This document shows, piece after piece, positions 1-51,715 of a DNA stretch of 51,715 nt. Source of the DNA: Sphaerotilus natans (lineage in GTDB: Bacteria > Pseudomonadota > Gammaproteobacteria > Burkholderiales > Burkholderiaceae_C); assembly GCF_900156335.1 (NCBI RefSeq), contig NZ_FTMZ01000030.1, positions 1 to 51,715 of the forward strand. Direction: 5' to 3'. Within the stretch, counting starts at the first letter, position 1, and each line of letters opens with the position of its first letter. The notes below the pieces were generated by a model. The model was not told where the DNA came from. It saw only the letters and a program-made list of their open reading frames with translations, and made no database searches. Position numbers and translations under genes: made by a program.

Positions 1-2
1 GC

Positions 3-266
3 CTGGGGATAAGCCGGGAGCTGGTGGAGAGGCTGGGCGGGACGCCGGAGGCGCTGGAGGATCTGGCGACATCAATGGTGCGCTTGGCGACGGTGCGAGA
101 GCCCGCCGACACCAGCCTGCTGTCAGAAGCGGCGACAATCTATGCTGCGCTGGTGCAGCGGTGTCCTCAGGTGACGGTCTATGCCGATCGACTCGCCTCC
201 ATGCAGAACCTGCTCGATACCGGCAAGAACGCTTTTCCCGACCCCCGTCCCGACGACTCCAAGTGA
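3..266 (+). CDS. C-terminal fragment of a probable TPR-repeat protein
   Basis: An open frame enters from the left edge with no stop and ends with TGA at 264-266. The visible tail contains the phrase SRELVERLGGTPEALEDLA followed by an amphipathic helix ending ALVQRCPQV. This pattern is familiar from large tetratricopeptide proteins of Burkholderiales, in which each repeat reads like 'L-x-x-LGGTPEALRDLA'. These proteins are scaffolds or fused to NACHT, kinase or CHAT domains; the N-terminal part that would decide this is outside the window. The stop overlaps the GTG start of thrC by 4 bp, so translation may be coupled. Part of it (about 130-180) is less GC-rich than thrC, which fits recent arrival. 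The family call is by pattern only. Confidence 0.55.
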   Translation: MGISRELVERLGGTPEALEDLATSMVRLATVREPADTSLLSEAATIYAALVQRCPQVTVYADRLASMQNLLDTGKNAFPDPRPDDSK

Positions 267-1681
267 AATACATCAGCACCCGAGGCGACCAGACCCCCCG
301 CCGTTTCTGCGAGATCCTGCTGGAGGGCCTGGCGCCCGACGGCGGCCTGTACCTGCCGGTCAGCTATCCGGTGATCGATGCGGCCAAGCTGGCGCGCTGG
401 CGCGGCCTGTCGTATGCCGAGCTGGCCTTCGAGATCCTGTCGCTCTACATCGATGACATCCCGCCGCTGGACCTGAAGGCGCTGGTCGACAAGACCTACA
501 CGGCCGAGGTGTTCGGCACCGCCGCGATCACGCCGGTCACGCCGCTGGAGCCGGGCCTGTTCCTCGAAGGCCTGTCGAATGGCCCGACGCTCGCCTTCAA
601 GGACATGGCGATGCAGCTGCTGGGCAACCTGTTCGAGTTTGAACTGGGCCGCCGCGGCGAGCAGCTCAACATCCTGGGCGCGACCTCGGGCGACACCGGC
701 AGCGCGGCCGAGTACGCGATGCGCGGCAAGAAGGGCGTGCGCGTCTTCATGCTCAGCCCGCACGGCCGCATGAGCCCCTTCCAGCAGGCGCAGATGTTCA
801 GCCTGCAGGACGAGAACATCCACAACCTGGCGGTCGAAGGCGTGTTCGACGACGCGCAGGACATCGTCAAGGCGGTCTCCAACGACCTCGAGTTCAAGCG
901 CGCCTACCGCATCGGCACCGTCAACTCGATCAACTGGGCGCGCCTGCTGGCCCAGGTCGTCTACTACTTCGCCGGTTATTTCCAGGCCACGAAGAGCAAC
1001 GACGAGCAGGTCAGCTTCACCGTGCCGTCGGGCAACTTCGGCAACGTCTGCGCCGGCCATGTGGCGCGGCAGATGGGCCTGCCGGTCAAGCACCTGGTCG
1101 TGGCCACCAACGAGAACAACGTGCTCGAGGAGTTCTTCCGCACCGGCACCTACCGCGTGCGCGCAAGCAGCGAGACCTACGAGACCTCCAGCCCGTCGAT
1201 GGACATCTCGAAGGCCTCGAACTTCGAGCGCTTCATCTGCGATCTGGTCGAGCGCGACGGCGCGCGCACCCAGGCGCTGTTCGGCGCGGCGCTGTCGAAG
1301 GACGGCGTCTTCACGCTCACGGCCGAGGAATTCGCCCGCGTGCAAGGCTACGGCTTCCAGGCCGGCCGCTCGACCCACGCCGACCGCCTGGCGACGATCC
1401 GCGCCACTTACCAAGGCCAGGGCGTGCTGATCGACACCCACACCGCCGACGGCGTGAAGGTCGCGCGCGAGCTGATCGAGCCGGGCGTGCCGATGATCGT
1501 GCTGGAGACGGCGCTGCCGGCCAAGTTCGAGGGCACGATCGCCGAGGCGCTGGGCACCGAGGTCAAGGCGCCGCGCCCGGCGGCTCTGGCTGATCTGGAA
1601 TCGCGCCCGAAGCGCTTCCAGGTGGTGCCGGCCGACACGCAGGTCGTCAAGCAGTACCTGCGCGACCACGTGCCGCTCTGA
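263..1681 (+). CDS. thrC: Threonine synthase
   Basis: This is a PLP enzyme that converts O-phospho-homoserine to threonine in the cytoplasm. The 472-residue length is normal for the proteobacterial form. The GTG at 263 is chosen because the protein then begins VKYISTRG, the usual N-terminus of the family, although no good ribosome binding site precedes it. The PLP lysine is Lys113 in the motif GPTLAFKDMA, and the phosphate-binding stretch ATSGDTGSAA follows about 40 residues later. In many Burkholderiales the preceding gene is hom (homoserine dehydrogenase) and the following genes are molybdopterin genes. Here the downstream order is kept, but the upstream neighbour is a TPR-like gene overlapping by 4 bp. 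Confidence 0.96.
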   Translation: MKYISTRGDQTPRRFCEILLEGLAPDGGLYLPVSYPVIDAAKLARWRGLSYAELAFEILSLYIDDIPPLDLKALVDKTYTAEVFGTAAITPVTPLEPGLFLEGLSNGPTLAFKDMAMQLLGNLFEFELGRRGEQLNILGATSGDTGSAAEYAMRGKKGVRVFMLSPHGRMSPFQQAQMFSLQDENIHNLAVEGVFDDAQDIVKAVSNDLEFKRAYRIGTVNSINWARLLAQVVYYFAGYFQATKSNDEQVSFTVPSGNFGNVCAGHVARQMGLPVKHLVVATNENNVLEEFFRTGTYRVRASSETYETSSPSMDISKASNFERFICDLVERDGARTQALFGAALSKDGVFTLTAEEFARVQGYGFQAGRSTHADRLATIRATYQGQGVLIDTHTADGVKVARELIEPGVPMIVLETALPAKFEGTIAEALGTEVKAPRPAALADLESRPKRFQVVPADTQVVKQYLRDHVPL

Positions 1682-1700
1682 GCGTCCGGGCCCGGCCACG

Positions 1701-2261
1701 ATGCAGGTCATCGGACTGTGCGGAGCCTCGAACTCCGGCAAGACCACGCTGGCCGAGAAGCTCATCCGTGCGCTGAAGGCGCGCGGCTGCCGCGTCTCGG
1801 TGGTCAAGCATGCGCACAAGCGCTTCGACATCGACCGCCCCGGCAAGGACAGCTTCCGCCACCGCGAGGCCGGCGCCTTCGAGGTGCTGGTCGCCAACGG
1901 TCAGCGGCTGGCGCTGATGCGCGAGTTCGAGGTCGAGGCCGAGCTCTCGGTGCACCAGATGCTGGCCGAGCTGAGCGATCTCTCGGCGCTGGGCCTGGAG
2001 CATTGGGTGCTGGTCGAGGGCTTCAAGCACGCCGACCTGCCCAAGATCGAGGTCTGGCGCGCCGCGCATGGTGCGCGGCCGCTCTATCCGGACGATCCGT
2101 TTGTCGTCGCGCTGGCGGTGCCTGCCGCCGACGCGCTGCCCCATCCCTGCGGCCTGCCGCGCTTCGACCTCGACGAGGCCGACGCCGGGGCGCTGGCCGA
2201 TTTCCTTCGCAGCGATCCTTCCCGCCATGAGTACCACGCCCCCGATCCCGAGCTCGGCTGA
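1701..2261 (+). CDS. mobB: Molybdopterin-guanine dinucleotide biosynthesis adaptor MobB
   Basis: This is a small P-loop GTP-binding protein that assists attachment of GMP to molybdopterin, the last step of the bis-MGD cofactor pathway. The Walker A motif GASNSGKTT lies at residues 8-16, and the conserved VVKHAHKRFDID segment follows at about 34-45. The 186-residue length is ordinary. It starts 19 bp after thrC, and its last 35 bp overlap the start of moeA in another frame, so the two are probably co-translated. No mobA is visible in the window. Confidence 0.92.
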   Translation: MQVIGLCGASNSGKTTLAEKLIRALKARGCRVSVVKHAHKRFDIDRPGKDSFRHREAGAFEVLVANGQRLALMREFEVEAELSVHQMLAELSDLSALGLEHWVLVEGFKHADLPKIEVWRAAHGARPLYPDDPFVVALAVPAADALPHPCGLPRFDLDEADAGALADFLRSDPSRHEYHAPDPELG

Positions 2262-3519
2262 GGCTCCGCGCCGCTCCGCGCTGCGCAGCCTCGACGAGGC
2301 GCTTGCGGCCCTGCTGGACGGCCTGTCGCCGGTCTGCGCCGCCGCGTCCGAGACCGTGCCGACCGCCGACGCGCTCGGCCGCGTGCTGGCCGCCGATGTC
2401 GTCTCGCTGCTGGACGTGCCGCCGGCCGACAACACCTCGATGGACGGCTACGCGATGCGCGCCGCCGACGTGCCGCGCGAGGGCACGGTGCTGCCGGTGT
2501 CGCAGCGCATTCCCGCCGGCGTGGTCGGCGAGCCGCTGCAGCCCGGCAGCGCTGCGCGCATCTTCACCGGCGCGCAGGTGCCCGCCGGCGCCGACGCGGT
2601 GGTGATGCAGGAGGTCTGCGAGGCGCTGCCCGACGGCACGGTGCGCATCAACCAGGTGCCCGCGCCGGGCCAATGGGTGCGCCGCCGCGCCGAGGATGTC
2701 GCGCGCGGCGCGGTGGTGCTGGCCGCCGGCACCCGGCTGACGCCGGCCGCGCTTGGCCTGGCCGCCTCGGTGGGCGCGGCCACGCTCGCGGTCGCGCGCC
2801 GGCCGCGCGTGGCCGTCTTCTCGACCGGCGACGAGCTGGTGATGCCGGGTGAGGTCGCGCCCGAGGCGATGCGCCCGGGCGCCATCTACAACTCCAACCG
2901 CTACACGCTGCGCGGCCTGCTGCAGGCGCTGGGCTGCGAGGTCGACGACCTCGGCATCGTGCCCGACCGCCGCGAGGCCACCCGCGCGGCGCTGCGCGAG
3001 GCGGCCGCCGGCCATGACCTGATCGTCACCTCTGGCGGCGTCTCCGCCGGCGAGGAGGATCACCTCAAGCCCGCGGTCGAGGCCGAGGGCCGCCTGTCGC
3101 TGTGGCAGGTAGCGATGAAGCCGGGCAAGCCGCTGGCCTTCGGCGCGGTGCGCCGCCCGGACGGCGCCGGCGAGGCGGCCTTCATCGGCCTGCCGGGCAA
3201 TCCGGTGTCGGTCTTCGTGACCTTCCTGCTGACGGTGCGCCCGCTGCTGCTGGCGCTGCAGGGCGTGCCGGCCGTCCAGGCGGCGCGGCTGCCGGCGCTG
3301 CCGCTGCCGGCCGGCTTCGACTGGCCCCGGCCCGACCGCCGCCGCGAGTTCGTGCGTGCGCGCGTGGGCGAGGACGGCCGCGTGCAGCTCTTCCCGAACC
3401 AGAGCTCGGGCGTGCTGACCTCGGCGGTCTGGGCCGAGGGCCTGGTCGACATCGCCGCCGGTCAGGCGATCGCCGCGGGCGAGACGGTGCGCTTCATCCC
3501 GCTGGCCGCGCTGAACTGA
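2227..3519 (+). CDS. moeA: Molybdopterin molybdenumtransferase MoeA
   Basis: MoeA inserts molybdate into adenylylated molybdopterin to make active Moco. The protein has 430 residues. The ATG at 2227 lies inside the end of mobB; the upstream extension of the frame runs antiparallel to mobB coding sense and is not credible. Family signatures are DNTSMDGYAMR near residue 75, a GDELV segment, the TSGGVSAGEEDH motif of the MoaB/MogA-like domain near 270, and GLPGNPVS. A C-terminal domain IV (about 345-430) is complete. It sits in a mobB-moeA-moaD-moaE run, so the whole set serves Moco assembly. Confidence 0.95.
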   Translation: MSTTPPIPSSAEAPRRSALRSLDEALAALLDGLSPVCAAASETVPTADALGRVLAADVVSLLDVPPADNTSMDGYAMRAADVPREGTVLPVSQRIPAGVVGEPLQPGSAARIFTGAQVPAGADAVVMQEVCEALPDGTVRINQVPAPGQWVRRRAEDVARGAVVLAAGTRLTPAALGLAASVGAATLAVARRPRVAVFSTGDELVMPGEVAPEAMRPGAIYNSNRYTLRGLLQALGCEVDDLGIVPDRREATRAALREAAAGHDLIVTSGGVSAGEEDHLKPAVEAEGRLSLWQVAMKPGKPLAFGAVRRPDGAGEAAFIGLPGNPVSVFVTFLLTVRPLLLALQGVPAVQAARLPALPLPAGFDWPRPDRRREFVRARVGEDGRVQLFPNQSSGVLTSAVWAEGLVDIAAGQAIAAGETVRFIPLAALN

Positions 3520-3536
3520 ACCCGGAGACCTGAGCG

Positions 3537-3797
3537 ATGACGATCCAGATCCGCTATTTCGCCTCGCTGCGCGAGGCCCTGGGCGCGGGCGAGACGCTGG
3601 TGCTGGAGCCGGGGGCACCGGCGCTGACGGTCGGCGCGCTGCGCGACCGGCTGATCGCGCGCGGCGATGCGTATGCCGAGGCGCTGGCCCGTGGCCGCGC
3701 CCTGCGCGCCGCGCTGAACCAGACGATGTGCGCCGAGACCGCCGAGATCGCCGACGGCGCCGAGGTGGCCTTCTTCCCGCCGGTCACCGGAGGCTGA
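3537..3797 (+). CDS. moaD: Molybdopterin synthase small (sulfur carrier) subunit MoaD
   Basis: MoaD is a ubiquitin-like sulfur carrier. Its C-terminal glycine is adenylylated, converted to a thiocarboxylate, and donates sulfur to precursor Z inside the MoaD-MoaE complex. The 86-residue protein has the beta-grasp start IQIRYFASLREALG and ends in the required Gly-Gly (VTGG). It lies 17 bp after moeA and 4 bp before moaE, so the operon order is the standard one. Confidence 0.95.
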   Translation: MTIQIRYFASLREALGAGETLVLEPGAPALTVGALRDRLIARGDAYAEALARGRALRAALNQTMCAETAEIADGAEVAFFPPVTGG

Positions 3798-3801
3798 GGC
3801 G

Positions 3802-4326
3802 ATGAGCACCACGCCTGCGCGCCCGCGGGTCGCCATCCAGACCGAGGACTTCGACCTCTCCGCCGAGGTCGCCGCGCTGCGGGCCGGCGACGGCGCGGTC
3901 GGCGCGGTCACCACCTTCATCGGCACGGTGCGCGACCGCCACGCCGGCCAGCCCGACCCGGACAGCGCTTCGGTCAGCGCGATGGAGCTCGAGCACTATC
4001 CCGGCATGACCGAGCGCGCCATCGAGGCGATGATCGACGAGGCGCTGCGTCGCTTCGACATCCGCGCCGCGCGGGTGGTGCACCGCGTCGGCCCGCTGGC
4101 CATCGGCGACCAGATCGTGCTGGTGGCGGTCAGCTCGATGCACCGCGGCGAATCCTTCCAGGCCTGCGAGTTCCTGATGGACTGGCTCAAGTCCGAGGCG
4201 CCGTTCTGGAAGAAGGAGACGACCGCCGAGGGCGCGCGCTGGGTCGATGCGCGCGTCAGCGACGAGCGCGCGCTGGCGCGCTGGGGCATCGCCAGCACGA
4301 ACGCCTCGCCGGCCGGCACGCCGTGA
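3802..4326 (+). CDS. moaE: Molybdopterin synthase catalytic subunit MoaE
   Basis: MoaE binds two MoaD subunits and converts cyclic pyranopterin monophosphate to molybdopterin. Conserved parts are FIGTVRD near residue 38, LEHYPGMTE near 60, and the SSMHRGESFQACE to WLKSEAPFWKKE region (about 112-140), which carries the catalytic and binding lysines. It has 174 residues; about 20 residues after the conserved core form a variable tail. The stop overlaps the GTG start of crcB by 4 bp. Confidence 0.95.
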   Translation: MSTTPARPRVAIQTEDFDLSAEVAALRAGDGAVGAVTTFIGTVRDRHAGQPDPDSASVSAMELEHYPGMTERAIEAMIDEALRRFDIRAARVVHRVGPLAIGDQIVLVAVSSMHRGESFQACEFLMDWLKSEAPFWKKETTAEGARWVDARVSDERALARWGIASTNASPAGTP

Positions 4327-4718
4327 GCCTGGGCGCGGTCGCGCTCCAGACCGGCGCGGTCGCGCTGGGCGCCGCGCTGGGCGCGATCCTGCGCTGGCAG
4401 GCCTCGCTGCGGCTGGGCCTGGTCGTCGCGGGCTTTCCGATGGGCACGCTGCTGGTCAACCTGGTCGGCGGCTTCTTGATCGGTCTGGCCATTGTCTGGT
4501 TTCGCCTTCATCCAGAAGAAACTAACAGCCGACTGTTGATCGTCACCGGCTTCCTGGGCGGACTGACGACCTTCTCGTCGTTCTCGGGGGAGTCCTTGCT
4601 GCTGCTGCAGGCGGGGCAGGTGCCGCTGGCGCTGCTGCACAGCGCCGCGCACCTGCTGGGCGCGCTGGCGGCGGTGGCGCTGGGCTGGCGGCTCGGGCAG
4701 GTGATCTTCGGCGGCTGA
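4323..4718 (+). CDS. crcB: Fluoride channel/exporter CrcB (Fluc)
   Basis: This is a small inner-membrane fluoride channel that works as an antiparallel dimer. The 131 residues show four hydrophobic segments, and the family motifs GAILRW, LLVNLVGGFLIG and GFLGGLTTFSSFS, which contains the central Na+-binding and phenylalanine-box region. The GTG start overlaps the moaE stop (GTGA), so it is probably co-translated with the Moco genes. No fluoride riboswitch precedes it. The stretch around 4490-4550 uses more A/T codons than its neighbours, a weak hint of separate origin. Confidence 0.93.
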   Translation: MSLGAVALQTGAVALGAALGAILRWQASLRLGLVVAGFPMGTLLVNLVGGFLIGLAIVWFRLHPEETNSRLLIVTGFLGGLTTFSSFSGESLLLLQAGQVPLALLHSAAHLLGALAAVALGWRLGQVIFGG

Positions 4719-4841
4719 TCCTCGGCGCTTCTGGCATCCGGCTCCGCGCTTTCCCTGGCCTGTCGCTCGGGTGTCAGCACCAGCGGCCGGTCTGCGCACA
4801 GACTGCGCTCCCGTCCTCCCACGCTGCCCGGAGCCTCGCCG

Positions 4842-5855
4842 ATGTCCGCCACCATGCGCGCCTTGATCTGTCACGCCTTCGGCCCGATCGCCGACCTCCA
4901 GGTCGAGACGGTGCCGGTGCCCGAGCCCGGTCCGGGCGAGGTACGGGTCCGCGTCGAGGCCGCCTCGCTGAACTTTCCCGACGCGCTGATCGTCCAGGGC
5001 CTCTACCAGGTCCGCCCGGCGCTGCCGTTCTCGCCGGGTGCCGAACTGGCCGGCACGATCGTCGCGGTGGGCGAGGGCGTCAGCGACTGGCGGCTGGGTC
5101 AGCGGGTGCTGAGCTTCTGCGGCCACGGCGGCTTCGCCGAGCAGGCGATCGTGCCGGCCGCACAGCTGCTGCCGCTGCCCGAGGGCATGGACATGGACAC
5201 CGGCGCCGCGCTGGTGCTGACCTACGGCACCTCGCTGCATGCGCTGAAGGACGTGGCGCGCCTGCAGCCGGGCGAGACGCTGCTGGTGCTGGGCGCGGCC
5301 GGCGGCGTCGGGCTGGCGGCGATCGAGATCGCGCGCGACCTCGGCGCGCGGGTGATCGCCGCCGCTTCCAGCGCCGAGCGCCTGGCGCTGTGCCGCCAGC
5401 ATGGCGCGCACGAGCTGATCGACTACAGCCGCGAGGATCTGCGCCGCCGTGTCGAGGCGCTGACGGGCGGGCAGGGCGCGCAGGTGGTCTGCGACCCGGT
5501 CGGTGGTGCCCTGACCGAGGCGGCGCTGCGTGCCACTGCCTGGCGGGGGCGCTACCTGGTGGTGGGCTTCGCGTCCGGCGAGATCCCGCGCCCGCCGCTG
5601 AACCTGGCGCTGCTGAAGGAGCGCCAGATCCTCGGGGTGTTCTGGGGCGACGCGGTGCGACGCGATCCGGCGCAGCATGCGCTGAACATGCGCCAGCTCG
5701 CCGAGGGCGTCGTGCAGGGGCGGCTGAATCCCTTCATCAGCGAGCGCCTGCCGCTGCAGGGCGCGCGCGACGCGATCGCGCGCATGGCCGCGCGCCAGGT
5801 GGTCGGCAAGGTGGTGGTCCGGCCGCAGGAGCCGGCCGGGGACGGCCGGCGATAA
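4842..5855 (+). CDS. NADPH:quinone oxidoreductase family protein (zinc-free MDR)
   Basis: This belongs to the medium-chain dehydrogenase/reductase superfamily, quinone oxidoreductase branch, and probably reduces quinones or enones with NADPH in the cytoplasm. The 337 residues contain a GroES-like N-terminal domain (about 5-120), and the nucleotide-binding fold with LVLGAAGGVGLAAIEIA at about 148-164. The cysteines that hold structural and catalytic zinc in alcohol dehydrogenases are absent. The true substrate cannot be read from sequence. It begins 123 bp after crcB, with a CTGCCCGGAG leader that may include the binding site. The dut gene follows 8 bp later. Confidence 0.88.
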   Translation: MSATMRALICHAFGPIADLQVETVPVPEPGPGEVRVRVEAASLNFPDALIVQGLYQVRPALPFSPGAELAGTIVAVGEGVSDWRLGQRVLSFCGHGGFAEQAIVPAAQLLPLPEGMDMDTGAALVLTYGTSLHALKDVARLQPGETLLVLGAAGGVGLAAIEIARDLGARVIAAASSAERLALCRQHGAHELIDYSREDLRRRVEALTGGQGAQVVCDPVGGALTEAALRATAWRGRYLVVGFASGEIPRPPLNLALLKERQILGVFWGDAVRRDPAQHALNMRQLAEGVVQGRLNPFISERLPLQGARDAIARMAARQVVGKVVVRPQEPAGDGRR

Positions 5856-5863
5856 TCCGCCGG

Positions 5864-6364
5864 ATGAACGTCTCTCCTGCCTCCACTTTTGCCCCCGAGA
5901 TCGAGGTCCGCATCCTCGACGAGCGCCTGCACGCCTGGGGCCTGCCGCGCTACCAGACCGACCTGGCCGCGGGCATCGACCTGATCGCCTGCCTGGATGC
6001 GCCGCTGCGCATCGAGCCGCAGGCCGCCGCGCAGCTGGTGCCGACCGGCCTGGCGATGCACATGGACTCCGACGCCTTCTTCGCGATGATCGTGGCGCGC
6101 TCGGGCCTGGGCCACAAGAAGGGCCTGGTGCTGGGCAATGGCACCGGCATCATCGACGCCGACTACATGGCCCAGATCTACGTGAGCGTCTGGAACCGCA
6201 ATCCGGCCGGCGAGGCCATCGTCATCGAGCCGGGCGACCGCATCGCGCAGCTGCTGTTCGTGCCGGTGGTGCGCCCGCGCCTGAAGGTGGTGGCCGAGTT
6301 CAGCGGCGACAGCGCGCGCGGCCAGGGCGGCTTCGGCTCGACCGGCGTGGCCGCCAAGGGCTGA
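5864..6364 (+). CDS. dut: Deoxyuridine 5'-triphosphate nucleotidohydrolase (dUTPase)
   Basis: dUTPase hydrolyses dUTP to dUMP and pyrophosphate, keeping uracil out of DNA and supplying thymidylate synthesis. The 166-residue protein has the trimeric dUTPase motifs in order: AAGIDLIACLD (motif 1), ARSGLGHKKGL (motif 2), NGTGIIDADY (motif 3 with the catalytic Asp), GDRIAQLLF (motif 4), and the C-terminal RGQGGFGSTG that closes over the substrate. The ATG at 5864 is preceded by a TAATCCGCCGG leader directly after the oxidoreductase stop. Confidence 0.95.
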   Translation: MNVSPASTFAPEIEVRILDERLHAWGLPRYQTDLAAGIDLIACLDAPLRIEPQAAAQLVPTGLAMHMDSDAFFAMIVARSGLGHKKGLVLGNGTGIIDADYMAQIYVSVWNRNPAGEAIVIEPGDRIAQLLFVPVVRPRLKVVAEFSGDSARGQGGFGSTGVAAKG

Positions 6365-6383
6365 GCCGGCCTGCCGATCCTGC

Positions 6384-6920
6384 TCAGTGCAGCGTGGCGC
6401 CGGGCGGGGCCAGATCGGTCAGGCTGACCGCGCTCTCGCCGCCGACGCCGCCGTTCTCGATCTCCTCGTCGGTGGCCTCGCGCACCGCGTGCACCTTCAT
6501 CTGCAGCACCAGCGCGATGCCGGCCAGCGGATGGTTGCCGTCGAGCACCACATGCGTGTCGTAGACCTCGGTGACCGAATAGATCACGTCGGCGGGCAGG
6601 TCTGGCGTGGTGCTGCCGGGTGGCGGGCCCTCGAAGCGCATGCCGACCTCGACATGCTCCGGGAAGATCGCGCGTTCCTCGAAGAACACCAGCTGCGCGT
6701 TGTAGTCGCCAAAGGCATGTTCGGGCTCGAGATGCAGCGTCATCTCATGGCCTTCGCCCTGGCCGGCCAGGGCTTCCTCGACCTTCGGGAAAAGGTCGTC
6801 GCCGCCGACGAGGAATTCGAGCGGTTCGGCCAGGTCGTCGATGAGCTGGCCATGGGCATCTTCGAGTCGCCAGCTCAGGCTGACGACGCAGGGGGCTTGG
6901 ATCTGCATGGGCGCAATCAT
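6384..6920 (-). CDS. FKBP-type peptidyl-prolyl isomerase, SlyD-like
   Basis: This is a cytoplasmic prolyl isomerase/chaperone of the SlyD/FkpB group. The protein has the split FKBP half-domain (VSLSWRLEDAHGQLID near the N-terminus), an insert-in-flap segment, and LEPEHAFGDYNAQLV at about 63-77, diagnostic for the group. The His/Cys-rich metal-binding tail of E. coli SlyD is missing; the protein ends PPGATLH, so nickel delivery is unlikely. The start may be the first ATG (6920) or the ATG four codons downstream (6908). It is divergent from the roxA-like gene with 54 bp between them. Confidence 0.88.
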   Translation of the reverse strand: MIAPMQIQAPCVVSLSWRLEDAHGQLIDDLAEPLEFLVGGDDLFPKVEEALAGQGEGHEMTLHLEPEHAFGDYNAQLVFFEERAIFPEHVEVGMRFEGPPPGSTTPDLPADVIYSVTEVYDTHVVLDGNHPLAGIALVLQMKVHAVREATDEEIENGGVGGESAVSLTDLAPPGATLH

Positions 6921-6974
6921 CGCATGCCGATCGGCTCAAGGCGTGCGTCCGTCACGCACCGGCACAATGCGCGG

Positions 6975-8174
6975 ATGAACACGAATCCTGTTTCCGCCTC
7001 CTGCCATCCCGATCCTGCGGTCGCTCCGATCGACCAGCCTGTCGCCTTGCTCGGCGGCCTGAGCGCGGCCGACTTCATGCGCACGCACTGGCAGCGCCAG
7101 CCCTTGCTGGTGCGCCAGGCGCTGCCCGGCGTGCAGCCGCCGATCAGCCGCGCCGACCTGTTCCGTCTGGCCGAGAGCGACGAGGTCGAGTCGCGCCTGG
7201 TGGTGCGCCACGGCCAGGGCGATGACGCCGACTGGTCGCTGCAGCGCGGTCCGCTCGCGCGGCGCAACCTGCCGCCGCTGAAGCAGCGCGACTGGACGGT
7301 GCTGGTGCAGGGCCTGGACCTGCATGTGCCGGCTGCGCAGGCGCTGCTGACGCGCTTTCGCTTCGTGCCGCAGGCGCGTCTGGACGACCTGATGATCTCC
7401 TGGGCGGCCGAGGGCGGCGGCGTCGGTCCGCACTTCGATTCCTACGACGTCTTCCTGATCCAGGTGGCGGGGCGGCGGCGCTGGCGCATCGGCCGCATGC
7501 CCGACGCCCGGCTGCGCGAGGGCCTGCCGGTCAAGATCATCGAGAACTTCGTCTTCGAGCAGGAATGGGTGCTCGAGCCCGGCGACATGCTCTACCTGCC
7601 GCCGGGCTGGGCGCATGACGGCGATGCGGTCGGCGGCGAATGCATGACCTGCTCGGTGGGGTTTCGCTCGCCGCACCGCAGCGAGCTCGCGCGCGAGACG
7701 CTGCTGCGGGTGGCCGACGCGATCGAGGACGAGTCGGACGCCGGCACCCGCCCGGTCGTCTACCTCGATCCGCAGCAGCCCGCCACCACCGCGCCGGGGC
7801 GCATCCCGGCCGATCTGCTGCAGTTCACCGAAACGGCGCTGCGCCGGGTGCTCGACGAGCCGGGGGCGCTGGCGCGCGCGCTGGGCGAGTACCTGAGCGA
7901 GCCGAAGGCGAACGTCAGCTTCGAGATCGCCGAGGATCCGCTGCCCGAGGACTGCGGCGTGCAGCTCGACGCGCGCAGCATCATGCTCTACGACGAGGCG
8001 CACATCTTCATGAACGGCGACTCCTGGCATGCAGCCGACGAGGATGCCGAGGTGCTGCATCGACTCGCTGATGCGCGTCATCTCGATGCCGCCGCGGTCG
8101 CCGCAGCCAGCCCGGAGCTGCGCGCGCTGCTCGAGCAGTGGTGCGATGACGGCTGGATCCATCCGCAGGCATGA
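6975..8174 (+). CDS. roxA: Ribosomal protein L16 arginine hydroxylase-like JmjC/cupin oxygenase (RoxA/YcfD family)
   Basis: This is an Fe(II)/2-oxoglutarate oxygenase of the YcfD/RoxA family, which hydroxylates an arginine of ribosomal protein L16. The 399-residue length fits. The iron triad is visible as His153 and Asp155 in GPHFDSYDVFLIQ, and His214 in PPGWAHDG. The sequence between them, VAGRRRWRIG, is the usual cupin strand. The C-terminal half (about 245-399) is the dimerisation and winged-helix part. The start at 6975 (MNTNPVSA) is chosen because the longer frame runs back through slyD antisense. The L16 target is inferred from the family. Confidence 0.87.
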   Translation: MNTNPVSASCHPDPAVAPIDQPVALLGGLSAADFMRTHWQRQPLLVRQALPGVQPPISRADLFRLAESDEVESRLVVRHGQGDDADWSLQRGPLARRNLPPLKQRDWTVLVQGLDLHVPAAQALLTRFRFVPQARLDDLMISWAAEGGGVGPHFDSYDVFLIQVAGRRRWRIGRMPDARLREGLPVKIIENFVFEQEWVLEPGDMLYLPPGWAHDGDAVGGECMTCSVGFRSPHRSELARETLLRVADAIEDESDAGTRPVVYLDPQQPATTAPGRIPADLLQFTETALRRVLDEPGALARALGEYLSEPKANVSFEIAEDPLPEDCGVQLDARSIMLYDEAHIFMNGDSWHAADEDAEVLHRLADARHLDAAAVAAASPELRALLEQWCDDGWIHPQA

Positions 8175-8478
8175 CGCGGAGATGGCGTCTCGATCGTGGC
8201 GTAATTGAAACAGGCGGGAGGGCTGTCAACGGCTTTTTCGCCCCAGGCGTTACGATAACGGTGCTGTGCTGCAACATGATGGTGCCCCCGGCATGAGTCC
8301 CGGCGGGCTCCGCGTCAGCGAAGCACGAGGTTTGATGTTGTATAATGGAAGGCTGGTTGCAGAAATGCTCGAGCTTTCTGTTTCCTAGATGGCGCGTGAA
8401 GACCGCGGCAGGTTTGCCGCAAGTCCGACGAGCCGAAATTACCGGTAATTTTCTGTCTCTCAGACTGAGGTAAAAAGC
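8175..8478 (+). promoter_or_regulatory. Intergenic leader of the small lipoprotein gene: TATAAT box and 16-bp palindrome
   Basis: No gene is seen in these 304 bases. An exact TATAAT lies at 8341-8346, but no good -35 hexamer sits 16-18 bp upstream, so an activator may be needed. The predicted leader would be about 125 nt long. It contains a perfect 16-bp palindrome, AAATTACCGGTAATTT, at 8436-8451, just upstream of the ribosome binding site GAGGT at 8467-8471. The AT-rich palindrome stands out in this GC-rich genome and could be an operator or a hairpin that masks the ribosome binding site. Confidence 0.5.
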
Positions 8479-8712
8479 ATGAACAAGTCGCTCCTGATGG
8501 CCGCCCTGATCGCTGCCGCTGCCCTGGCCGCCTGCGGCAAGAAGGAAGAAGCCCCGGCCGCTCCGGCCGTTGACGCTGCTGCTTCGGCTGCCGCTCCGGT
8601 CGTCGAGGCCGCTTCGGCTGCTGCTGACGCCGCTGCTTCGGCTGCTACCGACGCCGCTTCGGCCGTCGTTGAAGCCGCTTCGGCCGCTGTCGACGCTGCT
8701 GCCTCGAAGTAA
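8479..8712 (+). CDS. Small alanine-rich lipoprotein, Lpp-like in layout
   Basis: This is a 77-residue lipoprotein precursor with a lipobox LAAC whose cysteine is residue 19. The mature part is 59 residues and about half alanine. It has two near-identical blocks, VVEAASAA(A/V)DAAAS, at residues 41-54 and 63-76. Acidic residues recur at 43, 50, 58, 65 and 72, close to a 7-residue spacing, which suggests an alanine-packed helix or coiled coil. The last residue is lysine. Mature length, helical heptads and terminal lysine match the layout of Braun's lipoprotein, though the sequence is not homologous by eye. It has a strong GAGGT binding site and a strong terminator, so high expression is likely. 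Similar Ala-rich lipoproteins are common in Burkholderiales, with no known function. Confidence 0.8.
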   Translation: MNKSLLMAALIAAAALAACGKKEEAPAAPAVDAAASAAAPVVEAASAAADAAASAATDAASAVVEAASAAVDAAASK

Positions 8713-8720
8713 GTCCTGAT

Positions 8721-8740
8721 GCCGCACCGGATGGTGCGGC
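8721..8740. terminator. Stem-loop after the lipoprotein gene
   Basis: A perfect 8-bp stem, GCCGCACC/GGTGCGGC, with a GGAT loop starts 8 bp after the lipoprotein stop. It lacks its own T-tract and may act as a 3' stabiliser ahead of the terminator at 8754. Confidence 0.5.
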
Positions 8741-8753
8741 TCTGGAAAAAAGA

Positions 8754-8776
8754 ACCGCCCCTTGGGGCGGTTTTTT
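8754..8776. terminator. Bidirectional rho-independent terminator
   Basis: The arms ACCGCCCC (8754-8761) and GGGGCGGT (8764-8771) form a stem followed by a T-run on the plus strand. On the minus strand the same stem is followed by TTCTTTTTT. It therefore can end both the plus-strand lipoprotein transcript and the minus-strand dapA-bamC transcript. A second minus-strand stem (AGGGCC/GGCCCT, 8811-8824) and a CATGGGCCCATG palindrome (8777-8788) lie between it and bamC. Confidence 0.88.
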
Positions 8777-8840
8777 CATGGGCCCATGAATTCTCATGGG
8801 CACAAGGAAAAGGGCCGAGGCCCTGGATCAGCGCAGTTCG

Positions 8841-10019
8841 TCAGCGCAGTTCGCCGACCAGCAGCTGCGCGATGCTGCGTGCGCCTTCGTCGGCCACCGG
8901 GCGACTCTGCTCGTCGAGCACCGCCACCTGGGTGCGCTCGCCGGTGCCGCTCAGGCGCAGGCGGTAGCGTGTGCCGCTGAGGTCATCCTTGCGGGCACCG
9001 AACATGCGCGACAGCAGGCTGGGCTCTTCCTTGCCGGCGAGTTTCGGGTCGACATAGCGCAGGGTGTAGAGACCTGTGCCGCGATCGCGTTCCTCGACGG
9101 TGAAGCTGCTGCGGTCCAGCGCCAGGCCGACGCGGCGCCAGCTGCGCTCCAGGCTGTCGTCGATCTCCAGCGCGGCACCGGGCTGACCTTCGAGCAGGCG
9201 GGCGCGCTGCGCTGCAGCCGGTGCGGCGGTGACGGTCTTCAGCGCGCTGTCGACCGCCTGGGCCGAGGGCTTCGCGTTCTCGTCCGTGCTGCCCAGGCGC
9301 ACCATGAGCCGCGCCAGCATTTCCGCCTCGAGGCCGGCATCGCTGGGCCGGGCGACCCAGCGCAGCGTCTCGGTGCGCTCCTTCGGGCCGGTGGCGATCT
9401 CCTCCAGGCCGCGGTGGCTGATGTAGATCTCGGTGAACTCGCCGTTGCGCTCGACCCGGGTGCGGTAGCGGTCGCGCTCGCCGGTGTCGCGCAGGCGATC
9501 GAGCACCTTGCCGACGGTGCGGCTGACCAGATCGTCGGGCAGCTTGGCGCGGTTCTCGGCCCAGTCGGTCTCCATGACGCCGGCTTGGGGCAGATCGCTG
9601 GCCAGCGCAAAGCCGCTGTCCTGCCAGAACTGGCGCAGCACCGGCCAGAGCTGTTCGGGCGTCTGGCGAGTGACCAGCCAGCGCTGCTGGCCGGAGCGTT
9701 CGATGCGGAGATCGCCGCTGGACTGCGGTGCGATCGTGGTGGCGGACGCGCCGGCCTGCGGCTTGCCGCCGACTTCGGCTGCAGCGGACTGCAGCGCGGT
9801 GGCGCTGACACTGCCGCCCACCGGCGGCTGGTAGCGCGGATCGCCGGAGAGCTGGGTCAGGTCGGGCGGCACCTGCAGCGTCGGCGCCGGCGTGGCGGCG
9901 GCTGCACGGTAGTCGACACGGCTCGACAGGAAGGAGTCGGTCGTCGTGGTGCAACCGGCCAGCGCGAGCGTGAATGCTGCGGTGCCGAGGGCGACCGGAC
10001 GCAGGAACAGCGGGGACAT
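8841..10019 (-). CDS. bamC: Outer membrane protein assembly factor BamC (lipoprotein)
   Basis: BamC is a lipoprotein of the BAM complex that folds outer-membrane beta-barrels. The start at 10019 is preferred over the ATG two codons upstream (10025), because the GAGG binding site then has 6 bp spacing. The signal peptide ends in LALAGC with lipidated Cys23. After a flexible segment rich in Ala/Thr, two helix-grip domains follow (about 125-260 and 290-390), with motifs such as WPVLRQFWQDSGFAL and YRTRVERNGEFTEIYISHRG. It lies 29 bp after dapA, an arrangement shared with E. coli dapA-bamC. Confidence 0.92.
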   Translation of the reverse strand: MSPLFLRPVALGTAAFTLALAGCTTTTDSFLSSRVDYRAAAATPAPTLQVPPDLTQLSGDPRYQPPVGGSVSATALQSAAAEVGGKPQAGASATTIAPQSSGDLRIERSGQQRWLVTRQTPEQLWPVLRQFWQDSGFALASDLPQAGVMETDWAENRAKLPDDLVSRTVGKVLDRLRDTGERDRYRTRVERNGEFTEIYISHRGLEEIATGPKERTETLRWVARPSDAGLEAEMLARLMVRLGSTDENAKPSAQAVDSALKTVTAAPAAAQRARLLEGQPGAALEIDDSLERSWRRVGLALDRSSFTVEERDRGTGLYTLRYVDPKLAGKEEPSLLSRMFGARKDDLSGTRYRLRLSGTGERTQVAVLDEQSRPVADEGARSIAQLLVGELR

Positions 10020-10048
10020 CGTCATCCTCGGGAAAACAGGACGGAGGC

Positions 10049-10930
10049 TCAGAGCAGGCCGGCTTCGCGCATCGCGGCTTCCAGGCCGGGCATCAGCGCG
10101 TCGGTCATCGGCACCATCGGCAGGCGCAGCGTGCCGCCGCACAGGCCCAGGCGCTGCATCGCCCACTTGACCGGCACCGGGTTCGGTTCGGCGAACAGCA
10201 GCTTGTTGAGCGTGGCCAGGCGGAAGTGGATGTCGCGCGCGGTCTTGACGTCGCCCTCGACGGCGGCGTGGCACAGCTGCGCCATCAGGCGCGGCGCGAT
10301 GTTGGCGGTGACGCTCACGTTGCCGCGGCCGCCCAGCAGCATCAGTGCGATGGCGGTGCCGTCGTCGCCCGAGTAGACGCCGAAGCCTGCGGGCGCGTGC
10401 TTGATCAGCCAGGCGGCGCGCTCGATGTTGCCGGTCGCCTCCTTGATGCCGAAGACGCCGGGCAGCTGCGCGGCGCGCAGCGAGGTCTCGGGCAGCATGT
10501 CCGCCACCGTGCGGCCGGGCACGTTGTACAGCATCATCGGGATGTCCACCGCCTCGGCAATGGCCCGGAAATGCTGGTAGATGCCTTCCTGCGACGGCTT
10601 GTTGTAGTAGGGCACGACGCTGAGCGTGCAGTCGGCGCCGACCTGCTTGGCGAACTTCGCCAGCTCGATGGCCTCGCGGGTGGAGTTGCCACCGGCGCCG
10701 GCCATCACCGGCACGCGGCCGCCCGCCTGCTCGACGGCGACGCGGATGATCTCGCAGTGCTCCTCGACCGACACCGTCGGCGATTCGCCCGTGGTGCCGA
10801 CGACGCCGATGCACGCCGTGCCTTCGGCGACGTGCCAGTCGATCAGCCGGCGCAGGCTGGGGTAGTCGACGCTGCCGTCCTCGTGCATCGGGGTGACGAG
10901 GGCGACGATGCTGCCTGTGATCGGATTCAT
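10049..10930 (-). CDS. dapA: 4-hydroxy-tetrahydrodipicolinate synthase
   Basis: DapA condenses pyruvate and aspartate semialdehyde, the first committed step to lysine and diaminopimelate. The 293-residue TIM barrel begins [15 protein letters not shown]. The Schiff-base lysine is in FGIKEATG, and the catalytic tyrosine is in [19 protein letters not shown], which binds the pyruvate carboxylate, is near residue 46. Its ATG overlaps the stop of the methyltransferase by 4 bp (ATGA), so it is part of the minus-strand operon. Confidence 0.96.
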
Positions 10931-11559
10931 GTGCTGAGGTCCTTGTGATCCGTGAATTCTAAACTGGCGGGAAGAGGGGGAAATTCGGCTGGCTTGCGCA
11001 GGGCCGCGATGCGCTGGACCCGTCGCGGCGGATCCGGCAGCACGCCGTCCTCGTAGGCGACCACCGTCAGGTCATGGCGCTGCGCCAGCGCGAGCAGCTC
11101 GCCCGGGCGCAGCAGGAAGTCGGGCCGGCTCGGCCGGCCGAAGCGGGCGTGGCCCTGCGCGAAGGTCTCGTGCAGCAGCACGCCGCCGGGCGCCAGCAGC
11201 GCGACCGCCTCGTCCAGGCGCGGCCGCCAGAGGTAGTTGGTGATGACGACCGCATCGAACTGCCGGCCCGCCAGCGGCCAGGGCGTGCCCTCGAGCGGCT
11301 CCAGGTCGGCCGCGAGCGGGGTGATGCCGGGCAGGCCCGAGGCTGCGAGCGTGGCCAGCGCGGCGGTGTCGCGGTCGACCGCGGTGACCTGCGCACCCTG
11401 CGCGGCCAGCCATCGTGCGTGGCGGCCGGCGCCGCAGGCCAGGTCGAGCACCCGCGCGCCGGTGGACAGTCCGGCGATCAGCGGTGCGTGGCGGGTGATC
11501 CAGGACGAGGGCGCGCCGCTGCCGTGAGGCCAGGCGGACGGGGACAGCGACGGATTCAG
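10927..11559 (-). CDS. Class I SAM-dependent methyltransferase with probable CTG start
   Basis: This is a small Rossmann-fold methyltransferase of unknown substrate. Motif I is [16 protein letters not shown], and the acidic end of strand 2 is VTAVDRD. The first standard start codon in the frame is the GTG inside motif I (11451), which would delete the strand that precedes the SAM site. The frame stays open upstream and encodes a family-like N-terminus ([19 protein letters not shown]) with no ATG, GTG or TTG. A CTG at 11557-11559 overlaps the upstream stop as CTGA and has GGAG 6 bp before it, so it is taken as the start (210 residues). This would match the 4-bp overlaps of its neighbours. Confidence 0.78.
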
Positions 11560-11681
11560 AAGCAGCTCCAGAGACGGTTGCCGAGCTCGACGATCATCGA
11601 CGGGCGAAGATAGCTCATGAACACCAGCGCCAGCACGCCGACGGCGAGCAGGCGCAGGGCCCAGCGCTGCGGGGCGCGCAT
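11556..11681 (-). CDS. 41-residue single-pass membrane protein
   Basis: A tiny gene lies between the MFS stop (1 bp away) and the methyltransferase start (4-bp overlap). The product starts MRAPQRWALRL, has one hydrophobic helix (about residues 9-24) and ends NRLWSCF. Positive residues before the helix suggest an N-in orientation with a short periplasmic tail containing Tyr, Arg and a penultimate Cys. Small proteins of this shape occur in related bacteria, from memory. Its function is unknown. The tight spacing on both sides is the best evidence that it is translated. Confidence 0.6.
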   Translation of the reverse strand: MRAPQRWALRLLAVGVLALVFMSYLRPSMIVELGNRLWSCF

Positions 11682-11682
11682 G

Positions 11683-12921
11683 TCAGGCCGGCTGCGCGAC
11701 CGGGCGCGCGATCGGGCCCTCGCGCACCGGCAGGTTGGCCAGCGCCGCGAACACGCCCAGCGCCACCGCCAGCCACCAGACGACGTCGTAGCTGCCGGTG
11801 GCGTCATAGAGCCGCCCGCCCAGCCACACGCCCAGGAAGGAGCCGACCTGGTGGCTCAGGAAGACGAAGCCGCCCAGCATCGACAGGTACTGCACGCCGA
11901 AGATCTGCGCGATGACCGCATTGGTCGGCGGCACGGTGGACAGCCACAGCACGCCCATCACGGCCGAGAACAGGTAGACGCTGGCGGGCGTCAGCGGCGC
12001 GGCCAGGAAGGTCACGATCGCCACCGAGCGCAGCAGGTAGATGGTCGAGAGGATGTGGCGCTTGGCCAGGCGCTGGCCGAGCACGCCCGCGCCATAGGTG
12101 CCGAAGACGTTGAACAGGCCGATCAGCGCCAGCGCGGTGGTGGCCACCTCGGGCGCCAGGCCGTGGTCCTTCAGGTAGCTGGGCATGTGCACGCCGATGA
12201 AGACCACCTGGAAGCCGCAGACGAAGTAGCCCGCCATCAGCCACTGGAAGCTGCGGTAGCCGAAGGCCTCGCGCAGCGCCGCGCCGATGCTCTGCTGCGC
12301 ACGTGCCGGGCCGCCCGGCGCCACCGGCTCGCGCAGGCCCAGCGCCAGCGGTGCGATCACCAGCGCCGCGCCGCCCAGCAGCATCAGCGCCTGCTGCCAG
12401 CCGAAGGAGGCGATCAGCCACTGCTCGACCGGCACCATCAGGAACTGCCCGAAGGAGCCGGCGGCCGCCGCCACGCCCATCGCCCAGGAGCGCCGCGCCG
12501 GGTCGATCTGGCGGCCGATGATGCCGTAGACCACCGCGTAGGTCGTGCCCGACTGGGCGATGCCGATCAGCAGGCCGGCGCTGGCGGTGAAGGTGGCGCC
12601 GGTGGGCGAGAGCGCCATCAGCACCAGACCGAGCGCATAGAGCAGCGCGCCGCCCGCCAGCACCCGGAAGGCGCCGAAGCGGTCGGCCAGCATGCCCGCC
12701 ACCGGCCCGGCCACGCCCCAGGCGAGGTTCTGCACCGCCATCGCGAAGGCGAAGGTCTCGCGCGTCCAGCCGCGCTCCATGGTGATCGGGGTCAGCCACA
12801 GGCCGAAGCCGTGGCGGATGCCCATCGACAGCGTCACCACCAGCGCCCCGCACAGCAGGACCTGGTGCATCGACAGTCGGGCGGCCTGACCGGGCGGGGA
12901 GGGGGGGACGGCAGTGCTCAT
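11683..12921 (-). CDS. Major facilitator superfamily transporter
   Basis: This 412-residue protein has about 12 hydrophobic segments in two halves joined by a cytoplasmic loop near residues 205-220 (GGPARAQQS). The loop motif GMLADRFGAFRVL after TM2 is the MFS signature (G-x-L-a-D-r-x-G). The branch resembles monocarboxylate/oxalate-type (OFA) and YbfB-like carriers, but the substrate cannot be read. It is the first gene of the operon that runs through dapA and bamC, and it diverges from parE. Confidence 0.85.
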   Translation of the reverse strand: MSTAVPPSPPGQAARLSMHQVLLCGALVVTLSMGIRHGFGLWLTPITMERGWTRETFAFAMAVQNLAWGVAGPVAGMLADRFGAFRVLAGGALLYALGLVLMALSPTGATFTASAGLLIGIAQSGTTYAVVYGIIGRQIDPARRSWAMGVAAAAGSFGQFLMVPVEQWLIASFGWQQALMLLGGAALVIAPLALGLREPVAPGGPARAQQSIGAALREAFGYRSFQWLMAGYFVCGFQVVFIGVHMPSYLKDHGLAPEVATTALALIGLFNVFGTYGAGVLGQRLAKRHILSTIYLLRSVAIVTFLAAPLTPASVYLFSAVMGVLWLSTVPPTNAVIAQIFGVQYLSMLGGFVFLSHQVGSFLGVWLGGRLYDATGSYDVVWWLAVALGVFAALANLPVREGPIARPVAQPA

Positions 12922-13006
12922 GGCCGGACACTGTAGCGAAATTCACGAACCCCGGCCGTCGCCGCCACGACGGGCGCGGCGGTCGACCTGCCTACAATCG
13001 CCCGCC
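12922..13006. promoter_or_regulatory. Divergent promoter region between MFS gene and parE
   Basis: Eighty-five bases separate the two starts. A TACAAT box (12993-12998), 9 bp before the parE ATG, resembles a -10 element and would give a nearly leaderless parE mRNA. No clear -35 was found, so this is a weak call. Confidence 0.35.
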
Positions 13007-15022
<2,016 letters not shown>

Positions 15023-15073
15023 CCCTCTTTCCTTCCTCCCTTCCTCCCTTCCGAGAGACAGAGAGCTTTGCCC

Positions 15074-15724
15074 ATGAATGCCCCCCATGCGCGCCTGCGC
15101 ATTCTCATCGTCGACGACCACCCGATGATCCGCAACGGTCTGGCCGCGATGGTCCGTGGCGAGGCCGACTTCGAGCTGGTTGGCGAGGCCGCACATGGCG
15201 CGGATGCGGTGCGCATCGCGCCGGAGCTGGCGCCCGACGTGGTGCTGATGGACCTGGTGATGCCGCAGATGGACGGCATCGAGGCGATGGCGCGGCTGCG
15301 CCCGCTCTTGCCCTCCACCCGCTTTGTCATCCTGACCAGCCTGACCGAGCCGGGCGAGGTGCAGCGCGCGCTGCAGGCCGGCGCCAGCGGCTACCTGAAC
15401 AAGACGGCTTCAGCGCAGGAGCTGGTCAATGTCATCCGCGCTGCCCACGGCGGGCGCCGGGTGCTCTCGCCCGAGGCCACCGAGGCGCTGATCGCGGCCT
15501 CGCAGCCCGGCCAGCCCGGCGCCGACCTGACCCAGCGCGAGCGCGAGCTGCTGGCGCTGATGGCGCGCGGCCTGACCAACCAGGACATCGCCGAGCAGCT
15601 GCGCATCGCGCTGCCGACCGTCAAGTTCCACATCACCAACATCCTGTCCAAGCTGGGCGTGGGCAACCGCACCGAGGCGGTGCTGCTGGCGCTCAAGCAC
15701 CGGCTGGTGCCGCCGGCGGGCTGA
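15074..15724 (+). CDS. NarL/FixJ-type response regulator (orphan)
   Basis: This 216-residue transcription factor has an N-terminal receiver domain (about 5-120), with the acidic pair in IVDDHPM, phospho-acceptor Asp in DVVLMDLVMPQMDG, and the conserved lysine in GYLNKTAS. A LuxR-type helix-turn-helix follows, from LTQREREL through VKFHITNILSKLGV. No histidine kinase gene is next to it, so its partner is elsewhere. The ATG at 15074 is preferred to the TTG two codons upstream. A run of CCTTCCTCCC repeats (about 15028-15050) fills the gap after parE. Confidence 0.9.
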   Translation: MNAPHARLRILIVDDHPMIRNGLAAMVRGEADFELVGEAAHGADAVRIAPELAPDVVLMDLVMPQMDGIEAMARLRPLLPSTRFVILTSLTEPGEVQRALQAGASGYLNKTASAQELVNVIRAAHGGRRVLSPEATEALIAASQPGQPGADLTQRERELLALMARGLTNQDIAEQLRIALPTVKFHITNILSKLGVGNRTEAVLLALKHRLVPPAG

Positions 15725-16002
15725 TCCCCCGCAGGCTCTGCGCAGGCTCATGCGCCGGGCCATGCTTTGGGCGGGTGCGTGCGTGCGTGCCCGGTCTGAA
15801 AATTCTCCTCGCGGGCCGCATGTCCACTCCCCCGCGGACGGCCCGCAGGGAACATAACTGGCAGGGAGGAACTTTTTTTCGATATTCAGGAAATCTGCCA
15901 GATTTCCCCCTTGTTTCCGGGGCGCAGCCGTTCAGGCGTGCGAGAGATCCGGAATCGATACTCAGGCGCGACTCCTCACCCGTGCCCGTGGCATCGACTT
16001 CC
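15725..16002 (+). promoter_or_regulatory. Intergenic region with two inverted repeats before the secreted protein gene
   Basis: No gene is supported here. Two inverted repeats are visible: GCGGGCCG (15811-15818) with CGGCCCGC (15839-15846), and GGAAATCT (15889-15896) with AGATTTCC (15900-15907). The second forms a tight hairpin with a 3-base loop, preceded by a run of seven Ts. The region is clearly more AT-rich than the flanking genes and probably holds the promoter of the next gene. Confidence 0.4.
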
Positions 16003-17178
16003 ATGATCTCTCGCCTGCGATCCCTTCTCCCCATTCTTCCCCCTCAGCACCGGCCGACGCTGACCGCGCTCCTGCTGGGCGTGTCTGCGCTGTGGCCCGC
16101 CGTGTCGGCATCGGCCGAGCCGGCCGCCGCGGCGCCGGTGCTGGCCGGCTGCACGATGTTCCCGCCGCAGGCGATCTTCAATCAGCGCATCGACGACGTG
16201 ATGCGCTTTCCCGCCCATGCCCGCAGCGCCGAATGGATCGGCATGATCGGCGCGGGCCGGCCGCTGCATCCCGACTGGGGCCGCGAGACCGACCCGAACC
16301 AGGTCGGCAAGTACTACGGCATGCCCTGGAACGTCGTCGACGGCAGCGAGCGCAGCACCCGCTGGCCGCTGGTCAGTCATGCGATCGTCGATCCGCGCGA
16401 TGGCAACGGCGCCGGTGCGCCCGACCAGAGCGACTGCGCGGTCATCGAGCAGGGCAAGGTGTCGATCCGGGCCTGCGACAGCGTCATCGCGTCGCGGCGG
16501 CGCTTTCCCTTTCCGCTCGACAGCCAGATCCGCGTCGAGGGCGGCCACTGCAACGATCCGGCGCGCTGCGGCGACCGCCATGTGCTGGTGCTGGAGAAGG
16601 GCGCGGGCGGCGCCTGCCGGCTCTGGGAGAGCTATTTCAGCTACCAGGACAGCGCCGGGCGCTGGAACGCCTATGCGACCGCCGCCTGGGACCTGGGCTC
16701 GCTGGCGATGCGCCCGGACGGCTGGACCTCGGGCGACGCCGCCGGCCTGCCGATCCTGCCGCTGCTGCTGCGCGCCGAGGAGGTCGAGTCCGGCGTGATC
16801 CGCCATGCGCTGCGGGTGACCTTCCGCGATGCGGTGCTCGATCGCCGCCATGTCTGGCCGGCGCGCCATTCCGCCGGCAACACCCGCGCCGAGGGCATCC
16901 CGTTCGGCGCGCTGCTGCGCCTGCGCGCCGACTTCGAGATCCCGTTCTGGTGGAACGCGCAGGCGCGCACCATCGCGCGGGCGATGCAGAAGTACGGCCT
17001 GTATGTCGCCGACATCGGGACGGACTTCTTCGTGCAGGGCGATCCGGACGAGCGCTGGAGCCCGGTCACGCTGATGACGCTGCGCCAGCTCAAGCTCAAT
17101 CAGTTCGAGTTCGTCGACACCGGGGCCATCACCCGCCATCCGCGCTTCGATCCCGACTCCTACGCCGCGAGCTGGTGA
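16003..17178 (+). CDS. Secreted protein of a conserved family without known function
   Basis: This 391-residue protein has a signal peptide; the hydrophobic stretch LTALLLGVSALWPAVSASA ends near residue 37. The mature part begins with a GCTMFPPQAIFNQRID-like segment. The pattern recalls a bacterial secreted family whose members share 'FP-x-D-N-x-WN', DRHVLVLE, MRPDGWTSGDAAGLPI, WPARHSAG and 'YG-hydrophobic-AD' blocks; most of these can be seen here in order. Its six or so cysteines would form disulfides in the periplasm or outside. I know no function for the family. Candidates include carbohydrate binding or hydrolysis, but no catalytic motif can be named. The GTG at 15988 is an alternative start. 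Confidence 0.72.
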   Translation: MISRLRSLLPILPPQHRPTLTALLLGVSALWPAVSASAEPAAAAPVLAGCTMFPPQAIFNQRIDDVMRFPAHARSAEWIGMIGAGRPLHPDWGRETDPNQVGKYYGMPWNVVDGSERSTRWPLVSHAIVDPRDGNGAGAPDQSDCAVIEQGKVSIRACDSVIASRRRFPFPLDSQIRVEGGHCNDPARCGDRHVLVLEKGAGGACRLWESYFSYQDSAGRWNAYATAAWDLGSLAMRPDGWTSGDAAGLPILPLLLRAEEVESGVIRHALRVTFRDAVLDRRHVWPARHSAGNTRAEGIPFGALLRLRADFEIPFWWNAQARTIARAMQKYGLYVADIGTDFFVQGDPDERWSPVTLMTLRQLKLNQFEFVDTGAITRHPRFDPDSYAASW

Positions 17179-17383
17179 GCCTCGACCTTGGTCGGGTACC
17201 GGCCCGGCCCCGGGACCGGTGCCCCGGCCGCCTCGCCGGCCGATCATGCGCATGCCGGTGATTGTTTCCCCCCCGCAGATCGCCGGCCCACGACAAACCT
17301 TCAGGGAGGACTTTTTCCGGCGTTCGGCTGGCGTTGCCTGGCCAGCTTGTCGTCGGGTCCTGCGGATTCCCGAGGAGCTGGTG

Positions 17384-17863
17384 ATGTTCTCGACCTTCCA
17401 TGACCTGGGCCTGGGCATGATCTCGGTGCTGGTCCAGCTGCTGCTGATTCTGGTGCTTGTGGCGCTGTTCTCGGGGCGGCGCCATCTGCGCAGTCGTCAG
17501 CAGCGCTATCGCGATCAGACGACGCCGCGGCGACGGCGCGTGGTGGCGGCCAAGGCTGAGACCACGCCTGCGGAGGCGCGCGTGGCGGCATCTCGCCCCA
17601 GGCGCACTTCCGGCCTGCGCAGCGACGACCTGCTGCCGCCCAGCTTCGCCGACACCTGCGCCGACTGGACCCCGTTGGCACCGCAGCCGGTCGAGCGCGC
17701 ACGCGGCTGCGCGGCCGACCCGGCCTCGAACCGCATCGACCTGGACGCGCCGCTGCGCTGCACCGCGCTGGAGCAGCCCTTCGACGAGGCGGATCGCACG
17801 CATGCACGGGTCCGGCCCGTGTTGTCCTGCACAATCGGGCGCCAGGTGCACATGCACGCCTGA
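17384..17863 (+). CDS. Small membrane-anchored protein of unknown function
   Basis: The ATG at 17384 has an excellent GAGGAG site 6 bp upstream, and the frame gives 159 residues. One N-terminal hydrophobic helix (MISVLVQLLLILVLVALFSG) is followed by a very basic stretch, so the tail is probably cytoplasmic. The rest is polar, and three widely spaced cysteines are visible. I do not recognise the family. The gene ends 9 bp before parC and could be co-transcribed with it. A longer version from 17219 exists but has no binding site. Confidence 0.55.
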   Translation: MFSTFHDLGLGMISVLVQLLLILVLVALFSGRRHLRSRQQRYRDQTTPRRRRVVAAKAETTPAEARVAASRPRRTSGLRSDDLLPPSFADTCADWTPLAPQPVERARGCAADPASNRIDLDAPLRCTALEQPFDEADRTHARVRPVLSCTIGRQVHMHA

Positions 17864-17872
17864 TGCCCGACG

Positions 17873-20254
<2,382 letters not shown>

Positions 20255-20568
20255 TGCAATCCAAGATTTCTCCGGTAATCTCTCGGCCAGATGAGATGAT
20301 TGGTACCATTTGTAATAGCTGTGATCTGATGCACGAGACTGGTCGTCTCCGTGCATGATCAAAGACGCGCCGATGAAGATTGCCGGCGCCGGCGACGACA
20401 ACCCGGATGTCGTCACAGTTCCCCCGCACCGTGCCGCTTCGGCGGCGCGGGCTTCCAGGCCCTTCCGTCGGAAGGGCCTTTTTTTTCCCCTCCCGCCGTG
20501 GCGACTAAGCCGGGATTCATCGCTCGCCGCTACGATCGGGGCCTGTCCACCGAGAAATTTTCCACATC
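20255..20568 (+). promoter_or_regulatory. Structured intergenic region, candidate small RNA and regulator promoter
   Basis: No gene is supported in these 314 bases. The first 230 are packed with hairpins. (1) TGATC..ATGCACG.AGAC pairs with GTCT.CGTGCAT.GATCA, 20322-20361, with a 5-base loop. (2) GACGACA/TGTCGTC lies at 20394-20414. (3) A 9-bp stem closes a cTTCGg tetraloop at 20429-20450. (4) The terminator is at 20458-20486. The last 80 bases hold a TACGAT -10-like box and lead into the response regulator. An ORF from 20355 crosses the terminator and is not credible. Confidence 0.5.
20458..20486 (+). terminator. Strong rho-independent terminator
   Basis: GGCCCTTCC (20458-20466) and GGAAGGGCC (20470-20478) form a perfect 9-bp stem with a 3-base loop, followed by eight Ts. 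It ends whatever is transcribed from the region between parC and this point. Confidence 0.92.
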
Positions 20569-21315
20569 ATGCGACTGCTGCTTGCCGAAGACGATCAGCT
20601 GCTCGGCGACGGTCTGCGTGCCGGCCTGCGGGCCCTGGGCTTCCAGGTCGACTGGGTGCGTGACGGCGTGGCCGCCGAGCGCGAGCTGCTGAACCAGACC
20701 TATACCGCCGCCATTCTTGACCTGGGCCTGCCGCGGGTCGACGGCATCGACGTGCTGCAGAGCCTGCGCAACCGCGGCGTGGCCACGCCGGTGCTGGTGC
20801 TGACCGCGCGCGACGGCGTGCCCCAGCGCATCCAGGCGCTGGACATCGGCGCCGACGACTATGTCGTCAAGCCGGTCGACCTGCATGAGCTGGCCGCGCG
20901 GCTGCGCGCGCTGGTGCGCCGCTCGCACGGCCAGGCGCAGGACCGGCTCAGCAGCAACGGCGTCGATCTGCAGCCGGCCTCGCGCGAGGTCTGGGCCGAC
21001 GGCGAGGCGGTCAAGCTCTCGAGCCGCGAGTTCAGCCTGCTGCATGTGCTGATGCTGCGCCCGGGCCGGGTACTGACGCGCGAGCAGCTCGAGAACCACC
21101 TCTACGGCTGGGGCGAGGAGGTCGGCAGCAACACCATCGAGGTGCATGTGCACCACCTGCGCCGCAAGCTCGGCTCGCACCGGATCCGCACGGTGCGGGG
21201 GGTCGGCTATGCCTTCGCGGCCTCGACGCCAGCCCCTCAGCCGGAAGCGGGCGCGACCGGTGCCGAGGCCGAGTCGGGCGCCGACACCGGCAGCGTGCCG
21301 CTCGCGGCCTCGTGA
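20569..21315 (+). CDS. OmpR-family response regulator (QseB/PmrA type)
   Basis: This DNA-binding response regulator is paired with the kinase that follows. The receiver domain (1-120) has the acidic pair in LLAEDDQLLG, phospho-acceptor Asp in AAILDLGLPRVDG, and the conserved Lys in YVVKPVDLHE. The winged helix-turn-helix (about 125-218) ends at RTVRGVGYAFA. An unusual 30-residue tail rich in Ala, Pro and Glu follows. The product is 248 residues. The stop overlaps the kinase start as GTGA. Confidence 0.93.
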   Translation: MRLLLAEDDQLLGDGLRAGLRALGFQVDWVRDGVAAERELLNQTYTAAILDLGLPRVDGIDVLQSLRNRGVATPVLVLTARDGVPQRIQALDIGADDYVVKPVDLHELAARLRALVRRSHGQAQDRLSSNGVDLQPASREVWADGEAVKLSSREFSLLHVLMLRPGRVLTREQLENHLYGWGEEVGSNTIEVHVHHLRRKLGSHRIRTVRGVGYAFAASTPAPQPEAGATGAEAESGADTGSVPLAAS

Positions 21316-22820
21316 GCCCGGTGCGTCCGCTGCGGCGCAGCTCGCTGCGCGCGCGGCTGCTCGGCCGGGTGCTGGCCGGGGTGACGATGCTGTGGATGCT
21401 CGCGGCGGTGCTGGCCTGGGTCGATACGCGGCGCGAGCTCGACAGCCTGCTCGACGGCCATCTGGCGCAGTCGGCCGCGCTGCTGATCGCGCTGCAGCTC
21501 GAGGATGGCGGCGAGGCGGCGCTGCCGCCGGCCTCCAATCTGCATCGCTACTCGCCGCGGGTGGCCTTCCAGGTCTGGCGCGACGGCGTGCTGGAAATGC
21601 ATTCCTGGAATGCGCCGGCCGAGCCGCTGGCGCCGCTGGTGCCGGGCTTTCACGCCACCCATCTGTCGGGCCGTGACTGGCGGGTCTACGCCGCGCGGCC
21701 GCGCCAGGCCTCCGACGCGATCGTGCTGATCGGCGAGCTGGGCTATTCGCGCGAGGAGATTCTCGAGGCGGTGCTGCGCAGCTCGCTGCTGCCGCTGCTG
21801 GTGGCGCTGCCGCTGCTGGGCTTGAGCGTGTGGTGGGCGGTGCGGCTCGGTCTGGTGCCGCTGGACCGGCTCGGGCGCGAGCTGGCCACGCGCGATCCGG
21901 CTGAGCTGACGCCGGTGCGCATCGACGACGCGCCGGCCGAACTGCTGCCGCTGATCCAGGCGCTCAACGAGCTGTTCGACCGCACCCATGCGCTGCTGAG
22001 CTCGGAGCGGCGCTTCACTGCCGACGCCGCGCACGAGCTGCGCACGCCGATCGCCGGCATCCGCGCGCAGGCTCAGGCCGCGCTGGCGGTGGCCGATCCG
22101 GCCGCGCGTCGCCATGCGTTGCAGGCGACGCTGGCGGGCTGCGACCGCGCCACCCGCCTGGTGCAGCAGCTGCTGACGCTGGCGCGGCTGGAGGCCGAGC
22201 CGCAGTGTCGCCAGGGCCGCGCCGACCTGGTGGTGCTGGCCCGGGACGAGGTGGTCGAGATCGCCTCCACCGCCTTCGAGGAGGGCCAGGACCTGCAGTT
22301 CGAGGCGCCGGAGGAGGAGGGCTGGCTGCAGGTGCGCGGCGAGCCCACGCTGCTGGCGGTGCTGCTGCGCAACCTGATCGACAACGCGCTGCGCTACAGC
22401 CCGTCCGGCGCGACGGTGCGGGTGACCGTGCTGCCCCCGTCTGCGGCCGAGGCCTCGACGGCGACGATGCCCGACGGCACGGAAACGCCCGCGCCCCGTG
22501 CCCGGCTGATCGTCGAGGACAGCGGCCCCGGCCTGTCGCCGGAGCATATGCAGCGTCTGGGCGAGCGCTTCTTCCGCGCGCTCGGCAATGACCGTCCGGG
22601 CAGCGGCCTGGGCTGGTCGATCGTGCGGCGCATCGCGATGGCGCTGCAGCTCGACATCCAGGTCGACCGTTCGCCCGATCTCGGCGGGCTGCGGGTCAGC
22701 GTGGCGGTGATGATGGCGCCGCAGGAGCCGGAGCCGACTGCGGCTGCTTCCGCGGCCGCGGCCGATCAGCCGGCGAGGCCGTCCGCTCCACCGCCGGAGC
22801 CGGAGCGCTCGCGCACATAG
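21312..22820 (+). CDS. Sensor histidine kinase (QseC/PmrB type)
   Basis: This inner-membrane kinase has 502 residues: TM1 at about 20-40, a periplasmic sensor of about 120 residues, TM2 at about 158-180, a HAMP-like linker, the H-box RRFTADAAHELRTPIAG near 240, the N-box LLRNLIDNALRYSPSG near 355, and G-boxes DSGPGLS and GSGLGWSIV. The signal is unknown; QseC-like kinases often sense metals, polymyxin or small signals. The protein ends in a Pro/Ala tail whose last 55 bp overlap the end of the convergent gene. Confidence 0.92.
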   Translation: MSPVRPLRRSSLRARLLGRVLAGVTMLWMLAAVLAWVDTRRELDSLLDGHLAQSAALLIALQLEDGGEAALPPASNLHRYSPRVAFQVWRDGVLEMHSWNAPAEPLAPLVPGFHATHLSGRDWRVYAARPRQASDAIVLIGELGYSREEILEAVLRSSLLPLLVALPLLGLSVWWAVRLGLVPLDRLGRELATRDPAELTPVRIDDAPAELLPLIQALNELFDRTHALLSSERRFTADAAHELRTPIAGIRAQAQAALAVADPAARRHALQATLAGCDRATRLVQQLLTLARLEAEPQCRQGRADLVVLARDEVVEIASTAFEEGQDLQFEAPEEEGWLQVRGEPTLLAVLLRNLIDNALRYSPSGATVRVTVLPPSAAEASTATMPDGTETPAPRARLIVEDSGPGLSPEHMQRLGERFFRALGNDRPGSGLGWSIVRRIAMALQLDIQVDRSPDLGGLRVSVAVMMAPQEPEPTAAASAAAADQPARPSAPPPEPERSRT

Positions 22821-23572
22821 CGGCACAGGGTGCCGCTCTCGGGCAGCAGGTAGATCACCTGCGCATCGTCGGTCTCGGCGAGGCTGCCGCCGCTGCCGGT
22901 CTGTGCCCAGGTCGGGCGGCGGCTGCGCCCCTGCGGCAGGCGGGCGAAGGCCCGCACCCGGCGCTCCAGCGAGGCGCTGTCCTCGCTGTCGAAGCGCTCC
23001 CAGGCCAGATCGACCGGCTCGCCGTCGATCAGGCGCAGCAGCGTCGCGCCTTCGTCGCGCGGCAGCACCAGCACCGCGTCGGCATCGCGGATCTGGCGGC
23101 CGACCCGCTGCCATTCGGCATGCAGCAGCGGCTCGATCTGGCCGGCCCGCAGGCCGGCGTGCTGAAGCGTTTCGGTCCAGGTCGCCAGATCGGCCGCCTC
23201 GAGCGCGCTGGCGAGCCAGCGCTGGCGGCCCATCGGCAGCAGCATCAGATGGCGTGCCCCGTCGCCGAGCACCGCCCGGAAGCGCTGCTGTGCCTCCTGC
23301 CGGACCTGGGCGCGCGAGCCGTCATGGTGCAGCAGCAGGTGCAGCAGGTACTCGTCGGCCACCCGCAGCCGGGCCTGGCCCGGCAGCACGTCGACATCGG
23401 CCAGGCGCAGCGCCGACAGCGCCGCGCCCAGCGCGGCCGCGCCCCGCCCGCTGCCGCTGGCCGCGGCCAGGCTGCGCTCGCGCCAGCCCGCGCCGATGAG
23501 CCGGGCCTGGCAGCCGCGTGCACGCAGGTCGAGCCAGAGTTCAGGGCGCCAGCGGAGCGGCACGCTCGGCAT
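22766..23572 (-). CDS. PilM/GspL-like protein, partner of the GspE-like gene
   Basis: This 268-residue protein carries the scattered features of an actin-like GspL/PilM fold: a strand-rich N-terminus (WLDLRARGCQARLIGAGW), a middle with PGQARLRVADEYLLHLLL, then a stretch around residues 120-190 with LMLLPMGRQRWLASALEAA and HAEWQRVGRQIRDADAVL. No membrane helix is visible, unlike GspL. The start at 23572 overlaps the end of the GspE-like gene by 32 bp, so the two are surely co-translated. The 3' end overlaps the kinase gene by 55 bp on the opposite strand. The homology is weak, and the call rests on context. Confidence 0.5.
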   Translation of the reverse strand: MPSVPLRWRPELWLDLRARGCQARLIGAGWRERSLAAASGSGRGAAALGAALSALRLADVDVLPGQARLRVADEYLLHLLLHHDGSRAQVRQEAQQRFRAVLGDGARHLMLLPMGRQRWLASALEAADLATWTETLQHAGLRAGQIEPLLHAEWQRVGRQIRDADAVLVLPRDEGATLLRLIDGEPVDLAWERFDSEDSASLERRVRAFARLPQGRSRRPTWAQTGSGGSLAETDDAQVIYLLPESGTLCRYVRERSGSGGGADGLAG

Positions 23573-25058
23573 CCTCCTGCGCGATCTCGCCCGCGCGCAG
23601 CCGCTGCTGAAGCCGCTCGGCCATGCCGGGGCTGCGTCGCTGCCGGGCCAGCCGGTCGAGCCGGGTGGCTGGCGCACCGATCTCGATCGCCTCGGCCAGC
23701 GCGCGGCTGGTGTCGATCCAGCTCTCGATCACGCAGCGGCCCAGCCGGCCGCTGTCTTCGCAGTCCGGGCAGCCGCTGCCTTCGCAGTGCGGGCAGATCC
23801 GCGGCAGCAGCTGCTGCACCAGCATCCCGCCGAGGCTGCGGCCGATCACCTGGCGTGGCAGGCCGGCGCGGTGCAGCCGCTCGATGGCCGACCAGGGCGA
23901 GACCGCCCGCACCGCCAGCACCAGCGCCCGGCCCTCCAGCGCCAGATCGGCCAGCCGCTCGGCAGCGCCGGGGCTCATCTCGCCGCTCTGGTCGATGAGC
24001 AGCCGGTCGGGGTCACGCCTCAGGGCGTGCTCGACCGCATCGCGGTCCGGGGCATCCAGCGTCAGCGCGAGCTGGCCTTCCTGATGGCTTTGTCCGGCCA
24101 GCGCCCGCAGCAGGGTGCTCAGGCCCTGGCCGGGAGGCGCCACCAGCAGCGTCAGCCCGTGGACCGGCTGCAGCGACCGGCGCAGCGCGGCACAGGTGGC
24201 CGGCGCCAGCCCGAGGGCCTCGAGCGAGGGCGGCGGCAGGCGCTCGTCGCGGTCCGGCAGCCGCAGCACGATGTGGCCGGGGTGCATCTCGACCGGCAGG
24301 CTCAGCGGGCGCCCGCCCTGGACGATGTCGAGCTGGCCGTCGCGCAGGATCTGCGGGCCCAGCATCGCCGCCAGCGCATGCAGCATCTCGCCGGCCGGGG
24401 CGGGGCGTTCGTCGTCCGGATGCGCCGGGCCGGCGGGCTGCAGCCGGCCGTCGATGCGCAGCCGCACCGAGGCGGCGGCCGGGTCATGGGCCGGCAGGTC
24501 CAGATGCAGATGGCTGGCGCCGCGCTCGAAGGCCAGACGCAGCAGCCGGTTGAGCGGCTCCAGCGCCGGCGTGCCGGCCGCGCCGATATCGTCATGGCGG
24601 GACGCGCGCACGCCGAAGCGGCTGACCTCATGCTCGAGCCGGGCCTGCTCGACCCGCTCGACGAAGGCCAGCAGCGCCGGCGCCGGCGCCACATACCAGC
24701 GGGTGCGCAGTCGGCCCTCCTGGCGCAGACGCGCCTCGATCCAGAGCCGCTCGGCGCGGTCGAAGGGATCGGCCAGCACCAGCGCGGTGGCCTGGTCGGG
24801 CGTGCGCAGCGCCACGCACAGCCGTCGGCGGGCCTCGCCGGTGGGAATCAGGCGGGTGTCGGCCAGGGTCGGCTCGGCGCGCTCCATCGCCGCGGGCATC
24901 ATGCCGCTGGCCAGGGCCAGCCAGCGCCGGAAGGCCGGATCCTGGCTGGAGTCCGGCGCCGGGCCGCGGGTGTCTGCGCTGTAGCGGCGCATCAGACGCT
25001 GCACCACCCGCTCGGCCTGTTCCGCCGCGCCGATGCGGCTCAGCTCATGCTCGCTCAT
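23541..25058 (-). CDS. GspE/PilB-like protein with a broken Walker A motif
   Basis: The 505 residues follow the plan of type II secretion/type IV pilus assembly ATPases. There is an N-terminal domain of about 150 residues, then an N2-like segment with SHLHLDLPAHDP and VRLRIDGRLQ (compare 'SDIHIEP...VRYRIDG'). The C-terminal RecA-like fold ends with a tetracysteine zinc site at Cys422, Cys425, Cys430 and Cys433. The P-loop, however, reads APPGQGLST: residue 313 is Leu where Lys is essential, and the Walker B 'GEIRD' is not recognisable (DQSGEMSPG instead). The protein is therefore probably unable to hydrolyse ATP. It may regulate or scaffold a pilus or secretion machine encoded elsewhere. Confidence 0.75.
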   Translation of the reverse strand: MSEHELSRIGAAEQAERVVQRLMRRYSADTRGPAPDSSQDPAFRRWLALASGMMPAAMERAEPTLADTRLIPTGEARRRLCVALRTPDQATALVLADPFDRAERLWIEARLRQEGRLRTRWYVAPAPALLAFVERVEQARLEHEVSRFGVRASRHDDIGAAGTPALEPLNRLLRLAFERGASHLHLDLPAHDPAAASVRLRIDGRLQPAGPAHPDDERPAPAGEMLHALAAMLGPQILRDGQLDIVQGGRPLSLPVEMHPGHIVLRLPDRDERLPPPSLEALGLAPATCAALRRSLQPVHGLTLLVAPPGQGLSTLLRALAGQSHQEGQLALTLDAPDRDAVEHALRRDPDRLLIDQSGEMSPGAAERLADLALEGRALVLAVRAVSPWSAIERLHRAGLPRQVIGRSLGGMLVQQLLPRICPHCEGSGCPDCEDSGRLGRCVIESWIDTSRALAEAIEIGAPATRLDRLARQRRSPGMAERLQQRLRAGEIAQEDAERAAPLAP

Positions 25059-25160
25059 GCGGGAATTGGACCGTGTCGGCCGCCGTCAGCCAGCCCCCGC
25101 GACGCGGGGACAGGCGCCCTGACAGCAGGGATGCGGGCCGACGGAAAAAGGTCTTCATGC

Positions 25161-25191
25161 GAAATACGCGGCAGTTTCTGCCAAGTATTTC
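25161..25191. repeat. Imperfect 31-bp inverted repeat between dsbB and the GspE-like gene
   Basis: GAAATAC-gc-GGCAG-ttt-CTGCC-aa-GTATTTC forms a stem of 7 + 5 bp with a 2-base internal mismatch and a 3-base loop. No adjacent T-tract makes it a standard terminator. It may be an operator for the GspE-like operon, or a processing hairpin after dsbB. Confidence 0.5.
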
Positions 25192-25212
25192 ACATTGTCG
25201 TGGTCGAGCGCG

Positions 25213-25701
25213 TCAGGCCTGTCGTGCAAGACGGGCTGCGGCTGCGCCCAGCAGCACGAACAGCGCCGCGCTCCACAGCTCGAAGGGCACGCCCAGCAGC
25301 GACACCGCCGCCTCGGCGCAGGAGGCGCGCACCTCGAAGACCTCCGGCTGCCAGGCGTCCAGCCCCAGGCCGGAAATGATCCGGTCGGCCAGCGTCAGGT
25401 CGCAGGAGGGCAGCTTGGCGGCGACGAAGTGCTGGTAGAGCGCCGCTGCGGTGCCGGCCAGCGCCAGCAGCAGCATCAGCCCGCCCGAGAGCCGGCGCGA
25501 CAGCCGCGCGGCGCCCGCCGCCTCGGGCAGCAGTGCCGCCAGGCCGGCGACCGTGCCGATCAGCAGGAAAAGAATGCGCTGCAGGATGCACCACGGGCAG
25601 GGCTGCATGTCCAGGTGATGCTGGGCGAACAGCGCCCCGGCCACGCTGGCGAAGCAGGCCAGCGCCATCAGCGCCAGCAGCAGGCGCGGGCGCGGATTCA
25701 C
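25213..25701 (-). CDS. dsbB: Disulfide bond formation protein B
   Basis: DsbB is the inner-membrane quinone-linked oxidase of DsbA. It has 162 residues and four hydrophobic segments. The first periplasmic loop has Cys35-Pro-Trp-Cys38, and the second has the Cys pair in LPSCDL and VRASCAEA. The GTG start at 25701 overlaps the RidA gene stop as GTGA. In naturally competent or piliated bacteria disulfides in pilins and ComEA-type proteins depend on this pathway, but the nearby comEC is on the other strand. Confidence 0.94.
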   Translation of the reverse strand: MNPRPRLLLALMALACFASVAGALFAQHHLDMQPCPWCILQRILFLLIGTVAGLAALLPEAAGAARLSRRLSGGLMLLLALAGTAAALYQHFVAAKLPSCDLTLADRIISGLGLDAWQPEVFEVRASCAEAAVSLLGVPFELWSAALFVLLGAAAARLARQA

Positions 25702-26156
25702 TCGACCTCGGCGATCAGCTCGATCTCGACGCAGGCGCCCATCGGGATCTGCGCGACGCCGAAGGCGCTGCGGGCATGGGCGCCCACCTGGTCGCCGAAG
25801 ACCTGGGCGAACAGCTCGGAGGCGCCGTTGGTGACCAGGTGCTGCTCGGTGAAGTCGGCCGTGCTGTTGACCAGGCTCATGACCTTGACGATGCGGCGCA
25901 CCTTCGACAGGTCGCCGACGGCGGCCTGCAGCGTGCCCATCAGGTCGATGGCGATGGCGCGAGCGGCTTCGCGGCCGGTGGCGGTGTCCATGTCGCGGCC
26001 GAGCTGGCCGACCCAGGGCTTGCCGTCCTTCTTGGCGATGTGACCGGACAGGAAGACCAGGTTGCCGGTGCGCACGAAGGGCACATAGGCGGCGGCCGGC
26101 ACGGCCACCGGCGGCAGGCTGATGCCGAGGTCCTGGAGGCGCTGGGAAATGCTCAT
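25698..26156 (-). CDS. RidA/YjgF/UK114 family protein
   Basis: This is a RidA-superfamily protein that may hydrolyse reactive enamine/imine intermediates. The 152-residue length, an N-terminal helix (SISQRLQDLGISLP) and VRTGNLVFLSGHIAKKDGKP place it in the longer branch of the family (YjgH/TdcF-like relatives), rather than classical 128-residue RidA. The invariant Arg of RidA, normally in a 'P-x-R-x-x-x-x-V' motif, is not obvious here; the C-terminus reads AQIPMGACVEIELIAE, with Ala-Gln where that motif begins. Function may thus differ. The ATG at 26156 is chosen over 26231, because the extension is low-complexity. Confidence 0.87.
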   Translation of the reverse strand: MSISQRLQDLGISLPPVAVPAAAYVPFVRTGNLVFLSGHIAKKDGKPWVGQLGRDMDTATGREAARAIAIDLMGTLQAAVGDLSKVRRIVKVMSLVNSTADFTEQHLVTNGASELFAQVFGDQVGAHARSAFGVAQIPMGACVEIELIAEVE

Positions 26157-26296
26157 GGCGGGAGTTCCGTGAATCGGTTCGGTTCGGGGTGAATTTTTCG
26201 TTTCCGGTGCGGTGCGTTCAGGCGCTGTCAAGCGCGGATCACCCGTGCACCGCCCGGCTGGGCGCGATCCTACACTGAGCCGAAAGGGGAGGGCGC

Positions 26297-28834
26297 ATGG
26301 TCAGCAGCCTGCACGGGGTCTCGGCCGTGATGCAGCTGGGCGTGGCGGCCGTCGCGGTGCTGGCGGGCACGCTGCTGCAGCTCCAGCAGCCGCGCCTGCT
26401 GGCGCCGCCCGAGCGCCAGGCCCTGCTGGCGGCCGCGCTGCTGCTCCTGCTGGCCTGGGGGGGCGGGCAGACCCGGTGGATCTGGCGGGTGTGCAGCCGC
26501 TGGCCGCAGAGGCTCGGCGTCATCGCGCTGGTGCCGGCCGCGCTGCTGCTGACCGATCTGCGGGCCGAGGCCGGCCTGCGCGACCGGCTCGATCCGGCGC
26601 TGCAGGACCGGCTGGTGCAGGTCGAGGGCGTGATCGTCGGCCTGCCGGTCTGGCGCGAGGGCGCCTGGCGGGGCCAGATCGCGGTGGAGCGTGCCGGCTG
26701 GCCCGGCACCTTGAGCGGCGCGCATGCGGCGGATGCGCCCGAGCCGGCGCGGCTGGTGCTGCCGCGCCGGCTGCAGGTCTTCTGGGGCGAGAGCGGCCTG
26801 TCCGGACCGCCGCCTCGTGCCGGGGCGCCACGCGCCGGCCAGCGCTGGCGACTGGCGCTGAGACTGCGTCCGGTCGAGGCGCCGGCACCGCTGCATGGGC
26901 CGGACCTGGCGCTGCGTGCGCTCGAGGAGGGTCTGGGCGGCCAGGGCCGGGTGGTGCAGCGCAGCGGCGTCGCGGCCGACCGGCCGGTGCTGCTGGGCGA
27001 GACCGGCCAGGCCCGCATCGACCGCTGGCGCCAGGACCGGCGCGAGCATCTGTTCGCGGTGCTGGGCGAGCGGCCGGCGGCCGGGGTGATCGCCGGTCTG
27101 AGCCTGGGCGACCAGAGCGCGATCGAGCGCGAGGACTGGGCGCTGTTCCGCCTGGCCGGCCTGAGCCACCTGATGGCGATCAGCGGCCTGCATGTGACGA
27201 TGTTCGCCTGGCTGGCCGGCGGGCTGATCGCGCTGCTGTGGCGGCACGGGCCCTGGCCCGGGCTGATGCTGAGGTGTCCGGCGCCGCGTGCGGCCCGGCT
27301 GGGCGGGGTGCTGGCGGCGCTCGGCTACGCGCTGCTGTCGGGCTGGGGCGTGCCGGCGCAGCGCACCGTGCTGATGCTGGCCACGGTGGCACTGCTGCGC
27401 GAAGGCGCGCGCGACTGGCCGATGCCGCGCCTGCTGGCGCTGGTGGCGGCGGTGGTGGCGCTGGCCGATCCCTGGGCCTTGCTGCAGCCGGGCTTCTGGC
27501 TGTCCTTTGTCGCGGTGGCGCTGCTGATCGCCTCGGAGCCGCCTGGCGCGCGCATGCGAACGAGGCCGGCGCAGCCGCTGGGGGGGGCGTGGCTGCGCGA
27601 GTCGCTGCGCGCCCTGCTGCGCAGCCAGTGGGTGGCCACGCTCGGGCTGGCGCCGTGGACCTTGCTGTTCTTCCAGCAGATCGCGCTGGTCGGGCTGCCG
27701 GCCAATCTGGTGGCGATTCCGCTGATCACGCTGGTGGTGACGCCGCTGGCGCTGCTGGGCCTGCTGCTCGAGCCGCTGTGGCTGCCGGCGGTCTGGGCGA
27801 TCGACCTGCTGCGCCTGATGCTGGCGCCGCTGCTGGCCTGGCCGGGTGCGGCCTGGAGTCCGGCGGCGGCGCCAGTCTGGGCGCAGGCGCTGGGTCTGGC
27901 TGCGGCGGTGCTGCTGACGCTGCCCTGGCCCTGGGCGCTGCGTCTGCTGGCGGTGCCGATGCTGCTGCCGCTGCTGTGGCCGGCGCTGGTGCGGCCGCCA
28001 CCCGGGCATTTCGAGCTGATCGTGCCCGATGTCGGCCAGGGCCATGCGGTGCTGGTGCGCACCGCGGGCCACGATCTGCTGCACGACACCGGACCGGCCT
28101 ACGGCCGCCAGGGCGAGGCCGGCGACGCCGGCGAGCGGGTGCTGCTGCCGCTGCTGCGCCGCCTGGGCGTGCGCGAGCTCGACCATCTGGTGCTGAGCCA
28201 CCGCGACAGCGACCACAGCGGCGGCGCCGCCTCGCTGCTGGCGGCGCTGCCGGTGCGGCTGATGCACAGCTCGCTCGAGCCCGGCCATGCGCTGCGTGAC
28301 CGCCTGGCCGGCGTGCCGCACCAGCCTTGCCAGGCCGGCCTGCGCTGGGCGCGCGATGGCGTCGAGTTCGAGTTCCTGCATCCGACGGCGGCGGCCCTGG
28401 CCCGCACCGGGCCGGAGCGTCCCGGCTCGAACGCGCTGTCGTGCGTGCTGCGGGTGGCCGGCGGTGGTCGGGTCGCGCTGCTGACCGGCGACATCGGCCA
28501 GGCGCAGGAACTGATGCTGGTGCTGCGCCAGTCAGGGCGCCTGCGGGCCGACGTGATGCAGGTGCCGCACCACGGAAGTGCATCTTCATCGAGCTTGCAA
28601 TTTGTCAATTCGGTGACTCCGGGCTGGGCTATCGTGCAGGCCGGGAGGTTCAATCCGCATGGTCATCCGGCGGTGGCGGTCGTGCAGCGTCTTCAATCAC
28701 GCGGTACAGAAGTGATCCACGTGAACCGCTGTGGTGCATGGCACTGGTACGGTGCGAATGCATCGGCGTGGTGCGAGCAGGACGATCGCATCCGCTACTG
28801 GCATCTGCCACTGTCTCCGGACGACAGACCGTGA
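26297..28834 (+). CDS. comEC: DNA internalisation/competence protein ComEC (Rec2)
   Basis: ComEC is the inner-membrane channel for single-stranded DNA during natural transformation. The 845-residue protein has an N-terminal OB-like DUF4131 part (about 60-210) and the Competence domain with multiple helices (about 235-545), including LSHLMAISGLHVTMFAWLAGG. A C-terminal metallo-beta-lactamase-like domain follows (about 570-820), with DVGQGHAVLV and LSHRDSDHSGG. The ATG has a strong GGGGAGGG site. The 3' end (from about 28570) is noticeably less GC-rich than the rest. Presence of comEC together with pilus parts would indicate competence, but only comEC is seen here. Confidence 0.93.
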   Translation: MVSSLHGVSAVMQLGVAAVAVLAGTLLQLQQPRLLAPPERQALLAAALLLLLAWGGGQTRWIWRVCSRWPQRLGVIALVPAALLLTDLRAEAGLRDRLDPALQDRLVQVEGVIVGLPVWREGAWRGQIAVERAGWPGTLSGAHAADAPEPARLVLPRRLQVFWGESGLSGPPPRAGAPRAGQRWRLALRLRPVEAPAPLHGPDLALRALEEGLGGQGRVVQRSGVAADRPVLLGETGQARIDRWRQDRREHLFAVLGERPAAGVIAGLSLGDQSAIEREDWALFRLAGLSHLMAISGLHVTMFAWLAGGLIALLWRHGPWPGLMLRCPAPRAARLGGVLAALGYALLSGWGVPAQRTVLMLATVALLREGARDWPMPRLLALVAAVVALADPWALLQPGFWLSFVAVALLIASEPPGARMRTRPAQPLGGAWLRESLRALLRSQWVATLGLAPWTLLFFQQIALVGLPANLVAIPLITLVVTPLALLGLLLEPLWLPAVWAIDLLRLMLAPLLAWPGAAWSPAAAPVWAQALGLAAAVLLTLPWPWALRLLAVPMLLPLLWPALVRPPPGHFELIVPDVGQGHAVLVRTAGHDLLHDTGPAYGRQGEAGDAGERVLLPLLRRLGVRELDHLVLSHRDSDHSGGAASLLAALPVRLMHSSLEPGHALRDRLAGVPHQPCQAGLRWARDGVEFEFLHPTAAALARTGPERPGSNALSCVLRVAGGGRVALLTGDIGQAQELMLVLRQSGRLRADVMQVPHHGSASSSSLQFVNSVTPGWAIVQAGRFNPHGHPAVAVVQRLQSRGTEVIHVNRCGAWHWYGANASAWCEQDDRIRYWHLPLSPDDRP

Positions 28835-28887
28835 CTGGCCCTGAACTTGCTAAACCCTGTGCACGCTCAACCACCACGACGAGAACA

Positions 28888-30318
28888 ATGATGTTCGATG
28901 AAATGAATGCGAGCGGTCCGGTCGTCCGGGACCACTACCGTACCTATGAGCGCTGGCTGCAGCAGCAGCCCGGAGAGGTCATGCAGGCCCGCCGGGAGGA
29001 GGCGGAGATGATCTTCCGCCGTGTCGGCATCACCTTCGCCGTCTATGGCGACAAGGATTCCGGCGAAGGCACCGAGCGGCTGATCCCCTTCGACCTGATC
29101 CCGCGCGTGATTCCCGCCCACGAATGGCGCGAGCTGGAAGCCGGCCTGCGCCAGCGGGTCACCGCGCTGAACCGCTTCATCCACGACGTTTACCACGGCC
29201 AGGAGATCGTCAAGGCCGGCATCGTGCCGCCGGAGCAGATCCTGGCCAATGCGCAGTACCGCCCGGAAATGATCGGCGTGGACGTGCCCGGCGGCATCTA
29301 CTCGCACATCGCCGGCATCGACATCGTGCGCGCGGCCAACCCCGACGGCTCGGGCACCTACTACGTGCTGGAGGACAACCTGCGCGTGCCCTCGGGCGTG
29401 AGCTACATGCTCGAGAACCGCAAGATGATGATGCGGCTCTTTCCCGAGCTGTTCGCGCAGCACCGCATCGCGCCGGTCGCGCACTACCCCGATCTGCTGC
29501 TGGAGACGCTGCGCTCGGTGGCGCCGGGCGGCATCAACGATCCGACGGTGGTGGTGCTGACGCCGGGCATGTACAACTCGGCCTACTTCGAGCACGCCTT
29601 CCTGGCGCAGCAGATGGGCGTCGAGCTGGTCGAGGGCCAGGACCTGTTCGTCAAGGACAACTTCGTCTTCATGCGCACCACGCGCGGCCCGAAGCGCGTC
29701 GACGTGATCTACCGCCGCCTCGACGACGACTTCCTCGATCCGCTGGCCTTCCGGCCGGACTCGACGCTGGGCTGCCCCGGCCTGCTGGCGGCCTACCGCG
29801 CCGGCAACGTGACGCTCTCCAACGCCATCGGCACGGGCGTGGCCGACGACAAGTCGATCTACGCCTACGTGCCGAAGATGGTCGAGTTCTACCTCGGCGA
29901 GAAGCCGATCCTGAACAACGTCCCGACCTGGCAGTGCCGCGAGACCGAGGACTTCAAGTACGTGCTCGACCACCTGCCCGAGCTGGTCGTCAAGGAGGTC
30001 CACGGCGCCGGCGGCTACGGCATGCTGGTCGGCCCGGCCGCGAGCAAGGACGAGATCGCGAAGTTCCGCGAGCACCTGATCGCCAATCCGACCAACTACA
30101 TCGCGCAGCCGACGCTGAGCCTGTCGACCTGCCCGACCTTCGTGGAGAAGGGCATCGCGCCGCGTCACATCGACCTGCGTCCCTTCGTGCTGTCCGGGCG
30201 CAACGAGGTGCAGATGGTCTGCGGTGGCCTGACCCGCGTGGCGCTGAAGGAGGGCTCGCTGGTGGTCAACTCCTCGCAGGGCGGCGGCACCAAGGACACC
30301 TGGGTGCTCGAGGACTGA
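28888..30318 (+). CDS. Circularly permuted ATP-grasp protein (copy 1)
   Basis: This cytoplasmic enzyme of the CP_ATPgrasp family (formerly DUF404/DUF407) is predicted to join a carboxylate to an amine with ATP. It has 476 residues. Key blocks are intact: VLEDNLRVPSGVSYMLENR near 155, and HIDLRPFVLSGRN with the final SQGGGTKDTWVLED. The glycine-rich loop VVKEVHGAGGYGM contains Lys369. It starts 53 bp after comEC; the ATG at 28891 is an equal alternative. It is followed 54 bp later by a separate alpha-E gene, the usual partner. The substrate is unknown. Confidence 0.9.
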   Translation: MMFDEMNASGPVVRDHYRTYERWLQQQPGEVMQARREEAEMIFRRVGITFAVYGDKDSGEGTERLIPFDLIPRVIPAHEWRELEAGLRQRVTALNRFIHDVYHGQEIVKAGIVPPEQILANAQYRPEMIGVDVPGGIYSHIAGIDIVRAANPDGSGTYYVLEDNLRVPSGVSYMLENRKMMMRLFPELFAQHRIAPVAHYPDLLLETLRSVAPGGINDPTVVVLTPGMYNSAYFEHAFLAQQMGVELVEGQDLFVKDNFVFMRTTRGPKRVDVIYRRLDDDFLDPLAFRPDSTLGCPGLLAAYRAGNVTLSNAIGTGVADDKSIYAYVPKMVEFYLGEKPILNNVPTWQCRETEDFKYVLDHLPELVVKEVHGAGGYGMLVGPAASKDEIAKFREHLIANPTNYIAQPTLSLSTCPTFVEKGIAPRHIDLRPFVLSGRNEVQMVCGGLTRVALKEGSLVVNSSQGGGTKDTWVLED

Positions 30319-30372
30319 GCCGGGCGTGACGCCCGCACAACGACAACGAAAGACAAGGTCAAGGATTTCCGC

Positions 30373-31326
30373 ATGCTGTCTCGAACCGCCGACCACCTGT
30401 TCTGGATGTCGCGCTACATGGAGCGCGCCGAGAACACCGCCCGGATGCTCGACGTCAACTACCAGACCGCGCTGCTGCCGCAGTCGGCGGCTGTCTCCGA
30501 GCTGGGCTGGCGCGGCCTGCTGAGCATTTCCGAGCTCAGCGGCGACTTCGCGCGCCGCTATGGCGACGTGACCGCCGCCACCGTCATGACCTACATGGTC
30601 CGCGACGAGCGCAACCCGTCGTCGATCTGGAGCTGCCTGCGCGCGGCGCGCGAGAACGCCCGCGCGGTGCGCGGCGCGCTGACCACCGAGGTCTGGGAGA
30701 CCACCAACCAGACCTGGCTGGAGTTCAACCGCCTGCTGCGCGACGGCCTGCTCGAGCGCGACCCCAGCGCGCTGTTCGAGTGGGTGAAGTTCCGCTCGCA
30801 CCTGTCGCGCGGCGTGCAGGTCGGCACGATGCTGCAGGACGAGGCGCTGCACTTCGTGCGCATCGGCACCTTCCTGGAGCGCGCCGACAACACCGCGCGG
30901 CTGCTCGACGTCAAGTTCCATGCGGTCGAGAGCGACTTCTACGGCGCCGCCGACGACCGCGACCAGGAGTACGACTTCTACCACTGGGCGGCGATCCTGC
31001 GTTCGGTCTCCGGCTTCGAGGTCTACCGCAAGGTCTACCGCAACGTCATCCAGTCGGACAAGGTCGCCGAGCTGCTGATCCTGCGCCCGGACATGCCGCG
31101 CTCGCTGGCCGCCTGCACGCAGGAGGTGGAGGTCAACCTGAAGCTGGTGGCCAACGACCACTCGTCGGAGACGCTGCGCCGCGCGGGTCGGCTGCACGCC
31201 GATCTGGAGTACGGCCGCATCGACGAGATCCTCGCCACCGGCCTGCATGCCTACCTGACGCAGTTCCTCGACCGCGTCAACGAGCTGGGCGCGGGCATCA
31301 GCCGCGACTTCCTCGTCGCGGTCTGA
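30373..31326 (+). CDS. Alpha-E domain protein (DUF403)
   Basis: This all-helical protein of 317 residues begins with the family signature LFWMSRYMERAENTARML (residues 9-26), which recurs in altered form near 170-185 (GTFLERADNTARLL). Alpha-E proteins almost always sit beside circularly permuted ATP-grasp genes and are thought to form part of the same ligase complex; their biochemical role is not established. Its gene lies 54 bp after copy 1 of the ATP-grasp gene and has the usual N-terminus MLSRTA. Confidence 0.9.
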   Translation: MLSRTADHLFWMSRYMERAENTARMLDVNYQTALLPQSAAVSELGWRGLLSISELSGDFARRYGDVTAATVMTYMVRDERNPSSIWSCLRAARENARAVRGALTTEVWETTNQTWLEFNRLLRDGLLERDPSALFEWVKFRSHLSRGVQVGTMLQDEALHFVRIGTFLERADNTARLLDVKFHAVESDFYGAADDRDQEYDFYHWAAILRSVSGFEVYRKVYRNVIQSDKVAELLILRPDMPRSLAACTQEVEVNLKLVANDHSSETLRRAGRLHADLEYGRIDEILATGLHAYLTQFLDRVNELGAGISRDFLVAV

Positions 31327-31461
31327 CGGACGGACTGATTCCTGCCGCGGACCGGACCCGTGCCGGCCCCGCTCGCCCCGGCGAACCGTCGTGCACCGTG
31401 CGGTCATGCACGGTGACTACAGTCGCCGGGGTCGTCTTTTCATTTCAAGAAAGATCACGCC
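31327..31461 (+). promoter_or_regulatory. Gap with a perfect inverted repeat before the transglutaminase-DUF2126 gene
   Basis: CACCGTGC (31394-31401) and GCACGGTG (31408-31415) form an 8-bp inverted repeat with a 6-base spacer. A TACAGT box follows immediately (31418-31423) and could be a -10 element. This may be an internal promoter with an operator inside the ATP-grasp cluster. Confidence 0.4.
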
Positions 31462-34400
31462 GTGTCCATCCACGTCGCTCTCCATCACGTCACCCACTAC
31501 CGGTATGACCGGCCGGTGACGCTCTCGCCCCAGGTGGTGCGCCTGCGCCCGGCGCCGCACTGCCGCACGCCGGTGCTGTCGTACTCGCTGCGCGTCGAGC
31601 CCGAGACGCATTTCATCAACTGGCAGCAGGATCCGTTCTCGAACTATCTCGCCCGCCTGGTCTTCCCGGAGAAGACCACGCAGTTCAAGGTCACCATCGA
31701 TCTGGTGGCCGAGATGGCGGTCTACAACCCCTTCGACTTCTTCCTCGAGCCGGGCGCCGAGAACTTCCCCTTCGTCTACGAGGACGGCCTGAAGCAGGAA
31801 CTGGCCCCGTACCTGGAGCCGGCGCCGGCCACGCCCGCGCTGCAGGCCTTCCTCGACACCATCGACCGCAGCGAGGTGCGCACGATCGACTTCCTGGTCG
31901 GGCTGAACCAGCGCCTGCAGAACGAGATCCGCTACACCATCCGCCTCGAGCCGGGCGTGCAGACGCCGGAGGAGACGCTGACCAAGGCCTCGGGCTCCTG
32001 TCGCGACACCGGCTGGCTGCTGGTGGAGACGCTGCGCCACATGGGCCTGGCCGCGCGCTTCGTCTCCGGCTACCTGATCCAGCTGAAGTCCGACGTCGTC
32101 GCCCTGGATGGCCCCAGCGGCACCGAGGTCGACTTCACCGACCTGCATGCCTGGTGCGAGGTCTATCTGCCGGGCGCGGGCTGGATCGGGCTGGACCCGA
32201 CCTCGGGCCTGCTGGCCGGCGAGGGCCACATCCCGCTGGCCTGCTCGCCGCAGCCCTCCAGCGCGGCGCCGATCACCGGCGCGGTCGACGAGTGCGAGGT
32301 CGAGTTCGCGCACGAGATGAAGATCACGCGCATCTGGGAATCCCCGCGCGTGACCAAGCCCTACAGCGAGGACCAGTGGTCGGCGGTGCTGGCGCTGGGC
32401 GAGCAGGTCGATGCCGAGCTGGTCGCGGGCGACGTGCGCCTGACGATGGGCGGCGAGCCGACCTTCGTCTCGGTCGACGACCGCGATGGCGCCGAGTGGA
32501 ACACCGACGCGCTCGGCCCCACGAAGCGGCTCTACGCCACCGAGCTGGTACAGCGCCTGCGCGACGAGTACGGCCAGGGCGGCTTCCTGCACTTCGGCCA
32601 GGGCAAGTGGTACCCGGGCGAGCAGCTGCCGCGCTGGGCGCTGTCGGCCTACTGGCGCGCCGACGGCCAGCCGTGCTGGCACGACATGTCGCTGTTCGCC
32701 GACGAGCGCGACAACCACCAGTACACCTCGGCCGATGCCAAGCGTTTCATGCTGGGCCTGACCGCGCGCCTGGGCCTGACCGACCAGTTCGTGCAGACCG
32801 GCTATGAGGACACCTGGTACTACCTGTGGCGCGAGCGCCGCCTGCCGGTCAACGTCGACCCGTTCGACTCGCGGCTGGACGACGAGCTCGAGCGCATGCG
32901 CCTGCGCCGTGTCTTCGACCAGGGCCTGGAGCAGGAGATCGGCTACGTGCTGCCGATCAAGCCGGCCGAGGGCCCGGCGCTGGGCGGCCCGCGCTGGGTC
33001 ACCGGCCCGTGGTTCTTCCGCGACGAGCGCATGTACCTGGTGCCCGGCGACTCGCCGATGGGCTACCGCCTGCCGCTGGACTCGCTGCCCTGGGTGGCGA
33101 AGAAGGACTATCCCTTCCTGATCGAGCAGGATCCGTTCGCGCCGCGCGACGCGCTGCCGGCCGCCCATGTGGTGCGCCAGCAGTACGCCGCGCATGTGGC
33201 CGGCGGCGGCTTCGCCGAAGGCGGCACGGTGGCGCTGCAGGGCGGCACCTTCGACGGCGACTACGGCTTCGGCGACATCTACGGCAATGCCGACGGCAGC
33301 ACCGCCACCGGCAGCACAGCCCGTCATCCCCGCGAAGGCGGGGACCCACGCGGTCAGACGGCGCTGGATGGCGGCGTGGCCGGTGCGGCGGGCGTGGATT
33401 CCCGCCTGCGCGGCAATGACGGGAATGGGACCGGCGCGACCGGCCGCGCCGGCACCCTGTCGCCGCTCGACGGCCTGAGCGCCGAGGAACTGGCGCGCCA
33501 TCCGCAGCGCTTCGAGTCGGCGCACTGGATCACCCGCACCGCGCTGTGCGTCGAGGTGCGCGACCCGCGCCGCGCCAACGGCCCGAAGGCCGAGAAGGTC
33601 GGCAGCCCGTCGGGCGTGATGTATGTCTTCATGCCGCCGCTGGCGCGCCTGGAGGACTACCTCGAACTGCTCGCCGCCATCGAGGCCACGGCGGCCGCGC
33701 AGGGCGTGAAGGTCGTGCTGGAAGGCTACCCGCCGCCGCGCGATCCGCGCCTGACGCTGCTGCAGGTCACGCCCGACCCCGGCGTCATCGAGGTCAACAT
33801 CCACCCGGCGAAGAACTGGCGCCAGCTGGTCCAGCACACCGAGTTCCTCTACGACGCGGCCTGGAAGACGCGCCTGTCGACCGAGAAGTTCATGCTCGAC
33901 GGCCGCCACACCGGCACCGGCGGGGGCAACCACATGGTCATGGGCGGCGCCACGCCGGCGGACTCGCCCTTCCTGCGCCGGCCGGACCTGCTGGCCTCGC
34001 TCCTGGTCTACTGGCACAACCATCCCTCGCTGTCCTACCTGTTCTCGGGCCTGTTCATCGGCCCGACCAGCCAGGCCCCGCGGGTGGACGAGGCGCGCAA
34101 CGACCAGGTCTACGAGCTGGAGATCGCGCTGCGCGAGATCGAGCGCAACAAGGGTGTCTACGGCGCGGACATGCCGCCCTGGCTGGTCGACCGCACGCTG
34201 CGCAACGTGCTGATCGACGTCACCGGCAACACGCACCGCAGCGAGTTCTGCATCGACAAGCTGTATTCGCCTGATTCCAGCACCGGCCGGCTGGGTCTGC
34301 TGGAGCTGCGCGCCTTCGAGATGCCGCCGCACGCGAAGATGTCGATCGTGCAGCAGCTGCTGCTGCGCACGCTGATCGCGCGCTTCTGGAACGAGCCCTA

Positions 34401-35094
34401 CCGCGCGCCGCTGGTGCGCTGGGGCACCGAGCTGCATGACCGCTTCCTGCTGCCGAGCTTCGTGCGCATGGACTTCGAGGACGTGATGGAGGACCTGCAG
34501 CGCGCCGGCTATGGCTTCGACGCCGCCTGGTTCGCGCCGCATTTCGAGTTCCGCTTCCCGAAGGTCGGCGAGGTCTCGGCCAAGGGCGTGCATCTGACGC
34601 TGCGCAGCGCGCTCGAGCCCTGGCACGTCATGGGCGAGGAAGGCGCGATCGGCGGCACGGTGCGCTATGTGGACTCGTCGCTGGAGCGCATCGAGGTGCA
34701 TGTCAGCGGTCTGGTCGAGCGCCGCCATGTGGTGACGGTCAACGGCGTGCCGCTGCCGCTGCAGCCCACCGGCCGTGTCGGCGAGTATGTGGCGGGCGTG
34801 CGCTACCGCGCCTGGCAGCCGCCCTCGGCGCTGCACCCGACCATCGGCGTGCACGCGCCGCTGACCTTCGATCTGGTCGACACCTGGAACGAGCGTTCGC
34901 TGGGCGGCTGCCAGTACCACGTCGCGCATCCGGGCGGGCGCAACCACGAGACCTTCCCGGTGAACTCCTACGAGGCCGAGAGCCGCCGCCTGGCGCGCTT
35001 CTTCGCGATGGGTCATACCCCGGGTCGCATGGTCGTCGGCGAGACCAAGCGCAGCCTGGAGTTCCCGTTCACGCTGGACCTGCGCCGGGGCTGA
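31462..35094 (+). CDS. Transglutaminase-like protein fused to DUF2126 amidoligase domain
   Basis: This 1210-residue two-part protein starts with GTG at 31462. The N-terminal half has the bacterial transglutaminase N domain (residues 1-90) and a papain-like core with triad Cys180 (SGSCRDTGW), His229 (DLHAWCEV) and Asp245 (GLDPTSG). The C-terminal half (about 330-1190) is DUF2126, a predicted glutamine-synthetase-like amide ligase. Its blocks include LTMGGEPTFVS, TPDPGVIEVNIHPAKNW and GGGNHMVMGG. Residues 620-654 are encoded by a palindromic intergenic-type repeat inserted in frame. It falls in a loop region full of Gly/Thr, so both domains probably still fold. Such fusions lie beside CP-ATP-grasp and alpha-E genes. 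Confidence 0.92.
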   Translation: MSIHVALHHVTHYRYDRPVTLSPQVVRLRPAPHCRTPVLSYSLRVEPETHFINWQQDPFSNYLARLVFPEKTTQFKVTIDLVAEMAVYNPFDFFLEPGAENFPFVYEDGLKQELAPYLEPAPATPALQAFLDTIDRSEVRTIDFLVGLNQRLQNEIRYTIRLEPGVQTPEETLTKASGSCRDTGWLLVETLRHMGLAARFVSGYLIQLKSDVVALDGPSGTEVDFTDLHAWCEVYLPGAGWIGLDPTSGLLAGEGHIPLACSPQPSSAAPITGAVDECEVEFAHEMKITRIWESPRVTKPYSEDQWSAVLALGEQVDAELVAGDVRLTMGGEPTFVSVDDRDGAEWNTDALGPTKRLYATELVQRLRDEYGQGGFLHFGQGKWYPGEQLPRWALSAYWRADGQPCWHDMSLFADERDNHQYTSADAKRFMLGLTARLGLTDQFVQTGYEDTWYYLWRERRLPVNVDPFDSRLDDELERMRLRRVFDQGLEQEIGYVLPIKPAEGPALGGPRWVTGPWFFRDERMYLVPGDSPMGYRLPLDSLPWVAKKDYPFLIEQDPFAPRDALPAAHVVRQQYAAHVAGGGFAEGGTVALQGGTFDGDYGFGDIYGNADGSTATGSTARHPREGGDPRGQTALDGGVAGAAGVDSRLRGNDGNGTGATGRAGTLSPLDGLSAEELARHPQRFESAHWITRTALCVEVRDPRRANGPKAEKVGSPSGVMYVFMPPLARLEDYLELLAAIEATAAAQGVKVVLEGYPPPRDPRLTLLQVTPDPGVIEVNIHPAKNWRQLVQHTEFLYDAAWKTRLSTEKFMLDGRHTGTGGGNHMVMGGATPADSPFLRRPDLLASLLVYWHNHPSLSYLFSGLFIGPTSQAPRVDEARNDQVYELEIALREIERNKGVYGADMPPWLVDRTLRNVLIDVTGNTHRSEFCIDKLYSPDSSTGRLGLLELRAFEMPPHAKMSIVQQLLLRTLIARFWNEPYRAPLVRWGTELHDRFLLPSFVRMDFEDVMEDLQRAGYGFDAAWFAPHFEFRFPKVGEVSAKGVHLTLRSALEPWHVMGEEGAIGGTVRYVDSSLERIEVHVSGLVERRHVVTVNGVPLPLQPTGRVGEYVAGVRYRAWQPPSALHPTIGVHAPLTFDLVDTWNERSLGGCQYHVAHPGGRNHETFPVNSYEAESRRLARFFAMGHTPGRMVVGETKRSLEFPFTLDLRRG
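33320..33423. repeat. REP-like palindromic element inserted in frame
   Basis: Two 31-bp arms, 33320-33350 and 33393-33423, are inverted copies of each other with a few mismatches. The core reads CGTCATCCCCGCGAAGG on one side and TGGATTCCCGCCTGCGCGG on the other. This is the well-known type whose unit encodes 'RHPREGGDP' in one direction and 'VPAFAGMT' in the other, similar to dRS3-like repeats of Neisseria and repeats in many beta- and gammaproteobacteria. It sits inside the DUF2126 gene and adds about 35 codons without shifting the frame. It is normally intergenic, so the position is unusual. Confidence 0.85.
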
Positions 35095-35200
35095 TCGCTG
35101 CCGCGACGGCTGATCCGGAACTGCAACATCGGTACGCGTCGGGACACGATTGCGGCTCTCCCGGAGCCGCAAGTCCCGCGCTCCGGTGCATGATGCGCCG

Positions 35201-37795
35201 ATGCAATCGAGTCTTCTTCCCGACGAGACGCCCGGGGCGGCCCTTCTGGCCGCCGCGTCGGCGCTGGCCGGAACGACCGGACACCATGACGAGCTGCGCG
35301 GGGTGCTCGTCGGATCCGGATCCCCGGCGACCCCCTCCGGCCTGGCGCCGGTGTGGGAACGCTTCTTCGAGGCCAACGGCGTGGCCGGCTGGCTGGACCT
35401 GTCCGCACGCCTGTCGCGGGTGCAGCGCCGGGTGCGCGAGGATGGTGCGACCTACAACGTCTATGCCGAAGGCGGCGAGAGCGCACGCTCCTGGCCGCTG
35501 GAGCTGCTGCCGCTGCTGATCACGCCCGACGAGTGGCGTCACATCGAGGCCGGCGTGCGCCAGCGCGCGCGCCTGCTCGACGCGACGCTTGCCGATCTCT
35601 ACGGCCCGCAGGACCTGCTGCACGACGGCCTGCTGCCGCCCTCGCTGGTGCTGGCGCATCCGCAGTACCTGAGGCCGATGCACGGCGTGCGCCCGGCCGG
35701 CAACCGCTGGCTGCATGTGGTGGCCTTCGACCTGGCGCGTGCGCCCGACGGCAGCTGGCGGGTGGTCGGCCAGCGCACCCAGTCGCCCTCGGGCCTGGGC
35801 TATCTGCTGGAGAACCGGCTGATCATCGGCCAGCAGTTTCCCGAGGCCTTCCGCGCGCTGAAAGTGCAACGGGTGGCCTCGGCCTTCCGCACGATGATCG
35901 AGGGCCTGCTGCGCGACAGCCCGGCCGGCGCGCACTCGCGCATCGCGCTGCTGACGCCGGGGCCGCGCAACGAGACCTACTTCGAGCATGTCTTCCTGGC
36001 GCGCTATCTGGGCATCACGCTGGTGGAGGGCTCGGACCTGACGGTGCGCGGCAACCGGCTTTATCTCAAGACGCTCGGCGGGCTGGAGCAGGTGCATGTG
36101 CTGCTGCGCCGGGTCGACGACGAGTGGCTCGATCCGCTGGAGCTGCGCCCGGACTCGGCGCTGGGCGTGCCGGGCCTGGTGCAGGCGGTGCGCGCCGGCG
36201 AGCTGGTGCTGGCCAATGCGCCCGGCGCCGGCGTGCTGGAAAGCCCCGGCCTGAGCGCCTTCTGGCCCGGCATCGCCGACCGGCTGCTGGGCGAGCCCCT
36301 GAAGCTGCCGGCGCACACCAGCTGGTGGTGCGGCGAGGCCAGCGTCTGGGAGGCGACCCGCCCGCGGCTGCGCGACTACCTGATCGTGCCGACCTTCCCG
36401 GCCGGCGCGGTGACGCGCAGCTTCGCGCCGGTGATGACCAGCGAGCTCTCGCCGCAGGCGCTGCGCGAGTGGGAGGCACGCATCGACGCCGACCGCGCCG
36501 CGCACACGCTGGTGATGCCGGCGCGTCCCTCCGAGCTGCCGGTCTGGCATGGCGGACGGCTCGAGCCGCGCCCGGTGGTGGTGCGGGTCTACGCGATGTC
36601 GGACGGCGCCGGTGGCTGGCAGGTGCTGCCCGGCGGCCTGACCCGGGTGGCCGGGCGGCGCAGCGGCGTCGATGCCTACCTGTCGATGCAGTCCGGCTCG
36701 GCCAGCACCGACACCTGGGTGCTGACCGACGGCGAGGTCGACGCCACCACGCTGCTGCCGCGTCCGCTCGATGCTGCCGACCTGGCCGGCTGGCGACGGG
36801 TGGTCACCAGCCGGGCGGCGGAAAATCTCTTCTGGCTCGGCCGCTACACCGAGCGGGCCGAGAACTCGGTGCGGCTGGCGCGGCTGGCGCTGGAGGCGCT
36901 GCCCGCGGGCAGCGCGCCGGTGCTGCAGGTGCTGCACCGGCTGCTGGTCGGGCAGGGCATGATCGGCGCGGCGGTACCGCTGCCGGTGCAGGGCTCCTCG
37001 CAGGCCGCAAGGGTGTTCGAGCGGGCGCTGATCCATTCGCTCGGCGACACCCGCGGCAGCTTCAGCGTGGCCTACAACCTGCAGGCGCTGCGCCAGTGCG
37101 CCGAGGCGCTGCGCGAGCGGCTCTCGACCGAGCACTGGGGTCTGATCAAGCACCTGAGCGAGCTGTTCTCTCGCCAGCTCGCCGGCATCGGCGCGCGCGA
37201 GGGCCACGAGCCGCTCAGCGACGTGCTGGGCGTGCTCAACCAGGCCGCGCTGCATCTGGCGGCCATCACCGGCGCGCAGACCGACCGCATGACCCGCGAC
37301 GACGGCTGGCGCCTGCTCAGCGTCGCGCGCCAGATCGAGCGGCTCGACATGCTGGCGCAGGCGCTGGAGGCCGGCTTCGAGGCCGGGCTGCACGATCTGG
37401 ACGACGGCTTCGCGCTGCTGCTGGGCCTGTTCGACTCGACCATCACCTACCGCGCGCAGTTCCAGGCCCGCCGCGAGGTGCCGCCGCTGCTGCATCTGCT
37501 GGTGCAGGACACCGACAACCCGCGCTCGCTGGCCTGGGTGGCGCGCACGCTGCGCGAGCGGCTGCGCAAGCTCGCCCGCCACGATCCGGACTGGGCCGCG
37601 GCGGTCACGCTGACCCTGCCGCGCCCGTCGGACTGGTCGCTCGAGACGCTCAGCACCCGCGACGCCCACGGCCGCCACAGCGCCCTGATGAGCGCGCTGC
37701 AGGAATGCCACCAGGCCGCGCTGGGCGTCTCCGGCGAGATCAGCCGGCATCTGTTTTCCCATGTCGGCCCGGCCGACCGCACCGTCTGGCAATGA
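35201..37795 (+). CDS. Circularly permuted ATP-grasp (degenerate copy 2) fused to alpha-E domain
   Basis: The 864 residues join an ATP-grasp-like part (about 60-530) to an alpha-E domain (about 540-850) that opens with AENLFWLGRYTERAENSVRL. The structural blocks align with copy 1 (SGLGYLLENRLIIGQQFPE, TPGPRNETYFEHVFLARYLG, STDTWVL). The nucleotide-binding ones do not. The glycine loop KEVHGAGGYGM is replaced by VPTFPAGAVTRSF (about 396-408), and the EDN before 'PSG' is replaced by QRTQ. It is likely a catalytically dead partner or one with changed chemistry. The start at 35201 (MQSSLLPDE) is the most conservative; upstream starts at 35150 would add 17 basic residues. Confidence 0.88.
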   Translation: MQSSLLPDETPGAALLAAASALAGTTGHHDELRGVLVGSGSPATPSGLAPVWERFFEANGVAGWLDLSARLSRVQRRVREDGATYNVYAEGGESARSWPLELLPLLITPDEWRHIEAGVRQRARLLDATLADLYGPQDLLHDGLLPPSLVLAHPQYLRPMHGVRPAGNRWLHVVAFDLARAPDGSWRVVGQRTQSPSGLGYLLENRLIIGQQFPEAFRALKVQRVASAFRTMIEGLLRDSPAGAHSRIALLTPGPRNETYFEHVFLARYLGITLVEGSDLTVRGNRLYLKTLGGLEQVHVLLRRVDDEWLDPLELRPDSALGVPGLVQAVRAGELVLANAPGAGVLESPGLSAFWPGIADRLLGEPLKLPAHTSWWCGEASVWEATRPRLRDYLIVPTFPAGAVTRSFAPVMTSELSPQALREWEARIDADRAAHTLVMPARPSELPVWHGGRLEPRPVVVRVYAMSDGAGGWQVLPGGLTRVAGRRSGVDAYLSMQSGSASTDTWVLTDGEVDATTLLPRPLDAADLAGWRRVVTSRAAENLFWLGRYTERAENSVRLARLALEALPAGSAPVLQVLHRLLVGQGMIGAAVPLPVQGSSQAARVFERALIHSLGDTRGSFSVAYNLQALRQCAEALRERLSTEHWGLIKHLSELFSRQLAGIGAREGHEPLSDVLGVLNQAALHLAAITGAQTDRMTRDDGWRLLSVARQIERLDMLAQALEAGFEAGLHDLDDGFALLLGLFDSTITYRAQFQARREVPPLLHLLVQDTDNPRSLAWVARTLRERLRKLARHDPDWAAAVTLTLPRPSDWSLETLSTRDAHGRHSALMSALQECHQAALGVSGEISRHLFSHVGPADRTVWQ

Positions 37796-38808
37796 CGCTT
37801 CCCGAGATCCAAGAGCCTTCCGAGCCCCTCGAAGTGGTCGATCCGCAGGCGCCGCGCCGCCTGCGGGTGCTGCACGAGACCTGCTACGACTACGACGCGC
37901 CGGTCGAGCTGGCCCATCACCTGGGCATGCTGCGCCCGCGCCACACGCCGCTGCAGCAGGTGCTGGAGTGGCAGCTGACGGTCACGCCGCAGCCCGATGT
38001 CACTGCAATGGCTGCTGGCGAGGTGGTGCTGCCGGCTGGGCTGCGCGCCGGCGACGAGACGGTGCTGGTCACGCCGGGCGTGCAGCAGAGCCTCGACCCC
38101 TGGGGCAATCACCGGGTGAGCTTCTCGCATTCGCGGGTGCATGACCGGCTGGTGGTCAGCTCCAGCTTCGTCGCCGACATCGCGCCGCTGCCGCGGCTGC
38201 AGCCCGAGGCCAGTCCGGCCTGGGAGGTGGTCGCCGAGCGGCTCGACTACCGGCCCGGCGCCGGCTTCGAGCCGGCCGTGGAGTTCACGCTGGGCTCGCT
38301 GTACGCGCCGCGCGAGGCCTCGCTGGCGCGCTTCGGCGCCGAGGTCTTCCGCCCGGGCGTGCCGCTGCTGGCCGGGGCGCTGGCGATGATGCACCTGATC
38401 CATCGCCGCTTCGAGTACCGGCCGCTGGCCACCTCGGTCAACACCCGCGCGCCCGAGGCGCTGGCGCAGCGCCAGGGCGTCTGCCAGGACTTCGCCCATG
38501 TGATGATCGGCGCGATGCGCTCGCTCGGGCTGGCGGCGCGCTATGTCAGCGGCTATCTGCTGACGCAGCCGCCGCCGGGGCAGCCGCGGCTGGTCGGCGC
38601 CGATGCCTCGCATGCCTGGGTCGCGGTCTGGTGCCCGCTGCATGGCTGGGTCGCGCTCGATCCGACCAATGCGGTGCCCGCCGGCCTCGATCATGTGACG
38701 CTGGCCTGGGGCCGCGACTATGCCGACGTGGCACCGCTGCGTGGCGTGATCCGCGGCGGCGGCCGTGCGGTGCCGCGTGTCGGCGTGACGGTGATGCCGA
38801 TGGAGTGA
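37792..38808 (+). CDS. Transglutaminase-like cysteine protein (second of cluster)
   Basis: This 338-residue protein has a Bact_transglu_N domain (about 22-180) and a papain-like core with the triad Cys231 (GVCQDFAHV), His274 (ASHAWVAVW) and Asp290 (ALDPTN). No signal peptide is seen, so it should be cytoplasmic. Relatives act as, or are predicted to be, peptidases or amide transferases. The ATG overlaps the stop of the ATP-grasp/alpha-E fusion by 4 bp, so the two are made together. Confidence 0.92.
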   Translation: MTLPEIQEPSEPLEVVDPQAPRRLRVLHETCYDYDAPVELAHHLGMLRPRHTPLQQVLEWQLTVTPQPDVTAMAAGEVVLPAGLRAGDETVLVTPGVQQSLDPWGNHRVSFSHSRVHDRLVVSSSFVADIAPLPRLQPEASPAWEVVAERLDYRPGAGFEPAVEFTLGSLYAPREASLARFGAEVFRPGVPLLAGALAMMHLIHRRFEYRPLATSVNTRAPEALAQRQGVCQDFAHVMIGAMRSLGLAARYVSGYLLTQPPPGQPRLVGADASHAWVAVWCPLHGWVALDPTNAVPAGLDHVTLAWGRDYADVAPLRGVIRGGGRAVPRVGVTVMPME

Positions 38809-38869
38809 GCGCCGATGGCGTGAGCGGGCCCCGGCTCCGGGCGCGATTCTTGCGATCGTGGTGCGGATC

Positions 38870-39670
38870 GTGAAACTGAAAATCCGTCACCTGACCCGCT
38901 ACCGCTACGCCAGCCCGCTGCGCGCCGCGGTCCAGACCCTGTGCCTGACGCCCGGCTCCGGCGCCGGGCAGCAGGTCCACCACTGGTGCCTCGATGTCAG
39001 CGGCCGGCTGCAGCCGCACACCGACGCCTGGGGCAACCGCAGCCATCTGATGCACATCGAGGCCGGCGAGCGCGAGCTGCGCTGCGAGGCCTCCGGCGTG
39101 GTCGAGACGCACGGCCAGGCCTGGTCGCCGGAGCTGGCCGGGCCGGATCCTCGTGTCTATCTGGCGCCCTCGCCGCTGGCCGTGCTGGATGCAGCGATGC
39201 GCCATGATCTGCGCGAGGCCGGTCTGGACGCGCCGCGCGACGAAGACCAGGCGCTGGCGCTGGCCCGCCATGTGGCCGCACGGGTGCGCTATCGCTCCGG
39301 TGCCACCGATGCCACCACCACCGCGGCACAGGCCTGGCAGGGCGGAGCGGGCGTCTGCCAGGACCAGGCGCATGCCTTTGTCGCCGCCTGTCGCGGTCTG
39401 GGCGTTCCGGCCCGCTATGTCAGCGGCTATTTCCATGCGCCGGGCAGCGAGTCGCTGGCCAGCCATGCCTGGGCCGAGATCTGCCCCGATCCGGCCTCGC
39501 GCCGCTGGCTGGGTATCGACATCACCCATGTCGGGCTGGTCGACGCGCGTCATGTGCGGCTGGCGGTCGGCCCCGACTATGCGGCCTGCTCGCCGATCCG
39601 CGGCGTGCGCAGCGGCGGCGGGCGCGAGCGGCTGACGGTCGAGGTGGAGATCGTCGCGCTGCCGGGCTGA
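38870..39670 (+). CDS. Transglutaminase-like cysteine protein (third of cluster)
   Basis: This 266-residue protein starts with GTG at 38870, which gives the family-typical MKLKIRHLTRYRYASP; a GTG four codons upstream is the alternative. The triad is Cys163 (GVCQDQAHA), His199 (LASHAWAEI) and Asp217 (LGIDITH). The N domain is shorter than in the previous protein. Together the three transglutaminase-like proteins show different substrate pockets around similar catalytic sites, so they are probably not redundant. Confidence 0.91.
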   Translation: MKLKIRHLTRYRYASPLRAAVQTLCLTPGSGAGQQVHHWCLDVSGRLQPHTDAWGNRSHLMHIEAGERELRCEASGVVETHGQAWSPELAGPDPRVYLAPSPLAVLDAAMRHDLREAGLDAPRDEDQALALARHVAARVRYRSGATDATTTAAQAWQGGAGVCQDQAHAFVAACRGLGVPARYVSGYFHAPGSESLASHAWAEICPDPASRRWLGIDITHVGLVDARHVRLAVGPDYAACSPIRGVRSGGGRERLTVEVEIVALPG

Positions 39671-39782
39671 GCGGCGCGGCCGTGCCCCCTGACCGCGTGG
39701 GAAGCTGCGGAACCGGCAGAACTTCAGCCCGGTTGCGGTCTGGCCGATAAGGAGGCAGAGAAACCGCCTTCACCCGTCCACC

Positions 39783-40640
39783 ATGTTCAAGGCCTTGCAG
39801 AAGCTGCAGAAGATGTTCGGCTCCCGTCCGGAGGACGAGCCCGACTCGCGGCTGCTTGATGGCTGGGCCCACAGCCGCGGGCATCAGCTCAAGCGGGTAC
39901 GGCGCGGCGAAGGCCGGGTGATCGAGTTCGACTGCGATGACCGGCGCGGGCGCATGGAATGGGGCCCCTCGCACCGGGCCTACATCAAGGGCCGCGAGCT
40001 GCGCATCCGCATCGACGCCGGACTGCCCGGGCAGATGGAGATGATGCTCATGTCGCGCCGTCTGGCCCAGCAGCTCGGCGGCGAGGCCTACCAGACGCTG
40101 ACCAGCGCCCACCAGACCGGCATCGATGCCGATCTGCCCGAGGAGGTGCGCTGGCTGTCGATGCTCGAGAAGGTGCCGGTCCCGTCATCGGCCGCCGGCT
40201 ATGTGCTGATGTCGTCCTCGCCGGTGCACGCGCGGCGCTGGCTGGATGGCGATCTGCTCAGCCGCGTCAGCCGGGCCTCCAACCTCTGGCTTGGCGACAC
40301 CGCGCCGCTGGTGCTGATGACGCTGCGCGGCTGCATCCACCTGCGCACTGAGGCGGGCGCGCTGGAGGAGTCGATGCTCGACGGCGCCCGTGCGCTGGCG
40401 CAGTCGGCCCTGCTGTCGGCCCGCCAGGCGCTGCTGCGCCCGGTCGACGAGCCCGATGCACCACCGCCCGCGCCGCTGCGCCCGGGCCTGTCGAGTGCGG
40501 CTGGCGGCCGGCGCATCGGCGCGATGGGGCCGCCCTCGGGCTTCGAGAATCCGTCGGTGCTGGAACTGCCGATGGACAGCGACATGATGGCGATGTCGAT
40601 GCCTGCGCCCACCCAGCCGCCGCCGACGCCGCGGCGCTGA
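39783..40640 (+). CDS. Conserved protein of unknown function following the ATP-grasp cluster
   Basis: This 285-residue soluble protein begins MFKALQKLQKMFGSR. The middle (about 30-225) alternates strands and helices and contains WGPSHRAYIKGRELRIRIDAG. The tail (230-285) is rich in Pro, Ser and Met and is probably disordered. No catalytic motif is seen. An AAGGAGG site lies about 28 bases before the ATG, too far for a normal start, and no other start is available in frame. It is on the same strand as the cluster with a gap of 112 bp, so a role in it is possible but unproven. Confidence 0.65.
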   Translation: MFKALQKLQKMFGSRPEDEPDSRLLDGWAHSRGHQLKRVRRGEGRVIEFDCDDRRGRMEWGPSHRAYIKGRELRIRIDAGLPGQMEMMLMSRRLAQQLGGEAYQTLTSAHQTGIDADLPEEVRWLSMLEKVPVPSSAAGYVLMSSSPVHARRWLDGDLLSRVSRASNLWLGDTAPLVLMTLRGCIHLRTEAGALEESMLDGARALAQSALLSARQALLRPVDEPDAPPPAPLRPGLSSAAGGRRIGAMGPPSGFENPSVLELPMDSDMMAMSMPAPTQPPPTPRR

Positions 40641-40652
40641 GCCTCCGCCCGG

Positions 40653-41753
40653 TCAGCGCGCCCCGGCACGCTGCGCGTGCCGCCAGGCCAGCTCGGCCAT
40701 CGGGCGGGCGCCGGCCGCGGCCTGGCGGGCCTGCGCGCTCGAGGCGGTGCCGTCGACCACCCGGCGCGCGATGCCCTGCAGGATCGCGCCGATGCGGAAC
40801 AGGTTGTAGGCGAGGTAGTAGTCCCAGTCGGCCAGCAGCGCCTCGACCGCGTCGGCCGTCATGCCGGGGCGGGTGCGCGCCAGGTAGCGGCGCACATGGT
40901 CGTCCTCGGCTGGAATGCCCAGCGCGGGCAGGTCGCAGCCGCCGATGCCGCGGAATGCGCCCGGCGGGATGTGCCAGGACATCGCGTGATAGCTGAAGTC
41001 GGCGATCGGGTGGCCCAGCGTCGACAGCTCCCAGTCCAGCACCGCCAGCACCCGCGGCTCGGTCGGATGGAAGATCAGGTTGTCGAGCCGGTAGTCGCCA
41101 TGCACCACCGCGACCTGCGTGTCGTCGCGCGCGGCCGCAGGCAGATGGGCCGGCAGCCAGTCGATCAGCCGGTCCATCTCGGCGATGGGTTCGGTGACCG
41201 AGGCCTGGTACTGGCGACTCCAGCGCGCGATCTGGCGCTCGAAGTAGCTGCCCGGGCGGCCGAGGTCGCCCAGACCGACCGCCTGCGGATCGACCCGGTG
41301 CAGCGCGGCGATCACGCGGTTCATCTCGTCATAGATCGCGCCGCGCTCGGCCGGTGTCATGCCCGGCAGCGTCTGGTCCCACAGCACCCGGCCCTCGACA
41401 TGCGCCATCAGGTAGAAGGCGCGGCCGATCACCGTCTCGTCCTCGCACAGCAGCAGCATGCGCGGCACCGGCACCTCGGTGGTGGCCAGCGCGCCCATCA
41501 CCCGGAATTCCCGCTCGATCGCGTGTGCCGAGGGCAGCAGCTTCGCCGCCGGTCCCGGCTTGGCGCGCATCACCCATTGGCCGGAGGGCGTGCGCAGCCG
41601 GAAGGTCGGGTTGGACTGGCCGCCGCTGAACTGCTCGACCTGCAGCGGGCCGTCGAAGCCGTCGAGCCGCCCGCGCAGCCAGGTGGCCAGCGCGTCGGTG
41701 TCGAAGGCATGCTGAGGAGCGACCGGGCGGGTGGTCGGGGCGGGAGCGGTCAT
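40653..41753 (-). CDS. APH-family phosphotransferase (ACAD10-like)
   Basis: This aminoglycoside-phosphotransferase-fold kinase has about 366 residues. The N-lobe has FSGGQSNPTFRLRT, with the ATP lysine in WVMRAKPG. The catalytic loop is VVHGDYRLDNLIFHP, and the metal-binding acid follows in AVLDWELSTLGHP. This is the ACAD10/11-like branch, often near acyl-CoA dehydrogenases and thought to phosphorylate 4-hydroxyacyl groups. No acyl-CoA gene is next to it here. The start at 41753 has GGAG 9 bp upstream and is preferred to 41762. Confidence 0.86.
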   Translation of the reverse strand: MTAPAPTTRPVAPQHAFDTDALATWLRGRLDGFDGPLQVEQFSGGQSNPTFRLRTPSGQWVMRAKPGPAAKLLPSAHAIEREFRVMGALATTEVPVPRMLLLCEDETVIGRAFYLMAHVEGRVLWDQTLPGMTPAERGAIYDEMNRVIAALHRVDPQAVGLGDLGRPGSYFERQIARWSRQYQASVTEPIAEMDRLIDWLPAHLPAAARDDTQVAVVHGDYRLDNLIFHPTEPRVLAVLDWELSTLGHPIADFSYHAMSWHIPPGAFRGIGGCDLPALGIPAEDDHVRRYLARTRPGMTADAVEALLADWDYYLAYNLFRIGAILQGIARRVVDGTASSAQARQAAAGARPMAELAWRHAQRAGAR

Positions 41754-41809
41754 CGCAGGCATCTCCGGGCAGGGGAGGAATCGGGGCGGCGGCGCTTCGG
41801 TGACGGACG

Positions 41810-41837
41810 GTCAGCGATCAGTGGTCAGCGATCAGTG
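41810..41837. repeat. Tandem 14-bp repeat
   Basis: GTCAGCGATCAGTG is present twice in direct tandem (41810-41823 and 41824-41837), followed by a partial third unit that runs into the 3' end of the Crp gene. It lies between the Crp-family gene and the phosphotransferase gene. Confidence 0.8.
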
Positions 41838-41838
41838 G

Positions 41839-42543
41839 TCATCGCTCGGCGATCGCCATGAGCTTCTCGCGCGAGAGCACCACCAGTCGCGTCGGCTCGA
41901 CCCGCACCGCGCCCTCGCGCTCGAAGCTCTTGAGCTCCTGGTTGACGCGCTGGCGCGAGGCGCCCACCAGCTGCGCCAGGTCTTCCTGCGCCAGCTGCAG
42001 GCCGATGCGGATCTCCTCGCCGTGGCTGATGCCGTAGCTGCGCGACAGGTGCAGCACCTGCTTGGCCAGCCGGGCCGACAGCGGCCGGGTGTTCAAGTCC
42101 TCGAAGGAGGCGAACATCAGCCGCAGCCGGCGGCAGTTCAGCCGCAGCAGCGCCTCCGACAGCTCCGCATGGCGCGAGAGCAGGTCGAAGAAGTCATGCT
42201 TGCGCACGATCAGCAGCGTGGTCGGGCCGTGCGTGGTGGCGTCATGGGTGTGCGGCAGGCCGTCGAACAGCGAGATGTCGCCGAACCAGGTGCCGGGCTC
42301 GACATAGGTCAGCGTGATCTGCTTGCCCGACATCGACACCGAGCTGGCGCGCACCGCGCCGCTGGCCACCGCCATCCAGTCGGTGGCGGGGGCGCCGCGG
42401 GTGCCGATCTGGATGCCGTCGGGGTAGCGGCGGATGATGGTGCGGCTGATGATGTCGTGGCGCAGCGCCGGCGACAGCTTGGAGAACCAGGAGCCGGATT
42501 CGATGTTCCGGCGCTCCTCGGGGGTCAGGACAGGGGTGGTCAT
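41839..42543 (-). CDS. Crp/Fnr-family transcription regulator
   Basis: This 234-residue protein has an N-terminal cyclic-nucleotide-binding-like barrel (about 20-150), with EPGTWFGDISLFDGLPHTHDATT. A C-terminal winged helix follows, with LAQEDLAQLVGASRQRVNQELKSFE near 185-210. The PBC phosphate-binding Arg of true CRP is not obvious, since the stretch reads DGLPHTHDA instead of 'RSA'. No cysteines of an Fnr iron-sulfur cluster were found. The ligand is thus unknown. Its ATG overlaps the stop of the upstream phosphatase gene by 4 bp. Confidence 0.9.
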   Translation of the reverse strand: MTTPVLTPEERRNIESGSWFSKLSPALRHDIISRTIIRRYPDGIQIGTRGAPATDWMAVASGAVRASSVSMSGKQITLTYVEPGTWFGDISLFDGLPHTHDATTHGPTTLLIVRKHDFFDLLSRHAELSEALLRLNCRRLRLMFASFEDLNTRPLSARLAKQVLHLSRSYGISHGEEIRIGLQLAQEDLAQLVGASRQRVNQELKSFEREGAVRVEPTRLVVLSREKLMAIAER

Positions 42544-43310
42544 CGCGTCGTCAGGCCGCCGGCGTACTGCGCCAGCAGTCTTTCCATCGTGGTGGTGCGT
42601 TCGTCGGGCTGCAGCCAGTCGGTGGGCGAGAGGTTGACGGCGCGCAGCACCGCATCCTGTCCGCCGGGGCCGAGATCGACGATGTTGATGCAGGCCGGCG
42701 ACTGTTCCAGCCGGCCGAGAAAGGCGCGGCCGCCGCACAGCCAGCCCGACAGCAGCGCGCGGTTGACGCCGCCGTGCAGCACCAGCAGCGCGGTCTGCCA
42801 GCCGGCGTCGTCCTGCAGCCGCGCCATCGCCGGCAGCACCCGGTCGAGCAGCGCGCCGATCGTCTCGCCGCCGAGAAAGGCGCGCTGCTCGATCCTCTGC
42901 GCCTGGGTCTCGCCGGGCGCCGGCTCGAACGCGCCGGTGAAGGCCGCGCGCAGCTGCTCCGGCGCCAGGCTGGACAGCCGGCCCGGGCGGATCTCCTCGA
43001 AGTCCGGCTCGATGTCGATCGGCCGCTCGGACTGGCCGCAGGCGGCCAGCACCCGGCGCGCGGTCTCCAGCGTGCGGGGCAGGCCGCTGACGACGACCCG
43101 GTCGAAGGCGACGCCCGCTGCAGCGAACAGCGTGCCAGCCGCATCGGCCTGAGCGCGGCCGGCGGCGTTCAGCGGCACCTCGTGCGGGGGCAGCGGCGTG
43201 CCGTCGGGCAGGAAATAGTCGACCGCCCCGTGCCGCATCAGGTAGAGGCGGCGCCGGGGCGGCGGGGTGAAGAGATCGGCGGCAATCGGCATGGGCGCCG
43301 ATTCTGGCAT
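42540..43310 (-). CDS. Histidine phosphatase superfamily protein
   Basis: This cytoplasmic phosphoglycerate-mutase-like phosphatase has 256 residues. The catalytic RHG occurs in LYLMRHGAVDYFL near residue 26, and the second His is in LLVLHGGVNRALLSG near 188. Arg in GLPRTLETARR and Glu in FEEIRPG complete the pocket. The starts at 43310 and 43292 are both possible; neither has a clear binding site. It is co-translated with the Crp-like regulator, which suggests that its product or substrate is sensed by the regulator or that both serve one stress response. Confidence 0.88.
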   Translation of the reverse strand: MPESAPMPIAADLFTPPPRRRLYLMRHGAVDYFLPDGTPLPPHEVPLNAAGRAQADAAGTLFAAAGVAFDRVVVSGLPRTLETARRVLAACGQSERPIDIEPDFEEIRPGRLSSLAPEQLRAAFTGAFEPAPGETQAQRIEQRAFLGGETIGALLDRVLPAMARLQDDAGWQTALLVLHGGVNRALLSGWLCGGRAFLGRLEQSPACINIVDLGPGGQDAVLRAVNLSPTDWLQPDERTTTMERLLAQYAGGLTTR

Positions 43311-43315
43311 GCAAA

Positions 43316-43337
43316 AAAGAACGATCGTTCGTTCTTT
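43316..43337. promoter_or_regulatory. TetR-like operator upstream of the phosphatase-Crp operon
   Basis: AAAGAACGA (43316-43324) and TCGTTCTTT (43329-43337) form a perfect 9-bp inverted repeat with a 4-bp spacer. The position 6 bp before the ATG at 43310, and the sequence style (AACGAnnnnTCGTT), recall TetR-family operators. No TetR gene is in the window, so the binding protein would be encoded elsewhere. Confidence 0.6.
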
Positions 43338-43374
43338 CTGGCGCAAACGGTTCCGATCAGATCGGGACTTTCCC

Positions 43375-44562
43375 TCAGGCCTGCGGACCGTGCGGGACCA
43401 GGTGCTGGCGCAGCCGCTCGAGCGCGCGCTCGAGCGTCTCGTCGCGCTTGGCGAAGCACAGCCGCGCGAACTGCTGGTCGCGCCCGTCCGGGTAGAAGGC
43501 CGACAGCGGAATGGCGGCCACGCCGACCTCGCGGGTCAGCCATTCGCAGAAGGCGACTTCTGGCAGCGCGGCGATCTCCGGCGCCAGGCCGGCGTAGCTC
43601 ACGCACTGGAAATAGGTGCCTTCGCAGGGCAGCAGCGCGAGACCCGTGCCGGCCAGCCCGGCGCGGAACCGGTCGCGCTTGCCTTGGTAGAAGGCCGGCA
43701 GCTCGAGGTAGGGCGCCGCATCCGTCATGAAGGCCGCCAGCGCGTGCTGCATCGGCGTGTTGACGGTGAAGACGTTGAACTGGTGGACCTTGCGGAACTC
43801 GGCCATCAGCGCGGCCGGCGCGGCGACGAAGCCGACCTTCCAGCCGGTGACGTGGTAGGTCTTGCCGAAGCTGGAGATCAGCACCCCGCGCTCGGCCAGC
43901 GCGGGGTGGCGCGCGATGCTCTGGTGCGTCGCGCCGTCGTAGACCATGTGCTCGTAGACCTCGTCGGCCAGCACCAGGATGTCGGTGGGGGCCAGCAGCG
44001 CGGCGAGCTGCTGCATCTCGGCCTCGGTCCAGACGGTGCCGGTCGGGTTGTGCGGTGTGTTGATCAGGATGGCGCGGGTCCGGGGCGTGATCGCCGCGGC
44101 GATGGCGGCGAAGTCGGGGCGGAAGCGGCCCGGCGTCAGCGCCACATGCACCGCGCGCGCCCCCGCCAGCAGGATCGAGGGCTCGTAGCTGTCGTAGCAG
44201 GGATCGAGCACGATCACCTCGTCGCCCGGATGCACCAGCGCCAGGATGGCGGTCAGGATCGCCTGGGTGGCGCCGGCGGTGACGGTGATTTCCAGGCCGG
44301 GATCGTAGGCGCGGCCGTGCAGCGCGGCGATCTTGGCGGCGATGGCCTCGCGCAGCGCGGGCACGCCGGCCATCGGCGGGTACTGGTTGTGGCCGGCGTC
44401 GAGCGCGTCCTTGACCGCCTGCATCAGCCGCGGGTCGCCGTCGAAGTCCGGGAAGCCCTGGCCGAGGTTGACCGCGCCGTGCTGCTGCGCCAGCGCGCTC
44501 ATCGTGGTGAAGATGGTCGTGCCGACAGCCGGAAGGCGGCTGGTGAGGGCGGGCGTGGGCAT
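43375..44562 (-). CDS. PLP-dependent aminotransferase, methionine aminotransferase-like
   Basis: This class I/II aminotransferase of 395 residues is similar to YbdL-type methionine/kynurenine aminotransferases. The PLP lysine is in SSFGKTYHVTGWK, preceded by ADEVYEHMVYDG, and the Asn/Tyr pair is in NTPHNPTGTVW. The start at 44562 has GGAG 9 bp upstream. The leader GGAGACCCCCGATG is shared with cbiX further along. It lies 34 bp downstream of the CysB-like regulator gene and is on the same strand, so a role in sulfur amino acid turnover fits. Confidence 0.9.
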   Translation of the reverse strand: MPTPALTSRLPAVGTTIFTTMSALAQQHGAVNLGQGFPDFDGDPRLMQAVKDALDAGHNQYPPMAGVPALREAIAAKIAALHGRAYDPGLEITVTAGATQAILTAILALVHPGDEVIVLDPCYDSYEPSILLAGARAVHVALTPGRFRPDFAAIAAAITPRTRAILINTPHNPTGTVWTEAEMQQLAALLAPTDILVLADEVYEHMVYDGATHQSIARHPALAERGVLISSFGKTYHVTGWKVGFVAAPAALMAEFRKVHQFNVFTVNTPMQHALAAFMTDAAPYLELPAFYQGKRDRFRAGLAGTGLALLPCEGTYFQCVSYAGLAPEIAALPEVAFCEWLTREVGVAAIPLSAFYPDGRDQQFARLCFAKRDETLERALERLRQHLVPHGPQA

Positions 44563-44596
44563 CGGGGGTCTCCAGGGCAAAGGCGGTGGGCGGGGC

Positions 44597-45565
44597 TCAG
44601 AGGCCGTCGCTGGCGGCGGGCTGGTCGAGGCTCTGGCCGAGCATCGCGCGCTCGATCAGCGGCCGGGTCAGCCGGTCCGACAGCAGCTCGGCGAAGGTGT
44701 AGACGAAGTTGCGCAGGTAGGCGCCGCGCTTGAAGGCGATGCGCGCCACGTTCGGGCCGAACAGATGGCCGACCGGCCGCGCGGTCAGGTCGCCGCCGGG
44801 GGCGCACAGCACATCGTCGAGCACCGCCATCTCGGCGACCAGCCCCACGCCCAGACCCAGCCGGACATAGGTCTTGATGACGTCCGAGTCGATCGCCTCC
44901 AGCACGAAGCTGGGCTTGAGGCCGCGCTGCTCGAAGGCCGCGTCGATCTTCGAGCGGCCGGTGAAGGACGGGTGGTAGGAGATCAGCGGCTCGGCGGCGA
45001 GCTGCTCGAGCGTCGGGCGCTCCAGCCGCGCCAGTGGATGGCCGACCGGCAGCACCGCGACATGGCGCCACTCGTAGCAGGGCAGCGTCACCAGCTCGTC
45101 GTACTGGGTCAGCCGCTCGGTGGCCATGCCGATCTCGGCCGCGTCGTCGAGAATCATCTGCGCCACGTCCTCGGGCGTGCCCTGGTGCAGGCTGACCGCG
45201 ACCTTGGGGTAGCGCGAGCGCAGCGCCGCCACCGGCGTGGGCAGCACGTAGCGCGCCTGGGTGTGGGTCGCGGCGATGGAGAGCGTGCCGGCCTCCTGGC
45301 GCGAGTAGTCCTCGCCGATGCGCTTGAGATTGGCGACCTCGCGCATGATGATCTCGATCGACTGCAGCACCTGGCGGCCGGGTTCGGTCACGCGGCGCAG
45401 CCGCTTGCCGTGGCGCGCGAAGATGTCCACGCCCAGTTCCTCCTCCAGCTCGAGGATAGCCTTGGAGATGCCGGGCTGCGAGGTGTGCAGCGCGCGGGCG
45501 GTCTCGGTCAGGTTCAGGTTGCGCCGGGCGGCCTCCTGGACGAAGCGGAACTGGTGCAGGTTCAT
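44597..45565 (-). CDS. CysB-family LysR-type transcriptional regulator
   Basis: This 322-residue regulator starts MNLHQFRFVQEAARRNLNLTE, with the helix-turn-helix TARALHTSQPGISKAILELE typical of CysB/Cbl. The substrate-binding domain has TTHTQ-like ATHTQARYVLP, the site that in CysB binds O-/N-acetylserine or sulfate. The gene is co-translated with cbiX, its ATG overlapping the cbiX stop by 4 bp. CysB proteins control sulfate uptake and sulfite reductase, which needs siroheme. Confidence 0.93.
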   Translation of the reverse strand: MNLHQFRFVQEAARRNLNLTETARALHTSQPGISKAILELEEELGVDIFARHGKRLRRVTEPGRQVLQSIEIIMREVANLKRIGEDYSRQEAGTLSIAATHTQARYVLPTPVAALRSRYPKVAVSLHQGTPEDVAQMILDDAAEIGMATERLTQYDELVTLPCYEWRHVAVLPVGHPLARLERPTLEQLAAEPLISYHPSFTGRSKIDAAFEQRGLKPSFVLEAIDSDVIKTYVRLGLGVGLVAEMAVLDDVLCAPGGDLTARPVGHLFGPNVARIAFKRGAYLRNFVYTFAELLSDRLTRPLIERAMLGQSLDQPAASDGL

Positions 45566-45954
45566 GCGGCGGGCGCTCCGGCGCGGGGGTCGTCGACCAG
45601 CGTCAGCGCGGCCTGCGCGATCGCGCGGGTGATGGCCTCGGTCTCGCCGATCGCGGCGGTGTCGCGGATCGTCACCGCCGGCAGCTGCGCGCGCAGGCGG
45701 GCCAGCAGCTCGGGCAGGTCGCGGCGCACATGGCCGCCGGCGCCCAGGAACAGCGGCACCACGGTGATCGTGGTGCAGCCCTGCGCGGCCAGCGCGTGGG
45801 CGGCCGCGTCCAGGCGCGGCTCCATCAGCTCGAGATAGGCCAGCGCGACCGGGCGGCCGCCGGCGGCCTCGCGCATGCGCGCGGCGATGGTCTCGAAGGG
45901 GCGCGCCCAGGCGGGATCGCGGGCGCCGTGGGCGAACAGCAGGATGCCTTGCAT
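45562..45954 (-). CDS. cbiX: Sirohydrochlorin chelatase (CbiX, short form)
   Basis: This single-domain (130 residues) chelatase inserts cobalt or iron into sirohydrochlorin, for cobalamin or siroheme. His in LLFAHGARDPAW near residue 8 and a second His in LGAGGHVRRDLP near 73 are the metal ligands. The short form works as a dimer. Placement before a CysB-like regulator suggests siroheme for sulfite reductase. Confidence 0.92.
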   Translation of the reverse strand: MQGILLFAHGARDPAWARPFETIAARMREAAGGRPVALAYLELMEPRLDAAAHALAAQGCTTITVVPLFLGAGGHVRRDLPELLARLRAQLPAVTIRDTAAIGETEAITRAIAQAALTLVDDPRAGAPAA

Positions 45955-45994
45955 CGGGGGTCTCCGGACAGGGTGCAGGATGGGGTGGGGGGCG

Positions 45995-47098
45995 TCAGCG
46001 GTAGCGCACCAGCCAGCTGAAGGCCGCCAGCGACATCAGCAGGTAGACCACGCTGGGCACGCTGGCGGCCAGCCAGGGCGTCCAGTCGTGCAGCAGGCCC
46101 AGATGGCCGCTGACATTGTTGAGCAGCACGAAGCTGATGCCCAGCAGGATGCCACCGAAGACCTTCAGCGGCACGCCGCCGGCGCGGGCGTGCAGGTAGG
46201 CGAAGGGCAGGGCCAGGCCCAGCATCACCAGGCAGGCGAAGGGGTAGAGCGCCTTCTTCCAGAACTGGATCGCATGGCGCTGGGCGGTCTGCTCATGGTT
46301 GGAGAGGTGGCTCATGTAGGTCCACAGCGCCGCGGTCGACATGGTGCGCAGCGGCAGCACCGCGGCCGAGACCACCTCGCGGGTCAGCGTCGAGGGCCAG
46401 TCGAGCGTGGCGTGGCGGCGGTCGGGCTGCAGCGCCGGCGTGGCATCGGCCGCCCACTGCGACACCAGCACGCCTTCGAGCCGCCAGGTGCCGTCGGCGC
46501 CGACCCGCGCGCGCTCGGCGGTGGTGCGGGTGCGCAGCTCGCCCTTCGGGCCGAACTCGAGAATGCGCACCCGCTCGAGCTCGCCCTCGTCGGGCGCCGC
46601 GCCGATGCTGATGGTGAAGCGGTGCTCGCCGTCGGCCTCGGCACGGCTGTCGCGCAGCCACAGGCCACCGCGCCCGACCGACAGCCCGCCATGGCGGCGC
46701 GACTCGATCACGGTGGCCTGCGCGTCGCACCAGGGCGCGACATAGTCGCCGACGACGAAGGTCAGCGCTGCCATCACCAGCCCCAGCCGCGTCAGCAGCC
46801 ACAGCGCGCGCCCCGGCCCCAGGCCGCCGGTGCGCAGGATGGTGAACTCGCTCGACTGCGCCAGCCGGGCCAGCGCGTAGATCGCGCCGATCAGCAGCGC
46901 GATCGGCATCAGCTCGTAGAGATGGCCGGGCAGCTGCAGCACGCACACCAGCAGCGCCTGCTCGAGGCGATAGTCGCGCCCGATCGCGTCGAGCTCGCTC
47001 ACCAGGTCGATGAAGAAGAACAGGCCCAGAAAGGCCAGCGTGACGAACAGCGTCGCGCCGAGAATCTCGCGGTAAAGCAGCCGCCGGACGGTGCGCAT
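45995..47098 (-). CDS. lptG: LPS export permease LptG
   Basis: LptG with LptF forms the membrane part of the LptB2FG ABC transporter, which extracts lipopolysaccharide from the inner membrane. The 367 residues hold three N-terminal and three C-terminal membrane helices, flanking a beta-jellyroll periplasmic domain (about 130-255). Characteristic sequence is ALARLAQSSEFTILRTGG near residue 76, the coupling-helix region. The gene follows lptF by 22 bp. Confidence 0.94.
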   Translation of the reverse strand: MRTVRRLLYREILGATLFVTLAFLGLFFFIDLVSELDAIGRDYRLEQALLVCVLQLPGHLYELMPIALLIGAIYALARLAQSSEFTILRTGGLGPGRALWLLTRLGLVMAALTFVVGDYVAPWCDAQATVIESRRHGGLSVGRGGLWLRDSRAEADGEHRFTISIGAAPDEGELERVRILEFGPKGELRTRTTAERARVGADGTWRLEGVLVSQWAADATPALQPDRRHATLDWPSTLTREVVSAAVLPLRTMSTAALWTYMSHLSNHEQTAQRHAIQFWKKALYPFACLVMLGLALPFAYLHARAGGVPLKVFGGILLGISFVLLNNVSGHLGLLHDWTPWLAASVPSVVYLLMSLAAFSWLVRYR

Positions 47099-47120
47099 GG
47101 TCGGTCGTTCGTTCGGGAAT

Positions 47121-48227
47121 TCAGGAGGTCGGTGAAGGGGGGCGGTGCCAGGGCAGGCGCGGCAGGTTCGAGCCCGCCACCCGCCAGCGCAGCAGCGCCA
47201 GCGCGCCGGCCAGCATCGAGCCGTGCACCGCCAGCAGGGCGCCTGCGGCCGGCAGCCGGCCGTTGGCCACCCAGGCCTGGCTCAGCGAGACCAGGTTGAA
47301 ATAGACGACGAAGCCCAGCAGCGCCACCATCAGCACCCAGTTGTTGCCGCCGCGCGGCCCGCCCGAGGCCAGGCCGATGCCCCACAGCAGCAGGTTGAAG
47401 GCGGCCAGGATCATGCCCAGGCGCCAGACCAGCTCGCCGCGGCTGCGGGCGCTGTCCGCGCGCAGCAGGGCCAGCGTGTCCTGCGCCTTCGGAGGCAGCT
47501 CGACCAGCGGGCCGGCGCTTTTCTCGCCGATGCGCACCACATAGCGCTCGAAGCGCGCGATGGTGCGGGTGCCGCCCTCGACATCGAGATCGGTGCGCGC
47601 GCCGTTCGACAGCACCAGCTCGCGCTGGCCGTCCTCGCGCGGCTCGATGCGCCCGGCCTGGGCGGTGGTCACCGACTCGCCGTCCTCGCGCTGGTCGAGA
47701 ATGAAGATGTTGCGCCCGTCGCTGCTGTCGGCCGACTGCTTGTCGAGAAAGAACACCCGCCGGCCGTCGCTGGAGGTCTGGAACTGGCCCGGCGCGACCC
47801 GCGACAGGTCGGAGCGGCGCTCGTAGCGGTCGCGCAGCTCGGTGGTGTTGCGGTTGGCCCAGGGCCAGACCAGCAGCATCAGCGCCGCCACCGCCACCAG
47901 CACCGGTACGGCGAAGCGCAGCACCGGCCGCACGAAGCGCGCGATCGACACGCCGCTGCTGAACCAGACCGCCATCTCGCTGTCGCGGTACATGCGCGTG
48001 AGCACCGACACCACCGCGACGAACAGCGACAGGCTCAGCATCGTCGGCAGCTGCGCCAGCGCGATGTAGCCCAGCAGCAGCACGACATCCTGCGGCGAGA
48101 CCTTGCCGCCGGCGGCCATGCCGAGGGTGCGGATCAGCATCATCGTCAGCACGATCGTCAGGATGACGATCAGCGTGCCGCCGAAACTTCGGGAAAGATC
48201 CTTGCGTAGGGTGGAATCGAATAACAT
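47121..48227 (-). CDS. lptF: LPS export permease LptF
   Basis: This is the partner of LptG in LPS transport, with 368 residues, the same six-helix plan and a periplasmic jellyroll (about 135-260). The family segment is [19 protein letters not shown] near 80. The start at 48227 ([11 protein letters not shown]) is the conserved N-terminus; upstream extension runs into pepA. Divergence from pepA with 27 bp between starts is the same layout as in E. coli. Confidence 0.95.
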
Positions 48228-48254
48228 CGGCGCGTCTTGGAACAGCGCGGAATT

Positions 48255-49715
48255 ATGGACGTTCGAACTCTCGTGGCGGAATCGCCGGACTTTTCGCAAC
48301 TCGACCGCGAGGCGCTGGTCGTGGTCGTGCCTCCGGATCGTGCCCAGTGGCAGCTCGACGCGGCGCTGTGTGCGCTGCTCGACGAGGCGGTGGCCGCCGG
48401 CGACCTGGCGCTCAAGCCGGGGCGCACGCTCTATGTGCATCGCCCGGCCGGCCTGAAGGCCGCGCGGCTGGCGGTCGCGGTGGCCGCCGACGGCAGCGCC
48501 CGCGCCTGGAAGAAGGCGTTGGCCGCCGGCCTGGGCCTGATCAAGGGAGGCGGCGCCAGCCGTGCCGCGCTGGTCTGGGCGGGCTCAGGCCAGCCCGACG
48601 CCGCGATGGCCGAGGCTGCGGCCTGCGTGGCCGCTGATCTGGTCTATGTCTACCGTCTGACCAAGCCGAGCGCGCCCGAGGCTTCGCGCCTGGTCACGGT
48701 CGAGCTGGTCTGTGCGCCGGCCGCCGAAGCCGAGGTGAGCACCGGTCTGGCGCGCGGCGCCGCGATCGCCGCCGGCGTCGAGCTGGCGCGCGAGGTCGCC
48801 AACCGCCCGGCCAACCACTGCACGCCTTCGCATCTGGCCGACGAGGCCCGCGCGCTGGCGAAGATGAAGGGCGTCAAGGCCGAGATCCTCGAGCGCAAGG
48901 AGATCGAGGCGCTGGGCATGGGCTCCTTCCTGGCCGTCGCCCAGGGCTCGGAAGAGCCGCCGCGCTTCATCGTGCTGAAGTACCAGGGCGCGGGCAAGAA
49001 GGACGCGCCGGTGGTGCTGGTCGGCAAGGGCATCACCTTCGACACCGGCGGCATCTCGATCAAGCCGGCCGCCGAGATGGACGAGATGAAGTTCGACATG
49101 GGCGGCGCCGCCAGCGTGCTGGGCACCTTCCGCGCGGTGGCCGCGCTGCGCCCCAAGGTCAACCTGATCGGCCTGATCCCGACCTGCGAGAACATGCCCG
49201 ACGGCCGCGCGGTCAAGCCCGGCGACGTGGTCACCTCGATGTCGGGCCAGACGATCGAGATCCTCAACACCGATGCCGAAGGTCGGCTGATCCTGTGCGA
49301 CGCGCTGACCTACGCCGAGCGCTTCAAGCCGGCGGCGGTGGTCGACATCGCCACGCTGACGGGCGCGTGCATCATCGCGCTGGGCCATCACCACGCCGGC
49401 CTCTTCAGCCCGGACGACGCGCTGGCCGACACGCTGCTGGCCGCGGGCCGTGCCGCGCAGGACACCGCCTGGCGCCTGCCGCTCGACGAGGAGTACGACG
49501 AGGTGCTCAAGAGCAACTTCGCCGACGTGCCCAACGTCGGCCCGCGTGCGGGCGGCGCGATCACCGCGGCCAAGTTCCTGCAGCGCTTCGCCCAGGCCTA
49601 CCGCTGGGCGCACCTCGACGTGGCGGGCGTGGCCTTCCGCGGCGGTGCAGCCAAGGGCGGCACCGGCCGCCCGGTGCCGCTGCTGACGCACTTCGTGCTG
49701 TCGCAGGCCCAGTGA
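48255..49715 (+). CDS. pepA: Cytosol aminopeptidase (leucyl aminopeptidase) PepA
   Basis: This hexameric M17 metallo-aminopeptidase has 486 residues. Metal and catalytic residues lie in [30 protein letters not shown] and the [14 protein letters not shown] signature. The N-terminal macro-like domain (1-160) is complete. In E. coli PepA also binds DNA, as an accessory factor for recombination. The ATG at 48255 lies 27 bp from the divergent lptF start, and holC follows with 4-bp overlap. Confidence 0.95.
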
Positions 49716-50179
49716 GCGATGCCTCCGTGAGCGCGGACGGCGTGATGCCGGCGGTCGCCTTTCACTTCAACGTGCCCGAGCGCCGTGGCTATGTCTGCCG
49801 ACTGCTGCGCAAGGCCTGGCGCAGCGGTGCGCGGGTGGTGGTGACCGGCGAGGCGGCGATGCTCACCGAGATCGACCGGCTGCTGTGGACCTTCGAGCCG
49901 CTGGAATTCGTGCCGCACTGGCGCGGCGCGGATGCCGACGTGGTGCCGCAGCGGCTGCGCGAGACGCCGGTGCTGCTGCTCGAGCGCCACAGCCCGGCGC
50001 TGGGCCATGACGTGCTGGTCAACCTCGGGCACGAGGTGCCGTCCGACTGGCAACAGTACCGGCGTGTCATCGAGGTGGTCAGTCGCGACGAGTTCGATCG
50101 CGATCGCGCGCGCGCGCGCTGGCGCCGCTACGGCGCTGCCGGCGCGACCATCGAGAAGCACGAGGCGGGCGGCGCATGA
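49712..50179 (+). CDS. holC: DNA polymerase III chi subunit
   Basis: Chi links the clamp loader to single-strand binding protein. This 155-residue protein has the chi core [21 protein letters not shown] near the N-terminus and [18 protein letters not shown] near the end. The GTG overlaps the pepA stop by 4 bp; an internal ATG at 49745 would also give a full domain. The order pepA-holC is conserved across beta- and gammaproteobacteria. Confidence 0.92.
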
Positions 50180-50646
50180 GCCCGACTGGCATGCCGCCGC
50201 GCATCGCGCCGCCCGAGGTGCCGGTCCTCACCGAGGTGGTGCTGCCGGCCCGGCCCGAAGTTGCGCTGCCGGAAGCACTACCGGCTGCAGGCGGTGGCGG
50301 CGCGCTGCCCGCGGCCGAGGCGGTGGCGGTCGCGCTGGCCATCGAGTCCGGCCGCAGCCTGCTGTCCGCGGGGGCTTCGGCCGTGGCCGAAGCTGCGTCG
50401 TCGCCGACAGCGGCCGCCGCGCTGCCGGCCGATCTGCAGGAGCAGATCGTGCTGCAGGTGCTCGGCGACATGCAGCGTCAGGTCGACCGGCTGCTGGAGT
50501 TCCGGCTGCGCGAGAGCCTGGCGCCGGTGCTCGAGCGCCTGGCCGACAGCCTGGTCGACGAGGTCCGCGAGCAGCTGGTGCTCACGCTGCGTGACGTGGT
50601 GCGCCGGGCGGTGGCGCAGGAGCTGGCGCGGCATCGCTCGCGCTGA
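50176..50646 (+). CDS. Small conserved protein downstream of holC
   Basis: This 156-residue protein has a low-complexity Pro/Ala N-terminus (1-85) and a helical C-terminus (about 86-150; DLQEQIVLQVLGDMQRQVDR, then LADSLVDEVREQL). The helical part has heptad spacing and is probably a coiled coil. It overlaps holC by 4 bp. A DUF2486-like relation is possible from position and shape, but I cannot confirm it. Confidence 0.6.
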   Translation: MSPTGMPPRIAPPEVPVLTEVVLPARPEVALPEALPAAGGGGALPAAEAVAVALAIESGRSLLSAGASAVAEAASSPTAAAALPADLQEQIVLQVLGDMQRQVDRLLEFRLRESLAPVLERLADSLVDEVREQLVLTLRDVVRRAVAQELARHRSR

Positions 50647-50666
50647 AGTCCCGGCGTCATCCGGAT

Positions 50667-50680
50667 CGGCGGCTCCGCCG
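50667..50680 (+). terminator. Weak hairpin after the pepA operon
   Basis: CGGCGG-ct-CCGCCG is a 6-bp inverted repeat 20 bp after the stop. It is followed by TTGTCTG rather than a clear T-run, so termination is uncertain. Confidence 0.35.
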
Positions 50681-50792
50681 TTGTCTGAGGGCTTACCCGC
50701 GAACTTGATCCAGCCGCTGGAGAGCGGTCCGGATTTGGGTTAAGTTTTCCGCCTGTCATTCCCCATCATTCGCAACCCTGGAGTTCTGATCC

Positions 50793-51715
50793 ATGAATCA
50801 CAAGCTCAATGTCGCTCTCGCTGGCCTGGCGCTGCTGGCTGCCGCAGGCTCTGCCTCGGCCCAGGAAGTGGTCAAGATCGGCCATGTGGGCCCGACGAGC
50901 GGCGGCATCGCGCACCTGGGCAAGGACAACGAGAACGGCGCGCGCATGGCCGTGGACGAGCTCAATGCCAAGGGCGTGACGATCGGCGGCAAGAAGGTGA
51001 AGTTCGAGCTGCTGGCCGAGGACGACGGCGGTGACCCGAAGCAGGGCACGGCGGCGGCGCAGAAGCTGGTGGACTCGAAGGTCGCCGGCGTGGTGGGCCA
51101 CCTGAGCTCGGGCACGTCGATCCCGGCGTCGAAGATCTACAGCGACGCGGGCATTCCGCAGGTGTCGCCGACGGCGACGAACCCGAAGTACACGCGCCAG
51201 GGCTTCAAGACGACCTTCCGCGTGGTGGCGGACGACGTGCACCTGGGCGGCACGCTGGGCAAGTACGCGGTGACGCAGCTCAAGGGCAAGTCGATCGCGG
51301 TGATCGATGACCGCACCGCCTACGGTCAGGGCGTTGCCGACGAGTTCGAGAAGGGCGTGAAGGCCGCGGGCGGCCGCACGGTGGCGCGCGAGTTCACCAA
51401 CGACAAGGCGACGGACTTCACCGCGATCCTGACCAACCTGAAGGCGAAGAAGCCGGACATCGTGTTCTTCGGCGGGATGGACGCGGTGGCGGGCCCGATG
51501 ATCCGGCAGATGAAGCAGCTGGGCATCAAGGCGAAGTTCATGGGCGGCGACGGCATCTGCTCGGGCGAGCTGCCCAAGCTGTCGGGCGGCGCGATGGAGG
51601 ACAGCCAGGTGGTGTGCGCCGAGGCTGGCGGCGTCGAAGGCGAGCAGAAGAAGGGCATGGACGAGTTCAAGGCCCGCTTCAAGACGAAGTTCAACGCGGA
51701 CGTGCAGATCTACGC
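50793..51715 (+). CDS. Branched-chain amino acid ABC transporter, periplasmic binding protein (5' part)
   Basis: The reading frame runs off the right edge after 307 codons. The signal peptide (NVALAGLALLAAAGSASA) is cleaved near residue 23. The mature protein is a type I periplasmic binding protein of the LivJ/LivK group: VKIGHVGPTSGGIAHLGKDN, VGHLSSGTSIPASKIY, and the Cys pair in GDGICSGEL and VVCAEAGG. GGAG lies 10 bp before the ATG. Ligand specificity (Leu, Ile, Val or other) is not decided by this part. Transport partners would lie beyond the window. Confidence 0.93.
   Translation, partial: MNHKLNVALAGLALLAAAGSASAQEVVKIGHVGPTSGGIAHLGKDNENGARMAVDELNAKGVTIGGKKVKFELLAEDDGGDPKQGTAAAQKLVDSKVAGVVGHLSSGTSIPASKIYSDAGIPQVSPTATNPKYTRQGFKTTFRVVADDVHLGGTLGKYAVTQLKGKSIAVIDDRTAYGQGVADEFEKGVKAAGGRTVAREFTNDKATDFTAILTNLKAKKPDIVFFGGMDAVAGPMIRQMKQLGIKAKFMGGDGICSGELPKLSGGAMEDSQVVCAEAGGVEGEQKKGMDEFKARFKTKFNADVQIY

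Follow-up and report, generated by a model that had tools for sequence, protein, structure and literature searches.

What does a locus that joins circularly permuted (CP) ATP-grasp domains to three transglutaminase (Tgase)-like proteins make or break, when is it expressed, and does it need Anbu? This cluster bears on the role of Anbu and its partner genes. An operon of CP-ATP-grasp, Alpha-E, Tgase, and Anbu was predicted by Iyer et al. 2009, as cited in PMC5666114 and PMC6376114 (these and the other papers cited are drawn on in part). No description of the combined cluster studied here was found in the open-access literature, among the matches listed. The window is the whole stretch of Sphaerotilus natans DNA that was analysed, 51,715 nt in length. 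Pfam searches of the window confirmed six genes, all on the + strand, as a sequence-only reading had described them, and the Cys-His-Asp residues reported in that reading are present in all three Tgases. The features are as follows.

28740–28756, + strand: NtrC-operator-like GCAC-N7-GTGC within the 3' end of comEC; its start is 96 nt 5' of the sigma-54 box
28836–28851, + strand: sigma-54 (-24/-12) box TGGCCCTGAACTTGCT, 10/12 consensus, ending 36 nt before gene 1
28888–30318, + strand: gene 1, free CP-ATP-grasp; CP_ATPgrasp_2/1, E 1e-168 / 7e-158 (Pfam)
30373–31326, + strand: gene 2, helical Alpha-E protein carrying E-R motifs; PF04168, E 2.4e-97
31462–35094, + strand: gene 3, Tgase-DUF2126; Bact_transglu_N, Transglut_core, and DUF2126 (PF08379, PF01841, PF09899), DUF2126 E 0
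33321–33422, no strand assigned: REP-like palindromic repeat pair, an in-frame insert in a variable loop of DUF2126
about 35201–37795, + strand: gene 4, CP-ATP-grasp~Alpha-E fusion; CP_ATPgrasp_2 and Alpha-E, E 7e-135 and 3e-55
37792–38808, + strand: gene 5, papain-fold Tgase-like enzyme; Bact_transglu_N and Transglut_core, PF01841 E 3.8e-21
about 38876–39670, + strand: gene 6, Tgase; Bact_transglu_N and Transglut_core, PF01841 E 6e-20

There is a 4-nt overlap between genes 4 and 5. The start chosen for gene 4 is the ATG at 35201, the ORF itself opening at TTG 35150; gene 6 starts at TTG 38876 or GTG 38858.

The clearest new lead on this cluster is its transcriptional control; NtrC control of a matching Burkholderia cenocepacia cluster is already published. 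The pattern TGGCNYN5TTGCW matched once in the window (0.35 expected; at least one match in 30 of 100 shuffles). Across relatives, a sigma-54 box (at least 10/12, within 200 nt) preceded 109 of 145 operon-head genes versus 12 of 301 internal genes, and was present in 3.0% of random 200-nt stretches. Eight of the 12 boxed internal genes were ATP-grasp genes lying behind another cluster gene, and none of the 39 internal Tgase-DUF2126 genes carried a box. After thinning for similar upstream regions, boxes were found at 71/105 heads versus 3/127 internal non-ATP-grasp genes. Genes with <200 nt upstream and matches starting past query residue 60 were excluded from the count. The 476 rows retained came from 120 of 122 sequences and comprised 145 heads (ATP-grasp or Tgase-DUF2126), 301 internal genes, 13 genes with 300–600 nt gaps, and 17 other heads that were left out (boxes at 3/8 fusions, 1/1 Tg6, 0/5 Anbu, and 0/3 Tg5). 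One genome, G049, was entered twice in the ATP-grasp count (L045 and L188, the same site). The head genes without a box at the 10/12 level (36/145, made up of 12/66 ATP-grasp and 24/79 Tgase-DUF2126) are counted against the nitrogen-starvation model developed below. Upstream of the boxed heads, GCAC-N7-GTGC was counted 28 times versus 0.7 in shuffles and other operator spacers 2–8 times versus about 1; NtrC-type operators scoring at least 10/12 were present in 37/110 upstream regions, compared to 3.9% of shuffled sequences and 11/289 internal controls. The predicted operator of the window falls in comEC coding sequence and is thus weak evidence on its own; the automatic operator scan chose another match, 11/12, 270 nt upstream of the sigma-54 box. 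The source genome contains one PF04552 (rpoN) and one ntrC match over the cut-off. The conservation of the -24/-12 box at the operon head in relatives is the feature that assigns the cluster, as a prediction, to an NtrC/sigma-54 regulon.

Published expression data bear on this prediction. In a B. cenocepacia ntrC mutant, BCAM1233–1236 changed by log2 -8.2, -9.4, -9.4, and -6.0, and the same paper lists these genes as a target shared by sigma-54 and NtrC (PMC5491218). Their listed order there (DUF404/407, DUF403, Tgase, large Tgase) matches, by the published listing alone, that of the Burkholderia loci L144, L172, and L182, which run on into the fusion and the gene 5-type Tgase (Tg5); the counterpart of gene 6 is third in BCAM1233–1236 and last in the window. 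In Pseudomonas putida, expression of PP_2685–2688 goes up with nitrogen limitation or nitrate (PMC8050072, PMC3325844, PMC7801951). Induction of PP_2686–2688 was, however, retained in an rpoN mutant of strain KT2440 (14.2-, 16.0-, and 19.6-fold versus 12.6-, 11.0-, and 14.7-fold in the wild type; PMC7801951), which argues against strict sigma-54 dependence in that strain. For PP_2685 (Anbu), the increase in wild-type KT2440 was just 1.12-fold (PMC7801951), so that experiment gives evidence against Anbu being induced together with the other genes. Judged from its upstream sequence, the S. natans cluster looks to be switched on by nitrogen starvation, and such a shared switch would tell experimenters when to seek the product.

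The sequence-only reading had counted two ligase types; this holds for the free ATP-grasp and DUF2126, but the fused ATP-grasp looks catalytically dead. Gene 1 matches PF14403 (E 1.3e-168) and 3n6x_A (E 1.7e-225), retains the columns conserved across 41 free ATP-grasp homologues, and is probably an active amide ligase. In the Alpha-E protein, R14, E17, R18, E169, and R170 are present in 52/52 alignment rows. The E-x-N pair and other invariant residues kept in the 41 free homologues were lost from the ATP-grasp half in 39/39 fusions tested (38 fusions of loci L103–L182, after filtering on start and length, together with that of the window; the order-survey fusions, L034–L072, were left out), so the ATP-grasp half of gene 4 is probably a pseudo-ligase. 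These pseudo-ligase ATP-grasps form one clade (support 1.0), and a fusion-type match occurs in 87/127 loci; the dead copy appears to have been kept for another job. The gene 4 model (pLDDT 86.9) gave a Foldseek match to 3n6x (E 6.8e-30), and its ATP-grasp resembles glutathione synthetase and glutathionylspermidine synthetase. A dead ATP-grasp shows which protein to leave out of ligase assays and, with the starvation switch, would make a testable system out of what was a list of domains.

PF09899 covers the DUF2126 of gene 3 at full length (1357 bits, profile 1–826 of 826), and DUF2126 is not mentioned in the open-access literature searched. Foldseek searches with the DUF2126 model (pLDDT 73.9) returned no match below E 0.001, which is counted against the model below; the top nine matches, weak ones with a best E of 0.039, were all of GS/GCS type and suggest a putative GS/GCS-type amidoligase. 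The Tgase triad of gene 3 is kept across 79 homologue rows (C 79, H 78, D 76; the remainder are gaps), and all three residues are present in 57/57 rows for gene 5. In the gene 6 family, Cys is kept in only 11/18 rows, with six Ser and one Gly. The REP-like pattern within gene 3 (33321–33347, +; 33396–33422, -) has 85 sites genome-wide at up to two mismatches versus none in the control; the insert is absent from the DUF2126 of 24 relatives compared and plays no part in function.

The proposal that amide ligases and papain-like enzymes form a linked, conserved locus was upheld. Among 120 genomes sampled from the order, Alpha-E occurs in 40/40 genomes with DUF2126, and all 21 with the ATP-grasp~Alpha-E fusion have DUF2126. 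The exact six-gene order was seen in the window and in one other Sphaerotilus locus (L103) among 127 loci laid out; the first five genes share the same order in 20/127 loci, window included, and L043 and L046 carry Anbu directly 3' of these five. A CP-ATP-grasp adjoining Alpha-E, in a run that also contains a Tgase-like gene (genes 1, 2, and 3 or 6), is the arrangement of a CP-ATP-grasp/Alpha-E/Tgase amidoligase system, and the gene 6 type of Tgase adjoins the free ATP-grasp/Alpha-E pair, with homologues so placed in L037, L047, L052, and L055. The cluster shares with the Anbu operon its ATP-grasp, Alpha-E, and Tgase families, an Anbu gene in the same genome, and the nitrogen-limitation induction reported for P. 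putida, but it has Anbu outside and carries Tgase-DUF2126, the fusion, and one more Tgase in addition. In its broad fold, the model of the gene 4 ATP-grasp agrees with glutathionylspermidine synthetase/amidase and trypanothione synthetase (2vpm, 2io7, 2io8; Foldseek E 4e-5 to 2e-4). Like glutathionylspermidine synthetase/amidase, the cluster pairs ligase and amidase in one system; unlike it, the amidase is fused to DUF2126 rather than to an ATP-grasp, and the six proteins gave no Pfam match to CHAP amidase or GspS at E up to 0.001. The Rlo operon of Pseudomonas also combines an ATP-grasp, a Tgase-like protein, and a peptidase, but there the membrane-bound Tgase domain lacks activity, and the ATP-grasp is 24% identical to RimK (PMC12239564).

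As first reported, no Anbu gene lies within the window. A protein query located one elsewhere in the source genome, on another contig (G000:C29:294727-295461, E 2.8e-76); Anbu is present at the genome level and unlinked to the cluster, which is therefore not classed as a four-gene Anbu operon. The Pfam profile PF00227, tried as an Anbu test of the genome, returned only HslV, beside a gene read as HslU. The source-genome Anbu scores 20.3 bits with PF00227, below the 22.4 cut-off, so this profile undercounts Anbu, and a single Anbu query may do so too. Among the 120 genomes, Anbu was found in 58/63 with Alpha-E versus 1/57 others, in 36/40 with DUF2126, and in 17/21 with the fusion.

The reading that we tentatively prefer, at somewhat less than an even chance, is a nitrogen-starvation cycle of amide ligases and amidases with Anbu acting in trans. 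NtrC and sigma-54 would switch the operon on from the box at 28836–28851. The free ATP-grasp, aided by Alpha-E, and likewise the DUF2126 ligase would each make amide bonds, the acceptor being a small peptide or of the amine type, and the three Tgase-like Cys enzymes would hydrolyse or exchange such amides, the Tgase fused to DUF2126 forming a synthetase-amidase in one chain. Anbu, from its separate locus, would add another Ntn hydrolase to the system, and the non-catalytic ATP-grasp half of gene 4 may be kept as a scaffold or substrate holder with its own Alpha-E. The sequences themselves show the genes and their linkage, the conserved boxes, the Anbu gene of the source genome, and the disappearance from gene 4 of residues that are invariant elsewhere; the bonds formed, the scaffold role, and the purpose of nitrogen storage or recycling we infer. 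Counted against the cycle are published assays of an Anbu operon, in which the ATP-grasp released phosphate from ATP but neither peptidase activity nor a specific complex was found (PMC6376114). The operator in comEC, the window box at 10 rather than 12 of 12, and the source-genome Anbu, with no sigma-54 box scoring at least 9 in the 300 nt upstream, also weigh against it. It is a long shot that the dead ATP-grasp of gene 4 holds the product or acceptor and passes it via its own Alpha-E to Tgase-DUF2126, the cluster building and breaking an isopeptide nitrogen store made only in starvation and mobilised by Anbu.

Alternatively, the ligases could tag proteins, with Anbu or the Tgases removing the tag or degrading the tagged proteins to recycle nitrogen. 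The co-occurrence of Alpha-E and Anbu would fit, and proteolysis under nitrogen limitation (PMC7801951), tagging (PMC6376114), and a system for peptide synthesis in which Anbu is the peptidase (PMC5666114) have been discussed. We consider tagging unlikely, because no conserved tag-like or short peptide gene was seen among ORFs of at least 300 nt within 5 kb, PMC5666114 reports that an AAA+ partner is lacking at the genomic level, and the Anbu proteins tested in PMC6376114 showed no peptidase activity. Rather doubtful is the idea that ATP-grasp/Alpha-E/Tgase and Tgase-DUF2126/fusion/Tgase serve different nitrogen-scavenging pathways and merely share a promoter. The two sets do lie apart in some genomes (about 100 kb in G025) and, when apart or divergent, can have their own boxes (11/12 for both genes of L045; 12/12 for Tgase-DUF2126 of L035), but the G025 Tgase-DUF2126 (L042) has a box scoring only 9, Alpha-E accompanies DUF2126 in every sampled genome that has the latter, and the two sets are joined in differing orders in Burkholderia, Sphaerotilus, and others. 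An Anbu-independent pathway, suggested by the sequence-only reading from the Anbu-free window, is improbable and fails for the source genome given its own Anbu gene and the genomic co-occurrences above, although one P. putida experiment saw no co-induction of Anbu with the neighbouring genes (PMC7801951) and four fusion-type DUF2126 genomes (G003, G067, G103, G111) that gave no match to one Anbu query leave an Anbu-free form possible elsewhere.

A search for accessory genes (ORFs of at least about 90–100 codons) revealed no widely shared extra gene near the cluster. comEC or its antisense frame occurs there in up to 30 loci, and the widest ORF cluster beyond comEC, ABC-ATPase-like by our reading, in nine. 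An N-formylglutamate amidohydrolase was seen near the cluster in L053 only and a metallopeptidase in eight loci. An amino-acid-type binding protein lies inside the Variovorax clusters L111, L112, and L115, with weaker matches in L132, L134, and L059.

Strong Pfam scores bore out the domains and positions assigned to the six genes in the sequence-only reading:

28888-39670, plus strand: genes 1-6, in order a free circularly permuted ATP-grasp, an Alpha-E, a transglutaminase-like papain-fold domain joined to DUF2126 (Tgase-DUF2126), an ATP-grasp~Alpha-E fusion, and two Tgases
38876-39670, plus strand: gene 6, defining the third-family Tgases

Genes 4 and 5 overlap by 4 bases. No sigma-70-like promoter was seen in 28600-41000 (chance expectation 0.6). 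The consensus for a sigma-54 (-24/-12) site, TGGCNYN5TTGCW, has one match in the window (28836-28851), whose end lies 36 nt upstream of gene 1. Because 30/100 shuffles of the window also contain a match, the position of this box is informative, rather than its existence. Related loci were scored for boxes retaining GG and GC, matching at least 10/12 consensus positions and lying no more than 200 nt upstream (122 sequences, 120 giving rows). Boxes precede 54/66 ATP-grasp and 55/79 Tgase-DUF2126 genes that head an operon, compared with 12/301 genes located behind another cluster gene, including 0/39 internal Tgase-DUF2126 genes. The Fisher p value is 1.7e-43 at the 11-of-12 level, uncorrected for relatedness; after thinning by shared 12-mers, the counts are 71/105 versus 3/127. 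Eight of the 12 boxed internal genes are ATP-grasp genes, which may have their own promoter. Upstream of the boxed heads, GCAC-N7-GTGC, which we take to be the NtrC operator form, occurs 28 times versus 0.7 in shuffles, and other spacers give 2-8; some sites of this type fall inside comEC coding sequence. The source genome encodes rpoN and one ntrC above its cut-off. The new element here is that the DUF2126/fusion module has its own conserved sigma-54 boxes when heading an operon.

That nitrogen controls the Anbu operon is already known from published expression data, with one data set dissenting. In a Burkholderia cenocepacia ntrC mutant, BCAM1233-1236 are reported down by log2 8.2, 9.4, 9.4, and 6.0 and are placed among the common sigma-54 and NtrC targets (PMC5491218). 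In Pseudomonas putida, PP_2685 and PP_2688 rise by log2 4.44 and 3.99 on nitrate versus ammonium (PMC8050072), PP_2685-2687 rise 11.1-, 6.6-, and 7.1-fold under nitrogen versus carbon limitation (PMC3325844), and PP_2685-2688 are assigned to NtrB/NtrC (PMC7801951). Table 2 of the last source provides the dissent: under nitrogen limitation, PP_2686-2688 rise as strongly in the rpoN mutant as in the wild type, and PP_2685 (Anbu) is up just 1.12-fold in the wild type. This result speaks against strict sigma-54 control in P. putida. In the same table, the urea transporter genes urtA-D likewise still rise in the rpoN mutant; for both NtrC-assigned gene sets, such retained induction is odd for sigma-54 targets.

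The cluster had been suggested to be perhaps Anbu-independent, a proposal opposed, for the source genome, by an Anbu gene on its contig 29 (51% identical to the protein query). A PF00227 search of the genome matched HslV as its sole hit and no Anbu; the Anbu protein scores below the Pfam proteasome cut-off. The gene (8129-8962 of its fetched locus, L183) overlaps by 4 bases the end of a preceding gene read as mutS, and no sigma-54 box of 9 or more was found in the 300 nt upstream. By our count from the Thr after Met, the protein has T1, D17, and K32, the candidate residues named for Anbu in PMC6376114.

Linkage was assessed in 120 genomes sampled from the order, using one protein query for Anbu, with genome sets read by us from result tables and fusions recognized by frame length. 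DUF2126 was found in 40/120, Alpha-E in 63/120, and Anbu in 59/120. All 40 DUF2126 genomes have Alpha-E, 36/40 have Anbu, and they contain all 21 fusions; Anbu occurs in 58/63 genomes with Alpha-E versus 1/57 without. Neighborhoods were fetched for the other 39 DUF2126 genomes, some ending early at contig ends. Two layouts recur, among others: one lacks the fusion and runs ATP-grasp, Alpha-E, Anbu, Tgase-DUF2126; the other runs Tgase-DUF2126, fusion, Tgase, and its ATP-grasp/Alpha-E pair either adjoins or lies apart. The latter is commonest in the best 80 loci from at least 590 gene 3 relatives. The exact six-gene order was confined to the window and L103 among 127 loci, while genes 1-5 kept their order in 20/127 (window counted), with Anbu directly following in two (L043, L046). 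Burkholderia loci L144, L172, and L182 place the third-family Tgase at third position, and L147 has two tandem Tgase-DUF2126/fusion/Tgase modules with one ATP-grasp/Alpha-E pair between. The source genome is 4.63 Mb in 57 contigs (the window being one) and 100% complete. Among the matches listed, the closest named relatives of gene 3 belong to the Burkholderiales, its best segment reaching 83% in L103 and L166 (Sphaerotilus and Burkholderiaceae MAGs) and 81% in Ideonella (L175).

The ATP-grasp half of the fusion was compared between 41 free proteins and 39 fusions, drawn from 40 and 38 loci, respectively, plus the window in each case. The free proteins show ≥97% conservation at E162, D163, N164, R166, D320, D321, K322, D429, and N461; in the fusions, D163 is kept in 7/39 and each of the others in 0/39. 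The E-x-N of ATP-grasp enzymes is metal-binding. K369, preceding a Gly-rich stretch, is kept in 15/39 fusions, scaffold residues (e.g., W80, R90, D100, D145, R178, R431, D470, and W472) in 39/39, and R548, E551, and R552 of the Alpha-E half in 38/38 aligned rows. The fusion ATP-grasps group in a single clade (support 1.0) and have diverged further, with a mean identity of 0.56 versus 0.80 for free ATP-grasps at the same 14 loci. By our table count, 58/200 genomes of a phylum draw have a fusion-sized open match, some to the ATP-grasp part only.

Structural matches of the predicted gene 4 model (pLDDT 86.9) include 3n6x at E 6.8e-30, glutathione synthetases starting at E 4e-11, and, at E about 1e-4, glutathionylspermidine synthetase. 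No significant PDB sequence relatives were found over the DUF2126 domain of gene 3; the first nine Foldseek matches of its model (pLDDT 73.9) are of the YbdK and glutamine synthetase types, with E values of 0.039 or higher, a ranking that fits the Pfam label "putative amidoligase," short of proof. Given the similarity of the ATP-grasp fold to small-molecule ligases and the leaning of the DUF2126 model toward GS/GCS, our preferred reading of the cluster is a starvation-induced amide ligase/amidase cycle, its acceptors probably small peptides or amines. A protein-tag reading of the cluster is a real rival to this cycle.

The DUF2126 gene carries an in-frame REP-like palindromic repeat pair (33321-33422). 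The pattern has 85 sites genome-wide with ≤2 mismatches and 0 in a reversed control; eight perfect matches, all on one strand, lie in a stretch of about 10 kb on another contig (C26:3134-12738). In the third-family Tgase, the catalytic Cys is replaced by Ser in 6/18 rows. Downstream of the cluster, 39783-40640 encodes a 285-aa protein without a Pfam family, with homologues in L103 and L166 only, among the loci. Elsewhere, in three Variovorax loci (L111:16338-17156, L112, and L115), a gene for a solute-binding protein of the amino-acid type (PF00497) separates the fusion from the Tgase, and an N-formylglutamate amidohydrolase (PF05013; L053:12803-13555) is flanked by two cluster Tgase genes. 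A zinc-ribbon metallopeptidase (PF15887) lies near Tgase-DUF2126 in L130 (8412-9656), L132, L134, L136, L137, L140, L141, and L169, on the opposite strand in 7/8.
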